64,000 nucleotides of DNA from Sinonovacula constricta. Taxonomy: Eukaryota > Mollusca > Bivalvia > Cardiida > Solecurtidae. The notes below the pieces were generated by a model that made no database searches, was not told the origin of the DNA, and saw only the letters and a program-made list of their open reading frames with translations. A program made the position numbers and the translations under genes. The stretch spans positions 15,316,399-15,380,398 of the forward strand of contig CM017564.1 in the NCBI GenBank assembly GCA_007844125.1, in the 5' to 3' direction. Positions 1 to 64,000 of the stretch are shown here, piece by piece. Within the stretch, counting starts at the first letter, position 1. Every line of letters begins with the position of its first letter.

Positions 1-1250
1 CATAACAAATAATTACAGACTTTCACCGTTTAGTTTTTGAAATATTAGCTTTAAAATTGTCATATTCCATGTTTTTCTTAATAAAACAACAACAACAACA
101 AACCTGTAAAAAAAAGATTTTCTGTCACAATTTTGCACAATACCTTTATGTTTCACAAAGATCTTTTACAGATCTGATTAAAACTGACTTCTGAATGTGT
201 ATCTGTTTACAATAGAACTTAAATTGTTGATTTTAATGTTTTCCGTTTCACATATCGACCTCTGCTGTCACTCGGATAACTTCTCGGGTAATTCCGTCCT
301 CTACATAATCCGAATATATCCGAAGCTTGCCGGAGATCGCCGAGTAGGTACGATTGCTCTGCTGTCTCAAACTCCGCACAGGGTTTACGGCATCGCTACG
401 CTCGCTTAAAACCACTGCCGTCATACAAAATCACGTGACGATAGCAATCAACAGGCAGATTAGCTATGACGTCTTTGCCTGCCAACAGAGACTGCAGACA
501 CTCGATTGTTTGGGTTTCGCTTTTATGAAGGAGTCAAACTCCGTTATTACTTTGTGAATTTCTTCAACAGTATCCATTGATTGTTTACACTGAACCGGTG
601 TAACACTAAAATTTCGCCCACGGCGAAAGGACGGAAATGGCCGAGTTGTTACGATTGTAGTGATAAATACATTGTTGTTTTTTCTTTATCGTTAAAATTT
701 GTTTTTTCATCCATTATTAGTCGTTTTTCTAACATACGCATTCATTCCGATTGTCATTTTACTGAACAAAAATTAAAAGTAGAAAAAATCAAATCCTTCC
801 AGATCTGGAAGGATTTCTGTGTGGTGGCAGAGATTCTCCTTACTGAAAGGGGGAGATCACTGCGTTGGAGATTGCTGCTGTCTCTGTCCGCCATTTTGGT
901 ATTTTCCGAAAATATAACGTCACGCTTTGAGATCCCAATTTTTTGGTAAATATTTTTTTATTTAAAGAAATATAACATATTTTTTGTTGAAATTATTACT
1001 TGTTTGAAAAAAAATAAATCAATATTTGCAAGATACATGAAAAATGATGATTAAAAATGTTTGCTACAATCAAATCCGATTAATTCCGGAGAACGTGTCG
1101 GATACTGCCGAGGGCATTTACGAACTCGATGTCGCCAAACATCGCCGTTTCAGACAGCATTGGCTAATTAGGCCCCTCTTACCTTCAGTTGTTGGAAACA
1201 CGTGTTAGAGTCCTTATGAAAATACGCAACAAAGATACCCTAGTTTGGGG
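1..1250. other. Upstream flank, nothing recognised
   Basis: AT-rich with a few CpG-containing patches (300-420, 600-680, 1070-1150). Open frames at 197-949 show no family signature and no splice partners. I see no gene here. Confidence 0.4.
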
Positions 1251-1259
1251 ATGATATAA

Positions 1260-2290
1260 AAATATCAACCAAAAACGATGTCAAAGTCAGTAAATTGACA
1301 GCAAATTAGCTGAGTACGTTTATATTGTCGGGACACAGTACCTTTTCTACGTGTCATACCCTAGCTAGAATACTTATGTTGCATTTCTCTGTTAGATCAA
1401 CTCATCTGTTGTATACTATAAACATATATCATTCATTGCGTCTCATTCCCTGTAAGAGGCACTATGTCCCGTCAATATGAACATGCTAGGCTTCCAGGCT
1501 AATTTACTGTGATTTTTCTGTGTTTTGATTGCATATTTCGCTATCTCCTCCCCAAGCTAGGGTGTCATTCCTTGATGCATATTTTCATAAATCCTATATT
1601 TTATTTTAACAAATATGTATAGTGTATTGCTTCACAATTCCTGTACAAGCCATAAGGGTAAACTTGCAAACTTATATCCCGTTTTTAGAGTAATTTTCTG
1701 TGACATTACTGTTACTGACGTCCGTTGTTGACTGGCTATTACCCTATGCCAACCCCTAGCTTGGGCATTGTTGCTGTATTTTTTCATAAGCTATTGTAAT
1801 GTTGTTTGCAAACATATATAGTTAATTGTGTAACATGCCTCGTGACTGACAGAGAGACCATTCGAACATACAGAACTTTTACGGTAACTTTCTGTATCTA
1901 TATTACAAATGGCATCTATCTTCGAATGCATATTTATTTATGCCATTCCAAAACTTTCGGGTTGTTGTTGCCATTTCTACTTGGACAACATGTTTCCTTT
2001 TTAAATGTGTGTACAGTGTTCATTGTGTATTATGTTGTTTTTTTTAATTCAAAAAATATTTTTTCAAGTATACACATTTTGGCTTAGTTTTCTATGATTT
2101 AACTTTCTCTAACGTCTGTATTCGTTCGCATATTTCTTTACATCATCGCCTAATTAGAGTTTGTTTCATTTTTCTTTTAGACCAATTTGTATTCATGTAA
2201 TATCAACATGTTGTAAACATATATAGTTCTATTGGTCACATTACCTGTAATAGATCCAGAGATTCACCCGGTTTTCACTTTATATTTTCA
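1260..2290. repeat. Degenerate tandem-like repeat upstream of ASPH
   Basis: Several diverged copies share blocks such as 'ccctagctag/aagctaggg', 'gcatattt' and 'aaacatatatagtt', at roughly 180-400 bp spacing. The copies are old and poorly aligned, so the unit length is not certain. Confidence 0.4.
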
Positions 2291-2299
2291 ATTATGTCC

Positions 2300-2999
2300 C
2301 TCTATCAGCGTTTCACTCGCCCTGGAGGTAGCATTTAATAAGCGTATAATCCTTTGGCAATCCCCACATGACAATAGGTTTTGCAACATTTAACAAGAAT
2401 TCCAGTTAGCTTGCATAATTAAGATTGATAGATACTTTTAAAAATGTAATACTTAATGGCGTATTGTTGTTGTTGTTGTTATTTATATCCTGGTTAGCCC
2501 TATCACCGGTAAGCTAATCTTGTTTTACACTTGTCAGCAAACTAAATTTATTTTTGAACACAGCAATGTTATCAACAATAACAATATTCAAATTCATATA
2601 CAACAACAGCCACTTGGCGTTGTTCTGTATGTTGTATACCCCAAATAGAATGTATCTCTCTTTAAACTTGAAAATAAACTGTATTTGAGTATCACCGGTA
2701 ATCCGGTCTACAACTAGTAAAAACAACATTAGATTAACGTGCAAGTATCAATTTAAATGTCATTTAATTGGTTATTATTACGTTTGGTACTTTTAAATAA
2801 TGCATCTTTTTTTCGATGTAATTAGTCTGGGTTGAAAACACAAATTATGCATACCTTTCTTAATATTGGCTGCTTTAATATTTCTTCGGCTACCCTGAGT
2901 TAGTGCTTGTTGCTTGCTGCTTGCCAGCTTGATTTTAGTCTTGTAGCCTAGCTAGCAGATAGACAGTATTTATAACATCGAAAATATTTCACTCAGGAA
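2300..2999. other. Immediate 5' flank of ASPH
   Basis: AT-rich, with a short GTT microsatellite at 2464-2480. TTTATAA at about 2971 is a weak TATA candidate. No other element is recognised. Confidence 0.3.
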
Positions 3000-3057
3000 A
3001 TGGCAAAGACAAATGTGAACAAAAACAAACCTGAAGGCAATGGACGAACACACAGAG
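3000..3057 (+). CDS. ASPH: ASPH exon 1 (start codon)
   Basis: Encodes residues 1-19, a short Lys/Asn-rich cytosolic start (MAKTNVNKNKPEGNGRTHR), ending in phase 1 at AGAG|gtaaat. The ATG context is favourable (GGAAATGG) and the frame continues exactly into exon 2. A TATA-like TTTATAA lies about 30 bp upstream. A possible acceptor (ttcactcag) also sits 5 bp before the ATG, so transcription may start farther upstream. Confidence 0.75.
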
Positions 3058-6000
3058 GTAAATAATAAACAATGTGCGTTTTCGTGTTAACCAGAACTTT
3101 AGTTGAAATAAAGCGGAGTCATTCGGACCTTATCGTTTCGTACGGACCCGTTTCGTACCATGTCTTTTAATTTGCTTTGACAGTCAATTATTTGGAAAAG
3201 TCACTCTGCATAAAACAAACATAGATTCTAAATTTTGATTGCTGAAATAGTTCTGTGAAGTGCTGTTCATTGATGTGTTAAATCAGTGGGAGCTGTAAAA
3301 CAAAAATCAACACCTGTCCTTGCAAACAGGTGTTTTCTATCCGAGTTATGCTGTTTTTAAACATAGAAAACCATGTTACTATTTGCCTTTCGATTATGCT
3401 ATATAGTCATCCGGGTAGTCCGCTCTGATGTCGATATCTAATTTTAGAAGAGACCACTATCGCGCTTTTTGTAGAGTTGGAAAGAATGAACATTTAGGGG
3501 GATTTCTTTTCGCAATTTGTACGTCTAATAATACAGTTTGTATTCAAGGTCGTCTTTATTGTGACTACAGTATGGGTTAATGTATAAAACATGCACAAAT
3601 TCCCCAAAAGTAACATACTGTTACCTGAATTTGATATTGGCAACTGTCAAATACGACCTTTAATCTATTACAGAGATAAATGGAGGTACAACGATTTCTG
3701 AGAGGAAAGTGAGTACAGACAACAACGCAAGCCCAAAGACACGTCCAGATAACAATGCTAGCCCGAGGACACGTCCAGACAACAATGCTAGCCTGAGGAC
3801 ACGTCCAGACAACAACGCTAGCCCGAGAACACGTCTAGTCAAAGGTGACAGCACAAAGAGCCATTCAGGGTTCAAGATTATACATTACGTTGTATGGATA
3901 ACCCTCGCTGTGGCCGTGGCCCTAGGGTCTGTGATATTCATGAACGAAGGAATGCAGATATATATTGGTATGTTTGTGTATATACATATATACAGTATTA
4001 TATTAGAAGTGTGGCATAATATTTGCTTATTGGTAACCCTTAGCTTCCTGCATTGGTCAATGTTTCTTAGTCATCTTCTATAATTAAGGTGCAAAGGAAC
4101 CTAAACATATTGCTACAGACTCAGCAGCAAATAGTGCAGCTCTTGATCAGACAGCTTCCAGCTGGGTTCTGCACTTTTGTTCGGTATGTTAAATCGCACT
4201 GGTTATGCCCGTTGCTAAGAGGTTACCGTCGCTGTCTTGTAACTCGTTAGCTCCTCGTGGCAGGTTCGACTCCCTGTCGAGGTAATAACTTTCATGATGG
4301 AAGGTTTTTTAACTTGCGGTGCGCCATGGCTTTAATCCAGTCATAAATCTTGGATCTTCCTCCATTAAAAATGTCCTTGAGTTGGCCATTATAGTCACAA
4401 TTATGTTGATACGTTGTAAAAAAAAAAAATAATCGCACTGACACGGTAATGGTGCTCATATTGATGATGTCCAGCTAATTACCTTAAACTGTCTTCCAAA
4501 AGACCTGTTAGGCCCCCATCGTTCAACCCCATACGCTTCTGCTGGATATTCCTCCATAACAACATGGACTTCATTATAAGTGTGTCACTGTGATACATCA
4601 GTAATATCAATAAAACAAAACACAGCTGGCATTATGAGCATGTACCATTTTTAGCATATTATACCCAGTTCTTTCATAATACCATTATATCAACTGCACA
4701 TTATTTAGTCATTATACTTGTTTGCTTTGGCTATCAAAGAAACTGTACCACAGGTTTACAGAATGTGGTTAGTTATAAAAAAATATACCTACTTTCAAAT
4801 GTCACCCCTCACCATTCACCCTTCTCCAGTCACCCCTCTCCAGCCACCCCTCTCCAGCCACCCCTTTCCAGTCAACCCTCTCCAGCCACCCCTCTTCAGT
4901 CACCCCTCTCCAGCCACCCCTCTCCAGACAACCCTCTCTAGCCACCCCTCTCCAGTCACCCCTCTCCAGCCACCCCTCTCCAGTCACCCCACCCCCTTCA
5001 CTCCTTTGTAGACTTTACCTTTTGTATGAAGTTTGTCCCTTTTCTCTAAATTTAGAAGATAACATTCGAGAGTTGTAAGTATGGTCGTAGTAATGACTTA
5101 TATTGCTGGATATATGTGGACACATGTAATATTATCTTTCCTGCTTGTGCATATGTAAAAATTAAATTAAAATTGTACATCTGTAGCATAGTTGTTTTTT
5201 TAATTTAACATATCTATTCAAGATACCTTTATTGATATAGGCATATGAACAGACTAGTTAGAATAAAAAAAAAGTATTAATATTAAATCACTGCAGGTAT
5301 GGGAGGCCACGGGTTTGATCCCGGACATACGAAAGTCGTTAAAATGGTAGTGGTAAAGCTCCCTTGCTAATGCTCAAGCAAAGGGTAGTTACACGACTGG
5401 TTCGCCTGGTGTTATGATAATGTGAGGGTATAGTATCATGCCAGGTGTTCACGGCATGCTATACTCAGTTAGGTAGCACTATATCTGTTTCAAGAGAACA
5501 CTGTCTCTAGATAATGGAAATACTGTTGGGATGTCAAACTTATTAATAAATATATTTGACTAAAACTAGAATGTATCCAGTATCTATTTCTACTATTTAT
5601 ACATTAATACATTGAGGGTGGCTGGGGAGGTGGGAGGATAACGCCCCAGAGATAGGCCTGGACAACAGATAGCTAGTCTTGCACATTTCACAGTTGAGAT
5701 TTTTCTCAAGCTCAATGTTTTTAATGCACCGTATTTACTTCTTTTTTTAACGTTTTATTTTAATATGTTAACACCACAACCTTTGCAAGCTGATGGGACA
5801 TTTACATAATATTTGTAACAATATGTCAATGTTAGAAGTGTTCTGGGAGTAAAAATTTGAGCTTCAGCAAAATCAATTTAGAAATGATCCTACAAGTGGG
5901 ACCTCGGGGTGCAGAGTTGCCGATTTGTAACTCCTCTGACTGCTAAGCCTCCCACCCTGTGGGTTAGAGTCCCGGGGCGAAAGTCTCACTGAATTGCCGT

Positions 6001-9000
6001 GCGCCGGTGGTTCTACCCAAACATGTGTCTGAGGTCTCCCTCCACCAACAAGCTGGACGTTGCTATAATGATCACAAATGGTCGCTGCAATGATGTCCTT
6101 AGACTTGCTCCAGCATGCAAAACCATTTCTTGGTTATGATTCATGTCAAGGTCACACCTTGTTATCAAGATATGATACCAAGTTATGCAACTCTGAGCTT
6201 GCATCTGATATGCTTTCAAGCATCTGATTGCTCAGATTTGGGTTTAAATTTAAAATCTGACCAATGAGATGCCAGAGATTATTTCAGACTCAGAGTTGTG
6301 TAACCTTATGTCTGTTATGCAACATTAACATGGAAAGGTTGTGGTATACATGCTTAAGGGATGGATTGGATTGGATTAGATTAGCCGGCATTTTTGCCGA
6401 TACTGCGCAGCGACATTTCTATCATTATAGCACAGTGGCACTTATGAGGTGCCCAGGGACTGAACCCGGCCGGTCCATTATACTGACACCGACGAGTCAG
6501 GCGTAATGCTGTCCCTTTAGCCCCGAGCATTAGGAGGGAAGCCACTACTACCAACTTTAAAGTCTTTGGTATGACCTGGCCCGGGGTTCGAACACACGAC
6601 CTCCCGATCCGCAAGCCGACGCTCTACCATCTGAGCTATTGCGGCCGGTTGCTTCAGGGATGAAACACAAAAAGCAGAAAGAGACAATGAGAACTTAACA
6701 GATAAAAAAAGGTGTTTGTTTTCTAATTTATTTTCTCTTCAATAGCAAGTGTGAAATATTTAAATATATAGCAAATCTAGTTAAATAATACTGCTTATTG
6801 ATTCAAAGTTATGTTTATGTTTATTGGATTTATCCTCCCACCAACAATATTTCAGTTATCTGGAGATGGTGTTCACTTGAAGCAGATACAGTACTGCCTT
6901 CACTGTGTATAGCATGTTTGTTTATTGGGTTTATCGTCCCACCAACAGTATGTAAGTTATCTTGAGACGGTGTCCGATTGAAGCAGATATATAGCTGCCT
7001 TCACTGTGCATAGCATGTTTGTTTATTGGGTTTATCATCCCACCAACAGTATTTCAGTTATCTGGAGATGGTGTTCACTTGAAGCAGATATAGTACTGCC
7101 TTCACTGTGTAAAGCATGTGGTGAACACCTGACATGATACCACACCCAGTCACATTATCCTGATACCGGGCCAACCAGTCATGGAACTACCCTTATATTC
7201 GCTTATATTTTAACAAGGGAGCTATACTACTACCATTTTTAACAACTATGGTATATGGCGGGCCGGAATTGAACTTGGGGCCTCTCGTACCTAGAGCAGA
7301 TGCTCAACCAATTGCGCTACCAGGTCTGGTTATAGTTATGCTTATATCAAAAAAAATTTTTAACAAACATTGCTTAGCCTCCGCTACGAGAAGCTTGACA
7401 GATCTTATTACAATTTTATGCAGCTCAGCATGTCATGACAGTCTAATGTGGTATTTTTCTTTTCTGCTTTTTTACTCAAAAATTATCTCAATAGTTTTTG
7501 TAGAAGACCTTCTAACATTGAGTCCTTAGACCTGAATGGGGCGCGAACCCATGCGATGGGAAGCTAAGCAGTCAGAGGGTTACAAATCCCTGACTCTACC
7601 ACTCTGCCACAGGTAGCCCTTAGTGAACCACAGGTGTAGACATATAAAAACAACAACAGACTGTTAAAATCTCCTTCAACATGTTTATAACTTTTACAAG
7701 CATTCAAGAAAATGTTAGTTTCGAATGAATTCAATGTGTTAGCATAGTATACGGATATGCTCAGTGGTTGACCACTGATAATGGGTCTCTGCACAAGGGT
7801 TTTGACAATGTAAGCAGCAGATACCTCATGCTTTCTAAAATTGTATTTTCATTCAAGACTTTGTTCTAGGTATTTAATGTTTTCTTCATTTTCTGTGTGT
7901 TTTTTGTTACATCGCACCTACACAATTATGGTCATATTGGCGACGTCCAGCTAACTTTTGGTGGAGGAAGACCCCCGACTTATGTCTAGGTAGAACCACT
8001 AGCACACCGCATCTTAGCTGGAAAACCTAGCCATCTAAAAGTTCTTGCCCTTATCGGTACTCGAACCCATGCGGTGAATGGCTGAGGAGTAAAGTCAGCG
8101 ACTCTAACCGGGTCGCCTGTGGTTTGCCAGTGATTCTACCTAGACATTTGTCTGGGATCTTCCTCCACTGAAATAGCTGATAGTCTGGGATCTTCCTCCA
8201 CTGAAATAGCTGATAGTCTGGGATCTTCCTTCACTGAAATATTTGATAGTCTGGGATCTTCCTCCATTGAAATAGCTGGTAGATAGCGATCTTCCTCCAC
8301 TGAAATAGCTGGTAGTCTGGGATCTTCGTCCACTAAAAAAGCTGGTAGTCAGGGATCTTCCTCCACTGAAATAGCTGGTAGTCTGTGATCTTCCTCTACT
8401 GAAATAGCTGGTAGTCTGGGATCTTCCTGCCCTGAAATAGCTGGTAGTCTGGTATTCTCCTCCACTGAAATGGCTGGTAGTCTGGGATCTTCCTCCACTG
8501 AAATAGCTGGTAGTCTGGGATCTTCCTCCACTAAAAAAGCTGGTAGTCAGGGATCTTCCTCCACTGAAATAGCTGGTAGTCTGGGATCTTCCTCCACTGA
8601 CATAGCTAGTAGTCTGGAATCTTCCTCTACTGGAATAGCTGGTAGTCTGGGATCTTCCTCCACTGAAAAAACTGGTAGTCTGGGATCTTCCTCCCCTGAA
8701 ATAGCTGGTAGTCTGGTATCTTCCTCTACTGAACTAGCTGGAAGTCTGAGATCTTCCTCCATTGAAATAGCTGGTAGTCTGGGATCTTCCTCCACTGAAA
8801 TAGCTGGTAGTCTGGTATCTTCCTCTACTGAAATAGCTGGTAGTCTGGGATCTTCCTCCATTGAAATAGCTGGTAGTCCGGGATCTTCCTCCACTGAAAC
8901 AGCTGGTAGTCTGGTATCTTCCTCTACTGAATTAGCTGGTAGTATGGGATCTTCCTCCACTGAAAAGCTGGTAGTCTGGGATCTTCCTCTACTGAAAAAA

Positions 9001-12000
9001 CAGGTAGTCTGGGATCTTCCTCCACTGAAATAGCTGGTAGTCTGGGATCTTCCTCCATTGAAATAGCTGGTAGTCTGGTATCTTTCTCTACTGAAATAGC
9101 TGGTAATCTGGGATCTTCCTCCACAGAAATAGCCGGTGGTCTGGGATCTTCCTCCACTGAAATAGCTGGTAGTCTGGGATCTTCCTCCACTGAAATAGCT
9201 GGTAGTCTGGGATCTTCCTCCACTGAAAAAGCTGGTAGTCTGGGATCTTCCTCCACTAAAATAGCTGGTAGTCAGGGATCTTCCTCCACTGAAATAGCTG
9301 GTAGTCTGGGATCTTCCTCCACTGAAATAGCTGGTAGTCTGGAATCTTCCTCTACTGAAATAGCTGGTAGTCTGGGATCTTCCTCCACTGAAATAGCTGG
9401 TAGTCAGGGATCTTCCTCTACTGTAATAGCTGGTAGTCACTAGCATTATTATAATTGGTTGATGCAAAGAATTTAATGAGATTATTCTCTTCTATACAGT
9501 TCAGCTGACAGGCGCAGGATCCAACCCCCTTCAGTATGTGGATTCTATACTGACAGAAACTCATGTCACTGAGAGCCGCGGCCCAGAATCAACAGGTGAG
9601 AATCAGCATGTGGATTCTATACCTCCAGATACTCGTGTCACAGAGAGGCGCGGCCCAGAATCAACAGGTGAGACATTTATTTCCATTCCTTTTCTGTGCG
9701 GTTGATGACCCTGAAAGTTGTGAATACGCTACCACACCCAGTCACATTAACGTCATGACATACTTTCAGTATTAGCACATACCAAGAGTTCACTGCCTGG
9801 GGCCAGAGCGTAGGCTTGCAGATCGGGAGGTCATGGATTCAAATCCCGGCCGGGTCAAACCACAGACTTTAAAGTTGGTAATAGTGTCTTCCCTCCTAAC
9901 GCTTGGGCTAAGATGACAGCATTACGCCTGACTCGTCGGAGTCAGTATAATGGACCAGCCAGGTTCAGTCCCTGGGCACCTCATACGTGCCCCTGTGCTA
10001 TAATGATAGAAATGTTGCTGCACAGTATCAGCAAAAATGCCGATTAATCCCATCCCATACCAGAACCAAAAGTGAATACATGACATCGGATATAATGTGA
10101 CTATGTGTTCTATCCTGTGAAGTATACACAGTGAATATAGCATTATATCTGCTTTAAATGGACACCATTTTCAAACAATTGATAAACTGTTGGTGGGACG
10201 ATAAACCCAGTGACCAGAAGACGAACAAATTTCATATGGGTGCTATGTTGAGAGACTTTTGTTTTCTAGAGATGATCAAGTGTAAATACTGCGCACATCA
10301 ATTCTGGCTGGATTCAGTACCAGGAAATGCACGTACCAATATTGATGAACAGTGTGTGCTAGAGATGTTTGTTGCTGACATTGAAAATAAATTAAATTAC
10401 CAGTCTCATATTTCTTCATACTTTGTTGTATTGGTTCAAGAAGAATTAGGTAAACATTTAACTCGGCGAGAACTTCATTCCCAGTTGTAAGTATATAGTG
10501 TTTATATGGCTCATCCAATAAATACACGTAAGGGAGATACATAATGTGATTCGACATATAACACCCCATCCTAAATATAAAAGACGGAATTTCAATAAAA
10601 TAATTGAAACAACAACAACAACACTATACTAATTTCACATTGACAGCCCAAATACCCGCCAATGAGCAAGAAACGCAGTCCCCAGATGATAGCCCACTGG
10701 TCACTGACACGTACGTCCTCCGCAACATCACCTCAGACAAAGAGTTGGCCTTTAAAACCAACCTGGACTCCGCAGATGCATACAGAGAAAAGGTAAGGTC
10801 ATCTTTGTTGATTTGAAAATTAGAACAAGTTTCTCAAGAAACAAGATTTCAAGTTACAAAATATTATTTTTTACTGCAGGAACATTCAGAGACAGTCTTT
10901 GACTAAGAAGTTAAAGTCCATGACTTGTTACTCCTTAGTCCTTTACTTCAGTGCAAGAACTTACATTAAGTTATATCTTCCAATTTGCCATGCATCAGTG
11001 GTTCTACCCAGATTTTTGTCTGTGATCTTCTCTGCCAGTAATTAACTGGAGGTTGCCATTAAGATTATAATTGTGTTGGTGAGGTGTTACAAAAAAACAT
11101 ATAGGGAAAAAGTAAACTCCTTGTACATATTTGTTTTAAAATATCTTTAAAAAAGAACATGCTTAAAATGCTAGTATGGTAAAACAATCACAGAGAAACT
11201 GAAGTGTTTGGTTAAATGTGAACTATTTTAATCACTGTTTCAGGTTAAATTGCTAAGAAAGTGTTTGAATACAGACAATAACATTTTTTTCTGGTTCTGC
11301 AGCCACATAAAGGGAAATAATGCCTACACTATTCCTGTGAACTTAGCATTCGATTATTGGTCAAAAACTAAATCAAAGAGAAAAAGAGTGAACAGTAACA
11401 AAATGTGCTCAGTTTGGTAAGTGATAGGGTTGAGGGTCCAACCTGTTGTTGTCTTTGCCACAATTGGTTCAGGGTCATTCACTTAACTTTGGAAAACATT
11501 TCTAAACACCTTGAATGGATGTTCTTGGTCAAATGGTTTAAGTGACTCGCCCCTTGTGCGCCTTGTGGGAATTAAGCCCAAGTCTGGTAAAAATCTTGAT
11601 TTGGTGGGATGTCTTTAAATTGACCTTTCCTCAGATGAGCTGTAGCCTTGCCTACCATAGCAACAGGTCCTCACTGTAACTAGGTTAGACAAACATTGAC
11701 CAAAATGGCCAATAAAAATGTTTACATTGTATTGTAGTGGGTATTTAATAAAAATCTGGCTCTTCAATAATGTATAGCTTCGTGGTTCTTATTCAAAAGA
11801 ATTCCACAGTTTTTTAGGAAAGGGGTTAATAAACAGAATAAATATTAGTTTATGTTCACCTTAAATCTAATAATTAATAAAGCCTTTTTTGTGTTTTAGC
11901 ATCAGCAGAATGAATATTCCTCTAACAACGGTAAAATTCATTTGAAGCCTGACACTTTATGTAAATAAGATTATATTGTATTATTTTGAAAGTAATTTTG

Positions 12001-15000
12001 TATTATTTGGTCTTTTTTATGAAGTGTGAGTTTAGGTTTTAAACAGGAGTTATTGTGTAGTTGCCTTTTTACTAAATTATTTCACAAATTTTTACCATTA
12101 AATCTAAAATATAACATATAATCTATCTAAAATGTATTCTTTTCAATCAAGTTTATCACATTCCTAAACAAAATGAGACTTACACTTTATATAATACATG
12201 TATGTTTTCCCGGTTGGCCCGGTGTCAGGATAATATGACTGGGTGTGGTATCATGCCAGGTGTTCTCTGCATGCTATACACCGTGAAGGCAGCACTATAT
12301 CAGCTTCAAGTGGACACCATCTCCATATAACCGAAATACTGTTAGTGGGACTATAAACCCAATCAACAAACAAACACACACACAAATAATAGTATGAATA
12401 TTACATAATTATACACATTGTGTACGTATAATATCCACCTATTCCTTGCGGACATTATAACAATTATTTGAAAACATGCAAACAAAACCTTAGTGCTTTA
12501 TTGCAGAAAGAACTCCAGAAAGCTATGGATCGCTATGACAACATACTCCGTAAGCATGGCAACTGTCCAAGGGCCATGTGGGGGAAAGCCCTGGTGCTGC
12601 TTGCGATGGCAGAGCAACAGAGAAGCAACGCTTTACTGGAGGAGGGGATAAACTTACTTAACTCCGCCCTCAAACTGGCAGACACGCCTCCTGTCTTGAT
12701 GACCCTGATTGGACCTAAACTGGCTGACAGCGCCACCTTTAGAGGTAGTTTAGTGATGATGAATGAGTAAAATTAAGATAAAAATATGAAATATATTGAC
12801 ACTAATGGAAGACTACCATCAACAGCAGGCTGACTTGTTACTCTCTGAGGTTAAATTGTAAAGAATCCAGACAAGCCATGGCAAGGGGCTATTCTGAATA
12901 CATAAATATAAAATAAATACATATTACCAAGATTGCAATGCAAAAAACTGAAGATATGTTGAAATGTTAGATTTTGACACATTGAAATAAGAACATTAAC
13001 TTTAATTTGCATATGTGAAGAGAAAATAGTGTCATACAATCCTTTTATGTTTATACAAAACATCATAAAAATTATCATAAAAAGCATATAATAAAAATCA
13101 CAAAAATCATTTTTATTATATCATAAAAATCATAGTAAAGTCATACAATAAAATAATATAATACATATTATATTGGAAAAAAAGGAAAATTATACCATGC
13201 ATATTGTTGTGTGTAGGTTGGCAGAAAATGGCGATAGACACATGGAAGTTTTTATGTGACAGATTTCCGGACAGTCTGCTCTACCAACAAAGTCTAGGGA
13301 CATCCTACCTCATGAAGGGAGACTCACAACATGGCAGGGAGGTCTTCCAGAAGGTAATTGCATTTTTTTTCTTTGAAAGACAGCGCAACAACTAATTATG
13401 ATCATTAAAGCAACATCAAGCTATTGTGGTGGAGAAAGACATCAAATAAATGCCAGGGTGAAAATACCTACATGCTGCTAACCAGCTAAAAGACCTCCCC
13501 CCTTTTAAGTCCATTATCAAATGGGACTCAAAACTATCGCAATGTCACGGGGAACCCTTTCTGATGGGTAGCTGTCATAGGCATTACAAGTCCACAACTC
13601 TATCACTATGTCATGTGTGCCTCTTTCAGAAGGTAGCTGTCATAGGCATTACAAGTCCACAGCTCTACCCCTATGTCATGGGCGCCCTTTCAGAAGGTAG
13701 CTGTCATAGGCATTACAAGTCCACAACTCTACCACTATGTCATGGGCGCCCCTTCCAGAAGGTAGCTGTCATAGGCATTACAAGTCCACAACTCTATCAC
13801 TATGTCATGGGCGCCCCTTCCAGAAGGTAGCTGTCATAGGCATTACAAGTCCACAACTCTACCACTATGTCATGGGTGCCCCTTTCAGAAGGTAGCTGTC
13901 ATAGGCTTTATAAGTCCACAACTCTACCACTATGTCATGGGCGCCCCTTCCAGAAGGTAGCTGTCATAGGCATTATAAGTCCACAGCTCTACCACTATGT
14001 CATGGGTGCCCCTTTCAGAAGGTAGCAGTCATAGGCATTACAAGTCCACAACTCTACCACTTTGTCATGGGCGCCCCTTTCAGAAGGTAGCAGTCATAGG
14101 CATTACAAGTCAACAACTCTACCACTTTGTCATGGGCGCCCCTTTCAGAAGGTAGCAGTCATAGGCATTACAAGTCAGCAACTCTATCACTATGTCAAGG
14201 GCGACCCTTTCAGAAGGTAGCAGTCATAGGCATTATAAGTCTACAACTCTATCACTATGTCATGGGCGCCCCTTTCAGAAGGTAGCTGTCATAGGCATTA
14301 CAATTCCACAACTCTACCACTATGTCATGAGCGCCCATTTCAGAAAGCAGCAATCATTGGCATTACAAGTCCACAAAACTCTATCACTCTGTCATGGACG
14401 CCCCTTTCAGAAGGTAACTGTCATATGCATTACAAGTCCACAACTGTATCACTTTGTCATGGACACCCCTTTCAGAAGGTAACTGTCATAGGCATTACAA
14501 GTCCACAACTGTATCACTTTGTCATGGACGCCCCTTTCAGAAGGTAACTGTCATAGGCATTACAAGTCCACAACTCTATCACTTTGTCATGGCGCCCCAT
14601 TCAGAAGGTAACTGTCATAGGCATTACAAGTCCACAACTCTATCACTTTGTCATGGCGACCCTTTCAGAAGGAAAAAGTCATTGGCTTTACAAGTCCACA
14701 ACTCTACCACTATGTCATGGGCACCCCTTTCAGAAGGTAACTGTCATAGGCATTACAAGTCCACAACTCTATCACTTTGTCATGGACGCCCCTTTCAGAA
14801 GGTAGCAGTCATAGGCATTACAAGTCCACAACTCTATCACTTTGTCAAGGGCGAGCCTTTCAGAAGGTAGCAGTCGTAGGCATTACAAGTCAACAACTCT
14901 ATCACTTTGTCATGGGCGCCCCTTTCACAAGGTAGCAGTCATAGGCATTACAAGTCAGCAACTCTATCACTATGTCAAGGGCGACCCTTTCAGAATGAAG

Positions 15001-18000
15001 AAGTCATTGGCTTTACAAGTCAACAACTATATCACTATGTCATGGGCGCCCCTTTCAGAAGGTAGCTGTTATAGGCAGTACAAGTCCACAACTCTACCAC
15101 TATGTCATGGACACCCCTTTCAGAAGGTAGCTGTCATAGGGATTACAAGTCCACAACTCTATCACTATGTCAAGGGCGACCCTTTCAGAAGGAAGAAGTC
15201 ATTGGCATTACAAGTCAGCAACTCTAACACTATGTCATGGGCGCTCCTTTCAGAAGGTAGCTGTCATAGGCATTACAAGTCAGCAACTCTACCACTATGT
15301 CATGAGCACCCCTTTCAGAAGGTAGCTGTCATAGGCATTACAAGTCGGCAACTCTACCACTGTCATGAGCGACCCTTTCAGATGGCAGCAGTCATAGGGA
15401 ACACATTTGATAATTCACAAAATTATCTGTCGGCTGTAAAAGGGGAAAAGTATTCACAAACATACAAAGCTGTTCCTTATGACCTCATGAAAACAATAAG
15501 AAGCATAAAGATTTCATAGCTTAAATGCTTATATGATTGAAATTTAAGAACTTCCTTCTGTCATAGTAAATATTTCAAACATTTATTATCTAGTGGTAAA
15601 CATGTTAGATCAGGATCAGAGTGACCTGTGTTCAGACGTGAGGTACACTACAAGATGTTGATCTTAGGGCAAGTGAGTCGCTGACTTGAAGCTACTCCGC
15701 CAATAACTGTGTGGGTTGGAGTCCCCGTCGGGCTTTCCGGCTAACCTGCGGTGTGGTGGTTGTTCTCCCCAGACATAAGTCTGGGATCTTCCTCCACCAA
15801 TAATTAGCTGAGCATCGACAATATGACCATAATTGTGTCAATGCGCTGTAACAAAAAACAACAACAAACAAATTTACTGCACGTTGCCCAAAGCAGTTAC
15901 TTCCTTCATGTACACAGGTTCTACATTGTTAGTTTGAGAGAAATAAAAAAAATAAAAGTATATTTTCAAATTTCATTCCGCAGCATATAATTGTTTTAAA
16001 AATTGCAATATTGGTTATATTCATTTTAAAATATTACACATGTATATGTAATCCTTAACATTCAATAACTACTTGTGTTACATAATCGCTCGTCCCAGCT
16101 AAAAACTGAAATATAAAAAATCAAACCAAAGTATATTTATGTTTGTTTCTATGGCAATAGATCTTGAAGAATCACCCAGACGATGGTTTCTCATTGGTCC
16201 ATCTGGCATTCATAGAAAAAACTGAGAACCAGAATTATGTCAAGAGTATCGAGCTGTTTTCCCGAGGACTGGCAATGAATGGAGAGGGTGTACATCAGGG
16301 AAAGTTTTACCATCACTATGGGGATGCATATATACGTCTACAACAACCAGACAAGGTACATTTTCGTCTTGTGTCATAGATTTCTCATCATTTCTGTAAG
16401 ACTGAGAGACTTTAAAACTTCTTTAGTTCTAACAAGTCAAGATAGAAGTTTTCGTGTAGGCCCTTACAAGTCAAGATAGAAGCTTTCATGTAGGCCCTTA
16501 TAAGTCAAGAAGAAAGCTTCCATGTAGGCCCTTACAAGTCAAGATGAAATCATTCTGTAGGCCATTTACAAGTCAAGATGGAAGCTTTCATGGAGGCCCT
16601 TACATGTCAAGTTGGAAGCTTTCATGGAGGCCCTTACATGTCAAGATGGAAGCTTTCATGTAGGCCCTTACAAGTCAATATGAAAGCTTTCATGGAGACC
16701 CTTACAGGTCAATATGAAAGCTTTCATGGAGACCCTTACAAGTCAATATGAAAGCTTTTATGTAGGCCCTTACAAGTCAAGGTAGAAGCTTTCATGGAGA
16801 CCCTAACAAGTCAAGATGGAAGCTTTCATGGAGGCCCTTACAAGTCAAGATGAAAGCTTTTATATAGGCCCTTTCAAGTCAACACGAAGCTTTCATGTAG
16901 GCACTTACAAGTCAAGATGAAAGCTATCATGTAGGACCTTACAAGTCAAGATAAAAGCTTTCATGTAGGCCCTTGCAAGTCGTGATGAAAGCTTTCTTGT
17001 AAGCCCTTACACGTCAAGAAAGAAGCTTTCACGGAGTCCCTTACAAGTCTAGATGGAAGCTTTCATGGAGACCCTTACACGTCAAGATAGAAGCATAATA
17101 AGCAATTAGAAACAAGTCACATATTAAGCAATAAGCAACAAAACATATTACTTTAAATTGACTTATGCTTGTAACATATTTGTAATTTTTTTGTGCAGTT
17201 TACTAAGTGTTAACTTGCCACAGCCTTGCCTGTGCACACATCTAGAATATATACTAGTCTTAATAGTTCTCTGTTTAGGCAAGGGAGGTGTTTGCAGAGG
17301 CCAAGAGACGTGGATTATTTTTCTCCGAGGATCAGAGATCCCTCTACAATGCTGACCGCCCTTTGACTGCTCGACCTGTCTGGACCGCAGAGCAGACTGG
17401 CTACCAGCGGTATATACAGGTGAGAAACATCACTGTACAGACTGGCTACCAGCGGTATATACAGGGGAAGAACATCACTGCACCAAACTGATTTATATTG
17501 AGTGAACAGACTTTTATTATAGAGTGACTCCCATTAATTCTCATTTTGGAACTACTACCCTGGATAGTCTTCCCTTAGTACTCAGACAGGAACTACTATA
17601 TTTTTTTGTAGGAACTGCGATACTGGATTCGGCCGCCTTAGTTCTCAGATAAGAACTCCTATCCTTGGATTGTTCCCCCTAGTACTCATATAGGAACTAC
17701 CATCCTGGATTGCCCCCCTTAGTACTCATAAGAACTATTATCCTGGATTGTTCCACTTAGTACTCACATACGAACTACTGTCCTGGATTGTCCCCTTAGT
17801 ACTCATATGAACTACTGTCCTGGATTGTCCCCCTTAGTACTCATATGAACTACTATTCTGGATTGTCCCCCTTAGTTTTCATATGAACTACTATTCTGAA
17901 TTGTTCCCCTTAGTATTCATATGAACTAATATTCTCGATTCTCCCCCTTAGTACTCATATGAACTACTATCCTGGATTGTCCCCCTTAGTACTCATATAG

Positions 18001-21000
18001 GAACTACTATGCTTGATTGTCCTCCTTAGTACACATTTACAAACTACTATCCTGGATTGTCCCCCTTAGTACTCATATGATCTACTATCCTGGATTGCCC
18101 CCCTAAGTACTCATATAGGAACTACTATGCTTGATTGTCCTCCTTAGTACACATTTACAAACTACTATCCTGGATTGTCCCCCTTAGTACTCATATGGTC
18201 TACTATCCTGGATTGCCCCCCTAAGTACTCATATAGGAACTACTATGCTTGATTGTCCTCCTTAGTACACATTTTCAAACTACTATCCTGGATTGTCCCC
18301 CTTAGTACTCATATGATCTACTATCCTAGATTGTTCCCCTTAATACTTGTATGAACTACTATTCTAGATTGTTCCCCTTAATACTCATATGAACTACTAT
18401 TCCAGATTGTTCCCCTTAGTACTCAATTGAACTACTATCCTGCATTGTCCCTCTTAGTACTCATGAACTAGTATCCTGGATTGTCCCCCTTAGTACTCAT
18501 ATACGACCTACTATCCTAGATTGTCCCCCTTAGTACTCATATGATCTACTTTTCTAGATTGTTCCCCTTAATACTCGTATGAACTACTATTCTAGATTGT
18601 TCCCCTTAATACTCATATGAACTACTATTCTAGATTGTTCCCCTTAATACTCATATGAACTATTATTCTAGATTGTTCGCCTTAGTACTCATATGAACTA
18701 CTATCCTGGATTCTCCCCCTTAGTACACATATGAACTACTATCGTGGATTGGCCCCCTTACTAATAGGAACTACTTTACTGAATTGTTCCCTTTAATACT
18801 CATATGAACAACTATCCTCGACTGTCCCCCTTTGTACTCATATGAACTACCATTCTGGATTGTTCCCCTAAGTTTTTATATATTTTATATTTTTCATATA
18901 AGAGCTTCTCTCCTGGATTGTCCCCCCTTACTACTCATATAAGAACTGCTATCCTGGATTGTCCCCCTAAGTATGCATGTAGGTTGTGAGGGATGGGGTA
19001 GGGGGAGAAGGTGGCATGTAGGTTGTGTGGAATGGGGGTAGGGGGAGGGGTTGGCATGTAGGTTGTGAGGGATGGAGGTGGGGGGAGGGGTTGGCATGTA
19101 GGTTGTAAGGGATGGGGGTAGGGGGAGGGGTTGGCATGTAGGTTGTGAGGGATGGAGGTGGGGGGAGGGGTTGGCATGTAGGTTGTGAGGAATGGGGGTA
19201 GGGGGAGGGGTTGGCATGTAGGTTGTGAGGGATGGAGGTGGGGGAGGGGTTGGCATGTAGGTTGTAAGGGATGGGGGTAGGGGCAGGGGTTGGCATGTAG
19301 GTTGTGATGAATGGGGGTAGGGGCAGGGGTTGGCATGTAGGTTGTAAGGGATGGGGGTAGGGGGAGGGGTTGGCATGTAGGTTGTAAGGGATGAGGGTAG
19401 GGGGAGGGGTTGGCATGTAGGTTGTAAGGGATGGGGATAGGGGCAGGGATTGGCATGTAGGTTGTAAGGGATGGGGTTAGGGGATGGGGTTGGCATGTAG
19501 GTTGTAAGGGATGAGGGTAGGGGGAGGGGTTGGCATGTAGGTTGTAAGGGATGGGGGTAGGGGGAGAGGTTGGCATGTAGGTTGTAAGGGATGGGGATAG
19601 GGGCAGGGATTGGCATGTAGGATGTGAGGGATGGGGGTAGGGGGAGGGGTTGGCATGTAGGTTGTAAGGGATGGGGGTAGGGGGAGGGGTTGGCATGTAG
19701 GTTGTAAGGGATTTGGGTATGGGGAGGGGTTGGCATGTAGGTTGTAATGGATGGGGGTAGGGGGAGGGGTTGGCATGTAGGTTGTAAGGGATGGGGGTAG
19801 GGGGAGGGGTTGGCATGTAGGTTGTAAGGGATTTGGGTATGGGGAGGGGTTGGCATGTAGGTTGTAATGGATTGGGTTAGGGGATGGGGTTGGCATGTAG
19901 GTTGTAAGGGATGAGGGTAGGGGGAGGGGTTGGCATGTAGGTTGTAAGGGATGGGGGTAGGGGGAGGGGTTGGCATGTAGGTTGTAAGGGATTTGGGTAT
20001 GGGGAGGGGTTGGCATGTAGGTTGTAATGGATTGGGTTAGGGGATGGGGTTGGCATGTAGGTTGTAAGGGATGAGGGTAGGGGGAGGGGTTGGCATGTAG
20101 GTTGTAAGGGATGGGGGTAGGGGGAGGGGTTGGCATGTAGGTTGTTAGAGATGGGGTAGGGGAGGGGTTGGCATGTAGGTTGTGCGGGATGGGGGTAGGG
20201 GCAGGGGTTGGCATGTAGGTTGTAAGGGATGGGAGTAGGGGCAGGGGTTGGCATGTAGGTTGTAAGGGATGGGGGTAGGGGGAGGGGTTGGCATGTAGGT
20301 TGTAAGGGATGGGGGTAATGGGAGAGGTTGGCATGTAGGTTGTTAGAGACGGGGTAGGGAGAGGGGTTTGCATGTAGGATGTGAGGGATGGGGGTAGGTG
20401 CAGGGGTTGGCATGTAGGTTTTAAGGGATGGGGGTAGGGGCAGGGGTTGGCATGTAGGTTGTTAGAGATGAGGGTAGGGGGAGGGGTTGGCATGTAGGTT
20501 GTGAGGGATGGGGTAGGGGGAGGGGTTGGCATGTAGGTTGTTAGAGATGGGATAGGAGGAGGGGTTGGCATGTAGGTTGTGAGGGATGGGGTAGGGGGAG
20601 GGGTTGGCATGTAGGTTGTTACAGATGGGGGTAGGGGGAGAGGTTGGCATGTAGGTTGTGAGGGATGGGGTAGGGGGAGGGGTTGGCATGTAGGTTGTAA
20701 GGGATGGGGGTAGGGGGAGGGTTTGGCATGTAGGTTGTAATGGATGGGGGTAGGGGCAGGGGTTGGCATGTAGGTTGTAATGGATGGGGGTAGGGGCAGG
20801 GGTTGGCATGTAGGTTGTAAGGGATGGGGGTATGGGGAGGGGTTGGCATGTAGGTTGTAATGGATGGGGGTAGGGGCAGGGGTTGGCATGTAGGTTGTTA
20901 GAGATGGGGTAGGGGGAGGGGTTGGCATGTAGGTTGTAAGGAATGGGGGTAGGGGCAGGGGTTGGCATGTAGGTTGTAAGGGATGGGGGTAGGGGCAGGG

Positions 21001-24000
21001 GTTGGCATGTAGGATGTAAGGGATGGGGGTATGGGGAGGGGTTGGCATGTAGGTTGTTAGAGATGGGGTAGGGGGAGGGGTTAGCATATAGGTTGTAAGG
21101 GATGGGGGTAGGGGCAGGGGTTGGCATGTAGGTTGTGAGGGATGGGGGTAGGGAGAGGGTTTGGCATGTAGGTTGTGAGGGATGGGGGTAAGGGGAGAGG
21201 TTGGCATGTAAGTCGTGAGGGATGGGGGTAGGGGAGGGGTTGGCTTGTAGGTTGTGAGGGATGGGAGTAGGGAGAGGGGTTGGCATGTAGGTTGTGAGGG
21301 ATGGGGGTAGGGGGAGGGGTTGGCATGTAGGTTGTGATGGATGGGGGTAGGGGGAGGGCTTGGCATGTAGGTTGTGATGGATGGGGATGGGGGTTTGGCA
21401 TGTAGGTCGTGAGGGATGGGGGTAGGGAGGATTTGGTTTGTAAAGAGAATATGCATTGATTGATACAGTCAAAATATGTCTAAAAGTTCAACTGCTGCTA
21501 TTTCTTTGCCAATGGTTGTCGTAATACCTTTTAATATATTCTTCAACTCCCCAGCCCCTCAGCTTTGGTTAAATTCTCATTAAGCAGGAACTTTCATGTG
21601 CAGCTAACCTGCGGTGTGCCACTGGTTCTACCCAGACATATGTCCTCCACTAATAATAAGCTGGATGTTGCCAATATGACCATAAATGTGTTAGTGCGAT
21701 GAAACAACAACAACAAACAGCTTCCAGGTTAGGTTCCTTCAAGTAAACAAAGTGTTTTGGGTCATCTTTCTGACAGATAAACGAAGAAGATAATTATGAG
21801 ATCAGGATGATATTTATTCAAGTTGGAGTATTGTCTTGTATTTTCTTGCTAAAGATAAATGGGCTTTCGTTGGGGAAAATTTCTTCTTTTGTGGGAAAGA
21901 TGCCATTATTGTACGACAACTTCAAAGGAAACAAACACTCCATTTGTTGTCGCTAATGATACAACAGCCTTCGGTTTGAATCTGCCTCTTTTTTGTTCTC
22001 AGTTACTAGAGGAGAACTGGGAAGTGATCAGAGATGAGGCTCTGTCGTTGTTTGATGCCAAGACTCAACTGTTTGTCGACCCCACAGAAAATCTTGTCGA
22101 GAATGAGAAAGACGGTGACTGGAAGCAGTACACATTCGCTACTAAAGGTAGCAAGTAATGTCATTATTTTAGGATCAATGGTTTTGTGCATTTTAAGATT
22201 TAGAGATGACACAGTTTGCTGTAAAGGCATAAAATGTTATCTGTTTCTCATATGGTACAAAGCACTTTTGATATATTTTGTAAATTGTTTAAAAAATGTC
22301 ACTGTTTTAGCAGCTTTTAAGATATTTTCAAAAATGTAAATATCTCTTATTACATACCATATACTTCATGTTTCATATAATGTGAATGAGGCATCATTTT
22401 ATCTCTTTCAAGTGGACACTGTCTCTAAATAACTGAAGTACTGTTGGTTGGACTATAAATGCATCAAACCAATAAACTGTAAATGACTGATTTCAGGTCG
22501 CCTCCTAGATGGACCTTGCAAGAAAGCACCGAGGACATGTGACTTAGTCCGCCAAATAGAACCTGCGATGACGTGCAAGCGAGGTCAGATCAAGTTCTCT
22601 GTAATGCAGGGTGGTATACATGTGTGGGCGCACACCGGGCCAACCAACTGCCGGCTCCGTGCACATCTGGGACTCGTGGTGCCCCAGGGACCAGAGCTAC
22701 GTGTAGTTAATGAAACATTGTAAGTAGCCATATTGGTACAGCCCAACTAAAGGTATCTTATCTTAATTGTGAGTTTTGGTTTCCCTATCATAATTGTCAT
22801 TATTATTATTCATGTTATTATTAAAGTTATCATTATTATTGTCATCATTATTTTTATAATCACTATTGTCATCATTATCATTATCATCACCGGAACTGGT
22901 AGTGCAATCGATAGAACAAAGGCTCCAAGTATGGGAGGCCATGGGTTCGATCCCAGGCATCAACATACCAAAGTCGTAACAAAAGGGTAGTAGTACAGCT
23001 CTCTTGCTAATGCTCAAGCAAATATATGGGTAGTTCCAAGACTGGTTGGCCTGGTGTCAGGATAATGTGACTGGGTGTGGTATCATGCCAGGTGTTCACG
23101 GCATGCTATACACAGTGAAGGCAGCACTATATCTGCTTCAAGTGAACACCGTCTCCAGATAACTGAAATACTGTTGGCGGGACAATAAACCCAATAAACA
23201 AACATTATCATCATTATTATCATTATTATTGTCTTCATTTTCATTTTTTGTATCACCGTCATAACTGGCCTTATTACAATTGTAATTTTCATAGTCCTCA
23301 TCATAATTATCATTTAACATTTTATCATATAATTCACATTTAGTCTCAATTCATTTGTAATATTTGTCATGTCAAAAATATGACAAGACACAGGATTTAG
23401 GGTTCAAAGGGGACATCTGGGCAAAATTGAGTTTATAGTTGTTTCAAAGTAGTGAAAATAAACCAGTTTCAGAAAATAGGCATGAAGATTATATAGATAT
23501 CAGATTTGTAAAAACATAGCTTTAGATGCAAAAGTTAAGTGCATTAATTTATGATTTTTTGCACTTTTAAATAAGCAGTTAGTGTTTTATTCAGAAATGG
23601 AAATTCACACATTTTCATTGTCTTTCAGAAGATAGACAGTGTGAAAAAAATAATTATTTCTTTTATTTGCATCTCTTTTTTTCAAAAGGTAGCAGTTGCT
23701 ATGGTAACCAAAATAATTACATGTTCCATGGCGGTCTCTTCTTATAATTTCAAGTTTATGTAGGTTCAGACACAGTGCAGAATGTCCTGCCCAGACATAT
23801 TTATGGTGTTCCTTTAAGGCGCCAGCTGACCTATCATGTGCAGAAGGTCCTGCCCAGACATATCTAGGGTGTTCCTTTAAGGTTCCAGCTGATTTATTAT
23901 GTGCAGAAGGTCCTACCCAGACATATCTAGTATGTTTTAGCTGAGCTATCATGTGCAGAAGGTCTTGCCCAGACATATCTAGGGTGTTTTAGCTGACCTA

Positions 24001-25508
24001 TCATGTGCAGAAGGTCCTGCCCAGACATAGCTAGTGTGTTTTAGCTGACCTATCATGTGCAGAAGGTCCTGCCCAGACATATCTAGGGTGTTCCTTTAAG
24101 GTTCCAGCTGATTTATTATGTGCGGAAGGTCCTGCCCAGACATATCTAGTGTGTTTTAGCTGACCCATCATGTGCAGAAGGTCCTGCCCAGATATATCTA
24201 GGGTGTTCCTTTAAGACACCAGCTGATCTGTTATGTGCAGAAGGTCCTGCCCAGACATATCTAGTGTGTTTTAGCTGACCTATCATGTGCAGAAGGTCCT
24301 GCCCGGACATATCTAGGGTGTTCCTTTAAGGTTCCAGCTGATTTATTATGTGCGGAAGGTCCTGCCCAGACATATCTAGTGTGTTTTAGCTGACCCATCA
24401 TGTGCAGAAGGTCCTGCCCAGATATATCTAGGGTGTTCCTTTAAGGCGCCAGCTGATCTGTTATGTGCAGAAGGTCCTGCCCAGACATATCTAGTGTGTT
24501 TTAGCTTACCTATCATGTGCAGAAGGTCCTGCCCAGACATATCAGGTTCCATTAATGTGGTATCCGACAGTTTGGACCGATTGTAATTTACAGGAGACCA
24601 TCTAGAGCTGTTTATTGGCGCCCTACATCCATGTGAAAAATAAAGCTTAACACCCATATTTGGGTGAAATGTGAAATGTAATTCTTACCTAAGCCATGCT
24701 TCACGGTCGGTTATATTTAAACTTAGAAAACCACGTGATCACTTAATTTTTGCTCTGACGTTGATATCTATTGTTAGCTAAACTCCCCGTCATGCTTAGT
24801 TAAATATTTGGAAAGCATTAATAATAGGGATATATTTAATGATCTGCACTGTCAAATAATTTAGGCAGTGATATAACCTTCCTTTTCTTAAACTAAAGTA
24901 TGAGTTTATGGCATAATCATGTCCTAATTGTTGTTACGTGTAGTTGAGATCGGCAAACTGTTGGATAGCAGGTAACTTTTAAAAAGTTATGGCGGGAAAT
25001 CTCAATGATGTCACTACAATGTTGTTTTGTTTAATTTGTAACTATTTTATTTAAGAGGTGGCACATCTGTATTTATTGTGATACAAAATCCAAATGGATG
25101 ACCTGGTAGCGCAATCGGTAGAGCGTCGGCTCCAGTTTCGGGAGGCCTAGGCTGTGACATATCAAAGCCGTTAAAAATGGAAGTTGTATAGCACCCTTGC
25201 TAACGCTCATGCAAATATCAGGGCAGTTCCATGACTGGTTGTCCCTGCTGTGTATGTAAAAACCATGAAAGTAATACAACATTACACAGTATTTTAATTT
25301 AACTACATCTGTATACAAAACTAATTTTTAACCATATAAAACAAATTTTAATTGTAGGAAATGGCAAGAGGGAAAAGTATTAATATTTGACGACTCTTTT
25401 GAGCACGAGGTGTGGCATCATGGGACAGATCCTCGTATAATTCTCATTATCGACTTCTGGCATCCGGATCTAACAAAGGAGGAACGACTGTCACTGACAC
25501 CGATTTAA
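3000..25508 (+). CDS. ASPH: Aspartyl/asparaginyl beta-hydroxylase gene (11 coding exons, spliced)
   Basis: This type II membrane 2-oxoglutarate/Fe(II) oxygenase hydroxylates Asp/Asn in EGF-like domains in the ER/secretory pathway (family knowledge). Joining exons 3000-3057, 3674-3967, 9500-9595, 10647-10792, 12507-12744, 13217-13353, 16161-16355, 17279-17419, 22003-22147, 22497-22719 and 25358-25508 gives 1824 nt, 607 aa plus stop, with matching phases. Order: cytosolic tail with a ten-residue repeat (about 35-74), one membrane helix (about 88-108), polar linker, TPR-like helical region (about 199-400), then the oxygenase domain. HTGPTNCRLR holds His529, with His540 just after; FDDSFEHEVW holds His574; Arg584 lies in DPRIILIID. 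By family analogy His529 and His574 bind iron, and His540 and Arg584 bind 2-oxoglutarate. The length is shorter than long vertebrate ASPH mainly in the linker. All splice sites are GT-AG. A 5' non-coding exon may exist. AATAAA at 26072 is a possible poly(A) signal. Confidence 0.95.
3674..3967 (+). CDS. ASPH: ASPH exon 2: cytosolic repeats and transmembrane helix
   Basis: Encodes residues 20-117. The acceptor is ttacag|AG and the donor is TTG|gtatgt, phase 1 at both ends. A 30-bp coding tandem repeat gives four DNNASPRTRP-like units, followed by the membrane anchor YVVWITLAVAVALGSVIF. The charge pattern (Lys/Arg before the helix, acidic after) fits an N-in, type II orientation. Confidence 0.9.
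4195..4430 (+). repeat. SINE-A, diverged copy
   Basis: A tRNA-like head (ggttcgactccc box-B-like), then 'cttgcggtgcgcc', 'tggatcttcctcca' and a poly(A) run, in the same order as other SINE-A copies. It lies in ASPH intron 2. Confidence 0.6.
4800..5010. repeat. Pyrimidine-rich minisatellite (about 14-15 bp)
   Basis: About 14 copies of 'cacccctctccagt/c' in ASPH intron 2. The strand bias (C/T on plus) makes long open frames on both strands; none is a gene. Confidence 0.9.
5285..5560 (+). repeat. SINE-B copy, head-truncated
   Basis: Starts at the box B region (gggtttgatcccgg) and runs through 'gctcccttgctaatgctcaa', 'tatcatgccaggtgttcac' and 'tctctagataatggaaata' to a 'aataaata' tail. Confidence 0.75.
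5900..6100 (+). repeat. SINE-A copy
   Basis: A tRNA-like head ('gttgccgatttgtaactcc', 'gggttagagtccc') followed by 'gtgcgccggtggttctaccc', 'ctccctccacc' and 'gctggacgttgctataatga'. In ASPH intron 2. Confidence 0.85.
6360..6650 (-). repeat. SINE-C copy
   Basis: On the minus strand it begins with a convincing tRNA-like head: 'gcaatagctcagatggtaga' (box A) and 'gtgttcgaacccc' (box B). The body ends in 'ccggcta'. A second copy lies at 9790-10060. The cloverleaf is not intact enough for a working tRNA. Confidence 0.75.
6825..7330 (-). repeat. SINE-B copy with its 3' tail present three times
   Basis: Reverse-oriented: the head (box B complement 'attgaacttggggcc') is at 7230-7330, the body at 7110-7230. 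The 3' segment ('ccaccaacagtattt ... gcatg') then repeats three times at about 105 bp, down to 6825. Confidence 0.85.
7530..7620 (-). repeat. SINE-A head fragment
   Basis: Reads 'tggtagagtcagggatttgt' and 'catgggttcgcgcccc' on the minus strand, matching the SINE-A tRNA-like head only. It is not called a tRNA gene because it ends without a paired acceptor stem and matches the SINE. Confidence 0.75.
7905..8118 (-). repeat. SINE-A copy next to the 33-bp array
   Basis: Reverse-oriented SINE-A (tail at 7905, head at 8118). It abuts, head first, a plus-oriented SINE-A core fragment that begins the 33-bp minisatellite. Confidence 0.8.
8140..9437 (+). repeat. 33-bp minisatellite (about 39 copies) derived from the SINE-A core
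   Basis: Unit 'ctgggatcttcctccactga' plus 'aatagctggtagt'. The first copy is continuous with 'gattctacctagacatttgt', the SINE-A core. With 33 bp being 11 codons, both strands stay open; the resulting frames are not genes. It ends 62 bp before ASPH exon 3. Confidence 0.93.
9500..9595 (+). CDS. ASPH: ASPH exon 3 (linker; 72-bp longer form possible)
   Basis: Encodes residues 118-149, starting after tctatacag and ending at CAACAG|gtgaga, phase 1 at both ends. An almost identical copy of the last 72 bp follows directly and ends at an identical donor at 9667. Using that second donor would add 24 in-frame residues (631 aa total). The sequence cannot say which donor is used. Confidence 0.85.
9596..9667 (+). 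CDS. ASPH: Alternative 3' extension of ASPH exon 3
   Basis: In-frame continuation of exon 3 with no stop, repeating VDSI...RGPESTG of the preceding segment (72-bp period). It ends with its own CAACAG|gtgaga donor in the same phase. It may be an alternative exon tail or a recent duplication that is always or never included. Confidence 0.5.
9700..9762 (-). repeat. SINE-B fragment
   Basis: 'accacacccagtcacatta' is the reverse complement of the SINE-B body ('tgactgggtgtggt'). Short and truncated. Confidence 0.5.
9790..10060 (+). repeat. SINE-C copy
   Basis: 'gcagatcgggaggtcatgga' and 'ttcaaatcccggcc' form the head. The body 'gcattacgcctgactcgtcg' mirrors the 6360-6650 copy in the opposite orientation. 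In ASPH intron 3. Confidence 0.75.
10075..10225 (+). repeat. SINE-B 3' part
   Basis: 'tatatctgctttaaatggac', 'actgttggtgggacgataaa', 'cccag' match the end of SINE-B. An unrecognised open frame of about 110 codons (10158-10490) starts inside it. Confidence 0.7.
10647..10792 (+). CDS. ASPH: ASPH exon 4 (linker)
   Basis: Encodes residues 150-198, an acidic Ser/Asp-rich stretch ending DSADAYREK. The acceptor is attgacag (phase 1) and the donor is AAAAG|gtaagg (phase 0). The position fits the luminal linker ahead of the TPR-like region. Confidence 0.85.
10800..12200. other. ASPH intron 4, mostly unique AT-rich sequence
   Basis: Contains a partial SINE-A (about 10985-11095: 'cagtggttctacccagattt', then 'gtgttggtgaggtgttac') and otherwise no recognisable element. 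Confidence 0.5.
12205..12385 (+). repeat. SINE-B 3' half
   Basis: 'ggttggcccggtgtcaggat', 'atcatgccaggtgttc' and 'gggactataaacccaatcaa', ending in a CA-rich tail, in ASPH intron 4. Confidence 0.85.
12507..12744 (+). CDS. ASPH: ASPH exon 5 (TPR-like region)
   Basis: Encodes residues 199-277 (KELQKAMDRYDNIL...). It contains helix-pair signatures such as PRAMWGKALVLLAMAEQQRSN, cognate to the TPR-like segment of ASPH. The acceptor is attgcag (phase 0) and the donor is AGAG|gtagtt (phase 1). Confidence 0.92.
12745..13216. other. ASPH intron 5
   Basis: AT-rich, with a short 'ataaaaatca' repetitive stretch around 13070-13150. No element is recognised. Confidence 0.4.
13217..13353 (+). CDS. ASPH: ASPH exon 6 (TPR-like region)
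   Basis: Encodes residues 278-323. WKFLCDRFPDS and LGTSYLMKGD match the TPR-like helices of the family. The acceptor is gtgtgtag (phase 1) and the donor is CAGAAG|gtaatt (phase 0). Confidence 0.92.
13415..13565 (-). repeat. SINE-A body that precedes the 65-bp array
   Basis: 'gtggtggagaaagacatcaa', 'ccagctaaaagacct' and 'gggactcaaa' are the reverse complement of SINE-A tail to mid-body. The expected head follows and is multiplied into the array. Confidence 0.6.
13560..15395 (-). repeat. 65-bp minisatellite (about 28 copies) derived from the SINE-A tRNA-like head
   Basis: Unit 'gtagctgtcataggcattac', 'aagtccacaactctatcac', 'tatgtcatgggcgcccc', 'tttcagaag'. This aligns step by step with the reverse complement of the SINE-A head ('gcagtcagaggagttacaaa', 'cgactctaccactacgcc', 'acgggcgcccc'). 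In ASPH intron 6. Confidence 0.92.
15680..15868 (+). repeat. SINE-A copy
   Basis: 'gtgggttggagtccccgtcg' (box B region), 'cagacataagtctgggatct' and 'tcctccaccaataattagct', ending with an 'aacaacaac' tail. In ASPH intron 6. Confidence 0.85.
16161..16355 (+). CDS. ASPH: ASPH exon 7 (TPR-like region)
   Basis: Encodes residues 324-388. HPDDGFSLVHLAFI and GKFYHHYGDAYIRLQ resemble the family's 'NDGFAKVHYGFI' and 'GRFYFHLGDA' segments. The acceptor is ggcaatag and the donor is GACAAG|gtacat, phase 0 at both ends. Confidence 0.93.
16430..17095 (+). repeat. 34-bp minisatellite (about 20 copies)
   Basis: Unit 'aagtcaagatggaagctttc' plus 'atgtaggcccttac', in ASPH intron 7 starting about 75 bp after exon 7. 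Not recognisably SINE-derived. Confidence 0.93.
17279..17419 (+). CDS. ASPH: ASPH exon 8
   Basis: Encodes residues 389-435 (AREVFAEAKRRGLF ... SLYNADRPLTARPVW), the conserved link between the TPR-like region and the oxygenase domain. The acceptor is ctgtttag and the donor is ATACAG|gtgaga, phase 0. The last 24 bp of the exon plus the donor are duplicated 45 bp downstream, with the duplicate donor destroyed. Confidence 0.93.
17440..17485 (+). repeat. 45-bp duplicate of the ASPH exon 8 end
   Basis: Repeats 'actggctaccagcggtatat' plus 'acag' and the start of the intron, with the donor GT changed to GG (acagggg). It is intronic after the real donor at 17420. Confidence 0.85.
17530..18965 (+). 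repeat. 38-40-bp minisatellite (about 37 copies)
   Basis: Unit 'ttgtcccccttagtactcat' plus 'atgaactactatcctgga', with length variants ('ataggaactac'). In ASPH intron 8, joined directly to the G-rich array that follows. Confidence 0.93.
18975..21430 (+). repeat. 40-bp G-rich minisatellite (about 61 copies), G-quadruplex motif in each unit
   Basis: Unit 'gttgtaagggatgggggtag' plus 'ggggaggggttggcatgtag'. Most units fit G3+N1-7 four times on the ASPH sense strand. The antisense is stop-free in all frames and gives proline-rich frames of up to 659 codons, which I judge spurious. Confidence 0.95.
21598..21720 (+). repeat. SINE-A 3' half
   Basis: 'cagctaacctgcggtgtgcc', 'ctacccagacatatgtcctc' and 'aagctggatgttgccaatat', with an 'aacaacaacaaac' tail. 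In ASPH intron 8. Confidence 0.8.
22003..22147 (+). CDS. ASPH: ASPH exon 9
   Basis: Encodes residues 436-483 (LLEENWEVIRDEALSLFD ... DWKQYTFATK), the start of the aspartyl/asparaginyl hydroxylase domain. The acceptor is tgttctcag (phase 0) and the donor is AAAG|gtagca (phase 1). Confidence 0.94.
22390..22485 (+). repeat. SINE-B tail fragment
   Basis: 'tctctttcaagtggacactg' and 'gtactgttggttggactata', directly upstream of ASPH exon 10. It occupies much of the short intron 9. Confidence 0.7.
22497..22719 (+). CDS. ASPH: ASPH exon 10: first half of the catalytic core
   Basis: Encodes residues 484-557. It holds the CKRGQIKFSVM strand and HTGPTNCRLRAHLGL, with iron ligand His529 and His540 beside it. 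The acceptor is gatttcag (phase 1) and the donor is ACATT|gtaagt (phase 2). Confidence 0.96.
22780..22890. repeat. ATT/ATC microsatellite
   Basis: Imperfect trinucleotide tract (attattattc, atcattatcattatcatc) in ASPH intron 10. A similar tract follows the SINE-B at 23205-23330. Confidence 0.85.
22890..23205 (+). repeat. Full-length SINE-B
   Basis: Head 'tggtagtgcaatcgatagaa' and 'gggttcgatcccag'; body 'gctctcttgctaatgctcaa', 'tgactgggtgtggtatcatg'; end 'gggacaataaacccaataaa'. Flanked on both sides by the same ATT-type microsatellite. Confidence 0.88.
23775..24545 (+). repeat. 51/63-bp alternating minisatellite derived from the SINE-A core
   Basis: Units share 'gtgcagaaggtcctgcccag' and 'acatatctag', ending in either 'tgtgttttagctgacc' or 'ggtgttcctttaaggttcc' plus 'agctgat'. 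It aligns to SINE-A 'ggtggttctacccagacatg', 'tgtctggggtcttcctcc', 'accaaacagctgg'. In ASPH intron 10. Confidence 0.88.
25090..25250 (+). repeat. SINE-B 5' half
   Basis: 'gacctggtagcgcaatcggt', 'agagcgtcggctcc' (box A region), then 'cccttgctaacgctcatgca'. It is cut off before the 3' half, 110 bp before ASPH exon 11. Confidence 0.85.
25358..25508 (+). CDS. ASPH: ASPH exon 11: second half of the catalytic core and stop
   Basis: Encodes residues 558-607 (KWQEGKVLIFDDSFEHEVW ... ERLSLTPI, stop TAA at 25506). His574 is the second iron ligand and Arg584 the predicted 2-oxoglutarate contact. The acceptor is attgtag, and phase 2 matches exon 10. The end at SLTPI matches the usual family C-terminus. 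Confidence 0.96.
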
Positions 25509-26725
25509 TTTAAAAGAGGATTGGGTCAGATAGAGGATGGTGGCGCTACTGTCACTTTTTGTGAAGTGTAAGAACTAGGATGGACGTTATACAACTTTAA
25601 TCTCCAGTTTTGTGACAAGCTGTCATATTGGGATGGATTTGAATTGTGTTTATCGGACCAAATAGTTCACATTTATTATTACAGTTATTATATTTTTGTG
25701 TTGTTTTTTTGTTATTGTGTTTATTGTTATTGTTATTTAATATTATCATTTATTGTTATTGTTATTATCATCATCAACATTATTATTGTTATTATTATCA
25801 TAATTATTATTAAATACATGTATTATTGTCATAGTTATTATTATAATTATTGTTATTTTGTCATACTGGTATAAAAGCTATGTTATATAGACTTAGACCC
25901 AACCGTTATATTCATACAGTAACGTATTTATTTTGTTTCTCTAAATGTGTTACTACTACCCCCATGTCAGGTGTTCATGCCATTACAGTAAAGGAAGCAC
26001 TATATCTGTCTCCAGTACACGCTAGGGAGTGGAACCAGCTTTATTACTGTGTTTCCTCAACTTTCTTTGAAAATAAATAGTAGAGTTATTATCATGACAG
26101 CCCCGTCGGCATTAATGTCGGCAATGTTGTCGGCATTTATGTTGGCATTGATATCAGCAATGATGTCGCCATTTATGTTGGCATTGATGTCTGCAATGAT
26201 GTCGGCAATGATGTCGGCAATGGTTATCCTTTTTATTACATTTTATTAAAACCATAAAAAATGTTAGGTTTAAACTTGTAATACTGTGTGACTACCTAGG
26301 GAGAGCCATATCAAATGGGCAGCTAACCCTAGGATTATTTAAGCTGAATTATGCCCTTTTTGAATGTTTTTATTAAAACTGCCAAGCACTGAAAAAAATA
26401 GGGCACACTGTCTATGAACAGCATTTTTTAAAAGTATTTCTGGCATCCAGAACTTACTGATACAATTGTAATATGCTGTCATCCCTCCAGTGACACATGA
26501 CGCATTGATGTTGAAATGCTATGTGCTATGGGTACATATTGGATGTTGAAATGCTATGTGCTATGGGTACATATTGGATGTTGAAATGCTATGTGCTATG
26601 GGTACATATTGGGCGTTGAAAACTTAAGTTGGGACATCATATCTAGAATGCCACCAAATGCTGCTTTCCCCTTGAAGCTTTCAAAGAATGGTACGTTGTT
26701 GATGCCTGCATAATTGCTGATTTAT
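25509..26725. other. 3' flank of ASPH
   Basis: Holds the probable 3' UTR, an ATT/GTT microsatellite (25670-25860), a SINE-B fragment (about 25960-26040), AATAAA at 26072, a 9-18-bp 'gatgtcggcaat' minisatellite (26105-26225), and three copies of a 35-bp unit ('ttgaaatgctatgtgctatg') at 26510-26620. Confidence 0.6.
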
Positions 26726-26734
26726 ATTCACAGC

Positions 26735-27010
26735 GTGAGCACCAGGTACGGGAGGCCCCGGGTTCGATCCCGGGCTGTGACATACTAATGTTAAATTGGT
26801 TGTGGTATAGCTCCCATGCTAACGCTCAAGCAAATATAAGGGTAGTTCCGGTTGGCCCGGTGTCAGGATAATGTAACTGGGTGTGGTATCATGCCAGGTG
26901 GCCACGGCATGCTAAACACAGAGACGGCAGCACTATTTCTGCTTCAAGATGACACTGTCTCCAGATAACTGAAATACTGTTGGTGGCACGATAAACCCAA
27001 TAAGCAAATA
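26735..27010 (+). repeat. SINE-B copy
   Basis: 'gcaccaggtacgggaggccc' and 'gggttcgatcccgggctgtg', through 'gtgtggtatcatgccaggtg' to 'ggcacgataaacccaataag'. Confidence 0.88.
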
Positions 27011-28060
27011 AACCAAACAATTCTATTGTATATATTCTTACATTAGAATGCATCCCTTTTCATTAGCTGATTATGCCATATTATGTTTAAAACTGTTCAA
27101 AAAATAATAACTACTTTTGATAAATATCACTTTTTTATTTTGTACTGTAAAATCATGACAAAATGGGATTAAAATTGTCTTTAGAACAACTTTTTATTTT
27201 TCCAACAGTCCCTAATAATCTTAGATGAAGTTTATTTATGTTTTCATTATTTTACGAATATTTTGGTCATTCAGGATAAGGTAAAAATAAAATATAAATA
27301 AAATATTAATAGCAACTAACTTAAGGTCTATGTGTAATACACCTATATGTTATGTTAAGTATTTTTTATAGTACTCAAGTTAATACAAAATAGTTACCAA
27401 CCAAGCTTGTATAGTCATTTTAATCAACCATTTGATGCGAAATTTTGCTTATTGTTTTTAACTCAATTTTTTTAGTTGTTGAAAAGTGAATTTTAATGCA
27501 TTTTACATCCATGTTTATCCCATGTGCCTACCAGTAAATGCCTTGGTGCATGTCAGGTGGTAAAAAGGGCGCTTCTCTTTTTATACAAAACTTTGTCTGA
27601 GGATATTAAGATTGTTTTTTTTTGTGAATTCTTTGAGAGTAAAAAAAGAAATTTAATTTCTTAGCTGTGTTTATGTAAATTGCTTTTTTATGTCAAAAAT
27701 GAATAAATCAGTTGTTGTTTAACTCATTAACAAATAGTGTGTTTGTTTTCTTGCATGCTTACTTATCCAAACATAAACATTTCTATACTTTTTTGGATTC
27801 TTAGGGAATTTATATATTGACATGCCGTTACCGGTAATTGATTGACTTTATTTATGAGTATATACACTATACAATGAGAACTCCTAAGCAATAAAGACAG
27901 CTATCCTATTCATAATATTGGGATATTACTGCCCTATTTTATTGATGTTTTCTGTAATTTGTGATAATGTGATCTTTTTATATAAATCTTTGCTTGTTTG
28001 TAGTGTGATGGTTTATAGGGTCAAGCCATATATACCCGGTATTGTTTCATTTGTTTATTT
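27010..28060. other. Unique AT-rich intergenic sequence
   Basis: No gene, array or SINE recognised. Confidence 0.4.
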
Positions 28061-28069
28061 AACCGGTCA

Positions 28070-28220
28070 TTTTGATAAAGTGACTGGGTCTAGTATCATG
28101 CAAGGTGTTCACGGTATGCTATACATAGTGATGGCAGGTCTATATCTGCTTCAGGTGGACACCGTCTCCAGATAACTGAAATAGTGTTGATAGGTCAATA
28201 AATCCAATAAACAAACAGGT
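28070..28220 (+). repeat. SINE-B 3' half
   Basis: 'gtgactgggtctagtatcat', 'gcttcaggtggacaccgtct', 'gataactgaaatagtgttga', with a tail 'ccaataaacaaacag'. Confidence 0.82.
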
Positions 28221-29765
28221 CAACCATTACACACATAAACACTACATTTATACAACAGTTAACATTGTTTTGTGTACGACTTTCATATATTTAGAAGTGT
28301 TTTCAACTGTTTTCAAACTATGAAAGGCCAATATGTATACAAATATAAAATAAAGCAGGTAAATGTTATTATTTTCTATTGAGATCACAAATCATATTTA
28401 AACATATGCTCTTTTTATTTGAAATATGTTCCTGTTATTTTTGTACACTGTTGTGAAATATCATGCACTGTTTATAATAATTACATTGATCCTTGTTCCA
28501 TTGTGTCCTCACATTATTTCAATATTGTCAGTTTATTTCTGCCAACAACAAGTAAAAAAAAATATAAAGTCAATATGAATGAGTTGTGTAAGATGCCGTG
28601 ATTTAAAAAAAAAAAATATTTTTCCTTTTTTAGCATCATTTTTGTTGAATTTATTATCTTTGATATGTCTATGCAAGCATTTAATTGTTTGGCAGTGTTT
28701 AGTGCAATAAATTTAATCTTCTGTCTTTGAATTGATCATCGACTGGTTATTTAAACATGGTTTTCATTGTTTTAAGATAACTTTTCTTAATCTAAGTAAT
28801 TAGGAGCATATTTGTTTAAATGTTTTGTTTTGTTTTGGTTCATTTATATAACACTTACATATTCTGAAATCAAACTTTTATTGACATATATATATAGTGA
28901 CTTCATAATCTATTTCAGGATTTAGTAGTTAGTTACTTTATGCACGTATTTTCTGACCCAAGTACCTTTTCTAATTATTGTTTAAATAACGACTTTCATG
29001 AGCTTTTTTTTAGTTTTGTTTTTTTACATTTCTTTTCTTTCCAACGTTAACTTGTGTAAAAGTAATTATTATCTTCTTGAAAAAATAGTATGAATATTAA
29101 ATATTATAAATATTACATATGAATATTTTTGTTGTCAACTCATCTGAAGAAATATATTTACAATCATAGACACACAGCCATTATATGTCATAATATATAT
29201 TTATATGAGATCTTATTGCACTGATTTCTATTTTTGATGATGAAAACCCAATCCATGTTTTATTTTAACTTATAAAAACATCTTGTCTGTAAAAACATCT
29301 TGTCTGTAAAAACATCTTGTCTGTAAAAACCAGTCTGTGTTTGTGAAGTCTATAAGATTTACTCTTTGGCAGCTAAACTTGAATTGATATGAGATAGTTA
29401 CCGATGTAGAGCCTGCTGGGGGCGGGGGGGGGGGGGCTATCTGATCAGATTGATATGAGATAGTTACCCATGGAGAGCCTGCTGGGGGGCTGTCTGTTCA
29501 GGATCTGTACTGTTTGCCCCTTAGTCTCGACCGATATGGCATTGTAAGACTGATAATTATAATTAAGTGTGGGTAATTTATCAATAAAGCAGACACCTCC
29601 TTGTTTAATAGACTTTTATCAGACAAAAGCAGCAAACAAACATTGTCATGCTATCACCTTGACCGTTAAAAGGTGAAAAGGTCACTCATTTTGGCCATGT
29701 GTGTTCAACAAGTTTATTTCTTGTTTCCACTTTGTGTGCTTTTTTAATATATGTTACACGTTTTC
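28220..29765. other. AT-rich intergenic sequence with small duplications
   Basis: Contains three 17-bp copies of 'aaaacatcttgtctgta' (29275-29330). A direct duplication of about 65 bp begins 'gatatgagatagttac' (29386-29510) and includes a long G run. No gene is seen. Confidence 0.5.
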
Positions 29766-29774
29766 CTGTTTGGC

Positions 29775-30055
29775 TCAATGTACAGAAGGCATCTGGTTCC
29801 ATCCCAGGCTATGACATATGAAAGTCATTAAAATGTTAATGGTATAGCTTCTGTCAGCGCTCAAACAAATAAAAAGTTAGTGCCACGACTAGTTGGCCCG
29901 GTGTCAGGATAATATGACCGGGTGTGGTATCATGCCTGGTGTTCATGTTCACGGCATGGTATACACAGTGAACCCAGCACCATATCTGCTTTAAGTGGAC
30001 ACCGTCTCCAGATAACTGAAATACTCTTGGTGGGATGGTAAAACCTAATTAACAC
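29775..30055 (+). repeat. SINE-B copy, diverged
   Basis: 'ggttccatcccaggctatga', 'gccacgactagttggcccgg', 'gggtgtggtatcatgcctgg' and 'ttggtgggatggtaaaacc'. Confidence 0.82.
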
Positions 30056-30329
30056 AAACACTTAACTGTATCAACAGAGCACTTGCTAAGTCTGCATAAT
30101 TGTATGTAAGATAGAGAGCTGTGATAGCTTTATGATTTATATACAAACTGTTGTTTTTTACCTTTTATTTAATTCATGTTAATTTTGAAAAGCAAAGGTA
30201 AGTCATGTTTGACAGAAGTCTGTCTCAGTATAGATTGTTAATATAGTTTAAACTGTCTTCTAAAGGTTGTGTCTTGTTCTTCCATAGGAAATTAGTGATG
30301 TTTTGTGTATTTCATTTGAAGCTCCTTTT

Positions 30330-30580
30330 AGGGGCGCACGTGGCATAGTGGTAGAGTCACCGATTTATAACTCCTCTGACTACTTAGCCGCGCACCGCGT
30401 GGGTTTGACTCCTGTTTTTAAGAAAACCTTTAAGAGGGCAAAGCACTTGATGTGATCTGACAGCTGACTTGCAGTGCGCCGGTTGTTCTACCCAGACATG
30501 TGTCTGGGATCGTTCTCCACCAAAATGCTGGACGTTGCTATAATGATCATAAATGGTCGCTGCAATGAATGTCAAAAACA
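30330..30580 (+). repeat. SINE-A copy
   Basis: 'ggggcgcacgtggcatagtg', 'gtagagtcaccgatttataa', 'ggttgttctacccagacatg' and 'gctggacgttgctataatga', with a 'aaaaacaaag' tail. One of the better preserved copies. Confidence 0.9.
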
Positions 30581-32400
30581 AAGTGAAGTTACGTATTAAC
30601 CAAGATTTATTGTGCTTAAATGATTTTGTGTATATATATTGATGTTTTAATTTAGTCTGTGTAGGCTGTGTGATATTTGGTATAGAATAAATTAGATTGA
30701 ACATGTGTTTAAGGGTCCAATCTATCTGCTGGTTATGTTGAAATTCATGAAAACAATGGGAAAAAAACATAAAAAAGTTACACTTTTTGTCTCTGAAGAA
30801 ATACTTGGAAACAGTTGTCATAACATTATTATTAAGAGAACCGCAAAAATGGTAATTTTTGTTAGTAAAATGATTTGACAGAGATTATGGAGGGACTGGG
30901 CTTCACCCGAGAGAAGTTCTCATTACGCCAAGTTCAACTCCGTGATTGATGAAACAATGGATTGGAATCCATTCAAAGAGGAAGAGGAATAATTTTGTGT
31001 CATTTTAGTTGTCAATTCTTTTCAGCTGGCCTGCTGTCAGTGTCTGCATATGCAAGAATGATTGTTGCTTATGTTTTCATAACGTGTTATATCCATGGCA
31101 AGGTATCAAAAGCACCAGTGTTTTGTGTGTGTTTCACACCAGTATATAGTGTACACAGAAATACAGTGATTCGTTATATTTTTATGTTCTGTCTTTTATA
31201 CACCCCAAAGATTAAATCTTCCTGGCTTAAAACAGTACAGTATTGATAGTTTCCACATCCGTAAAGATCCCTTATCTTGGCAACCATCTTTTTGGTAACA
31301 ACTTCAAGGAATTCAGATGAAATGTATAGAAGCGTAAATTTTATTTTCTTATAATTTGTTGATTTGTGGTTCAAAAATTTAAAGCTATGCAACTGGAAAG
31401 CATATTTTTAGAATGCACCATTTTTAACATTGATCAATGCACAAAGAATTAATATACAAAAATAAATAAAATTATTGGCTCATCCTTAAAGAAAATGAAC
31501 AGTGTATCCTTTTTGGTTTTATATTTTTTACCATTTAAACTATCAAAATATAGTTTTGATATTTAAACATACTTCATAAAAGATGTTAAATTTGATTTAA
31601 AATTGAGTAAAATATCAAGAAAATAAAAACACAGTGGGGAGTCACATACTGGACATATTTCCAGCATTAGCTTTTGCCTTCAAAAATGGCTGCCTTAAAC
31701 TGTCTTATTAGTGCCTATGGCATCACATGGAAACTATACAGATTATCTTTGTGTTCAACAATTAAGTCTTAAATACTTGCTAAACTAGTATTAATTTTAA
31801 CTTGGCACTGATATCCCTAAGGTCGTTTTAGTGATATCAAACTAGTATCAGTTTTAATAGTCAGGGTAGAACCACTGCACAAGAGTGCTGAGTTTGAAGA
31901 CCTAAAATACAATTTTTGTTCATAAAAAAAAATTATCTGCATTTAACAAGTAGTTCTTTTTGCATTTGAAGTATTTTAGGTCATCACACCACACCATTTA
32001 TATTGATAAACGTTTCTGGAGTAGGACCTCCCTACCACACTCTGCACTGGCAGGACACAACCTGGCAGGACACAACCTACCACCCCCATCCCCAGTGGCC
32101 CACACCAGCACACCTTCTGTATCCATGGTCAAGTTAAAAGGGACACAGAAACTGTCATTGGTTAAACTAATAGATCAAAGCACTGTGCCATAATTAAAAG
32201 ATGTCTGTGAACTATTTACAATTAGTATATTTGTCAAGTAAACAGAATCTCTACTTTTTGAATTGAACATGTGCATTAGTTATCTCCCTTGTATTTTTAT
32301 ACACTTTATGTATGAGAAACATATCTATTTTAACTTGTTGCTTATTTTAAACATGATCTTCATTCACTTTTATTGATTGCTTATCTAATTCCACATTAAT
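30580..32400. other. Intergenic sequence, no secure gene
   Basis: AT-rich. A short open frame at 31960-32193 carries a 17-bp duplication ('ggcaggacacaacct') and has no recognised family. A splice-flanked hydrophobic frame lies at 31025-31099; neither is called. Confidence 0.4.
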
Positions 32401-32404
32401 ATAT

Positions 32405-32690
32405 TATTCGGCCCCATGTACGGGAGGTCCCGGGTTCCATCCCGTGCAACAACATACCAAAGTCATTAAAAATGGTAGTGGTATAGCTCCTTTTCTAACG
32501 CTCAAGCAAATATAAGGGTAGTTCCACGACTGGTTGTCCGAGTGCCATGATAATGTGACTGGGTGTGGTATCATGTCAGGTGTTCGCGGCATGCTATACA
32601 CATTGAAGGCAGCACTATATCTGCTTCAAATGGACACTGTCTCCAGATATCTAAAATACTGTTGGTGGGACGATAAACCCAATAAACATA
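32405..32690 (+). repeat. SINE-B copy
   Basis: 'gtacgggaggtcccgggttc', 'atcccgtgcaacaacatacc', 'gtgggacgataaacccaata'. Only the very 5' end is missing. Confidence 0.87.
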
Positions 32691-32814
32691 TATTATTACT
32701 TGAGAATGTTGCTGTCCGACTTTGGCCCGGCTACATTTGTCTCTACCGTAATTACCCATGGGTAGGAAAAGACACCGCGTATCTTGTTGGGTGAATCTCA
32801 CATAATCCGGTTAT

Positions 32815-33800
32815 TATACCCCCACCACAAAATGTTGGGGGGGGGGGGCTATAATGGATTCGCTTTGTCCATCCGTCTGTCGGTCCGTCCGTCTCCATTA
32901 TCGTGTCCGCTCTATAAATCATATACCAATTGAAGGATTTTCTTCAAACTTGGCTGAAATGTTCACCTCAACAAGGGGATGTGCAGAACCCATGTTGCCC
33001 ATGTGTCAGCTCAAAGTCAAGGTCACAATTGAAGGTCAAATATCAAACAATCAAATATTAGACATTATGTCGTGTCCGCTCTGTTAGTCCTACACTAATT
33101 GTAAGATTTTCTTTATGTATTTGATTAGTTTTTAAACTAGAAAAAGTATTTGCTTGAAACTTAAAATATATATGAAGTGTTACAATCATGATATGCAGGT
33201 CAAGTTTAATAAACTCTGTATTGCATTTTGACAAAGTTATGCCCCTTTTAAGTCTTCAAATTTAAATACAATCAAATATTAAACATGTCGTGTCCGCTCT
33301 ATGAATCCTATACCAATGGAATAATTTTCTTCAAACTTTACTCAAATGTTCAACTCAACAATGTTATGTGCAGAACCCTTATTACATTTGTGCCGGCTTA
33401 AGGTCAAGGTCACACTTGAAGGTCAAAATTGACTTAGAAAATGTTCTTAAAATTTAACATGTACTTGAATATTTCTGAAATTAGCACAGGTATTTGCTTG
33501 AAACTTAAAAGATATATGACGTATCACAAGTAAGATATGCAGGTTAAGTTTCATAACTCTGTATTGCATTTTGACAAAGTTATGCCCCTTTTTAAGTCCT
33601 TTAATTTACTTACAATCTATACTAGACAATATGTCAGGTCCGCTCTATAAATTCTATACTAATGGAAGGATTTTCTTCAGACTTGACTCAAATGTTCACC
33701 CCAACTGAGCAATGTGCAGAACCCATCTTACCCTTGTACTAGCTTTGTCAAGGACATTGGTGGCGGTATGAATCGCATTCAGCGATAGTTCTAGTTTCTT
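32815..33800 (+). repeat. Interspersed repeat with three to four internal diverged units
   Basis: Opens 'ccccaccacaaaatgttggg' and 'gctataatggattcgctttg', and closes near 'ttggtggcggtatgaatcgc'. Inside, 'tcgtgtccgctctataaatc' plus 'aaggattttcttcaaact' plus 'caaatgttcacctcaacaa' recurs three to four times. The style is common in bivalve genomes; I recognise no coding capacity. Confidence 0.7.
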
Positions 33801-34680
33801 TTAAATCTCATTTCCACGTGTGTGTTTAAATTCAATGTCTCTATGCTTGATATTTTGATATTTTCTAAACACAGAATAGAATAAAACAACTATCGTTTGT
33901 TATTGCTAAGTATATTTTTAATATCATGTCATATCATTTTAATATATCAATAGTTTATACAAGATAACAAATAACAAAACACGACCAGTTATACATCTGA
34001 AAGTTAAGTTTTTATATCAAAGCGAGTTTTGAAAAAATACAATGTAACATGTCGTTTCATTAGTCATATAACTATTGACGTTTTTTACTGTTAATGCTCG
34101 TCCTACATATGTTAAAGATGGTATCCGAAGGTTTGCTTATATCTAATATATGTAACAATATCTTACCTTTGGGGGGTATGGCATTCTTTTCAAATCTTTA
34201 AATAAGAACGAGTGACATTCCTTCTAAAAGTAGACATCGACGTCACAACGGATGACGTGGATGAGTTAAAACATAAGTGGTCACGTTTTCTTATCTTAAA
34301 AATAGCTAACTGTGCAGCATGGATAAGATAGAAAATACATTTTTTTAAATGACGATTGTGGAGTCATGGTTCACTTGTCAGACAGTTGTAGAACAATGGT
34401 TTACTATGATATTTAATGAAGATATTTTTGGTCCGATATAACCTTAAAGAACACAAAACGTTGTTATGAAACATAATCACAAAATATTAAAAGATATCGA
34501 ACCTAAAATACTCCCTTCGCCTTTCTCTATCTATCTCTTTTATTATTTCTCTCTCTCCAAGATATAAGCTAGTACTTATCTTATTTATCATGTTTGTTTT
34601 ACAGTAACAGTTTTGCCATGTATAACAGTATATATAGTATCCATGTGTGGTTATTTTATCAAGGGGAGAGCAATCACATA
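33800..34680. other. AT-rich intergenic sequence
   Basis: No gene. 'gatggtatccgaaggtttgc' at about 34118 resembles a block seen at 24560 and 56668 and may be part of an old repeat. Confidence 0.35.
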
Positions 34681-34684
34681 AAAC

Positions 34685-34995
34685 ACCGGACCTCGTAGCG
34701 CAATCGGTTGAGCGTCGGCTCCAGGTACGGGAGACCCCGGGTTCGCTCCCGGGCCGCGACATATCAAAGTCGTCAAAATGGTAGAGGTATAGCTCTCTTG
34801 CTAACGCGCAAGCAAATATAAGGGTAGTTCCCCGACTGGTTTTCCCGGTGTCAGGATAATGTGACTGGGTGTGGTATCATGCCAGATGGTCACGGCATGC
34901 TATACACAGTAAAGGCAGCACTATGTCTGCTTTAAGATGACACCGTCTCCAGATAACAGAAATACTGTTGGTGGGACAGTAAACACAACAGACAA
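34685..34995 (+). repeat. Full-length SINE-B
   Basis: Best-preserved head: 'cctcgtagcgcaatcggttg', 'agcgtcggctcc' and 'gggttcgctcccgggccgcg'. It runs through the full body to 'gggacagtaaacacaacaga', whose A/C-rich tail passes straight into the 129-bp satellite. Confidence 0.9.
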
Positions 34996-35005
34996 CAAAC
35001 AAAGA

Positions 35006-36170
35006 AAGTGCTGGTCAGCCTCATCCTGTTTCTAACACAACACACCAATCAACACGGATTTGACAAAACATACCTTTAGAGGGGATATTGGACAGTGTGG
35101 ACCAAACAACTTTCCTCAAACAAACAAATAAAGAGAGTGCTGGTCAGCCTCATCCTGTTTCTAACACAACACACCAATCAACACGGATTTGACAAAACAT
35201 ACCATTAGAGGTGATATTGGACAGTTTGGACCAAACAACTTTCCTCAAACAAACAAATAAAGAAAGTGCTGGTCAGCCTCATCCTGTTTCTAACACAACA
35301 CACCAATCAACACGGATTTGACAAAACATACCTTTAGAGGTGATATTGGACAGTTTGGACCAAACAACTTTCCTCAAACAAACAAATAAAGAAAGTGCTG
35401 GTCAGCCTCATCCTGTTTCTAACACAACACACCAATCAACACGGATTTGACAAAACATACCTTTAGAGGTGATATTGGACAGTTTGGACCAAACAACTTT
35501 CCTCAAACAAACAAATAAAGAAAGTGCTGGTCAGCCTCATCCTGTTTCTAACACAACACACCAATCAACACGGATTTGACAAAACATACCTTTAGAGGTG
35601 ATATTGGACAGTTTGGACCAAACAACTTTCCTCAAACAAACAAATAAAGAAAGTGCTGGTCAGCCTCATCCTGTTTCTAACACAACACACCAATCAACAC
35701 GGATTTGACAAAACATACCATTAGAGGTGATATTGGACAGTTTGGACCAAACAACTTTCCTCAAACAAACAAACAAAGAAAGTGCTGGTCAGCCTCATCC
35801 TGTTTCTAACACAACACACCAATCAACACGGATTTGACAAAACATACCTTTAGAGGTGATATTGGACAGTTTGGACCAAACAACTTTCCTCAAACAAACA
35901 AATAAAGAAAGTGCTGGTCAGCCTCATCCTGTTTCTAACACAACACACCAATCAACACGGATTTGACAAAACATACCTTTAGAGGTGATATTGGACAGTT
36001 TGGACCAAACAACTTTCCTCAAACAAACAAATAAAGAAAGTGCTGGTCAGCCTCATCCTGTTTCTAACACAACACACCAATCAACACGGATTTGACAAAA
36101 CATACCTTTAGAGGTGATATTGGACAGTTTGGACCAAACAACTTTCCTCAAACAAACAAATAAAGAAAAC
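35006..36170 (+). repeat. 129-bp satellite-like array, 9 copies
   Basis: Unit start 'aagtgctggtcagcctcatc', middle 'acacaccaatcaacacggat', end 'caaacaaacaaataaagaa'. Copies are almost identical (about 1-3 changes each; spacing 128-129 bp), so the expansion is recent. Confidence 0.95.
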
Positions 36171-36274
36171 AACGTGACCACCTACTTTTAAGATTACGTT
36201 ATATAACCATCCTGATAATCCTCTCTGATGTCGAAATGTATTTGTAAATGAATCCCCAATTGTGCTAATTTGTA

Positions 36275-36590
36275 GAATGGATCGAATGATAGAATTGGAT
36301 CAAATGATAGAATTGGATCGATGAATGAAAGAATTGGATCAAATGATAGAATTGGATCGAATGATAGAATTGGATCGAATGATAGAATTGGATCAAATGT
36401 AGGATTGGATCAAATGATAGAATTGGATCGAATAAATGATATAATTGGATCGAATGAAAGATAGAATTGGATCGATGAATGAAATAATTGGATCGATTGA
36501 ATGAAAGAACTGGATCGAATGAAGGATAGAATTGGATCGAATGAATGATAGAATTCGATCGAATGAATGATAGAATTCGATCAAATGATA
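36275..36590. repeat. 18-22-bp GATC-containing minisatellite
   Basis: About 15 copies of 'aatgatagaattggatcg' with small length variants, between the 129-bp and 91-bp arrays. Confidence 0.92.
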
Positions 36591-38600
36591 TGTTTTACTC
36601 CCAATATCCCAAACATGGGTCAGATTGTTACATGTATTTGATAGATACCACCCTTTAGCTACGGGATGTTACTATTCAGCATGTTTTACTCCCAATATCC
36701 CAAACATGGGTCAGATTGTTACATGTATTTGCTAGATACCACCCTTTAGCTACGGGATATTACCATTCAGCATGTTTTACTCCCAATATCCCGAACAGGG
36801 GTCAGATTGTTACATGTATTTGATAGATACCACCCTTTAGCTACGGGATGTTACTATTCCGCATGTTTTACTCCCAATATCCCAAACAGGGGTCAGATTG
36901 TTACATGTATTTGCTAGATACCACCCTTTAGCTACGGGATGTTACTATTCAGCATGTTTTACTCCCAATATCCCAAACCGGGGTCAGATTGTTACATGTA
37001 TTTGATAGATACCACCCTTTAGCTACGGGATGTTACCATTCAGCATGTTTTACTCCCAATATCCCAAACAGGGGTCAGATTGTTACATGTATTTGATATA
37101 TACCACCCTTTAGCTATGGGATGTTACTATTCAGCATATTTTACTCCCAATATCCCAAACAGGGATCAGATTGTTACATGTATTTGCTAGATACCACCCT
37201 TTAGCTACGGGATGTTACTATTCAGCATGTTTTACTCCCAATATCCCAAACAGGGGTCAGATTGTTACATGTATTTGATAGATACCACCCTTTAGCTACG
37301 GGATGTTACTATTCAGCATGTTTTACTCCCAATATCCCAAACAGGGGTCAGATTGTTACATGTATTTGATAGATACCACCCTTTAGCTACGGGATATTAC
37401 CATTCAGCATGTTTTACTCCCAATATCTCAAACAGGGGTCAGATTGTTACATGTACTTGATATATACCACCCTTTAGCTACGGGATGATACTATTCAGCA
37501 TGTTTTACTCCCAATATCCCAAACATGGGTCAGATTGTTACATGTATTTGATAGATACCACCCTTTAGCTATGGGATGTTACTATTCAGCATGTTTTACT
37601 CCCAATATCTCAAACAGGGGTCAGATTGTTACATGTATTTGATAGATACCACCCTTTAGCTACGGGATGTTACTATTCAGCATGTTTTACTCCCAATATC
37701 TCAAACAGGGGTCAGATTGTTACATGTATTTGATATATACCACCCTTTAGCTACGGGATGTTACTATTCAGCATGTTTTACTCCCAATATCCCAAACAGG
37801 GGTCAGATTGTTACATGTATTTGATAGATACCACCCTTTAGCTATGGGATGTTACTATTTAGCATGTTTTACTCCCAATATCTCAAACAGGGGTCAGATT
37901 GTTACATGTATTTGATAGATACCGCCCTTAAGCTACGGGATGTTACTATTCAGCATATTTTACTCCCAATATCCCAAACAGAGGTCAGATTGTTACATGT
38001 ATTTGATAGATACCACCCTTTAGCTACGGGATGTTACTATTCAGCATATTTTACTCCCAATATCCCGAACAGGGGTCAGATTGTTACATTTATTTGATAG
38101 ATACCACCCTTTAGCTACGGGATGTTACTATTCAGCATGTTTTACTCCCAATATCCCAAACAGGGGTCAGATTGTTACATGTATTTGATAGATACCACCC
38201 TTTAGCTACGGGATGTTACTATTCAGCATGTTTTACTCCCAATATCCCAAACAGGGGTCAGATTGTTACATGTATTTGATAGATACCACCCTTTAGCTAC
38301 GGGATGTTACTATTCAGCATGTTTTACGCCCAATATCCCAAACAGGGGTCAGATTGTTACATGTATTTGATAGATACCACCCTTTAGCTACGGGATGTTA
38401 CTATTCAGCATGTTTTACTCCCAATATCCCAAACAGGGGACAGATTGTTGCATGTATTTGATATATACAACACTTTAGATACAGGATGTTACTATTCAGC
38501 ATGTTTCACTCCCAATATCCCAAACAGGGGTCAGATTGTTACATGTATTTGATAGATACCACTCTTTAGCTACGGGATGTTACTATTCAGCATGTTTGAC
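36591..38600 (+). repeat. 91-bp minisatellite, 22 copies
   Basis: Unit 'tgttttactcccaatatccc', 'aaacaggggtcagattgtta', 'catgtatttgatagatacca', 'ccctttagctacgggatg'. Start-to-start distances from 36591 to 38593 equal 22 x 91, so there is no net indel. Confidence 0.95.
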
Positions 38601-38639
38601 TCATTTTCTCATCTTCGAGAATCATACAAGTCTTGTTCA

Positions 38640-39697
38640 GTCATACATTTTGTACATCATTATACACATTAATTCATTTACAATATGGTCAACACACATG
38701 TTCATTATACCAATTAATTAATTTACAATGTTGTCAACACACATGTTCATTATACAAATTAATTCATTTACAAAGTTGTCAACACACATGTTCATTATAC
38801 AAATTAATTCATTAACAATATTGTCAACACATATGTTTATTATACAAATTAATTCATTTACAATGTTGTCAACACACATGTTCATTATACAAAAGAATTC
38901 ATTTACAATGTTGTCAACACACATGTTCATTATACAAATTAATTCATTTACAATATTGTCAACACACATGTTCATTATACATATTAATTCATTTACAATG
39001 TTGTCAACACACATGTTCATTATACAAATTAATTCATTTACAATATTGTCAATACACATGTTCATTATACAAATTAATTCATTTACAATGTTGTCAACAC
39101 ACATGTTCATTATACAAATTAATTAATTTACAATGTTGTCAACACATATGTTCATTATACAAAAGAATTCTTTTACAATGTTGTCAACACACATGTTCAT
39201 TATACAAAAGAATTCATTTACAATGTTGTCAACACACATGTTCATTATACAAATTAATTCATTTACAATGTTGTCAACACACATGTTCATTATACAAAAG
39301 AATTCATTTACAATGTTGTCAACACACATGTTCATTATACAAATTATTCATTTACAATATTGTCATCACACATGTTCATTATACAAATTAATTCATTTAC
39401 AATATTGTCAACACACATGTTCATTATACAAATTAATTCATTTACAATGTTGTCAACACACATGTTCATTATACAAATTAATTCATTTACAATATTGTCA
39501 ACACACATGTTCATTATACAAATTAATTCATTTACAATATTGTCAACACACATGTTCATTATACAAATTAATTCATTTACAATATTTTCAACACACATGT
39601 TCATTATACAAATTAATTCATTTACAATATTTTCAACACACATGTTCATTATACAAATTAATTCATTTACAATGTTGTCAACACACATGTTCAGGAC
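38640..39697. repeat. 45-bp minisatellite, about 23 copies
   Basis: Unit 'caatgttgtcaacacacatg', 'ttcattatacaaattaattc', 'attta'. A 45-bp unit is 15 codons, so both strands are open; these frames are not genes. It ends about 95 bp beyond the predicted EF-hand stop. Confidence 0.95.
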
Positions 39698-39791
39698 AAA
39701 TTACGGTTCAGGTGTATGATACAGTAACAATAATACTATAGTAAACATAATATAAATAATTCTAAATACATAATGTTTCTTGTATTACCCT

Positions 39792-39850
39792 TTACAGCAT
39801 GGCGACATTGTCCAGACACTCATTAGTTTTCAACAAGGTAACCAGGAAAC
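39792..39850 (-). CDS. Probable last exon of the EF-hand gene
   Basis: After a weak acceptor (aatatttgag) the required phase gives GFLVTLLKTNECLDNVAML and TAA. FLVTLL fits the hydrophobic F helix that closes a calmodulin-type EF4. The acceptor lacks a good pyrimidine tract and the exon is short, so a different last exon between 39.7 and 41.2 kb remains possible. Confidence 0.4.
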
Positions 39851-42800
39851 CTCAAATATTTTTTTTTATTTTTGTTTATTTTTGATAAATACGCAGGTGT
39901 TATGTTAATAGATATGATCATTAACTTGTGAATGTAGATAATCCCTGATACGAACAGAACAATCCATATTATGAATTATGAAACCACTTGGTAAAATGTT
40001 ACAATAAAGGTATAATAGTATATCGTCCCTAATGTGAATTCATTAGTTAAAATATGCATAATGCAGCTGTATTACTGTTTAATGTATTTCTCTGTACTTG
40101 TATGTAAATGCCATTTACACCTTATGTTCTGTTAGCTATATTTGTGATCGAATTTATGCCAATAAACATGCTATGTTAGGAATACTGTTTGGTCTTACAT
40201 AAACCCACGCACAGAAATCGTGGTTCTTTAACCTGTGTGCACACCATTAAACTTTTATGGAAACCAGCGAAAATGCATAAGCGCCAGTTTAATGTTGCCC
40301 AATTACAATATTGCTGCTGTTCACAAACAGAACCATTTATCGTAGTTCTCCCTTTTACTTCCATTACCGTAGACGTCCTAATGAACAATATGATTTAGTA
40401 TATATGGTATTAACGTTATGGATCTGATTACTTATTGAAAATCTCACAACGTCCATGTATAATATAACATAGGTTGACAATCATGTTTCCTATCTCGAGT
40501 CCTTGCCACCGTCTGCCTACGAATATCTCTGCCAGTAGAACCAGAGTAGCTTTCTACACGTTGTACATTGCTCTGCACATGGTCTTCACGAAGGCTACAA
40601 CATATTATTTTATCGGTATAATTGACAAACTTTCGATAAAACGCACGCGCAGCAGTTAAATGCGTAAAACTAAAGATTCTTTTTATTGGCTGACTTGTTT
40701 ACTTTTGTGAAAATACAAAGAGGCAGTTAAAAGCAGATTCCGCCACGTTTCTATTGTAGGCCTTTGTTCCATTTCCTGTGTAGATCAAATTCACATGCAT
40801 TAACTACGTGCAGCCATGTACAGTAATTATAGTCTTCCCCCTGTTTAACAACTCGTGCTCAGACCTTGAGCTCGAACCCTGGACCATCCGAGTCAGATTT
40901 CATCGCCTTAACCATTAGATCACGAATCCGGTGAAAGTGTTGCGAAGTGGTATAGTGGTCGACATGTAACTACCCGGACTGCATAGTTACTCACCGCGTT
41001 GGGTTTGAGTCCCGTTCGGGGCGAATGACTTAAAGTGAAAAAAAATCTTCCAGCTGGCGTATGGTGCGCCGGTGGTTTTACCCAGACTTCTGTCTGGGGT
41101 ATTCTTCCACAAAATAGCTGAACGGCGCTATAATTACCATAACTGGTCGTTGAGTTGTAATTAACTAACAAAAGCATAACAAATAACACACATTAACTGG
41201 ACATTACCATCAATGTTCACTTGATTGTTTGTTGTGTTGGCTTTCATCTCGTCAAACAATTCCTTAATCTCGTCGTTATCCAGAGGCTCGCCCAATTTCT
41301 TCAAGGCCACTCGGAGCTCTCTGAAATATACATGCTGGGTTATGGTCTCCAAAATGACGTGGTGTTACATTATGGTCTCTGGAATAGACCTGTTGTAAGA
41401 TTAGTTGAGGATATGAATGTGAAGATGTTAAATAATGAGTTTATGAACTTTTTCTTTGGTTTCTACGTTGTTGTTAATTGTTGTTGTTGTTATTGTCGTT
41501 TCAAATAAATATCAATGACCGCCCAGCTTATAGGCTTAAATGCATGTGCATATTAACAATTTGACGTACAAACCGCATTAGTAGGAAGTCTCCATTATCC
41601 ACAAGGTTTCTGTCCTTAAATGAAGCATGAAACCTTGTTTAAGTTTTTATTTTCTCCGCAAAATGTTGTCTCGAATCCCTTTACGCAAGCAGTACACAAT
41701 ATTTGTTATGAACCGTGCTTTTCTAAATAATCCTCGTCCAAATTATCTTTAACATCGTACAGACGTGTATATCAACACTTAGGGGGCGCCCGTGGCGTAG
41801 TGGTAGAGTCGCCGATTTATAACTCCAATGACTGCTTAGCCTCTCACCGCGTGGGCTCGAGTCCCATTTGGAGCGAAGGATTTAATGTTGAAAGGTCTTC
41901 TAGCTGACTTGCGGTGCGCTGGTGGTTCTACACAGACATGTGTCTGGGGTCTTCCACCACCAAAGAGCTGGACGTTGTTATAATGATCATAAATGGTCGC
42001 TGCAATATATTTCAAAAACAAAAACAAAACAAAATATCTACACATAATTTTAACGTATCAAACTTACTTATAATCCAGACGCCCGTTGCCATCCGAGTCG
42101 AACACAGAGAACGCCTTGCGGAGTTCCTCCTCCATTTCCTCGCGTGACTTAAGGTGGCTCGACAACAGTTCGGCGTATTCTAAGGCGTCCAGGGATTCAT
42201 TACCTAGAGCCAGGAGATGTTGTTGTTTTTTGTTGTTGTTGTTTTTAACATCATAACGACACAATTAAGGTCGTTTTGCGACGTCCTGATATTTTGGTGA
42301 AGAAGACCTTAGAAAAATGTCTGGGAAGAAGAACCAGCGCACCGCATATCAAATGGAAGATCTGCTTACAGTATGTTTGTTTGTTGGGTTTATCGTCCCA
42401 CCAACAGTATTTCGGTTATCTGGAGATGGTGTCCACTTGAAGTAGATATAGAACTGCCTTCACCGTGCACAGCATGCCGTGAACAACTCGCTTGATACCA
42501 CACCCAGTCACATTATCCTGACACCATGCCAACTAGTCGTGGAACTACAATTAAATTTGCTTGAGCGTTAGCAAGGGAGCTATGTCACTACCATTTTAAA
42601 CTCGAACTCAGGGCCTCCCGTACCTACATCCGACGCTCTACCGATTGTATTGTGTTGTATTAAGATGGTAAAGATTTATTGTGATGTTAAATCAGATTTT
42701 TACGTTATTCGTTTTTTTTTCATTTTGTTTAGTCATATATTGGAGTGTATTCGATTATTTCTATTTTTCGCATGCATCTTATGGGTATTGTGCAACTATG

Positions 42801-45800
42801 TTTAGATGTATTCTGCTTGTTGTAGACCTATTTTGTGTTTCTGTGATTTCTATGTGCTATTTGATGTCTCGGTGTATATTTTCAATGTTGTTTTGTTTTG
42901 CTTTTTTTTGTAAGTAGGAGCTCTCTATATTCCATATGCTATCGACCTTCTGTTGATTTTAGTATTTCATATGTCATCTACATTTTCTTATTTATCTGTC
43001 TACAATCTATTGTTTGTGTTTTTATTTCGCTTATTTTTTTTTTATGTGCCTAAGTTGTATATACTCCTGATTCTAGGGCGCCGTAGCAGAGTGCTAAAGT
43101 CGTGTCTTGTAACTCACTGCTTAGCCTCTCACCGCGTTGGTTCGAGTCCCGTTCCGGGCGGATGTCTTAATGTGGAAAGATCTTTCAGTTGGCGTGTGGT
43201 GCGCCGGTGGTTCTATCCAGACATGTGTCTGGGGTCTTCCGCCACTAAACAGCTGCTATAATGATCATAAATGATCGCTGCAGTGTATTTCATAAACAAC
43301 AACAACAACACAAGGCTTAACAGAAAATACACACTAAATCACAGGAAGGACTCACCGTCTTTGTCTGCCGCCTCGAAGATCCGCCTCACTTCCCGATCAC
43401 TTGGGTTCTGACACAACATCTGCAACAGTCGCTTGACCTCATTGAACGACAGTTTCCCGTCAGAATCCACATCTAGCAAGTCAAACGCATCCTTCACCTC
43501 TGAAACAAGAATTGATTTATTGGTTTTGAAACAAGAAGTGATTGATTTCGTTTTGAAACAAGAGGTGGTGGTTTTGGTTTTGAAACTAGAAGTGGTGGGT
43601 TTTGTTTTAAAACAAGAAGTGATTGATTTCGTTTTGAAACAAAACGTGGTGGGTTTGGTTTTGAAACAAGAAGTGGTGGGTTTGGTTTTGTAATGATCTG
43701 ATATTCTATCAAATACATGCAGTTGAATAATATACAAAACACTTAATGACAGTGTGGGATTTTTTCAATACGCGTTTTGGTATTATCATCAAAGGATGTT
43801 TTTAATTTTCATCAACACTTAAATGACTAACTCTTATAAAAATAAAAGTAACATTACAAAAATCATCGTTAAATCATCGCAATTATGGTCGATGCGAGGG
43901 CTTTCCTGTGTGTGTGTGGGGGGGGGGGGATCCAGCTAACAGGTCACCCTCCTCCAATAATTGTCTGCATGCCGCCACTATGTCCTTTGTTGGGAAAATG
44001 TCAATGCATTTTATCTTTTAAACAACAATTAAATGATGTGAACAGAGAATATTGGATGTATTTCTTTTTGGTTTGTTTTAAGTTCCTCCTTACAAGGACG
44101 ATGGTTTTTGCTCATGAACTCACCTGCAACAATGTCTCTGTTTTCTCATGAACTCACCTACAACAATGGCTCTGTTTTCTCATGAACTCACCTACAACAA
44201 TGTCTCTGTTTGCTCATGAACTCACCTACAACAATGTCTCTGTTTTCTCATGAACTCACCTACAACAATGGCTCTGTTTTCTCATGAACTCACCTACAAC
44301 AATGGCTCTGTTTTCTCATGAACTCACCTACAACAATGGCTCTGTTTTCTCATGAACTCACCTACAACAATGGCTCTGTTTTCTCATGAACTCACCTACA
44401 ACAATGTCTCTGTTTTCTCATGAACTCACCTACAACAATGTCTCTGTTTTCTCATGAACTCACCTACAACAATGTCTCTGTTTGCTCATGAACTCACCTA
44501 CAACAATGTCTCTGTTTTCTCATGAACTCACCTACAACAATGGCTCTGTTTTCTCATGAACTCACCTACAACAATGTCTCTGTTTTCTCATGAACTCACC
44601 TACAACAATGTCTCTGTTTTCTCATGAACTCACCTACAACAATGGCTCTGTTTTCTCATGAACTCACCTACAACAATGTCTCTGTTTTCTCATGAACTCA
44701 CCTACAACAATGTCTCTGTTTTCTCATGAACTCACCTACAACAATGTCTCTGTTTTCTCATGAACTCACCTACAACAGTGTCTCTGTTTTCTCATGAACT
44801 CACCTACAACAATGTCTCTGTTTTCTCATGAACTCACCTACAACAATGTCTCTGTTTTCTCATGAACTCACCTACAACAATGGCTCTGTTTTCTCATGAA
44901 CTCACCTACAACAATGTCTCTGTTTTCTCATGAACTCACCTACAACAATGTCTCTGTTTTCTCATGAACTCACCTACAACAATGTCTCTGTTTGCTCATG
45001 AACTCACCTACAACAATGGCTCTGTTTTCTCATGAACTCACCTACAACAATGGCTCTGTTTTCTCATGAACTCACCTACAACAATGGCTCTGTTTTCTCA
45101 TGAACTCACCTACAACAATGTCTCTGTTTTCTCATGAACTCACCTACAACAATGGCTCTGTTTTCTCATGAACTCACCTACAACAATGGCTCTGTTTTCT
45201 CATGAACTCACCTACAACAGTGTCTCTGTTTTCTCATGAACTCACCTACAACAATGTCTCTGTTTTCTCATGAACTCACCTACAACAATGTCTCTGTTTT
45301 CTCATGAACTCACCTACAACAGTGTCTCTGTTTTCTCATGAACTCACCTACAACAGTGTCTCTGTTTTCTCATGAACTCACCTACAACAATGTCTCTGTT
45401 TTCTCATGAACTCACCTACAACAATGGCTCTGTTTTCTCATGAACTCACCTACAACAATGGCTCTGTTTTCTCATGAACTCACCTACAACAATGTCTCTG
45501 TTTTCTCATGAACTCACCTACAACAGTGTCTCTGTTTTCTCATGAACTCACCTACAACAATGTCTCTGTTTTCTCATGAACTCACCTACAACAGTGTCTC
45601 TGTTTTCTCATGAACTCACCTACAACAATGTCTCTGTTTTCTCATGAACTCACCTACAACAGTGTCTCTGTTTTCTCATGAACTCACCTACAACAATGTC
45701 TCTGTTTTCTCATGAACTCACCTACAACAGTGTCTCTGTTTTCTCATGAACTCACCTACAACAGTGTCTCTGTTTTCTCATGAACTCACCTACAACAATG

Positions 45801-46278
45801 TCTCTGTTTTCTCATGAACTCACCTACAACAGTGTCTCTGTTTTCTCATGAACTCACCTACAACAATGTCTCTGTTTTCTCATGAACTCACCTACAACAA
45901 TGGCTCTGTTTTCTCATGAACTCACCTACAACAATGGCTCTGTTTTCTCATGAACTCACCTACAACAATGTCTCTGTTTTCTCATGAACTCACCTACAAC
46001 AGTGTCTCTGTTTTCTCATGAACTCACCTACAACAATGTCTCTGTTTTCTCATGAACTCACCTACAACAGTGTCTCTGTTTTCTCATGAACTCACCTACA
46101 ACAATGTCTCTGTTTTCTCATGAACTCACCTACAACAGTGTCTCTGTTTTCTCATGAACTCACCTACAACAATGTCTCTGTTTTCTCCATATTTTCTTAG
46201 TTTCTCTAAAACTTCTTGTGTTGCGTCCACTTGTTCACCTCTACCAGGCTTTTGTTTGGCAGTCGTTTCCGATGCCAT
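39792..46278 (-). CDS. Calmodulin-like EF-hand protein gene (5 coding exons, spliced)
   Basis: Predicted calcium sensor, probably cytosolic (no signal peptide or membrane helix). Minus-strand exons 46278-46164, 43499-43356, 42203-42068, 41320-41208 and 39850-39792 join in phase to 567 nt, 188 aa. EF1 loop D48-E59 (DVDSDGKLSFNE) and EF3 loop D122-E133 (DSDGNGRLDYKE) are canonical. EF2 loop D84-E95 (DKDGNESLDALE) lacks the usual Gly at position 6. EF4 (about 159-170, NNQVNIDG) lacks acidic ligands and is probably dead. A basic/polar N-terminal extension of about 40 aa precedes EF1. Exons 1-4 are secure; the last exon rests on phase and on QVNIDGFLVTLL resembling the calmodulin end. It could be called a calmodulin, troponin-C or calcineurin-B-like protein; I cannot choose. 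Intron 1 carries the 61-copy donor array. Confidence 0.82.
39860..40855. other. Part of the EF-hand gene's last intron, nothing recognised
   Basis: AT-rich with no SINE or array. Open frames at 40176-40398 on both strands match no family I know. Confidence 0.4.
40860..40935 (-). repeat. tRNA-like SINE head of another family
   Basis: On the minus strand, 'gatctaatggttaaggcgat' resembles box A and 'cagggttcgagctc' box B. It lies head to head with SINE-A at 40940. An intact tRNA cloverleaf could not be confirmed, so it is not called a tRNA gene. Confidence 0.5.
40940..41160 (+). repeat. SINE-A copy in the EF-hand intron
   Basis: 'gaagtggtatagtggtcgac', 'gggtttgagtcccgttcggg', 'gtgcgccggtggttttaccc', 'tcttccacaaaatagctgaa'. 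It ends just beyond the exon 4 donor, so that intron begins almost inside the SINE. Confidence 0.88.
41208..41320 (-). CDS. EF-hand gene exon 4
   Basis: Encodes KELRVALKKLGEPLDNDEI KELFDEMKANTTNNQVNID. The acceptor is tatatttcag (phase 2) and the donor is GATG|gtaatg (phase 1). It covers the EF3 exit helix, the linker and a degenerate EF4. Confidence 0.9.
41783..42035 (+). repeat. SINE-A copy, near consensus
   Basis: 'gggggcgcccgtggcgtagt', 'ggtagagtcgccgatttata', 'gcgtgggctcgagtccc', 'gcgctggtggttctacacag', 'agagctggacgttgttataa'. This is the reference used here for SINE-A head and core. Confidence 0.92.
42068..42203 (-). CDS. EF-hand gene exon 3 (end of EF2, EF3 loop)
   Basis: Encodes NESLDALEYAELLSSHL ... 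AFSVFDSDGNGRLDY. The acceptor is ggctctag (phase 1) and the donor is TATAA|gtaagt (phase 2). SREEMEEELRKAF is the E helix before EF3. Confidence 0.93.
42240..42360 (-). repeat. SINE-A 3' part
   Basis: Reverse complement of the SINE-A tail ('aattaaggtcgttttgcgac', 'ttggtgaagaagacctt', 'agcgcaccgcata'), next to EF-hand exon 3. Confidence 0.75.
42370..42665 (-). repeat. SINE-B copy
   Basis: Reverse-oriented: 'gggtttatcgtcccaccaac' (3' end), 'gcttgataccacacccagtc', 'agcgttagcaagggagctat', then the head complement 'agggcctcccgtacctacat'. Confidence 0.88.
43070..43310 (+). repeat. SINE-A copy
   Basis: 'gggcgccgtagcagagtgct', 'ggttcgagtcccgttccggg', 'gtgcgccggtggttctatcc', 'gggtcttccgccac', with an 'acaacaacaacac' tail. 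45 bp from EF-hand exon 2. Confidence 0.88.
43356..43499 (-). CDS. EF-hand gene exon 2 (EF1 and start of EF2)
   Basis: Encodes EVKDAFDLLDVDSDGKLS ... RRIFEAADKD. The acceptor is cttgtttcag|AGGTG and the donor is AAAGACG|gtgagt, phase 1 at both ends. It has one complete canonical EF loop and splits the second. Confidence 0.93.
43500..43690 (-). repeat. 27-bp minisatellite (7 copies) at the EF-hand exon 2 acceptor
   Basis: Plus-strand unit 'gaaacaagaagtggtgggtt' plus 'tggtttt'. The copy touching the exon supplies the acceptor (minus-strand cttgtttcag). The other six read cttgtttcaa or a close variant, so they lack AG. Confidence 0.9.
44107..46187 (-). repeat. 34-bp array, 61 copies, each with a 5' splice site
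   Basis: Minus-strand unit: 24 nt of exon 1 end (GAGAAAACAGAGACATTGTT, GTAG) plus the first 10 intron nt (GTGAGTTCAT). The 'catgaact' block runs from 44113 to 46153, exactly 60 x 34, so there is no net indel. Variants ('aatgtctctg', 'aatggctctg', 'agtgtctctg', 'tttgctc') leave the donor intact. Confidence 0.97.
46164..46278 (-). CDS. EF-hand gene exon 1
   Basis: Starts ATG GCA TCG (MASETTAKQKPGRGE) and ends GACATTGTTGTAG|gtgagt, phase 1. It encodes residues 1-38 with a predicted helix VLEKLRKYG. The last 24 nt plus the first 10 intron nt are the unit of the downstream 34-bp array. The G left over joins AG of exon 2 to give Glu39, which supports this donor. Confidence 0.8.
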
Positions 46279-46290
46279 GTCTTTTACTAT

Positions 46291-46430
46291 CTTTTAATTG
46301 GCGTGTATCTCCGTTAATTGGCGTGTATCTTCGTTAATTGGCGGGTATCTCCGTTAGTTGGCGTGTATCCCCGTTAATTGGCGTGTTTCTCCGTTAATTG
46401 GCGGGTCCCTCCGTTAGTTGGCTTGTATGA
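46291..46430 (-). repeat. 20-bp minisatellite (7 copies) just upstream of the EF-hand start codon
   Basis: Plus-strand unit 'ggcgtgtatctccgttaatt' with exact 20-bp spacing (46300, 46320 ... 46420). It sits in the 5' UTR or proximal promoter. A regulatory role is possible but not shown. Confidence 0.92.
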
Positions 46431-47300
46431 TCTTACGCCTAGGAACGATAGACTGACTGTAAGAAAATAAATAAGATTATATCCATTCAACTCTTGCCAT
46501 TTGTTAATACTTTTAAAGTCATAAACTAAAAAAAATATTTATTATATTTTAAACATTGTCATATCAATACAACCGTGTTTATTAACCTTGCCTAATCAAG
46601 AAACGTCAGAAATTTTGTACTCGTCTTGGAATTTGAAGCCAAAACATCGATTGTAGCATTTAGTCGCAGCGTTTTATTCCACACGGAAAAGACAACATTA
46701 TTGTTCTTGGTACTTTGCCGCATGTAAAATTAAATGTCAATTTTACGGACCATTGAAGAATCCCCCTTTTTAGTTTGTTAAATATATTTTAGCAATGTTT
46801 ATAAATTAACTTCTTTTCTAGTCAATGCTGCAACATAGTTTCAGTTTTCGAAAGTCCTTTTTTGTAACCCAAGAAAGAAACACGTTCATATAGAACACTG
46901 AAAGACATTTACTTTATCAAATATGAATTATGAAACTACAATCGCGATAGATTTAGCATTCTTCAGTCTATCGATACTTGATGTTCTCTTCATTAAAATT
47001 AATATTTGACAAGTTACCTGTATTCTATATACGTATCCTGATAGCATATCTGTTCGTGGGTTTTATGAAATGATTTCTGGCCTTGCGCCAGATTCTATAA
47101 TTGCTTTTGCAATTTTGATTATTTCATAATATATGCCATGGAACTGGCAATTTTTTTCACGATATGTGATATGTAGCTTATGTTCTCGCGTGTTGCAATG
47201 TTTGACAAACTGTCGTTTTGATAAGTCATTTGAAATAATCTTCAATTTTGTCAATGTTATGAATGACGGAACAGCCTCGAGCAGGTTCTTTGATCATCTG
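46430..47300. other. EF-hand upstream flank
   Basis: AT-rich. Overlapping open frames on both strands at 47063-47342 have no recognised family and no supporting splice context. Confidence 0.4.
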
Positions 47301-47314
47301 GATTTGCTTGCAAA

Positions 47315-47468
47315 ATGTTCAGGTTACACACATAGCAAATAATTAAACATTATTGACATAGCCATCGCCAGTCATAAAGTGTCTCAAAATGCTATGTTCA
47401 TGTTACACACATAGCAAATAATCAAACATTATTGACATAGCCATCGCCAGTCATAAAGTGTCTCACGT
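47315..47468. repeat. Direct duplication (about 78 bp, 2 copies)
   Basis: 'gttacacacatagcaaataa' through 'catcgccagtcataaagtgt' 'ctca' occurs twice with two or three differences. Confidence 0.93.
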
Positions 47469-47814
47469 TTAGAAAACAACACAAGGTCGGTATGACAAAG
47501 GCTTATGTTATAGACCCGTACAATGATAAGACAAATCAGTTAATATATCAAACAACACTCAATGACATTGTCACCTTTGTGCTATTATTACAGAGGTCAC
47601 ACTGGCACAAAACGCAATTTAGGCCTTAGTATATTAAGCTCGCAGTATTTAGAATACATTTTAAAACATAATTAGGTTACAAAATGCACGTTTCATTAGT
47701 AATTCACTAATTGATAACATTAAGTTCATAAAAAATACATTGCAAAAAACAGTGAGCGTATTTATTTAAAAAAGATTTTTGCTAGTTTGGCCTAATATAC
47801 ATGTACATCATTGT

Positions 47815-47995
47815 GGGCGTCCCTGGTCTAGTGGTTTAGACACCGGAACATAGGGTCCTGGGTTCGAGCTTTGAAACCGACCACGTGATGTTAGTTACTG
47901 AGCTAGACTATTAACTGCACATGACACGAGGTAATTACTACTTGAGTACTGGTTCTACCCAGGAAGTGAGCAGTCAAGGGAGATTAATATTTGCT
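47815..47995 (+). repeat. tRNA-derived SINE, another family
   Basis: Head 'ccctggtctagtggtttaga' and 'ctgggttcgagctttg'; body 'actggttctacccaggaagt'. Single copy here, so its ends are not certain. Confidence 0.6.
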
Positions 47996-47999
47996 GAGT

Positions 48000-49100
48000 T
48001 ATATCAACCATAGGTAAACAGCGTTAAGCTAAAATATCACCATTAAAGGTCAAAGGTCATGTCTGTCAGTTTGTTGTCGTTTATTTCAGTTCTTAAAACA
48101 CGTTGGTTTAAACAATCAAACCTTAATTGATTTATTATTAATTGCTAAAGTTATATACTGAATGCATGTAAAAAATGAGTGCCAAAGAATATAATGTTCC
48201 TAACATGATTCCTAAATATTTAAAGATCATTTCCGATAAAATTATTTACTGATCTTTATCATTAAAAGTGTTAAGTCCGCTAACATATTACTGCAAGTAC
48301 ACACTCATTATAACGTTTTTATTGACTTTTTAACTGCGATACACTTAATAACAAAACTTCTTACGATATGATTATCTATAAATAGCAAAGTGTCTCGTGT
48401 TGTGTTTTTATACCAAAATTAGTTAACATTTATATCATGATTCATACATTATTAACAAGGTTACACCGCTTTGAAGCTCTGTAAACAGTTATTACGTAAA
48501 GGTCGCTTATTTAAGTATTAAAATATTTCTAAACAGTTTTCATCTCAATATAATTAAAGTTTAAAAACAAAGACCAGCATCTACCTGAGTATACCAGTTT
48601 GTTCCAAGTATAAAATCAACACCTGAAAATAAACATATTAAATGTCTTCCGGTAAAATCGATACTTGCACATTAAATGTATACGCTGTACAAGCTTTAAC
48701 CGATCACATTGTACCACAGGGTGATCCAGACTTAACCAGACTGGGGTTGTTGGTTATCAGGAAATCTGTCAGCTGAATGGAAATGGTGTTTAAATTTAAC
48801 ATGTCTTTCAAATATAGTTTCAGACACAGATCATCAATGAAAGGTTAATACACATCTTACAGCGACATGGACGAGTACTTAGTGACTAATTATGTGATAA
48901 TATCTGATATCTTCAGCCCCTTCTGTATGATCTTAGACCTAATGGCATAAAATAAAGCAAGTGGGAACGTCTAAAACCAATACCTTAATAGTATGTTGGT
49001 TGTAAATATCCGTCCGCACATGAAATCTGATCTCTTCTGACATAATATTATATTACAGAGTTCCGATCCTATAAGTTACAGCTGTCAATCGAATTATCAG
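48000..49100. other. AT-rich intergenic sequence
   Basis: No gene, SINE or array seen. Confidence 0.4.
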
Positions 49101-49106
49101 TAGACG

Positions 49107-49315
49107 ACACCAGGGATAGATCCGTGGTGTGTGTGGGGGGTGGATTGGGGCTGCAGCCCGCCCCCCCCCCCCCCAAAAAATGTAAAAGCGTTGTGAAAAC
49201 ACATATATGTAAGCTTAAAAAAGACTAAGCTTTTAAAGTAAACTGTGTATGTCGACTGCTTAGGTCAAAGTTAGGGTCCCTTACAGTGTGTATGTATCTA
49301 GTATTCACTGCGATA
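49107..49315 (-). mobile_element. Truncated copy of the hAT-like MITE
   Basis: Starts 'cagggatagatcc', a variant of the right terminal repeat of the 50883 element. It shares 'ggtcaaagttagggtccctt' and 'cactgcgataaagtt' in reverse order to it, but lacks the other terminal repeat. It has long G and C runs. Confidence 0.65.
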
Positions 49316-49319
49316 AAGT

Positions 49320-50870
49320 TGAAGGGACAATAAAAACAAGTATTTAAATTCTTCTTAACAAGTTTATCATATGTTCATCTACCTATCCATTTATAATTGA
49401 CATTTGAAGTTACTGTGTCTTCAAAGGTGAGGGTAAATATTAAATACGATCAACACAATTCGTTTTAAATCACATTGATTTCAAAAGTCTGCAGATTGTA
49501 ACACGTTATACATTAGATTTATAAATAAACGCGGCTAATTTGAAATTATTCAAAACTCCATTGACGATTAAAAGATATTAAAAAAAAAAACATTCGTTGT
49601 ACCCTTTTTGTTTTATTTTTCCTTTTAATTCTCAACTGTTTGTCTTTCCTAAATTAATCGTTTATTTGAAGCAGTGTGTAATATGAACCAATTGTCCATT
49701 TCAAAATTTGACATGTAAATATGTTTATACCGAAGTTCGTAGAGAAAATTACAAAATAAAATGTCATCTATCTAAACTCATGATACGTGCACATAAAAGG
49801 GTCTCTTTTTTTTAGACTTACATTATAAGAAGTCCTGCAAATATCTGGTTTTAAATTATTTAATATAAATTAATGGTTTTAAATTTTTAATGTAAATATG
49901 GCTCAAATGTCATTGTATAATGATCTCTTGTTTAAGAAAGTGATATAAGTTATAAGTTTAAGCACACTACATTGCCGAATTTAAATATATCGGAATAACT
50001 GATAAGGCAGACAAAATGGTTGATCCAAAAGTTCAGAAACTTACATTTCATTACTAGTAATGTACTTTTTAGATGTCACTATAGCAATAATGGTAATACC
50101 TGATTATACTTAAATGCTTGTTATAACAGTGTCCCTCCGAACATCAGATTCTGTGTTTATTCCTTCGTTTTACACAAGGATATTCCACGTTGAATTTCCT
50201 CACATTGAAAAGACGTATCAGTGTATCACTATATGGTCACAGTACAGAGTTGTTTCTTCATCAAGAAGCCAAAGTTCTGTATGTTTTTATACAAGTGAGA
50301 ACATGTAAATATCGCCACTGGAGAGTCATAGTTAATATTCTGTTTTACATTCACGGTTATGTGGTATTCGGTGTATGAATACCCCGGATTTTAGACCTGT
50401 GCGTGAAAAGGGGGATTATCCAATGTTATGTATAGGAATCACACGTTTGTGAAGAACAAATCTATATATCAATACTACGATGGATTACAACTTGGCGATG
50501 ATTGAGATTTATTGGAGATGACTCGAGGACTAGTTTATCTATTATCAATATCTTGGCTCATTCACATTTAATCACACACTGTGCTTATATAAAAAGATAA
50601 AGCATGAAATGGTGCATATTTTATGATTACTGACATATTATATCAAAAGCTCGCGTTAATTTATTTCGCAGCACATACATGCAGACAATAATCTTTTTAT
50701 TTGATGTTAATGTTTCAAGCCGATGATCAGATAAGGGGTATGTTGGTATTACACGGCGCTTCTATACATTGTCAGTCACATTTTAGTTAAAACGTGGATA
50801 TTATTCAGGTCAGAAAAACAAAACGATATTTTTCAATAAACTGAATGCTTGCTAATTATTAAAAAACAGT
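49320..50870. other. AT-rich intergenic sequence
   Basis: No recognised gene or repeat. Short frames at 50114-50378 have no family signature. Confidence 0.4.
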
Positions 50871-50882
50871 GCCAGTGAACTG

Positions 50883-51124
50883 CAGGGGCGGATCCAGAAT
50901 ATTTTTATGGTGTGGTATGAATTAAACTTTATCGCAGTAAATAATAGATATATATATACACAATAAGGGACCCTAATTTTGACCTAAGAGTCAACAAAGT
51001 TTACTTTAATAGCTTAGTATTTTTAATCTTAAATGTACAGTTCTGTATGTGTTTTCACAACTGTACTCTGTTACTTTGTTGGTGTGTGTGTGGGGGGGGG
51101 TGCATCCCGCCGGATCCGTCCCTG
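50883..51124 (+). mobile_element. Non-autonomous hAT-like element (242 bp) with intact ends
   Basis: Terminal inverted repeats: CAGGGGCGGATCC at the left and, read inward from the right, CAGGGACGGATCC. It is flanked by perfect 8-bp direct repeats GTGAACTG (50875-50882 and 51125-51132). An 8-bp duplication and CAGGG ends fit the hAT superfamily. No transposase is encoded. Confidence 0.85.
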
Positions 51125-51139
51125 GTGAACTGTACCTTA

Positions 51140-51846
51140 ATATGGTGCTCCACCTGATCACTTTTTGCCCTTTCTTCAGCAAATCGTTCTAAATAAAGCT
51201 GTAACAACGCAAAACGTTATAACTTTATTACATATCCTGATGTTATTACACCAGGTTGTAACAGAGTTAAAGACAAACAATACAGCAAAACCTGCTAGAG
51301 GACCACCTCACTTAGTGAAGCAGCTTTTGTCGGTGACAATTTTGTCTAATAAATGTTATTGTCTCTACACCGGAAGGAAGACTTTGCTACCTCGGACACT
51401 TATTTCAGAACTAGTTATCATAATCACACGTTAAATGTGACACTACATGGTCTGAAGTCAAGTTTCACAATGACCCCAACAATGTTCGCACTTTGCTAGA
51501 CTCACATAAGTATTGTATGTGTGATGTTAACACTTCCTACATAGCTTTTAGCATTGACTCGTGATAAGAAAATAGTGTATTTCACAATAAGTACATTTAC
51601 CATTGGTTTGACTTTCTGCAGCCATTTGAACCAAATACAATATGATTTACCGCAGACTTGAGAAACAAAGCATTTATATCGCATTGTCTCCAGATATATT
51701 TTAATAATAAACGTAAAAAATGACAGAAATCTCTGACAATCAAGTAAACAGCCTTGTGTTATAAAAAGCAAAAGATAAAATGAAAGGCTTATGCTGGTGT
51801 TGAAGTTTTAATCATGATATATTAGTATCATTAGCATCATCATCAT

Positions 51847-51879
<33 letters not shown>

Positions 51880-52270
51880 TATTGACAGTATTAAGATTTT
51901 CATAATATTCTAAGGACAATATTGGTGACAATAACCGATTGTTGTTTAAACAAAGACTTTATAGTTGGGACAGATTCTAGAAGAACTACAGGTAGTTATA
52001 TTAAAGAAAGATATCTGTATATGTAGATAATCAAAGTGCTTATAGCCATGAGTATGGTCTCTAAGTCGGCCTTGTGCCAAATGTGAGTTGATATTATTTG
52101 TCGTAGGGAGAACACCGCGAAGACAATAACAGTTTATGAAATTATTTTTTAACATTCAAATGGAACAAGAATTATTATAAAAATTGTGACAGTTCAGCCT
52201 ATAGAATAAGCTGAAGCCTGATGTCGGTTGGTAGGGAGACTTATAAACGTCAACTACGTTTGTAAAATCC
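51140..52270. other. Intergenic, 3' flank of ENDOU
   Basis: Contains an ATC microsatellite at 51832-51882 and otherwise no recognised feature. Confidence 0.4.
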
Positions 52271-52588
52271 CCTGTTTTATTATTTTGTATATACAGTGAG
52301 TTAGGATTAATTTCAGGTTAACTTAAGAATAACAGGTATATAATAATATGTGCATAAACAAATCTTGTTAATCAAAGTGTGTAAAGTGCTGCGCGTGTTG
52401 ATACTATATGTAGTGTGTAAAGCAAAATACAGATAATTACAGTCTTACGTTCTACGCTCGAATAAAACAAGTTTTTGTTAAAAGAATATGTATGTCAAAT
52501 GATTAAAAATGCCACGTTAATACGTTAAATTTCATTTCGATTTCAGAGCTGCACACAAAACATAAAGACAATCCATTATTCAGAGTGC

Positions 52589-52819
52589 CTAAAGTGCTGG
52601 GTACGCTGATCCTATCTGTAGACCCATCTTATGGTTAATGTCCCATGTCTGTATAGAAACAGCGTGACCCTGTAGATTGAAGTTACACCGGGCGTTGGGA
52701 TACATCAGGGCACACACGCTGTACAGGGCCAGATCGAATTCAGGACTGGTTCCAAGAAAGAACGAGCCGAGAGACTTTGAACCGCCCAGCCACGTGAACA
52801 TGGCGCCTTTCATACTCGG
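52589..52819 (-). CDS. ENDOU: ENDOU exon 8: C-terminal lobe and stop
   Basis: Residues 294-369: FTWLGGSKSLGSFFLGTSPE, FDLALYSVCALMYP, ending IGSAYPAL and a stop. Lys308 is the likely catalytic lysine. The acceptor is cattgcag, phase 0. A TTTATT (AATAAA on the gene strand) lies about 300 bp downstream, near 52275. Confidence 0.95.
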   Translation of the reverse strand, partial: PSMKGAMFTWLGGSKSLGSFFLGTSPEFDLALYSVCALMYPNARCNFNLQGHAVSIQTWDINHKMGLQIGSAYPAL

Positions 52820-55800
52820 CTGCAATGGGGGAGCGAAATGAAAACCATTATAAAACTCGCTAAAATATCTTAAACACTAATGAATGATTCATTAGAGCTG
52901 TATTCGTACAACCTATATACAATGGCTTATATATGTACATGGCAGTATAATTTGTTCACTGTAAAGTGTACTGAGGTAAATAGGAATATCAGTCGTTCTA
53001 AAATGGCGATTTTGGGCGTTAATTTTTCGAAGAAAAATGCAACTTGCAAAAAATCAAAGAGTTAGGATTTCTTTTCATTCATATTCGGTCAAACTGTCGT
53101 CAAAATGCTGATTTAACTTTCGAAATAACTCTGAGTAAGCATTCGACTCACCTCGGCTTCCTTCGCCATGCCCTGATAGTTCAGATTGGCTATCCGTTCC
53201 TCCAGGTAAAACTGAACCCAGTTGTGAAATCCCGACACTGACGACCCCTGGTGATAAGTTAAGTTTAAATTATATATGTTTTTTTCGTCGAATGGCAAAT
53301 ACGATTGTCGACAATTGAATCTTGGGTGTTCTGTCTAAAACAGTTTAAACTTAGTAAAACATTGCTGTTGTTCAGCACCTGGATCATCCTGGCATTGTAT
53401 GCTTCTAGATCATGTTAATCCATATATCAACGAAACTAGCCCTACTAATAGTAGGTCAGTGTTGCTCTGTTATTGTATATTTAATATAAGTATAAACATA
53501 GTGTAATCTGTAAAGCATGAACAATGCCTGTTCTAGTCCAAGACGGTGTTAAAATGTTGAAGTTTTCCAGCTCATTAGTGGTGTTTCGTTGTTGTTATTT
53601 TTACTCAAAGATCTCTTTTTTGTTCTTAAACCGAATAGGACTACACGCTATTCTTTATTTAAATGTCTCGAAATGACATTTTATATTTGAGACAATATTT
53701 CACCTAGGAAGCATGGTAGGTTAATGTTTACACCTAGAATTAATTTCTTCAAATTTAAGATGCTATATCATCTTCACCATGTGCTAATTTGTCAAGGGTT
53801 TCCCTTAATTTATATTATTATGCAGCATTGTATATTTACAACAATAAATACTAGCTCGATAATATATATGTACATTAACGTTTACATTACAGCAATAAAA
53901 ACATTAACGTCTGTGTTTATGCGCGTACCGTGCGTTCGCCGACCATGACGTGCTCAAATCCCGAGCTGTCTGTGATGCTGCTGCTAGAAGACCGGGAGTA
54001 AAGGTTGAACCACAACTCGTTCAGGATGGCCCGGAAATCGGCAATTGCTGGACCCACCTTGTCTAAAATAGGGCTCAAATCAGAAACGCGTCGTATTGTC
54101 GTGTCAAGCGGAGGACAAATCAAGCTAAGCCACCGTCAACTACACTTACATATCCTATTATGTTATATTTTCCATAGTTTGAAGGACAAGGTAATGCCCC
54201 GGCCATGGTTAGGACTTCTGTAATGTTTTAAATGTATACTGTTCTTGAATAACGATGGTGAAAACGTTGCAAGGGCTTAGTGTACATAATATATATATAT
54301 ATTATATAGATCATAAACTGAGGAGCGGAATAATCCAGTGGTAGGACGCACGACTCCGGATCATAGGGTCCGTGGTTCGAACCCCGGTCAGGTCGCCGCT
54401 AATTTCCTTGAGCAAGAAATTTACATCGAATTGTTCCAGTCCACTTAGGTGTATAAATGGGTACCTGCGATGGTTATTCGGTTCAGTAATATGACTTCCC
54501 AACGCCGTGTGTCGGCTTTCATAGTACGGGATTAACGAATACACCTAATGACGAGGGAGTAAACTGTAAAGTCGGCTGAACGAGCGGTAACTATAACTTG
54601 GTATTACATATTGCCTAAGTTAGAACGTAACTGTCATAATTACATTATTCACGATTCATCCTTAATCTGCCTATTTATTGATTCGAAAATCTCTTATATT
54701 TGCTACTACTGATTGAAATTTAAGATGCACTTAAATTAAACTAAATGAATCAATAATGTGTACATTCCTGACCTGTAATTTGCTTTATATATGTTTTAAA
54801 AAGCGTAAGAAACGGGCGCCACGCCCCGTTCTACTCTACAAGACCGTGCTAAGGGCAGTAATCAATATGGCGTCCTTAATCACACTTATCTTCGTATAAT
54901 GACTTGGTAATAGTGAAACTGGTGACGCCAGAAAGCCTATAACGTTTGCATAAATATATCTTTGTACAGCTTTTTAACCCATCCCCATCACGCACGCACA
55001 CACGCATACATCAAAAGGCGAGGTAAGCCGAAATAATACCCACGGCTTATAGCTGGACATAATTAAATGCCACATGTAAATTACTTGTTTATGTTTATAC
55101 AAACATCACATTGTCGCTGCCTTTTATCTGTTAGTAAAGTTTCATTAAACACCCGTCTTACTTTGAGAGACGAGATAAGCGCGCGCAATCGCCATAACTT
55201 CAGTTGCCAATATGGCGTCCATAAACCGGGTGTTTTCCGCCGTCTCTGCCGCGGTGACTACTTCCGCTTGGCCGATGGACGGGTTGTAGTTATTCAACAG
55301 ATCCACAAACATAGGGTAGGTGCCGCGGGCAAGGGCTGCATCACTCACACTCACAAACAAGCTGTGAAGGCAAGAGAACGAAAATGCATGACATAAAATT
55401 TAAAATAATAGTTCCATTCAACCCTTACACTTACACAACCTTATGTTGCTTCAAGAAATTAAAATCGAATACAAATAGGCGCTACTGATTTAATAAAGGT
55501 CACATTCACTATTTATGCCGGCAATTATTTAGAAATATTAACAAACGCAACTATGTTTATAATCTAAAATCGAAAATTTTCGTGAAAAAAGCAACAACAA
55601 TAACGTGTCATTATATTTTATCATCTACATTGCAGCTAAACAGACTGGACAATGTAATAAAATGTATGATTATGGCTTTTATTGGATTTTAACTATGTGG
55701 TCTTGCATTACGATTCAGTGTAAATTGTGGAAATACGCAATACTACTTTTTGCTTGTTGAAGACAGAATCTGTCTTCAGTTGTAGGGTGGAGAGATCCTG

Positions 55801-58800
55801 TTTTAATCAATAACACTTTTTTGAGTGATAAGATATTAAAAACGGAACAGATAGACAGAAAGATGACGGGCGGACTGAAAAAGTCAGCTTGACAAGAAGT
55901 CGGTCACACGAACAAGGAGCGTACAGGGTGCTGGTGGTGATATAAGTGACACAGACAGGCAGTAGACAGTAGCTGATTGAGATGATTCAAACATAATGTT
56001 ATACTTTGTAATAATATATTGTGTATACCAGTACATACTAACAATTAAACTGACTTTGTAGGCTTGGAGCTAATTGTATTTACAACAAGCGAGCAAAAAT
56101 GATTATATCTTTAATTTTAACAAATGCCACCATTTTAAAGACAACATACGGGTGACATTACTTATGAGTCAGTCATTGTACAAACATTCAAATAGACATA
56201 TGGACAGGTGGACACTATATGAAGACCTACTTGGAACCGGCAGTGTTGATCTGTATATCGGGGGCCGTCAGTCTGTTTACGTCCGCATTCCATATGTCCT
56301 GTACCACAGAGCTAAGGGTCTGACTGCTGGGAGCTGGGCAAGGAATACAGAAGCAGAGGTACACGACTTCGTTGGGGCGCTCGTAAGATCAGAACATCTT
56401 GTTTAGGCTCATGTGTCAGTCAGGTGAAAATACATTATGCATGAAAGACTTCCAGATTTCATGGATCGATGTTCTAATAAAAAATGTTCTCAACCATTTA
56501 TAGCTGGATCTTGTTGAAATGGCCACAAATGTGTCGATGCGATATATCTTTAAATGGATCCAATATAGTAATAATAAATATTTACTAACAAAACACTGTT
56601 TTTATTTCAGCCACTGAGAACGAGACATATGTTGTGATTTTAACAAGAGCTCACACGCTATTAAAAGCGGTATTCGACAGTTAAGACATGTTTCTGAAAA
56701 GATCCTGCGGAACGTTTTTTATTGGTGACCGACATCTATGTTCAAGGACCCCCCTTGGCGTAGTGGTAAAGTCGCTGATTTGTAACTTCTCTGACTACTT
56801 AGCCTCCCACCGAGTGGGTTCCATTCCCGCTCTGGGCGAAGGACTTAATGTGTGAAGGTTGTGCAGGTGACCTGCTGTGCGCCGGTGGTTCTACACGGAC
56901 ATGTGTCTGGGGTCTTCCTCCACCAAACAGCTGGACGTCGTCATAATGATCATAACTGGCTACTGCGATGCAACTAAAACGCAACAACCACCCCTACCCC
57001 CAAACAATCCGTACGAAAATATTTTTGCATGCATTTGATATCGATAAACTTTCAGATACCACTTTAAACAATATACATGTTCATGTCTCCCGACAATGAG
57101 TTAAGATGTTTAAGTTTATGTTTCCGGAATGAAAAGTATAAATATGCGTAAAACGGAAGACTAATTAAAATGCACTTGTAACGACGATGTACAATGTACA
57201 AGTCAATTATTATCCACTTTTCTCTTGTTTGCATTTCCCATGCGTCCAAAGAAAATTCGTTTCTGCTCTCTTGTTATAATATATCATTCCGGTTTCTACA
57301 TCATCGTAGTTTAGCTAAGGACGTCTCACCTGAGTAAATGGCACATTGTGGAACAAATGATGATGATGATGTTGATGATGATCCGGTATCACAATGCAAT
57401 ACACCCTTCTAAGACTGATGACGACTTTATTGTTTGTTTAAATGATGGTATCTCATGATTTCAGGTAATACAGTTATTTCATGGTTGTAACATATACATA
57501 ACATGTATAGGAAAGATTTCATAAATTCATATATTATTGACTCATATAAACAATATATAAACAATGAACAATGTACCCAAGGTCTAAAGACAATATGTAA
57601 AGTCTATCATGAAAAATGTATAGCACATAATGCATGAACAGTATCTCCCTTGTTTGCAAGTTTACCAGAATTTAAACTTAATTCTAAACTCGAATAAACA
57701 TATTATTGACAAGTGTTGCTGTCATTTATGTAAGAAAACCTTCTAAAAACAAAATAAGATGACTTACACGACAAGACGAGTCCTAAAAGTGGAAGGAAAT
57801 ACAAACAAATATACAGCGTTGTGGAACACATCTTTTACCGCCCTAACCGGTGTCATCATAAATGTAACACGACCATAAACAATATGTTACAATGAAGAAG
57901 AAGAAGGTGAAGAAAAAGAAAAAGAAAAAAGAAGACAAAGAAGAAGAAGAAAAACATGATGATGAAGGTGATGATGATGTTGATGAAGATGATGATGATG
58001 TTACCTTGAGTGGTAGCTCCGTGACACAGTGACTCGTAGTTAGGACAGCAGTCTGCATACGTGTAACAATTATGGTCACATTGGCACGGTTTACTGTTGT
58101 CGTACGGCGTCTCGCATCGGCCGGCACAAGACGCTGTTGGGGGAAAAGATCGAGTCACCGTAAATAATGAAATGAATATCAGAAAATCGTCCGAAATAAA
58201 GTCGTGATTTCCGACCATGTCCGAAATAAACTCGTCATTTCCGTCCAAAATCAAGTTGTGATTTCCGGTTATGTCCGAAATAAAGTCGTGATTTCCGGCC
58301 ATGTCCGAAATAAAGTCGTGATTTCCGGCCATGTCCGAAATAAAGTCGTGATTTCCAGTCATGTCCGAAATAAAGTCGTGATTTCTGGCCATGTCCTAAA
58401 GGTTATGACGATGATAATTCTATAGTTCCAGTCGAGGCGATATTTTTCCAATTTGTTGATGTCGCACAACTTACGTGCTGGGCTTCGATGATTCGTCTCA
58501 AACACGTGGGGTTGCAATCAACCAATTGTAGGCGGACGTCACGATAATGACGTTTAGAAGTATATAATGAATAACAGATGTGTCCCTGTGTTTTTTTAGC
58601 ATTCACAAACTGAGAACAAAAACAATTATGCCGTCGCTTCGATGAATAACATGACTAACCTACAAGATTCAGCTCTTATTAGCAACTATAACTCATTTCG
58701 TAACTCCTTGCTAATGACTTCTTCACCATTATCGGATGTATAAATTAGAAACATAATTGTTAACAACTCGGGAACTATGAAGTACCAAATAGTCACTTAA

Positions 58801-61384
58801 AAGAAAATAGCAACGATATATTTGTGTCCGTAAAAAAGAAAGATTCACAGATGTTATACATACTGAAAATATTCTATCTTTAAATACCTTGATGACGAAT
58901 TAAACTGAGGAGTTCCGAAAAGACCCTTAAAACGCCTAAGCGACGTTCTTCAAATTCTTACCCTCAAGACAAAGTTCGGCGTAGTCGTTGCAGCAGTCGT
59001 TGTAGTTAACACATGCAGTATTGCACTGACAGTCGTAATTGGCGTTCAGTCCCTGGTTACAACGTCCGGAACACGAGTCCGTGGCCCGTACATTCTTGGA
59101 CGCTGTAAAACGCGATGGCGTTAAGTACAACGGAAGTGAACATCGTAGACAACGTACGGACGTGTGAATATTACGACATACAAAATTGTACGCTTTTTAT
59201 TGACAGTTATATGATTTATTTATGAGAGGAGAGTTTAAAAAGTGTGTTAAAGTCTTTTGTTTGAAATAATCAACGCTTTTTATTGATATTTTTATGATTT
59301 ATTTATAAGAGAGTTTGAAAAATGTGTTGAAGTCGTTTGTGTTAAAGTCTTTTGTTTGAAATAATCAACGCTTTTTATAGATAGTTTTATGATTTATTTA
59401 TGAGAGAGTTTGAAAAGTGTGTTAAAGTCTTTTGTTTGAAGTAATCGAAGATTTATCACATATAAACACCAGGCATATTTCAGTCACAAGAACATGATAC
59501 GCGGCTGCTATTGCCGAGGCTGCTGCTATTGATGATGCTGATCTACAATGTCGATGTTATACCTGACAAATCAACATTTACAAGACAATCTAGTCGCTTG
59601 AAGTCGACCTGGTTTATATTGCAGTATAAATTGTTTTAACGTATCTGTTCTAATAAAAACAGTTACTTTCAAGTATTATAAATCTTTATGGAGGTCTAGA
59701 TTCATTGGAACACTTGGACAACTTAGCTGTCGAAAAGAGAAATGCGAAAGAAGTAAGGGAATGGAGCAATGATTAGGAAAATACAAGTCAAAACCATCTT
59801 ATTAGGTTCCGTTTAGATACAATAATCTTCAGGTTATCTTTTTAACTTAGACACTTTCTTAAATTTAAAAAAGTGACTATCATAATGACAAATTTCTAAC
59901 ATTAAATGGTTAAATAAGCAGGATAGCCTCAATATATAAATAAACATCAAAACAAAACTATTTAGAAACATGAATACTATGGTTAAAATAACAGGACAGC
60001 TTTCAGATATAAATAAATACTAACACAACAAAAAAACATCCATCCAGGCCTACAGCTCTAGCCTAGGACCTCAGGATCTGAAAAACAGCATCCAGGCCTC
60101 CAGCTCTAGCCTAGGACCTTAGGATCTGAAAAACAGCATCCAGGCCTCCAGCTCTAGCCTAGGACCACAGGATCAGGACAACAGCATCCAGGCCTCCAGC
60201 TCTAGCCTAGGACCTTAGGATCTGAAAAACAGCATCCAGGCCTCCAGCTCTAGCCTAGGACCTCAGGATCTGAAAAACAGCATCCAGGCCTCCAGCTCTA
60301 GCCTAGGACCACAGGATCAGGACAACAGCATCCAGGCCTCCAGCTCTAGCCTAGGACCTTAGGATCTGAAAAACAGCATCCAGGCCTCCAGCTCTAGTCT
60401 AGGACCTCAGGATCTGAAAAACAGCATCCAGGCCTCCAGCTCTTGCCTAGGACCTCAGGATCTGAAAAACAGCATCCAGGCCTCCAGCTCTAGCCTAGGA
60501 CCTCAGGATCTGAAAAACAGCATCCAGGCCTCCAGCTCTAGCCTAGGACCTTAGGATCTGAAAAACAGCATCCAGGCCTCCAGCTCTAGCCTAGGACCTC
60601 AGGATCTGAAAAACAGCATCCAGGCCTCCAGCCCTAGCCTAGGACCTTAGGATCTGAAAAACAGCATCCAGGCCTCCAGCTCTAGCCTAGGACCTCAGGA
60701 TCTGAAAAACAGCATCCAGGCCTCCAGCCCTAGCCTAGGACCACAGGATCAGGACAACAGCATCCAGGCCTCCAGTTCTAGCCCTCGACCTCAGGATCTG
60801 GAAATCAGCATCCAGGTCTACAGCTCTAGCCTAGGAACTTAGGATCTGGAAAACAACATCTAGGCCTACAGCTCTAGCCTAGGACCTTAGGATCCGGAAA
60901 ACAGCATCCAGGCCTACAGCTCTAGCCTAGGATCTTAGGATCTGGAAAACAGCATCCAGGCCTCCAGCTCTAGCCTAGGACCTCAGGATCCGGAAAACAG
61001 CATCCAGGTCTACAGCTTTAGCCTAGGACCGCAGGATCTGGAAAAGAGCATCCAGGCCTCCAGCCCTAGCATATGACCTCAGGATCCGGTAAACAGCATC
61101 TAGGGCTCCAGCTCTAGCCTAGGACCTTAGGGTCCGGAAAACAGCATATAGGGCTCCAGCTCTAGCCTAGGACCTCAGGATCCGGAAAACAGCAATCTAT
61201 TTACTAGTCTTTAAACATCTGATCGAAAAGCCAGCTAGCTTTGAGTCACCCTGTGAGATTTTTCGATGTTGTTTTAACAATGTTTTAATGTGATGTGAAT
61301 CTACTTACTGTTGTTTTTATTTTTGCACTCCGACACCACGACCCAGACAACGAGAATCAGACATATTGTCCTGCCAGGCGCCAT
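52589..61384 (-). CDS. ENDOU: Secreted poly(U)-specific endoribonuclease, ENDOU type (8 coding exons)
   Basis: Metal-stimulated RNA endonuclease of the XendoU/placental protein 11 family, predicted secreted. Minus-strand exons 61384-61309, 59102-58962, 58133-58005, 56333-56231, 55361-55162, 54062-53929, 53247-53152 and 52819-52589 join to 1110 nt (369 aa) with all phases matching. Order: signal peptide (about 1-19, ICLILVVWVVVS core); somatomedin-B domain 1 (Cys36-Cys70) and domain 2 (Cys75-Cys109), each with 8 Cys; EndoU domain from about 118. Family signatures: QDIWNADVNRL, FVDLLNNY, DSSGFEHVMVGE (His254), GFHNWVQFYLEE (His269), GTSPEFDLALY, and Lys308 in GGSKSLGS, the likely third catalytic residue. 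It ends IGSAYPAL. Nothing is missing, so it should be active. No other family fits. Confidence 0.95.
53152..53247 (-). CDS. ENDOU: ENDOU exon 7: second catalytic histidine
   Basis: Residues 262-293, GSSVSGFHNWVQFYLEERIA then NLNYQG, with His269 in HNW. The His254-His269 spacing is close to the family's. Phase 0 at both ends; the donor is GCCGAG|gtgagt. Confidence 0.95.
53300..53920. other. ENDOU intron 6
   Basis: Unique AT-rich sequence with no repeat recognised. Confidence 0.4.
53929..54062 (-). CDS. ENDOU: ENDOU exon 6: first catalytic histidine
   Basis: Residues 217-261: ILNELWFNLYSR, then DSSGFEHVMVGE with His254. The acceptor is tattttag (phase 1) and the donor is CGCACG|gtacgc (phase 0). 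It includes a five-serine run not essential to the fold. Confidence 0.95.
54318..54560 (+). repeat. SINE-D, tRNA-derived, with a conserved-looking central domain
   Basis: Head 'atccagtggtaggacgcacg' and 'gtggttcgaaccccgg'. Centre 'ttgagcaagaaatttacatc' and 'aaatgggtacctgcgatgg' resemble central domains shared among metazoan SINEs (recalled, not searched). In ENDOU intron 5. Confidence 0.7.
54565..55150. other. ENDOU intron 5, remainder
   Basis: Unique sequence with nothing recognised. Confidence 0.35.
55162..55361 (-). CDS. ENDOU: ENDOU exon 5
   Basis: Encodes LFVSVSDAALARGTYPMFVD then LLNNYNPSIGQAE and ENTRFMDAILATEVM, the conserved N-lobe of the EndoU fold. The acceptor is ccttcacag (phase 2) and the donor is CAAA|gtaaga (phase 1). 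Confidence 0.95.
55365..56225. other. ENDOU intron 4
   Basis: Unique AT-rich sequence with nothing recognised. Confidence 0.4.
56231..56333 (-). CDS. ENDOU: ENDOU exon 4: start of EndoU domain
   Basis: Encodes PSSQTLSSVVQDIWNADVNR then LTAPDIQINTAGS. The W-x-x-D-x-N-R motif marks the N-terminus of EndoU domains. The acceptor is ttgcccag (phase 1) and the donor is TCCAA|gtaggt (phase 2). Confidence 0.9.
56743..56990 (+). repeat. SINE-A copy in ENDOU intron 3
   Basis: 'cttggcgtagtggtaaagtc', 'gctgatttgtaacttctctg', 'gtgcgccggtggttctacac', 'gggtcttcctccaccaaaca', with a tail 'aaaacgcaacaacc'. Confidence 0.9.
57895..58000. repeat. GAA/GAT microsatellite next to the ENDOU exon 3 donor
   Basis: A purine-rich GAA/AAG tract followed by GAT repeats, ending within a few bases of the exon 3 donor. 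Confidence 0.9.
58005..58133 (-). CDS. ENDOU: ENDOU exon 3: somatomedin-B domain 2
   Basis: Residues 73-115 carry the second 8-Cys somatomedin-B domain (SCAGRCETPYDNSK, then CQC, CC). The acceptor is ccccaacag and the donor is CAAG|gtaaca, phase 1 at both ends. A GAT/GAA microsatellite starts right after the donor. Confidence 0.93.
58195..58400 (+). repeat. 30-bp minisatellite (7 copies) before ENDOU exon 3
   Basis: Unit 'gtcgtgatttccggccatgt' plus 'ccgaaataaa'. It lies about 60 bp on the intron side of the exon 3 acceptor. Confidence 0.93.
58962..59102 (-). CDS. ENDOU: ENDOU exon 2: somatomedin-B domain 1
   Basis: Residues 26-72 hold C-SGR-C ... CQC ... C-VNYND-CC ... C, the 8-cysteine somatomedin-B pattern. 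The acceptor is ttttacag and the donor is GAGG|gtaaga, phase 1 at both ends, as expected for a shuffled extracellular module. Confidence 0.93.
59205..59460. repeat. Three diverged copies of an approximately 80-bp unit
   Basis: 'gtcttttgtttgaaataatc', 'aacgctttttattgatat', 'tttatgatttatttatgaga' recurs three times in ENDOU intron 1. Confidence 0.88.
60035..61195. repeat. 48-bp minisatellite, about 24 copies
   Basis: Unit 'catccaggcctccagctcta', 'gcctaggacctcaggatctg', 'aaaaacag', in ENDOU intron 1. The 'ggacctcaggatccgga' block resembles the reverse complement of the SINE-D head, suggesting but not proving SINE origin. Confidence 0.95.
61309..61384 (-). CDS. ENDOU: ENDOU exon 1: signal peptide
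   Basis: Encodes MAPGRTICLILVVWVVVSEC and a short tail, a classic n/h/c signal peptide. It ends AACAACA|gtaagt in phase 1 and joins CG of exon 2 to give Thr26. This ATG is the only one that puts a signal peptide in frame with the first somatomedin-B exon. Confidence 0.85.
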
Positions 61385-61599
61385 GTTTCTATCGGGGAGC
61401 TGTGACAAGATTTAAGGTCAAATGTCGGGGTTACAAGGCTGTGCCTGGCCTCTACTGATAAGGATTTCCGTAAGGGTGACAATATTTGTAACACAGATCT
61501 GATCATCCAGACAACTTACTAAAATATGTACTCAGATCATATTATTAACTGTTATTAGTTTTTAGTATTTTTACTATTACTTTTATATAATACTACTGC

Positions 61600-61606
61600 T
61601 ATAGTT

Positions 61607-61638
<32 letters not shown>

Positions 61639-61920
61639 TGTAGAAGTAGTAGTAGTAGTAGTAGTAGTGGTATAGTAGTAGCAATAGTAGTAGTAGTAGA
61701 AGTGGTAGTAGCAGTAGTAGTATCAGTAGTCGTAGTAGTAGTAGCAATAGTAGTAGCAGTAGTAGTAGTAGTAGTAGTAGTGGTATTAGTAGTAGTAGCA
61801 GCAGAAGTACTAGTAGTGGTAGCAGTAGCAGCAGCAGGAGTAGCAACAGTAGTAGTAGTAGTAGTCGTAGTAGTAGTAGTAGTAGTAGTAGCAATAGTAA
61901 AGCAACAGCAGTAGAAGGAG
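61600..61920. repeat. AGT microsatellite
   Basis: About 320 bp of imperfect (agt)n upstream of ENDOU. It generates poly-Leu and poly-Val frames that are not genes. Confidence 0.95.
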
Positions 61921-62059
61921 TAGCTGCATTAGTAGTAGAATTAGTGGCAAAAAGTAGTGTTGTTTCTGTTGTGGTCATTCTTGTTTTCATTGTTGTTGTT
62001 ATAATGGGAGTTGTTGTTACTGTTTTCGTTATATTGTTAGTGTAATTATTATTATTGTT

Positions 62060-64000
62060 GTTGCTGGAGTGACATAAGTGGTAGTGATGGTTGTTGCTGG
62101 TGTGACATACGTGGTAGTGATGGTTGTTAATGGTGTGACAGAAGTGGTAGTGATTGTTGTTGCTGATGTGACAGAAATGGTTGCGATGGTTGTTGCTGGT
62201 GTGACAGATTTGGTAGAGATGGTTGTTGCTGGTGTGACAGAAGTGGTAGTGATGGTTGTTGCTGATGTGAAAGAAGTGGTTGTGATGGTTGTTGCTGGTG
62301 TGACAGAAGTGGTAGTGATGGTTGTTGCTGATGTGAAAGAAGTGGTAGTGATGGTTGTTGATGATGTGACAGAAGTGTTAGTGATGGTTTGTTGTTGGTG
62401 TGACAGAAGTGGTAGTTATGGTTGTTGCTGATGTGAAAGAAGTGGTTGTGATGATTGTTGCTGGTGTGACAGAAGTGGTAGTGATGGTTGTTGCTGGTGT
62501 GACAGAAGTGGTAGTGATGGTTGTTGCTGGTGTGACAGAAGTTGTAGTGATGGTTGTTGCTGGTGTGACAGAAGTTGTAGTGATGTTTTTTGCTGATGTG
62601 ACCGAAGTGGTACAGTTGTTGCTGGTGTGACAAAAGTGGTAGTGATGGTTGTTGCTGGTGTGACAGAAGTGGTACGGTTGTTGCTGGTGTGACAGAAGTT
62701 GTAGTGATGGTTGTTGCTGATGTGACAGAAGTTGTAGTGATGTTTTTTGCTGATGTGACCGAAGTGGTACAGTTGTTGCTAGTGTGACAAAAGTGGTAGT
62801 GATGGTTGTTGCTGGTGTGACAGAAGTGGTACGGTTGTTGCTGGTGTGACAGAAGTTGTAGTGATGGTTGTTGCTGGTGTGACAGACGTGGTGGTAATGG
62901 TTGTTGCTGATGTGACAGAAGTGGTAGTGATGGTTGTTGCTGGTGTGACAGAAATGGTTGTGATGGTTGTTGCTGATGTGACAGAAGTGGTAGTGATGGT
63001 TGTTGATGATGTGACAGAAGTGTTATTGATGGTTGTTGTTGGTGTGACAGAAGTGGTAGTGATGGTTGTTGTTGGTGTGACAGAAGTGGTAGTGATGGTT
63101 GTTGTTGGTGTGACAGAAGTTGTAGTGATGGTTGTTGCTGGTGTGACAGATTTGGTAGTGATGGTTGTTGCTGGTGTGACAGAAGTGGTAGTGATGGTTG
63201 TTGCTGATGTGAAAAAAGTGGTTGTGATGGTTGTTGCTGGTGTGACAGAAGTGGTAGTGATGGTTGGTGCTGGTGTGACAGAAGTTGTAGTGATGGCTGT
63301 TGCTGGTGTGACAGAAGTGGTTTTTATGGTTGTTGCTGATGTGAAAGAAGTGGTTGTGATGGTTGTTGCTGGTGTGACAGAAGTGGTAGTGATGGTTGTT
63401 GCTGGTGTGACAGAAGTTGAAGTGATGGTTGTTGCTGATGTGACAGAAGTGGTACCGTTGTTGCTGGTGTGACAGAAGTTGTAGTGATGGTTGTTGCTGT
63501 TGTGACAGAAGTTGTAGTGATGGTTGTTGCTGATGTGAAAGAAGTGGTTGTGGCGGTTGTTGCTGGTGTGACAGAAGTGGTAGTGATGGTTGTTGCTGGT
63601 GTGACAGAAGTGGTACGGTTGTTGCTTGTGTGACAGAAGTGGGAGTGATGTTTGTTGCTGGTGTGACAGACGTGGTGGTGATGGTTGTTGCTGATGTGAC
63701 AGAAGTGGTAGTGATGGTTGTTGCTGGTGTGACAGAAGTGGTAGTGATGGTTGTTGTTGGTGTGACAGAAGTGGTAGTGATGGTTGTTGCTGGTGTGACA
63801 GAAGTGGTAGTGATGGTTGTTGCTGATGTGACAGAAGTGGTAGTGATGGTTGTTGCTGGTGTGACAGAAGTGGTAGTGATGGTTGTCGCTGGTGTGATAG
63901 AAGTGGTAGTGATGGTTGTTGTTGGTGTGATAGAAATGGTTGTGATGGTTGTTGCTGATGTGACAGAAGTGGTAGTGATGGTTGTTGCTGGTGTAACAGA
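62060..64000 (+). repeat. 33-bp minisatellite, runs past the window end
   Basis: Unit 'gtgacagaagtggtagtgat' plus 'ggttgttgctgat', with deletion variants ('gtggtacggttgttgctgg'). About 58 copies within the window. Because 33 bp is 11 codons, both strands stay open over long runs (VTEVVVMVVAG on plus). Deletions of non-multiples of three break the frame repeatedly, so no gene is called. Confidence 0.95.

Follow-up and report, generated by a model that had tools for sequence, protein, structure and literature searches.

A minisatellite across the exon 1/intron 1 boundary of a Sinonovacula constricta EF-hand gene repeats its splice donor 61 times

How might a gene come to carry 61 copies of its first 5′ splice site, and which of them could still give its protein? 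The question is raised by an EF-hand gene of the bivalve Sinonovacula constricta, which lies in the 64,000-nt stretch of contig CM017564.1 analysed here (hereafter, the window). Competition between 5′ splice sites has mostly been studied with two sites in minigenes. At this locus there are 61 evenly spaced and nearly identical donors, with a readout of one correct product versus 60 frame-broken ones, and the array looks like an unusually extreme test of how one splice site is chosen among many. We consider it probable that the array is a young minisatellite that spans the boundary and is tolerated since the first donor still works.

Results

Structure of the array

When the assembly sequence was cut in register on the minus strand, we obtained 61 full copies of a 34-bp unit, from 46187 (exon-proximal) to 44114. 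Each unit consists of the last 24 nt of exon 1 and the first 10 nt of intron 1, and reads GAGAAAACAGAGACATTGTTGTAG|GTGAGTTCAT on the transcribed strand. TRF placed the same array at 44107-46187, with a period of 34, 61.2 copies, 97% matches and 0% indels, and the unit spacing is exactly 34 nt throughout. The two methods agree with the original prediction of 61 tandem boundary copies spaced 60 × 34 nt apart with no net indel, and such an in-register array is far beyond chance. At 34 bp × 61.2, it falls within the minisatellite unit size range, given as 6-100 bp (PMC12771815). The intron-side end is marked by a 7-nt partial copy, GAGCAAA (44107..44113, minus strand), followed by unique intron (GAGCAAAAACC).

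The copies are very similar: 27 of the 61 units are identical to the exon copy, and the other 34 differ from it by one base. Only columns 4, 13, 16 and 22 of the 34 vary (in 3, 17, 13 and 1 copies, respectively). The C at column 4 is common to three copies, and the distal flank carries the unit on as GAGCAAAAACC. As had been predicted, the donor is intact in every copy, with GTGAGT kept in 61/61 units; the wider motif is TTGTAG|GTGAGT in 60 units and TTGCAG|GTGAGT in one. This exception, a T-to-C change at -3 in copy 61 (GCAG|GTGAGT), is the sole change within the extended donor, and the only unshared variant of the array sits in the intron-side end copy. The order of the unit variants is structured and their distribution polarised. 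Units 1-11 recur as units 15-25, a block that was reached in 0 of 2000 unit-order shuffles; this test is lenient because the local alternation of unit types is not preserved.

Does the integrity of the donors reflect selection? The chance that four variable columns would miss all eight core columns (-2 to +6) is P=0.32, and the chance that all four would lie within the 24 exon columns is P=0.23. Four columns have no power here; therefore, donor intactness is not evidence of selection, which is unproven.

Folding energies for 1, 2, 3 and 5 units, computed without shuffles, were -3.6, -10.1, -22.2 and -41.5 kcal/mol, and pairing between units in the folded RNA might mask donors. The unit had no exact match in viral and bacterial/archaeal genome contigs, where few would be expected for a eukaryotic sequence. 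No known RNA family or tRNA gene was found at threshold in the window (ARAGORN on its bacterial setting).

The host gene and its first intron

The gene model on the minus strand is complete, with five exons encoding a calmodulin-like EF-hand protein of 182 aa. It aligns without gaps along all 182 residues to P0001, a protein of 95% identity encoded on a public contig of 1495 bp, in which the join of exons 1 and 2 corresponds to the exon-proximal boundary. Searches with a 170-aa model that excludes the last exon gave a PF13499 match (E 2.6e-24, two stretches); the best 60 of 520 solved-chain matches were calmodulins, calmodulin fusions or relatives, and the EF-hand domains are paired across the protein, which fits a calmodulin-like EF-hand protein.

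The coding part of exon 1 (46164..46278) starts with the ATG at 46278, its N-terminus being matched by P0001, and runs for 38 codons plus 1 nt, of which the final 24 nt supply the exon portion of array copy 1. Thus, the assignment of the boundary to the first coding exon of an EF-hand gene, and the phase of that boundary, were both confirmed. An alternative first exon had been named beforehand as the outcome that would tell against the prediction, and P0001 speaks against such a start. The exon-proximal GTGAGT lies at 46158..46163. By coordinate arithmetic, intron 1 (43500..46163) measures 2664 bp, 2050 bp of which is array, and it would measure 624 bp minus the 60 extra copies. A second tandem array (43501..43690, 27-bp unit, about 7 copies by TRF) adjoins the 3′ splice site of this intron, and its copies have TTTCAA or TTTTAA in the place of the real acceptor's TTTCAG. 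Exon 2 follows (43356..43499, acceptor TTGTTTCAG|AGGTG), then exon 3 (42068..42203), exon 4 (41208..41320) and exon 5 through the stop codon (40554..40594); the exon 5 acceptor ends in ATATGTTGTAG, similar to the in-array ACATTGTTGTAG. Directly upstream of the start codon, TRF found a 20-bp tandem array of 6.8 copies (46294..46428).

Outcome of using each donor

We translated the product of all 61 donors with the modelled exon 2 acceptor. Only the exon-proximal donor, whose junction is the one found in P0001, yields the 182-aa protein. Donor 2 shifts the frame to a stop after 55 aa, and with donors 3-61 (59/61) the frame stops after 50 aa. Both the early read-through stop and the single productive donor had been predicted; in-frame isoforms were rejected by the same translations. 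The predicted U1 pairing of the far copy (-12.4 kcal/mol) is slightly stronger than that of the first copy (-10.8 kcal/mol). Strength is not all that decides between competing donors, since bound factors such as SRSF1 also matter (PMC5585400); the first donor is therefore not certain to be the one used. A public protein set in 90% identity clusters, which may not keep such short ORFs, contained no predicted protein of fitting length for a truncated isoform that shared three words with it.

Other boundary duplications in the window

Tandem repeats are abundant around this gene, with 31.5% of the window lying within 25 arrays picked from the TRF list. Among 3000 random plus-strand positions, 951 had a 24-of-30 copy within 400 bp; because of this background, the 2 of 13 donors found within tandem duplications (3 of 13 if a 72-bp case, matching 22 of 30, is counted) are not unusual in the window. 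Duplicated acceptors numbered 0 of 14, and most of the donors checked were likewise not duplicated. Another 34-bp array (16432-17094) has a consensus that, by eye, is unlike the EF-hand unit.

Two duplications on the plus strand in an ASPH gene provide natural comparisons within the same window. In one (17393..17480, by TRF, the exon end placed by alignment to P0003), 27 nt of exon end and 18 nt of intron are doubled (2 × 45), and the second donor is broken (GTGAGA to GGGAAG). Three of the four differences fall in the 6 donor columns of the 45, for a nominal, post hoc P=0.005. From this decayed extra donor it seems that decoys can be at a disadvantage, and 60 intact ones in the EF-hand array are therefore less expected. 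In the other (9531..9673), an exon end and its donor are doubled in frame (2 × 72, 24 codons), and both GTGAGA donors are intact; the position of this exon rests on open frame and phase rather than on strong homology. The best matches among ASPH relatives are just 46-50% identical (the best named, from Lamellibrachia satsuma, 45%), and P0003 is too dissimilar at residues 105 to about 170, the region that bears on the donor of the 72-bp duplication.

Discussion

How might the array have arisen? We infer that the ancestral exon 1/intron 1 junction contained a short imperfect repeat, with GAGAAAACAG in the exon and GAGCAAAAAC in the intron, 34 nt apart. Mispairing of the two would have made a second copy of the junction, and blocks of several units may then have undergone slippage or unequal exchange until the array had 61 copies. 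GAGCAAA, the partial copy that closes the array in the intron, is probably the microhomology partner of the exon GAGAAAACAG. All copies except the exon-proximal one would now be intronic, and coding constraint would hold that copy, which would remain the productive donor. The remaining 60 would owe their intactness to the youth and homogenisation of the array. Enough protein would still be made, either because S. constricta splices from the first donor or because failed transcripts are removed, and the extra donors would be tolerated for that reason. The original prediction had offered a recent expansion among its explanations, and the data support it; the array has the appearance of a repeat expansion that is young and for the most part neutral. 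If it is truly neutral, the choice of a donor near the transcript start would be robust.

An alternative that we consider unlikely is that the array erases its own errors. Every unit carries AG|GT, resembling a ratchet point, and an extension made by a wrong donor might be removed by a second splice. Splicing of donor 1 into any unit would recreate an identical donor; a wrongly extended exon would end in AG, and a second splice from donor 1 would remove the extension exactly and restore the frame. On this view, the array would do no harm because its errors can be put right. GT...AG bounds all 60 possible extensions; each unit has one yUnAy match (TTCAT), with its A 25 nt upstream of the AG end; and further donors follow 34, 68 and more nt downstream, comparable to the downstream donor of Drosophila ratchet points. 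The unit acceptor, with 6 of 17 pyrimidines, equals the gene's own acceptor 4, which likewise ends in GTTGTAG, but it is poor compared with acceptors 1-3 (10-11 of 17), pyrimidine count being a crude measure. Moreover, at 34 nt, an intron of one unit would very probably fall below the length that can be spliced, which counts against this explanation, and the property is automatic in any tandem duplication of AG|GT. In a related version, which we consider about as unlikely, the units would act as zero-length exons, and GT-to-AG steps would collapse any choice to the correct end of exon 1. Were errors erased by a second splice, the array would show how exon-end AG|GT duplications spread harmlessly and lengthen introns; were the stepwise version true, AG|GT splice-site minisatellites could grow without limit and without cost.

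It is quite improbable that the assembly inflated or altered the copy number of an array with few true copies. The array spans about 2.1 kb, a length that one long read would cover if the assembly was made from such reads, and its structured variant order, 11-unit block repeat and polarised distribution differ from the clean repetition of one segment. A selected regulator, in which the array titrates U1 or copy number sets output while extended isoforms serve as decoys cleared by nonsense-mediated decay, seems very improbable. It would fit the good U1 pairing predicted for the 61 donors and the early stops to which 60 of them lead, but the variable columns show no sign of donor-column constraint, in a comparison that has no power (P=0.32), and arrays equally long, as compared by length alone, lie elsewhere in the window (e.g., 18975-21427 and 36590-38602). 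For the U1-binding sink or length-dependent regulator put forward in the original prediction, we found no evidence. The idea to which we give almost no credence is that the downstream donors add protein isoforms, as in human IFI6. The donors do lie within repeat units, an architecture shared with IFI6, but 34 is not divisible by 3, and with exon 2 joined at its modelled acceptor each of the 60 alternative donors cuts the protein short; isoforms of the IFI6 kind are excluded for that acceptor.

How does the young, boundary-spanning minisatellite that we favour compare with known systems? No description of this locus appeared among the open-licence papers listed by our literature searches. The statement in the original prediction that it knew of no described locus of this sort calls for amendment, as the minisatellite of IFI6 (6-16), with its multiple splice donors, is a precedent. 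That minisatellite was reportedly found to provide multiple splice donors by Turri, Cuin and Porter in 1995 (NAR 23:1854). Two downstream units are used as donors, giving three mRNA species, according to a later account of IFI6 (also G1P3; PMC4526556). In both genes, a minisatellite overlaps an exon end and repeats its donor, here with GTGAGT in 61/61 units and a junction that matches P0001. Unlike IFI6, whose unit is 12 bp long and in frame, the EF-hand array has a frame-breaking 34-bp unit, 61 copies and, by translation, one productive donor. As read from the sequence, what is new relative to IFI6 is the frame-breaking period, the copy number and the AG|GT with a branch-point match in each unit, so that extensions could in principle be spliced out without trace.

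Intron gain by tandem duplication of AGGT (the Rogers model) is illustrated by ATP2A1, by SPOG_01682/SOCG_00815 in fission yeast, where an intron spans four or two of the multiple 24-bp AGGT copies, and by a potato RdRp duplication that spans an intron-exon boundary (PMC4974935). The EF-hand array is similarly a tandemly duplicated short segment in which AGGT supplies both AG and GT; in contrast to those cases, it duplicates an existing exon end with its donor and lengthens an existing intron. Any intron gained between its copies would leave no mark in the mature mRNA. In Drosophila ratchet points, the acceptor directly adjoins the donor, and a downstream donor closes a cryptic exon of about 50 nt; those described are found in long introns and show good conservation (PMC8605326). 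The EF-hand units share the juxtaposed AG|GT and the downstream donors, whereas they are tandem and nearly identical, with a yUnAy match and a weak acceptor tract (6/17 pyrimidines). Where PMC12771815 and PMC11506328 speak of "splice donor sites", the passages concern transposable elements, not minisatellites. Like intronic minisatellites in general, the EF-hand array has homogeneous copies, a block duplication and an unshared variant in its end copy; unlike them, its unit takes in coding sequence and the splice donor.

Results

The original prediction described the boundary between exon 1 and intron 1 of an EF-hand gene as repeated in 61 copies, each with an intact splice donor, and this description proved accurate. 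On the minus strand, with the start codon at 46278, the last bases of exon 1 are GAGAAAACAGAGACATTGTTGTAG and the next are GTGAGTTCAT. When cut in register, this 34-nt block (GAGAAAACAGAGACATTGTTGTAG plus GTGAGTTCAT) recurs in 61 copies with zero register shift down to 44114, followed after copy 61 by a 7-nt partial copy ending at 44107; Tandem Repeats Finder reported the same array. AG|GTGAGT is present in 61 of 61 copies, and position -3 is C in copy 61. Twenty-seven of the 61 match the exon copy exactly; the other 34 each depart from it by one base, and only four columns of the unit vary. Copies with C at column 16 all lie between copies 2 and 42, and the sole change at -3 is in the last copy. 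Such polarity of unit variants is typical of minisatellites.

The exons of the window (46278-46164, 43499-43356, 42203-42068, 41320-41208 and 40594-40554, minus strand, coding parts only) join through canonical GT-AG sites to encode a complete protein of 182 aa, within a gene of 5.7 kb including introns. Domain and structure searches with a 170-aa model of exons 1-4 identified a calmodulin-like EF-hand protein. In a protein search with the same model, the public protein P0001 (182 aa, encoded on a 1495-bp contig) was 95% identical, and P0002 (32% identical) was the sole further match within the limit of the search. The full model and P0001 differ at 8 of 182 residues; five of these differences fall within the opening 21 residues of exon 1, and none lies in the stretch that the array unit encodes. 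Because 1495 bp suffice for the whole protein, against 5.7 kb for the window gene, the contig is most simply read as a spliced transcript, although a retrocopy or a compact gene could also account for it. P0001 reads GENRDIVV-EVKDAF, the junction obtained when the exon-proximal donor is spliced to the acceptor of exon 2. This comparison, which also served as a check on a start at another first exon, upholds exon 1 as the first coding exon and the exon-proximal junction as the productive one in a close relative.

Which donors, then, could yield the protein? Translation with each of the 61 agreed with the expectation that only the exon-proximal one does so: donor 1 (46163-46158) gives 182 aa, donor 2 gives 55 aa and the other 59 give 50 aa. 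As a weak negative, no predicted protein of fitting length in the public protein set had three words in common with the 50-aa product. Predicted U1 pairing is -10.8 kcal/mol for the first array donor and -12.4 kcal/mol for copy 61, and -9.4, -5.6 and -5.3 kcal/mol for donors 2-4 of the gene, in the later introns. Donor 1, the one with 60 downstream repeats, is thus the gene's strongest real donor by predicted pairing. Because bound factors also influence the choice among competing donors, according to PMC5585400, the donor used among the 61 is not readable from sequence.

Tandem repeats are abundant around this gene. Twenty-five arrays, chosen from 61 Tandem Repeats Finder rows, make up 31.5% of the window, and at 951 of 3000 random plus-strand positions, sampled across the whole window including array interiors, a 24-of-30 copy lies no more than 400 bp away. 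A 27-bp array of the tract region (43501-43690, minus strand) adjoins the acceptor of intron 1; at the position corresponding to the acceptor AG, its copies have no AG. Just 5' of the EF-hand start codon there is a 20-bp array.

The aspartyl/asparaginyl beta-hydroxylase (ASPH) gene, on the plus strand and ending at about 25.5 kb, offers a comparison. Its exons from 12.5 kb onward are backed by homology (one search used a human query); those at 3674, 9500 and 10647 rest on an open frame and a fitting phase, which makes the gene's start and the exon at 9500 less certain. At 17393-17480 (plus strand; donor at 17420), an exon end and intron start are duplicated as 2 x 45 bp. The two copies share all 27 exon bases, and the second donor is broken (GGGAAG versus GTGAGA), with three of the four differences in those six columns. 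At 9531-9673 (plus strand), an exon end and its donor are duplicated in frame as 2 x 72 bp (24 codons), with 9 of 72 positions differing and both GTGAGA donors intact, placing the exon end at 9595 or 9667; the pair is a candidate for in-frame alternative donor use of the IFI6 type. Among the 13 donors checked in the two genes (14 positions, as one exon has two alternative ends), 2 have a 24-of-30 neighbouring copy, or 3 when the 72-bp case is included at 22 of 30; none of the 14 acceptors checked has a 24-of-30 copy. Taken with the array coverage and the random positions, these duplications and counts show that boundary duplication is a recurrent by-product of tandem duplication in the window and is not peculiar to the EF-hand gene.

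Other repeats were seen in passing. A 30-bp repeat at 3716-3842 (plus strand; PDNNASPRTR, about four copies) is open in the ASPH-model frame before a hydrophobic segment. The 33-bp array at 8150-9438 has the unit GTCTGGGATCTTCCTCCACTGAAATAGCTGGTA; to the eye, this unit is similar to a portion of the interspersed repeats near 43215-43260 and 41930-41990, as though an array had grown from a piece of a mobile element. The nine copies of a 129-bp array (34994-36168, minus strand; mean pair identity 98.9%) carry, where read, donor-like AAAG|GTATGT or AATG|GTATGT, and no exon was recognised at the array. Further along from a Somatomedin B domain (PF01033, E 1.9e-11, about 58018-58131, minus strand), a long 33-bp array (62057-64000) contains extended open stretches in several frames.

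Discussion

How might this array have arisen? Its intron side runs on as GAGCAAAAACC and its exon side starts with GAGAAAACAG; at column 4, the intron's C is present in three copies. Before the expansion, GAGCAAAAACC and GAGAAAACAG would have stood 34 nt apart across the exon/intron junction, and this short imperfect repeat at the exact 34-nt period would have been the substrate of the first tandem duplication, as is probably usual for repeats spaced exactly one period. Later growth appears to have proceeded by multi-unit blocks, because units 1-11 match units 15-25 in type order, an 11-unit block repeat that none of 2000 shuffles reached, under a lenient control that does not preserve local alternation of types.

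Are the intact donors a sign of selection? Among the 61 copies we found no sign of constraint on the donor columns: the chance that the four variable columns miss the eight positions from -2 to +6 is P = 0.32, and four such columns give no power. The corresponding probability for all four lying within the 24 exon columns is P = 0.23. The reading with the best support is a boundary-spanning minisatellite that is young and mostly neutral, in which coding constraint would keep the first donor and the others would ride along. A less likely alternative is that extensions from wrong donors would be spliced out again, restoring the correct mRNA. In every unit an AG immediately precedes the GT and a yUnAy match lies 25 nt upstream, the unit's tract equals the gene's own acceptor 4 in poorness, all 60 wrong-donor extensions are bounded by GT...AG, and their removal from donor 1 would give the correct mRNA exactly. 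Like the unit, the fly ratchet points described in PMC8605326 have an acceptor juxtaposed to a donor, with a further donor downstream; in the array, such self-erasing splicing would be hypothetical.

The boundary-spanning minisatellite is not without precedent. The claim that no locus like this had been described was not borne out, since a described minisatellite, that of IFI6 (6-16), supplies multiple splice donors (Turri et al. 1995; PMC4526556) and is the closest known relative; PMC3618361 cites Turri et al. 1995 for interference with gene splicing. Compared with IFI6, the new features are the 61 copies, the frame-breaking period and the single productive donor. The second relative is the gain of introns by tandem duplication of AGGT segments, for which PMC4974935 describes fission-yeast cases with multiple copies of 24 bp and a potato case in which the duplication crosses a boundary.
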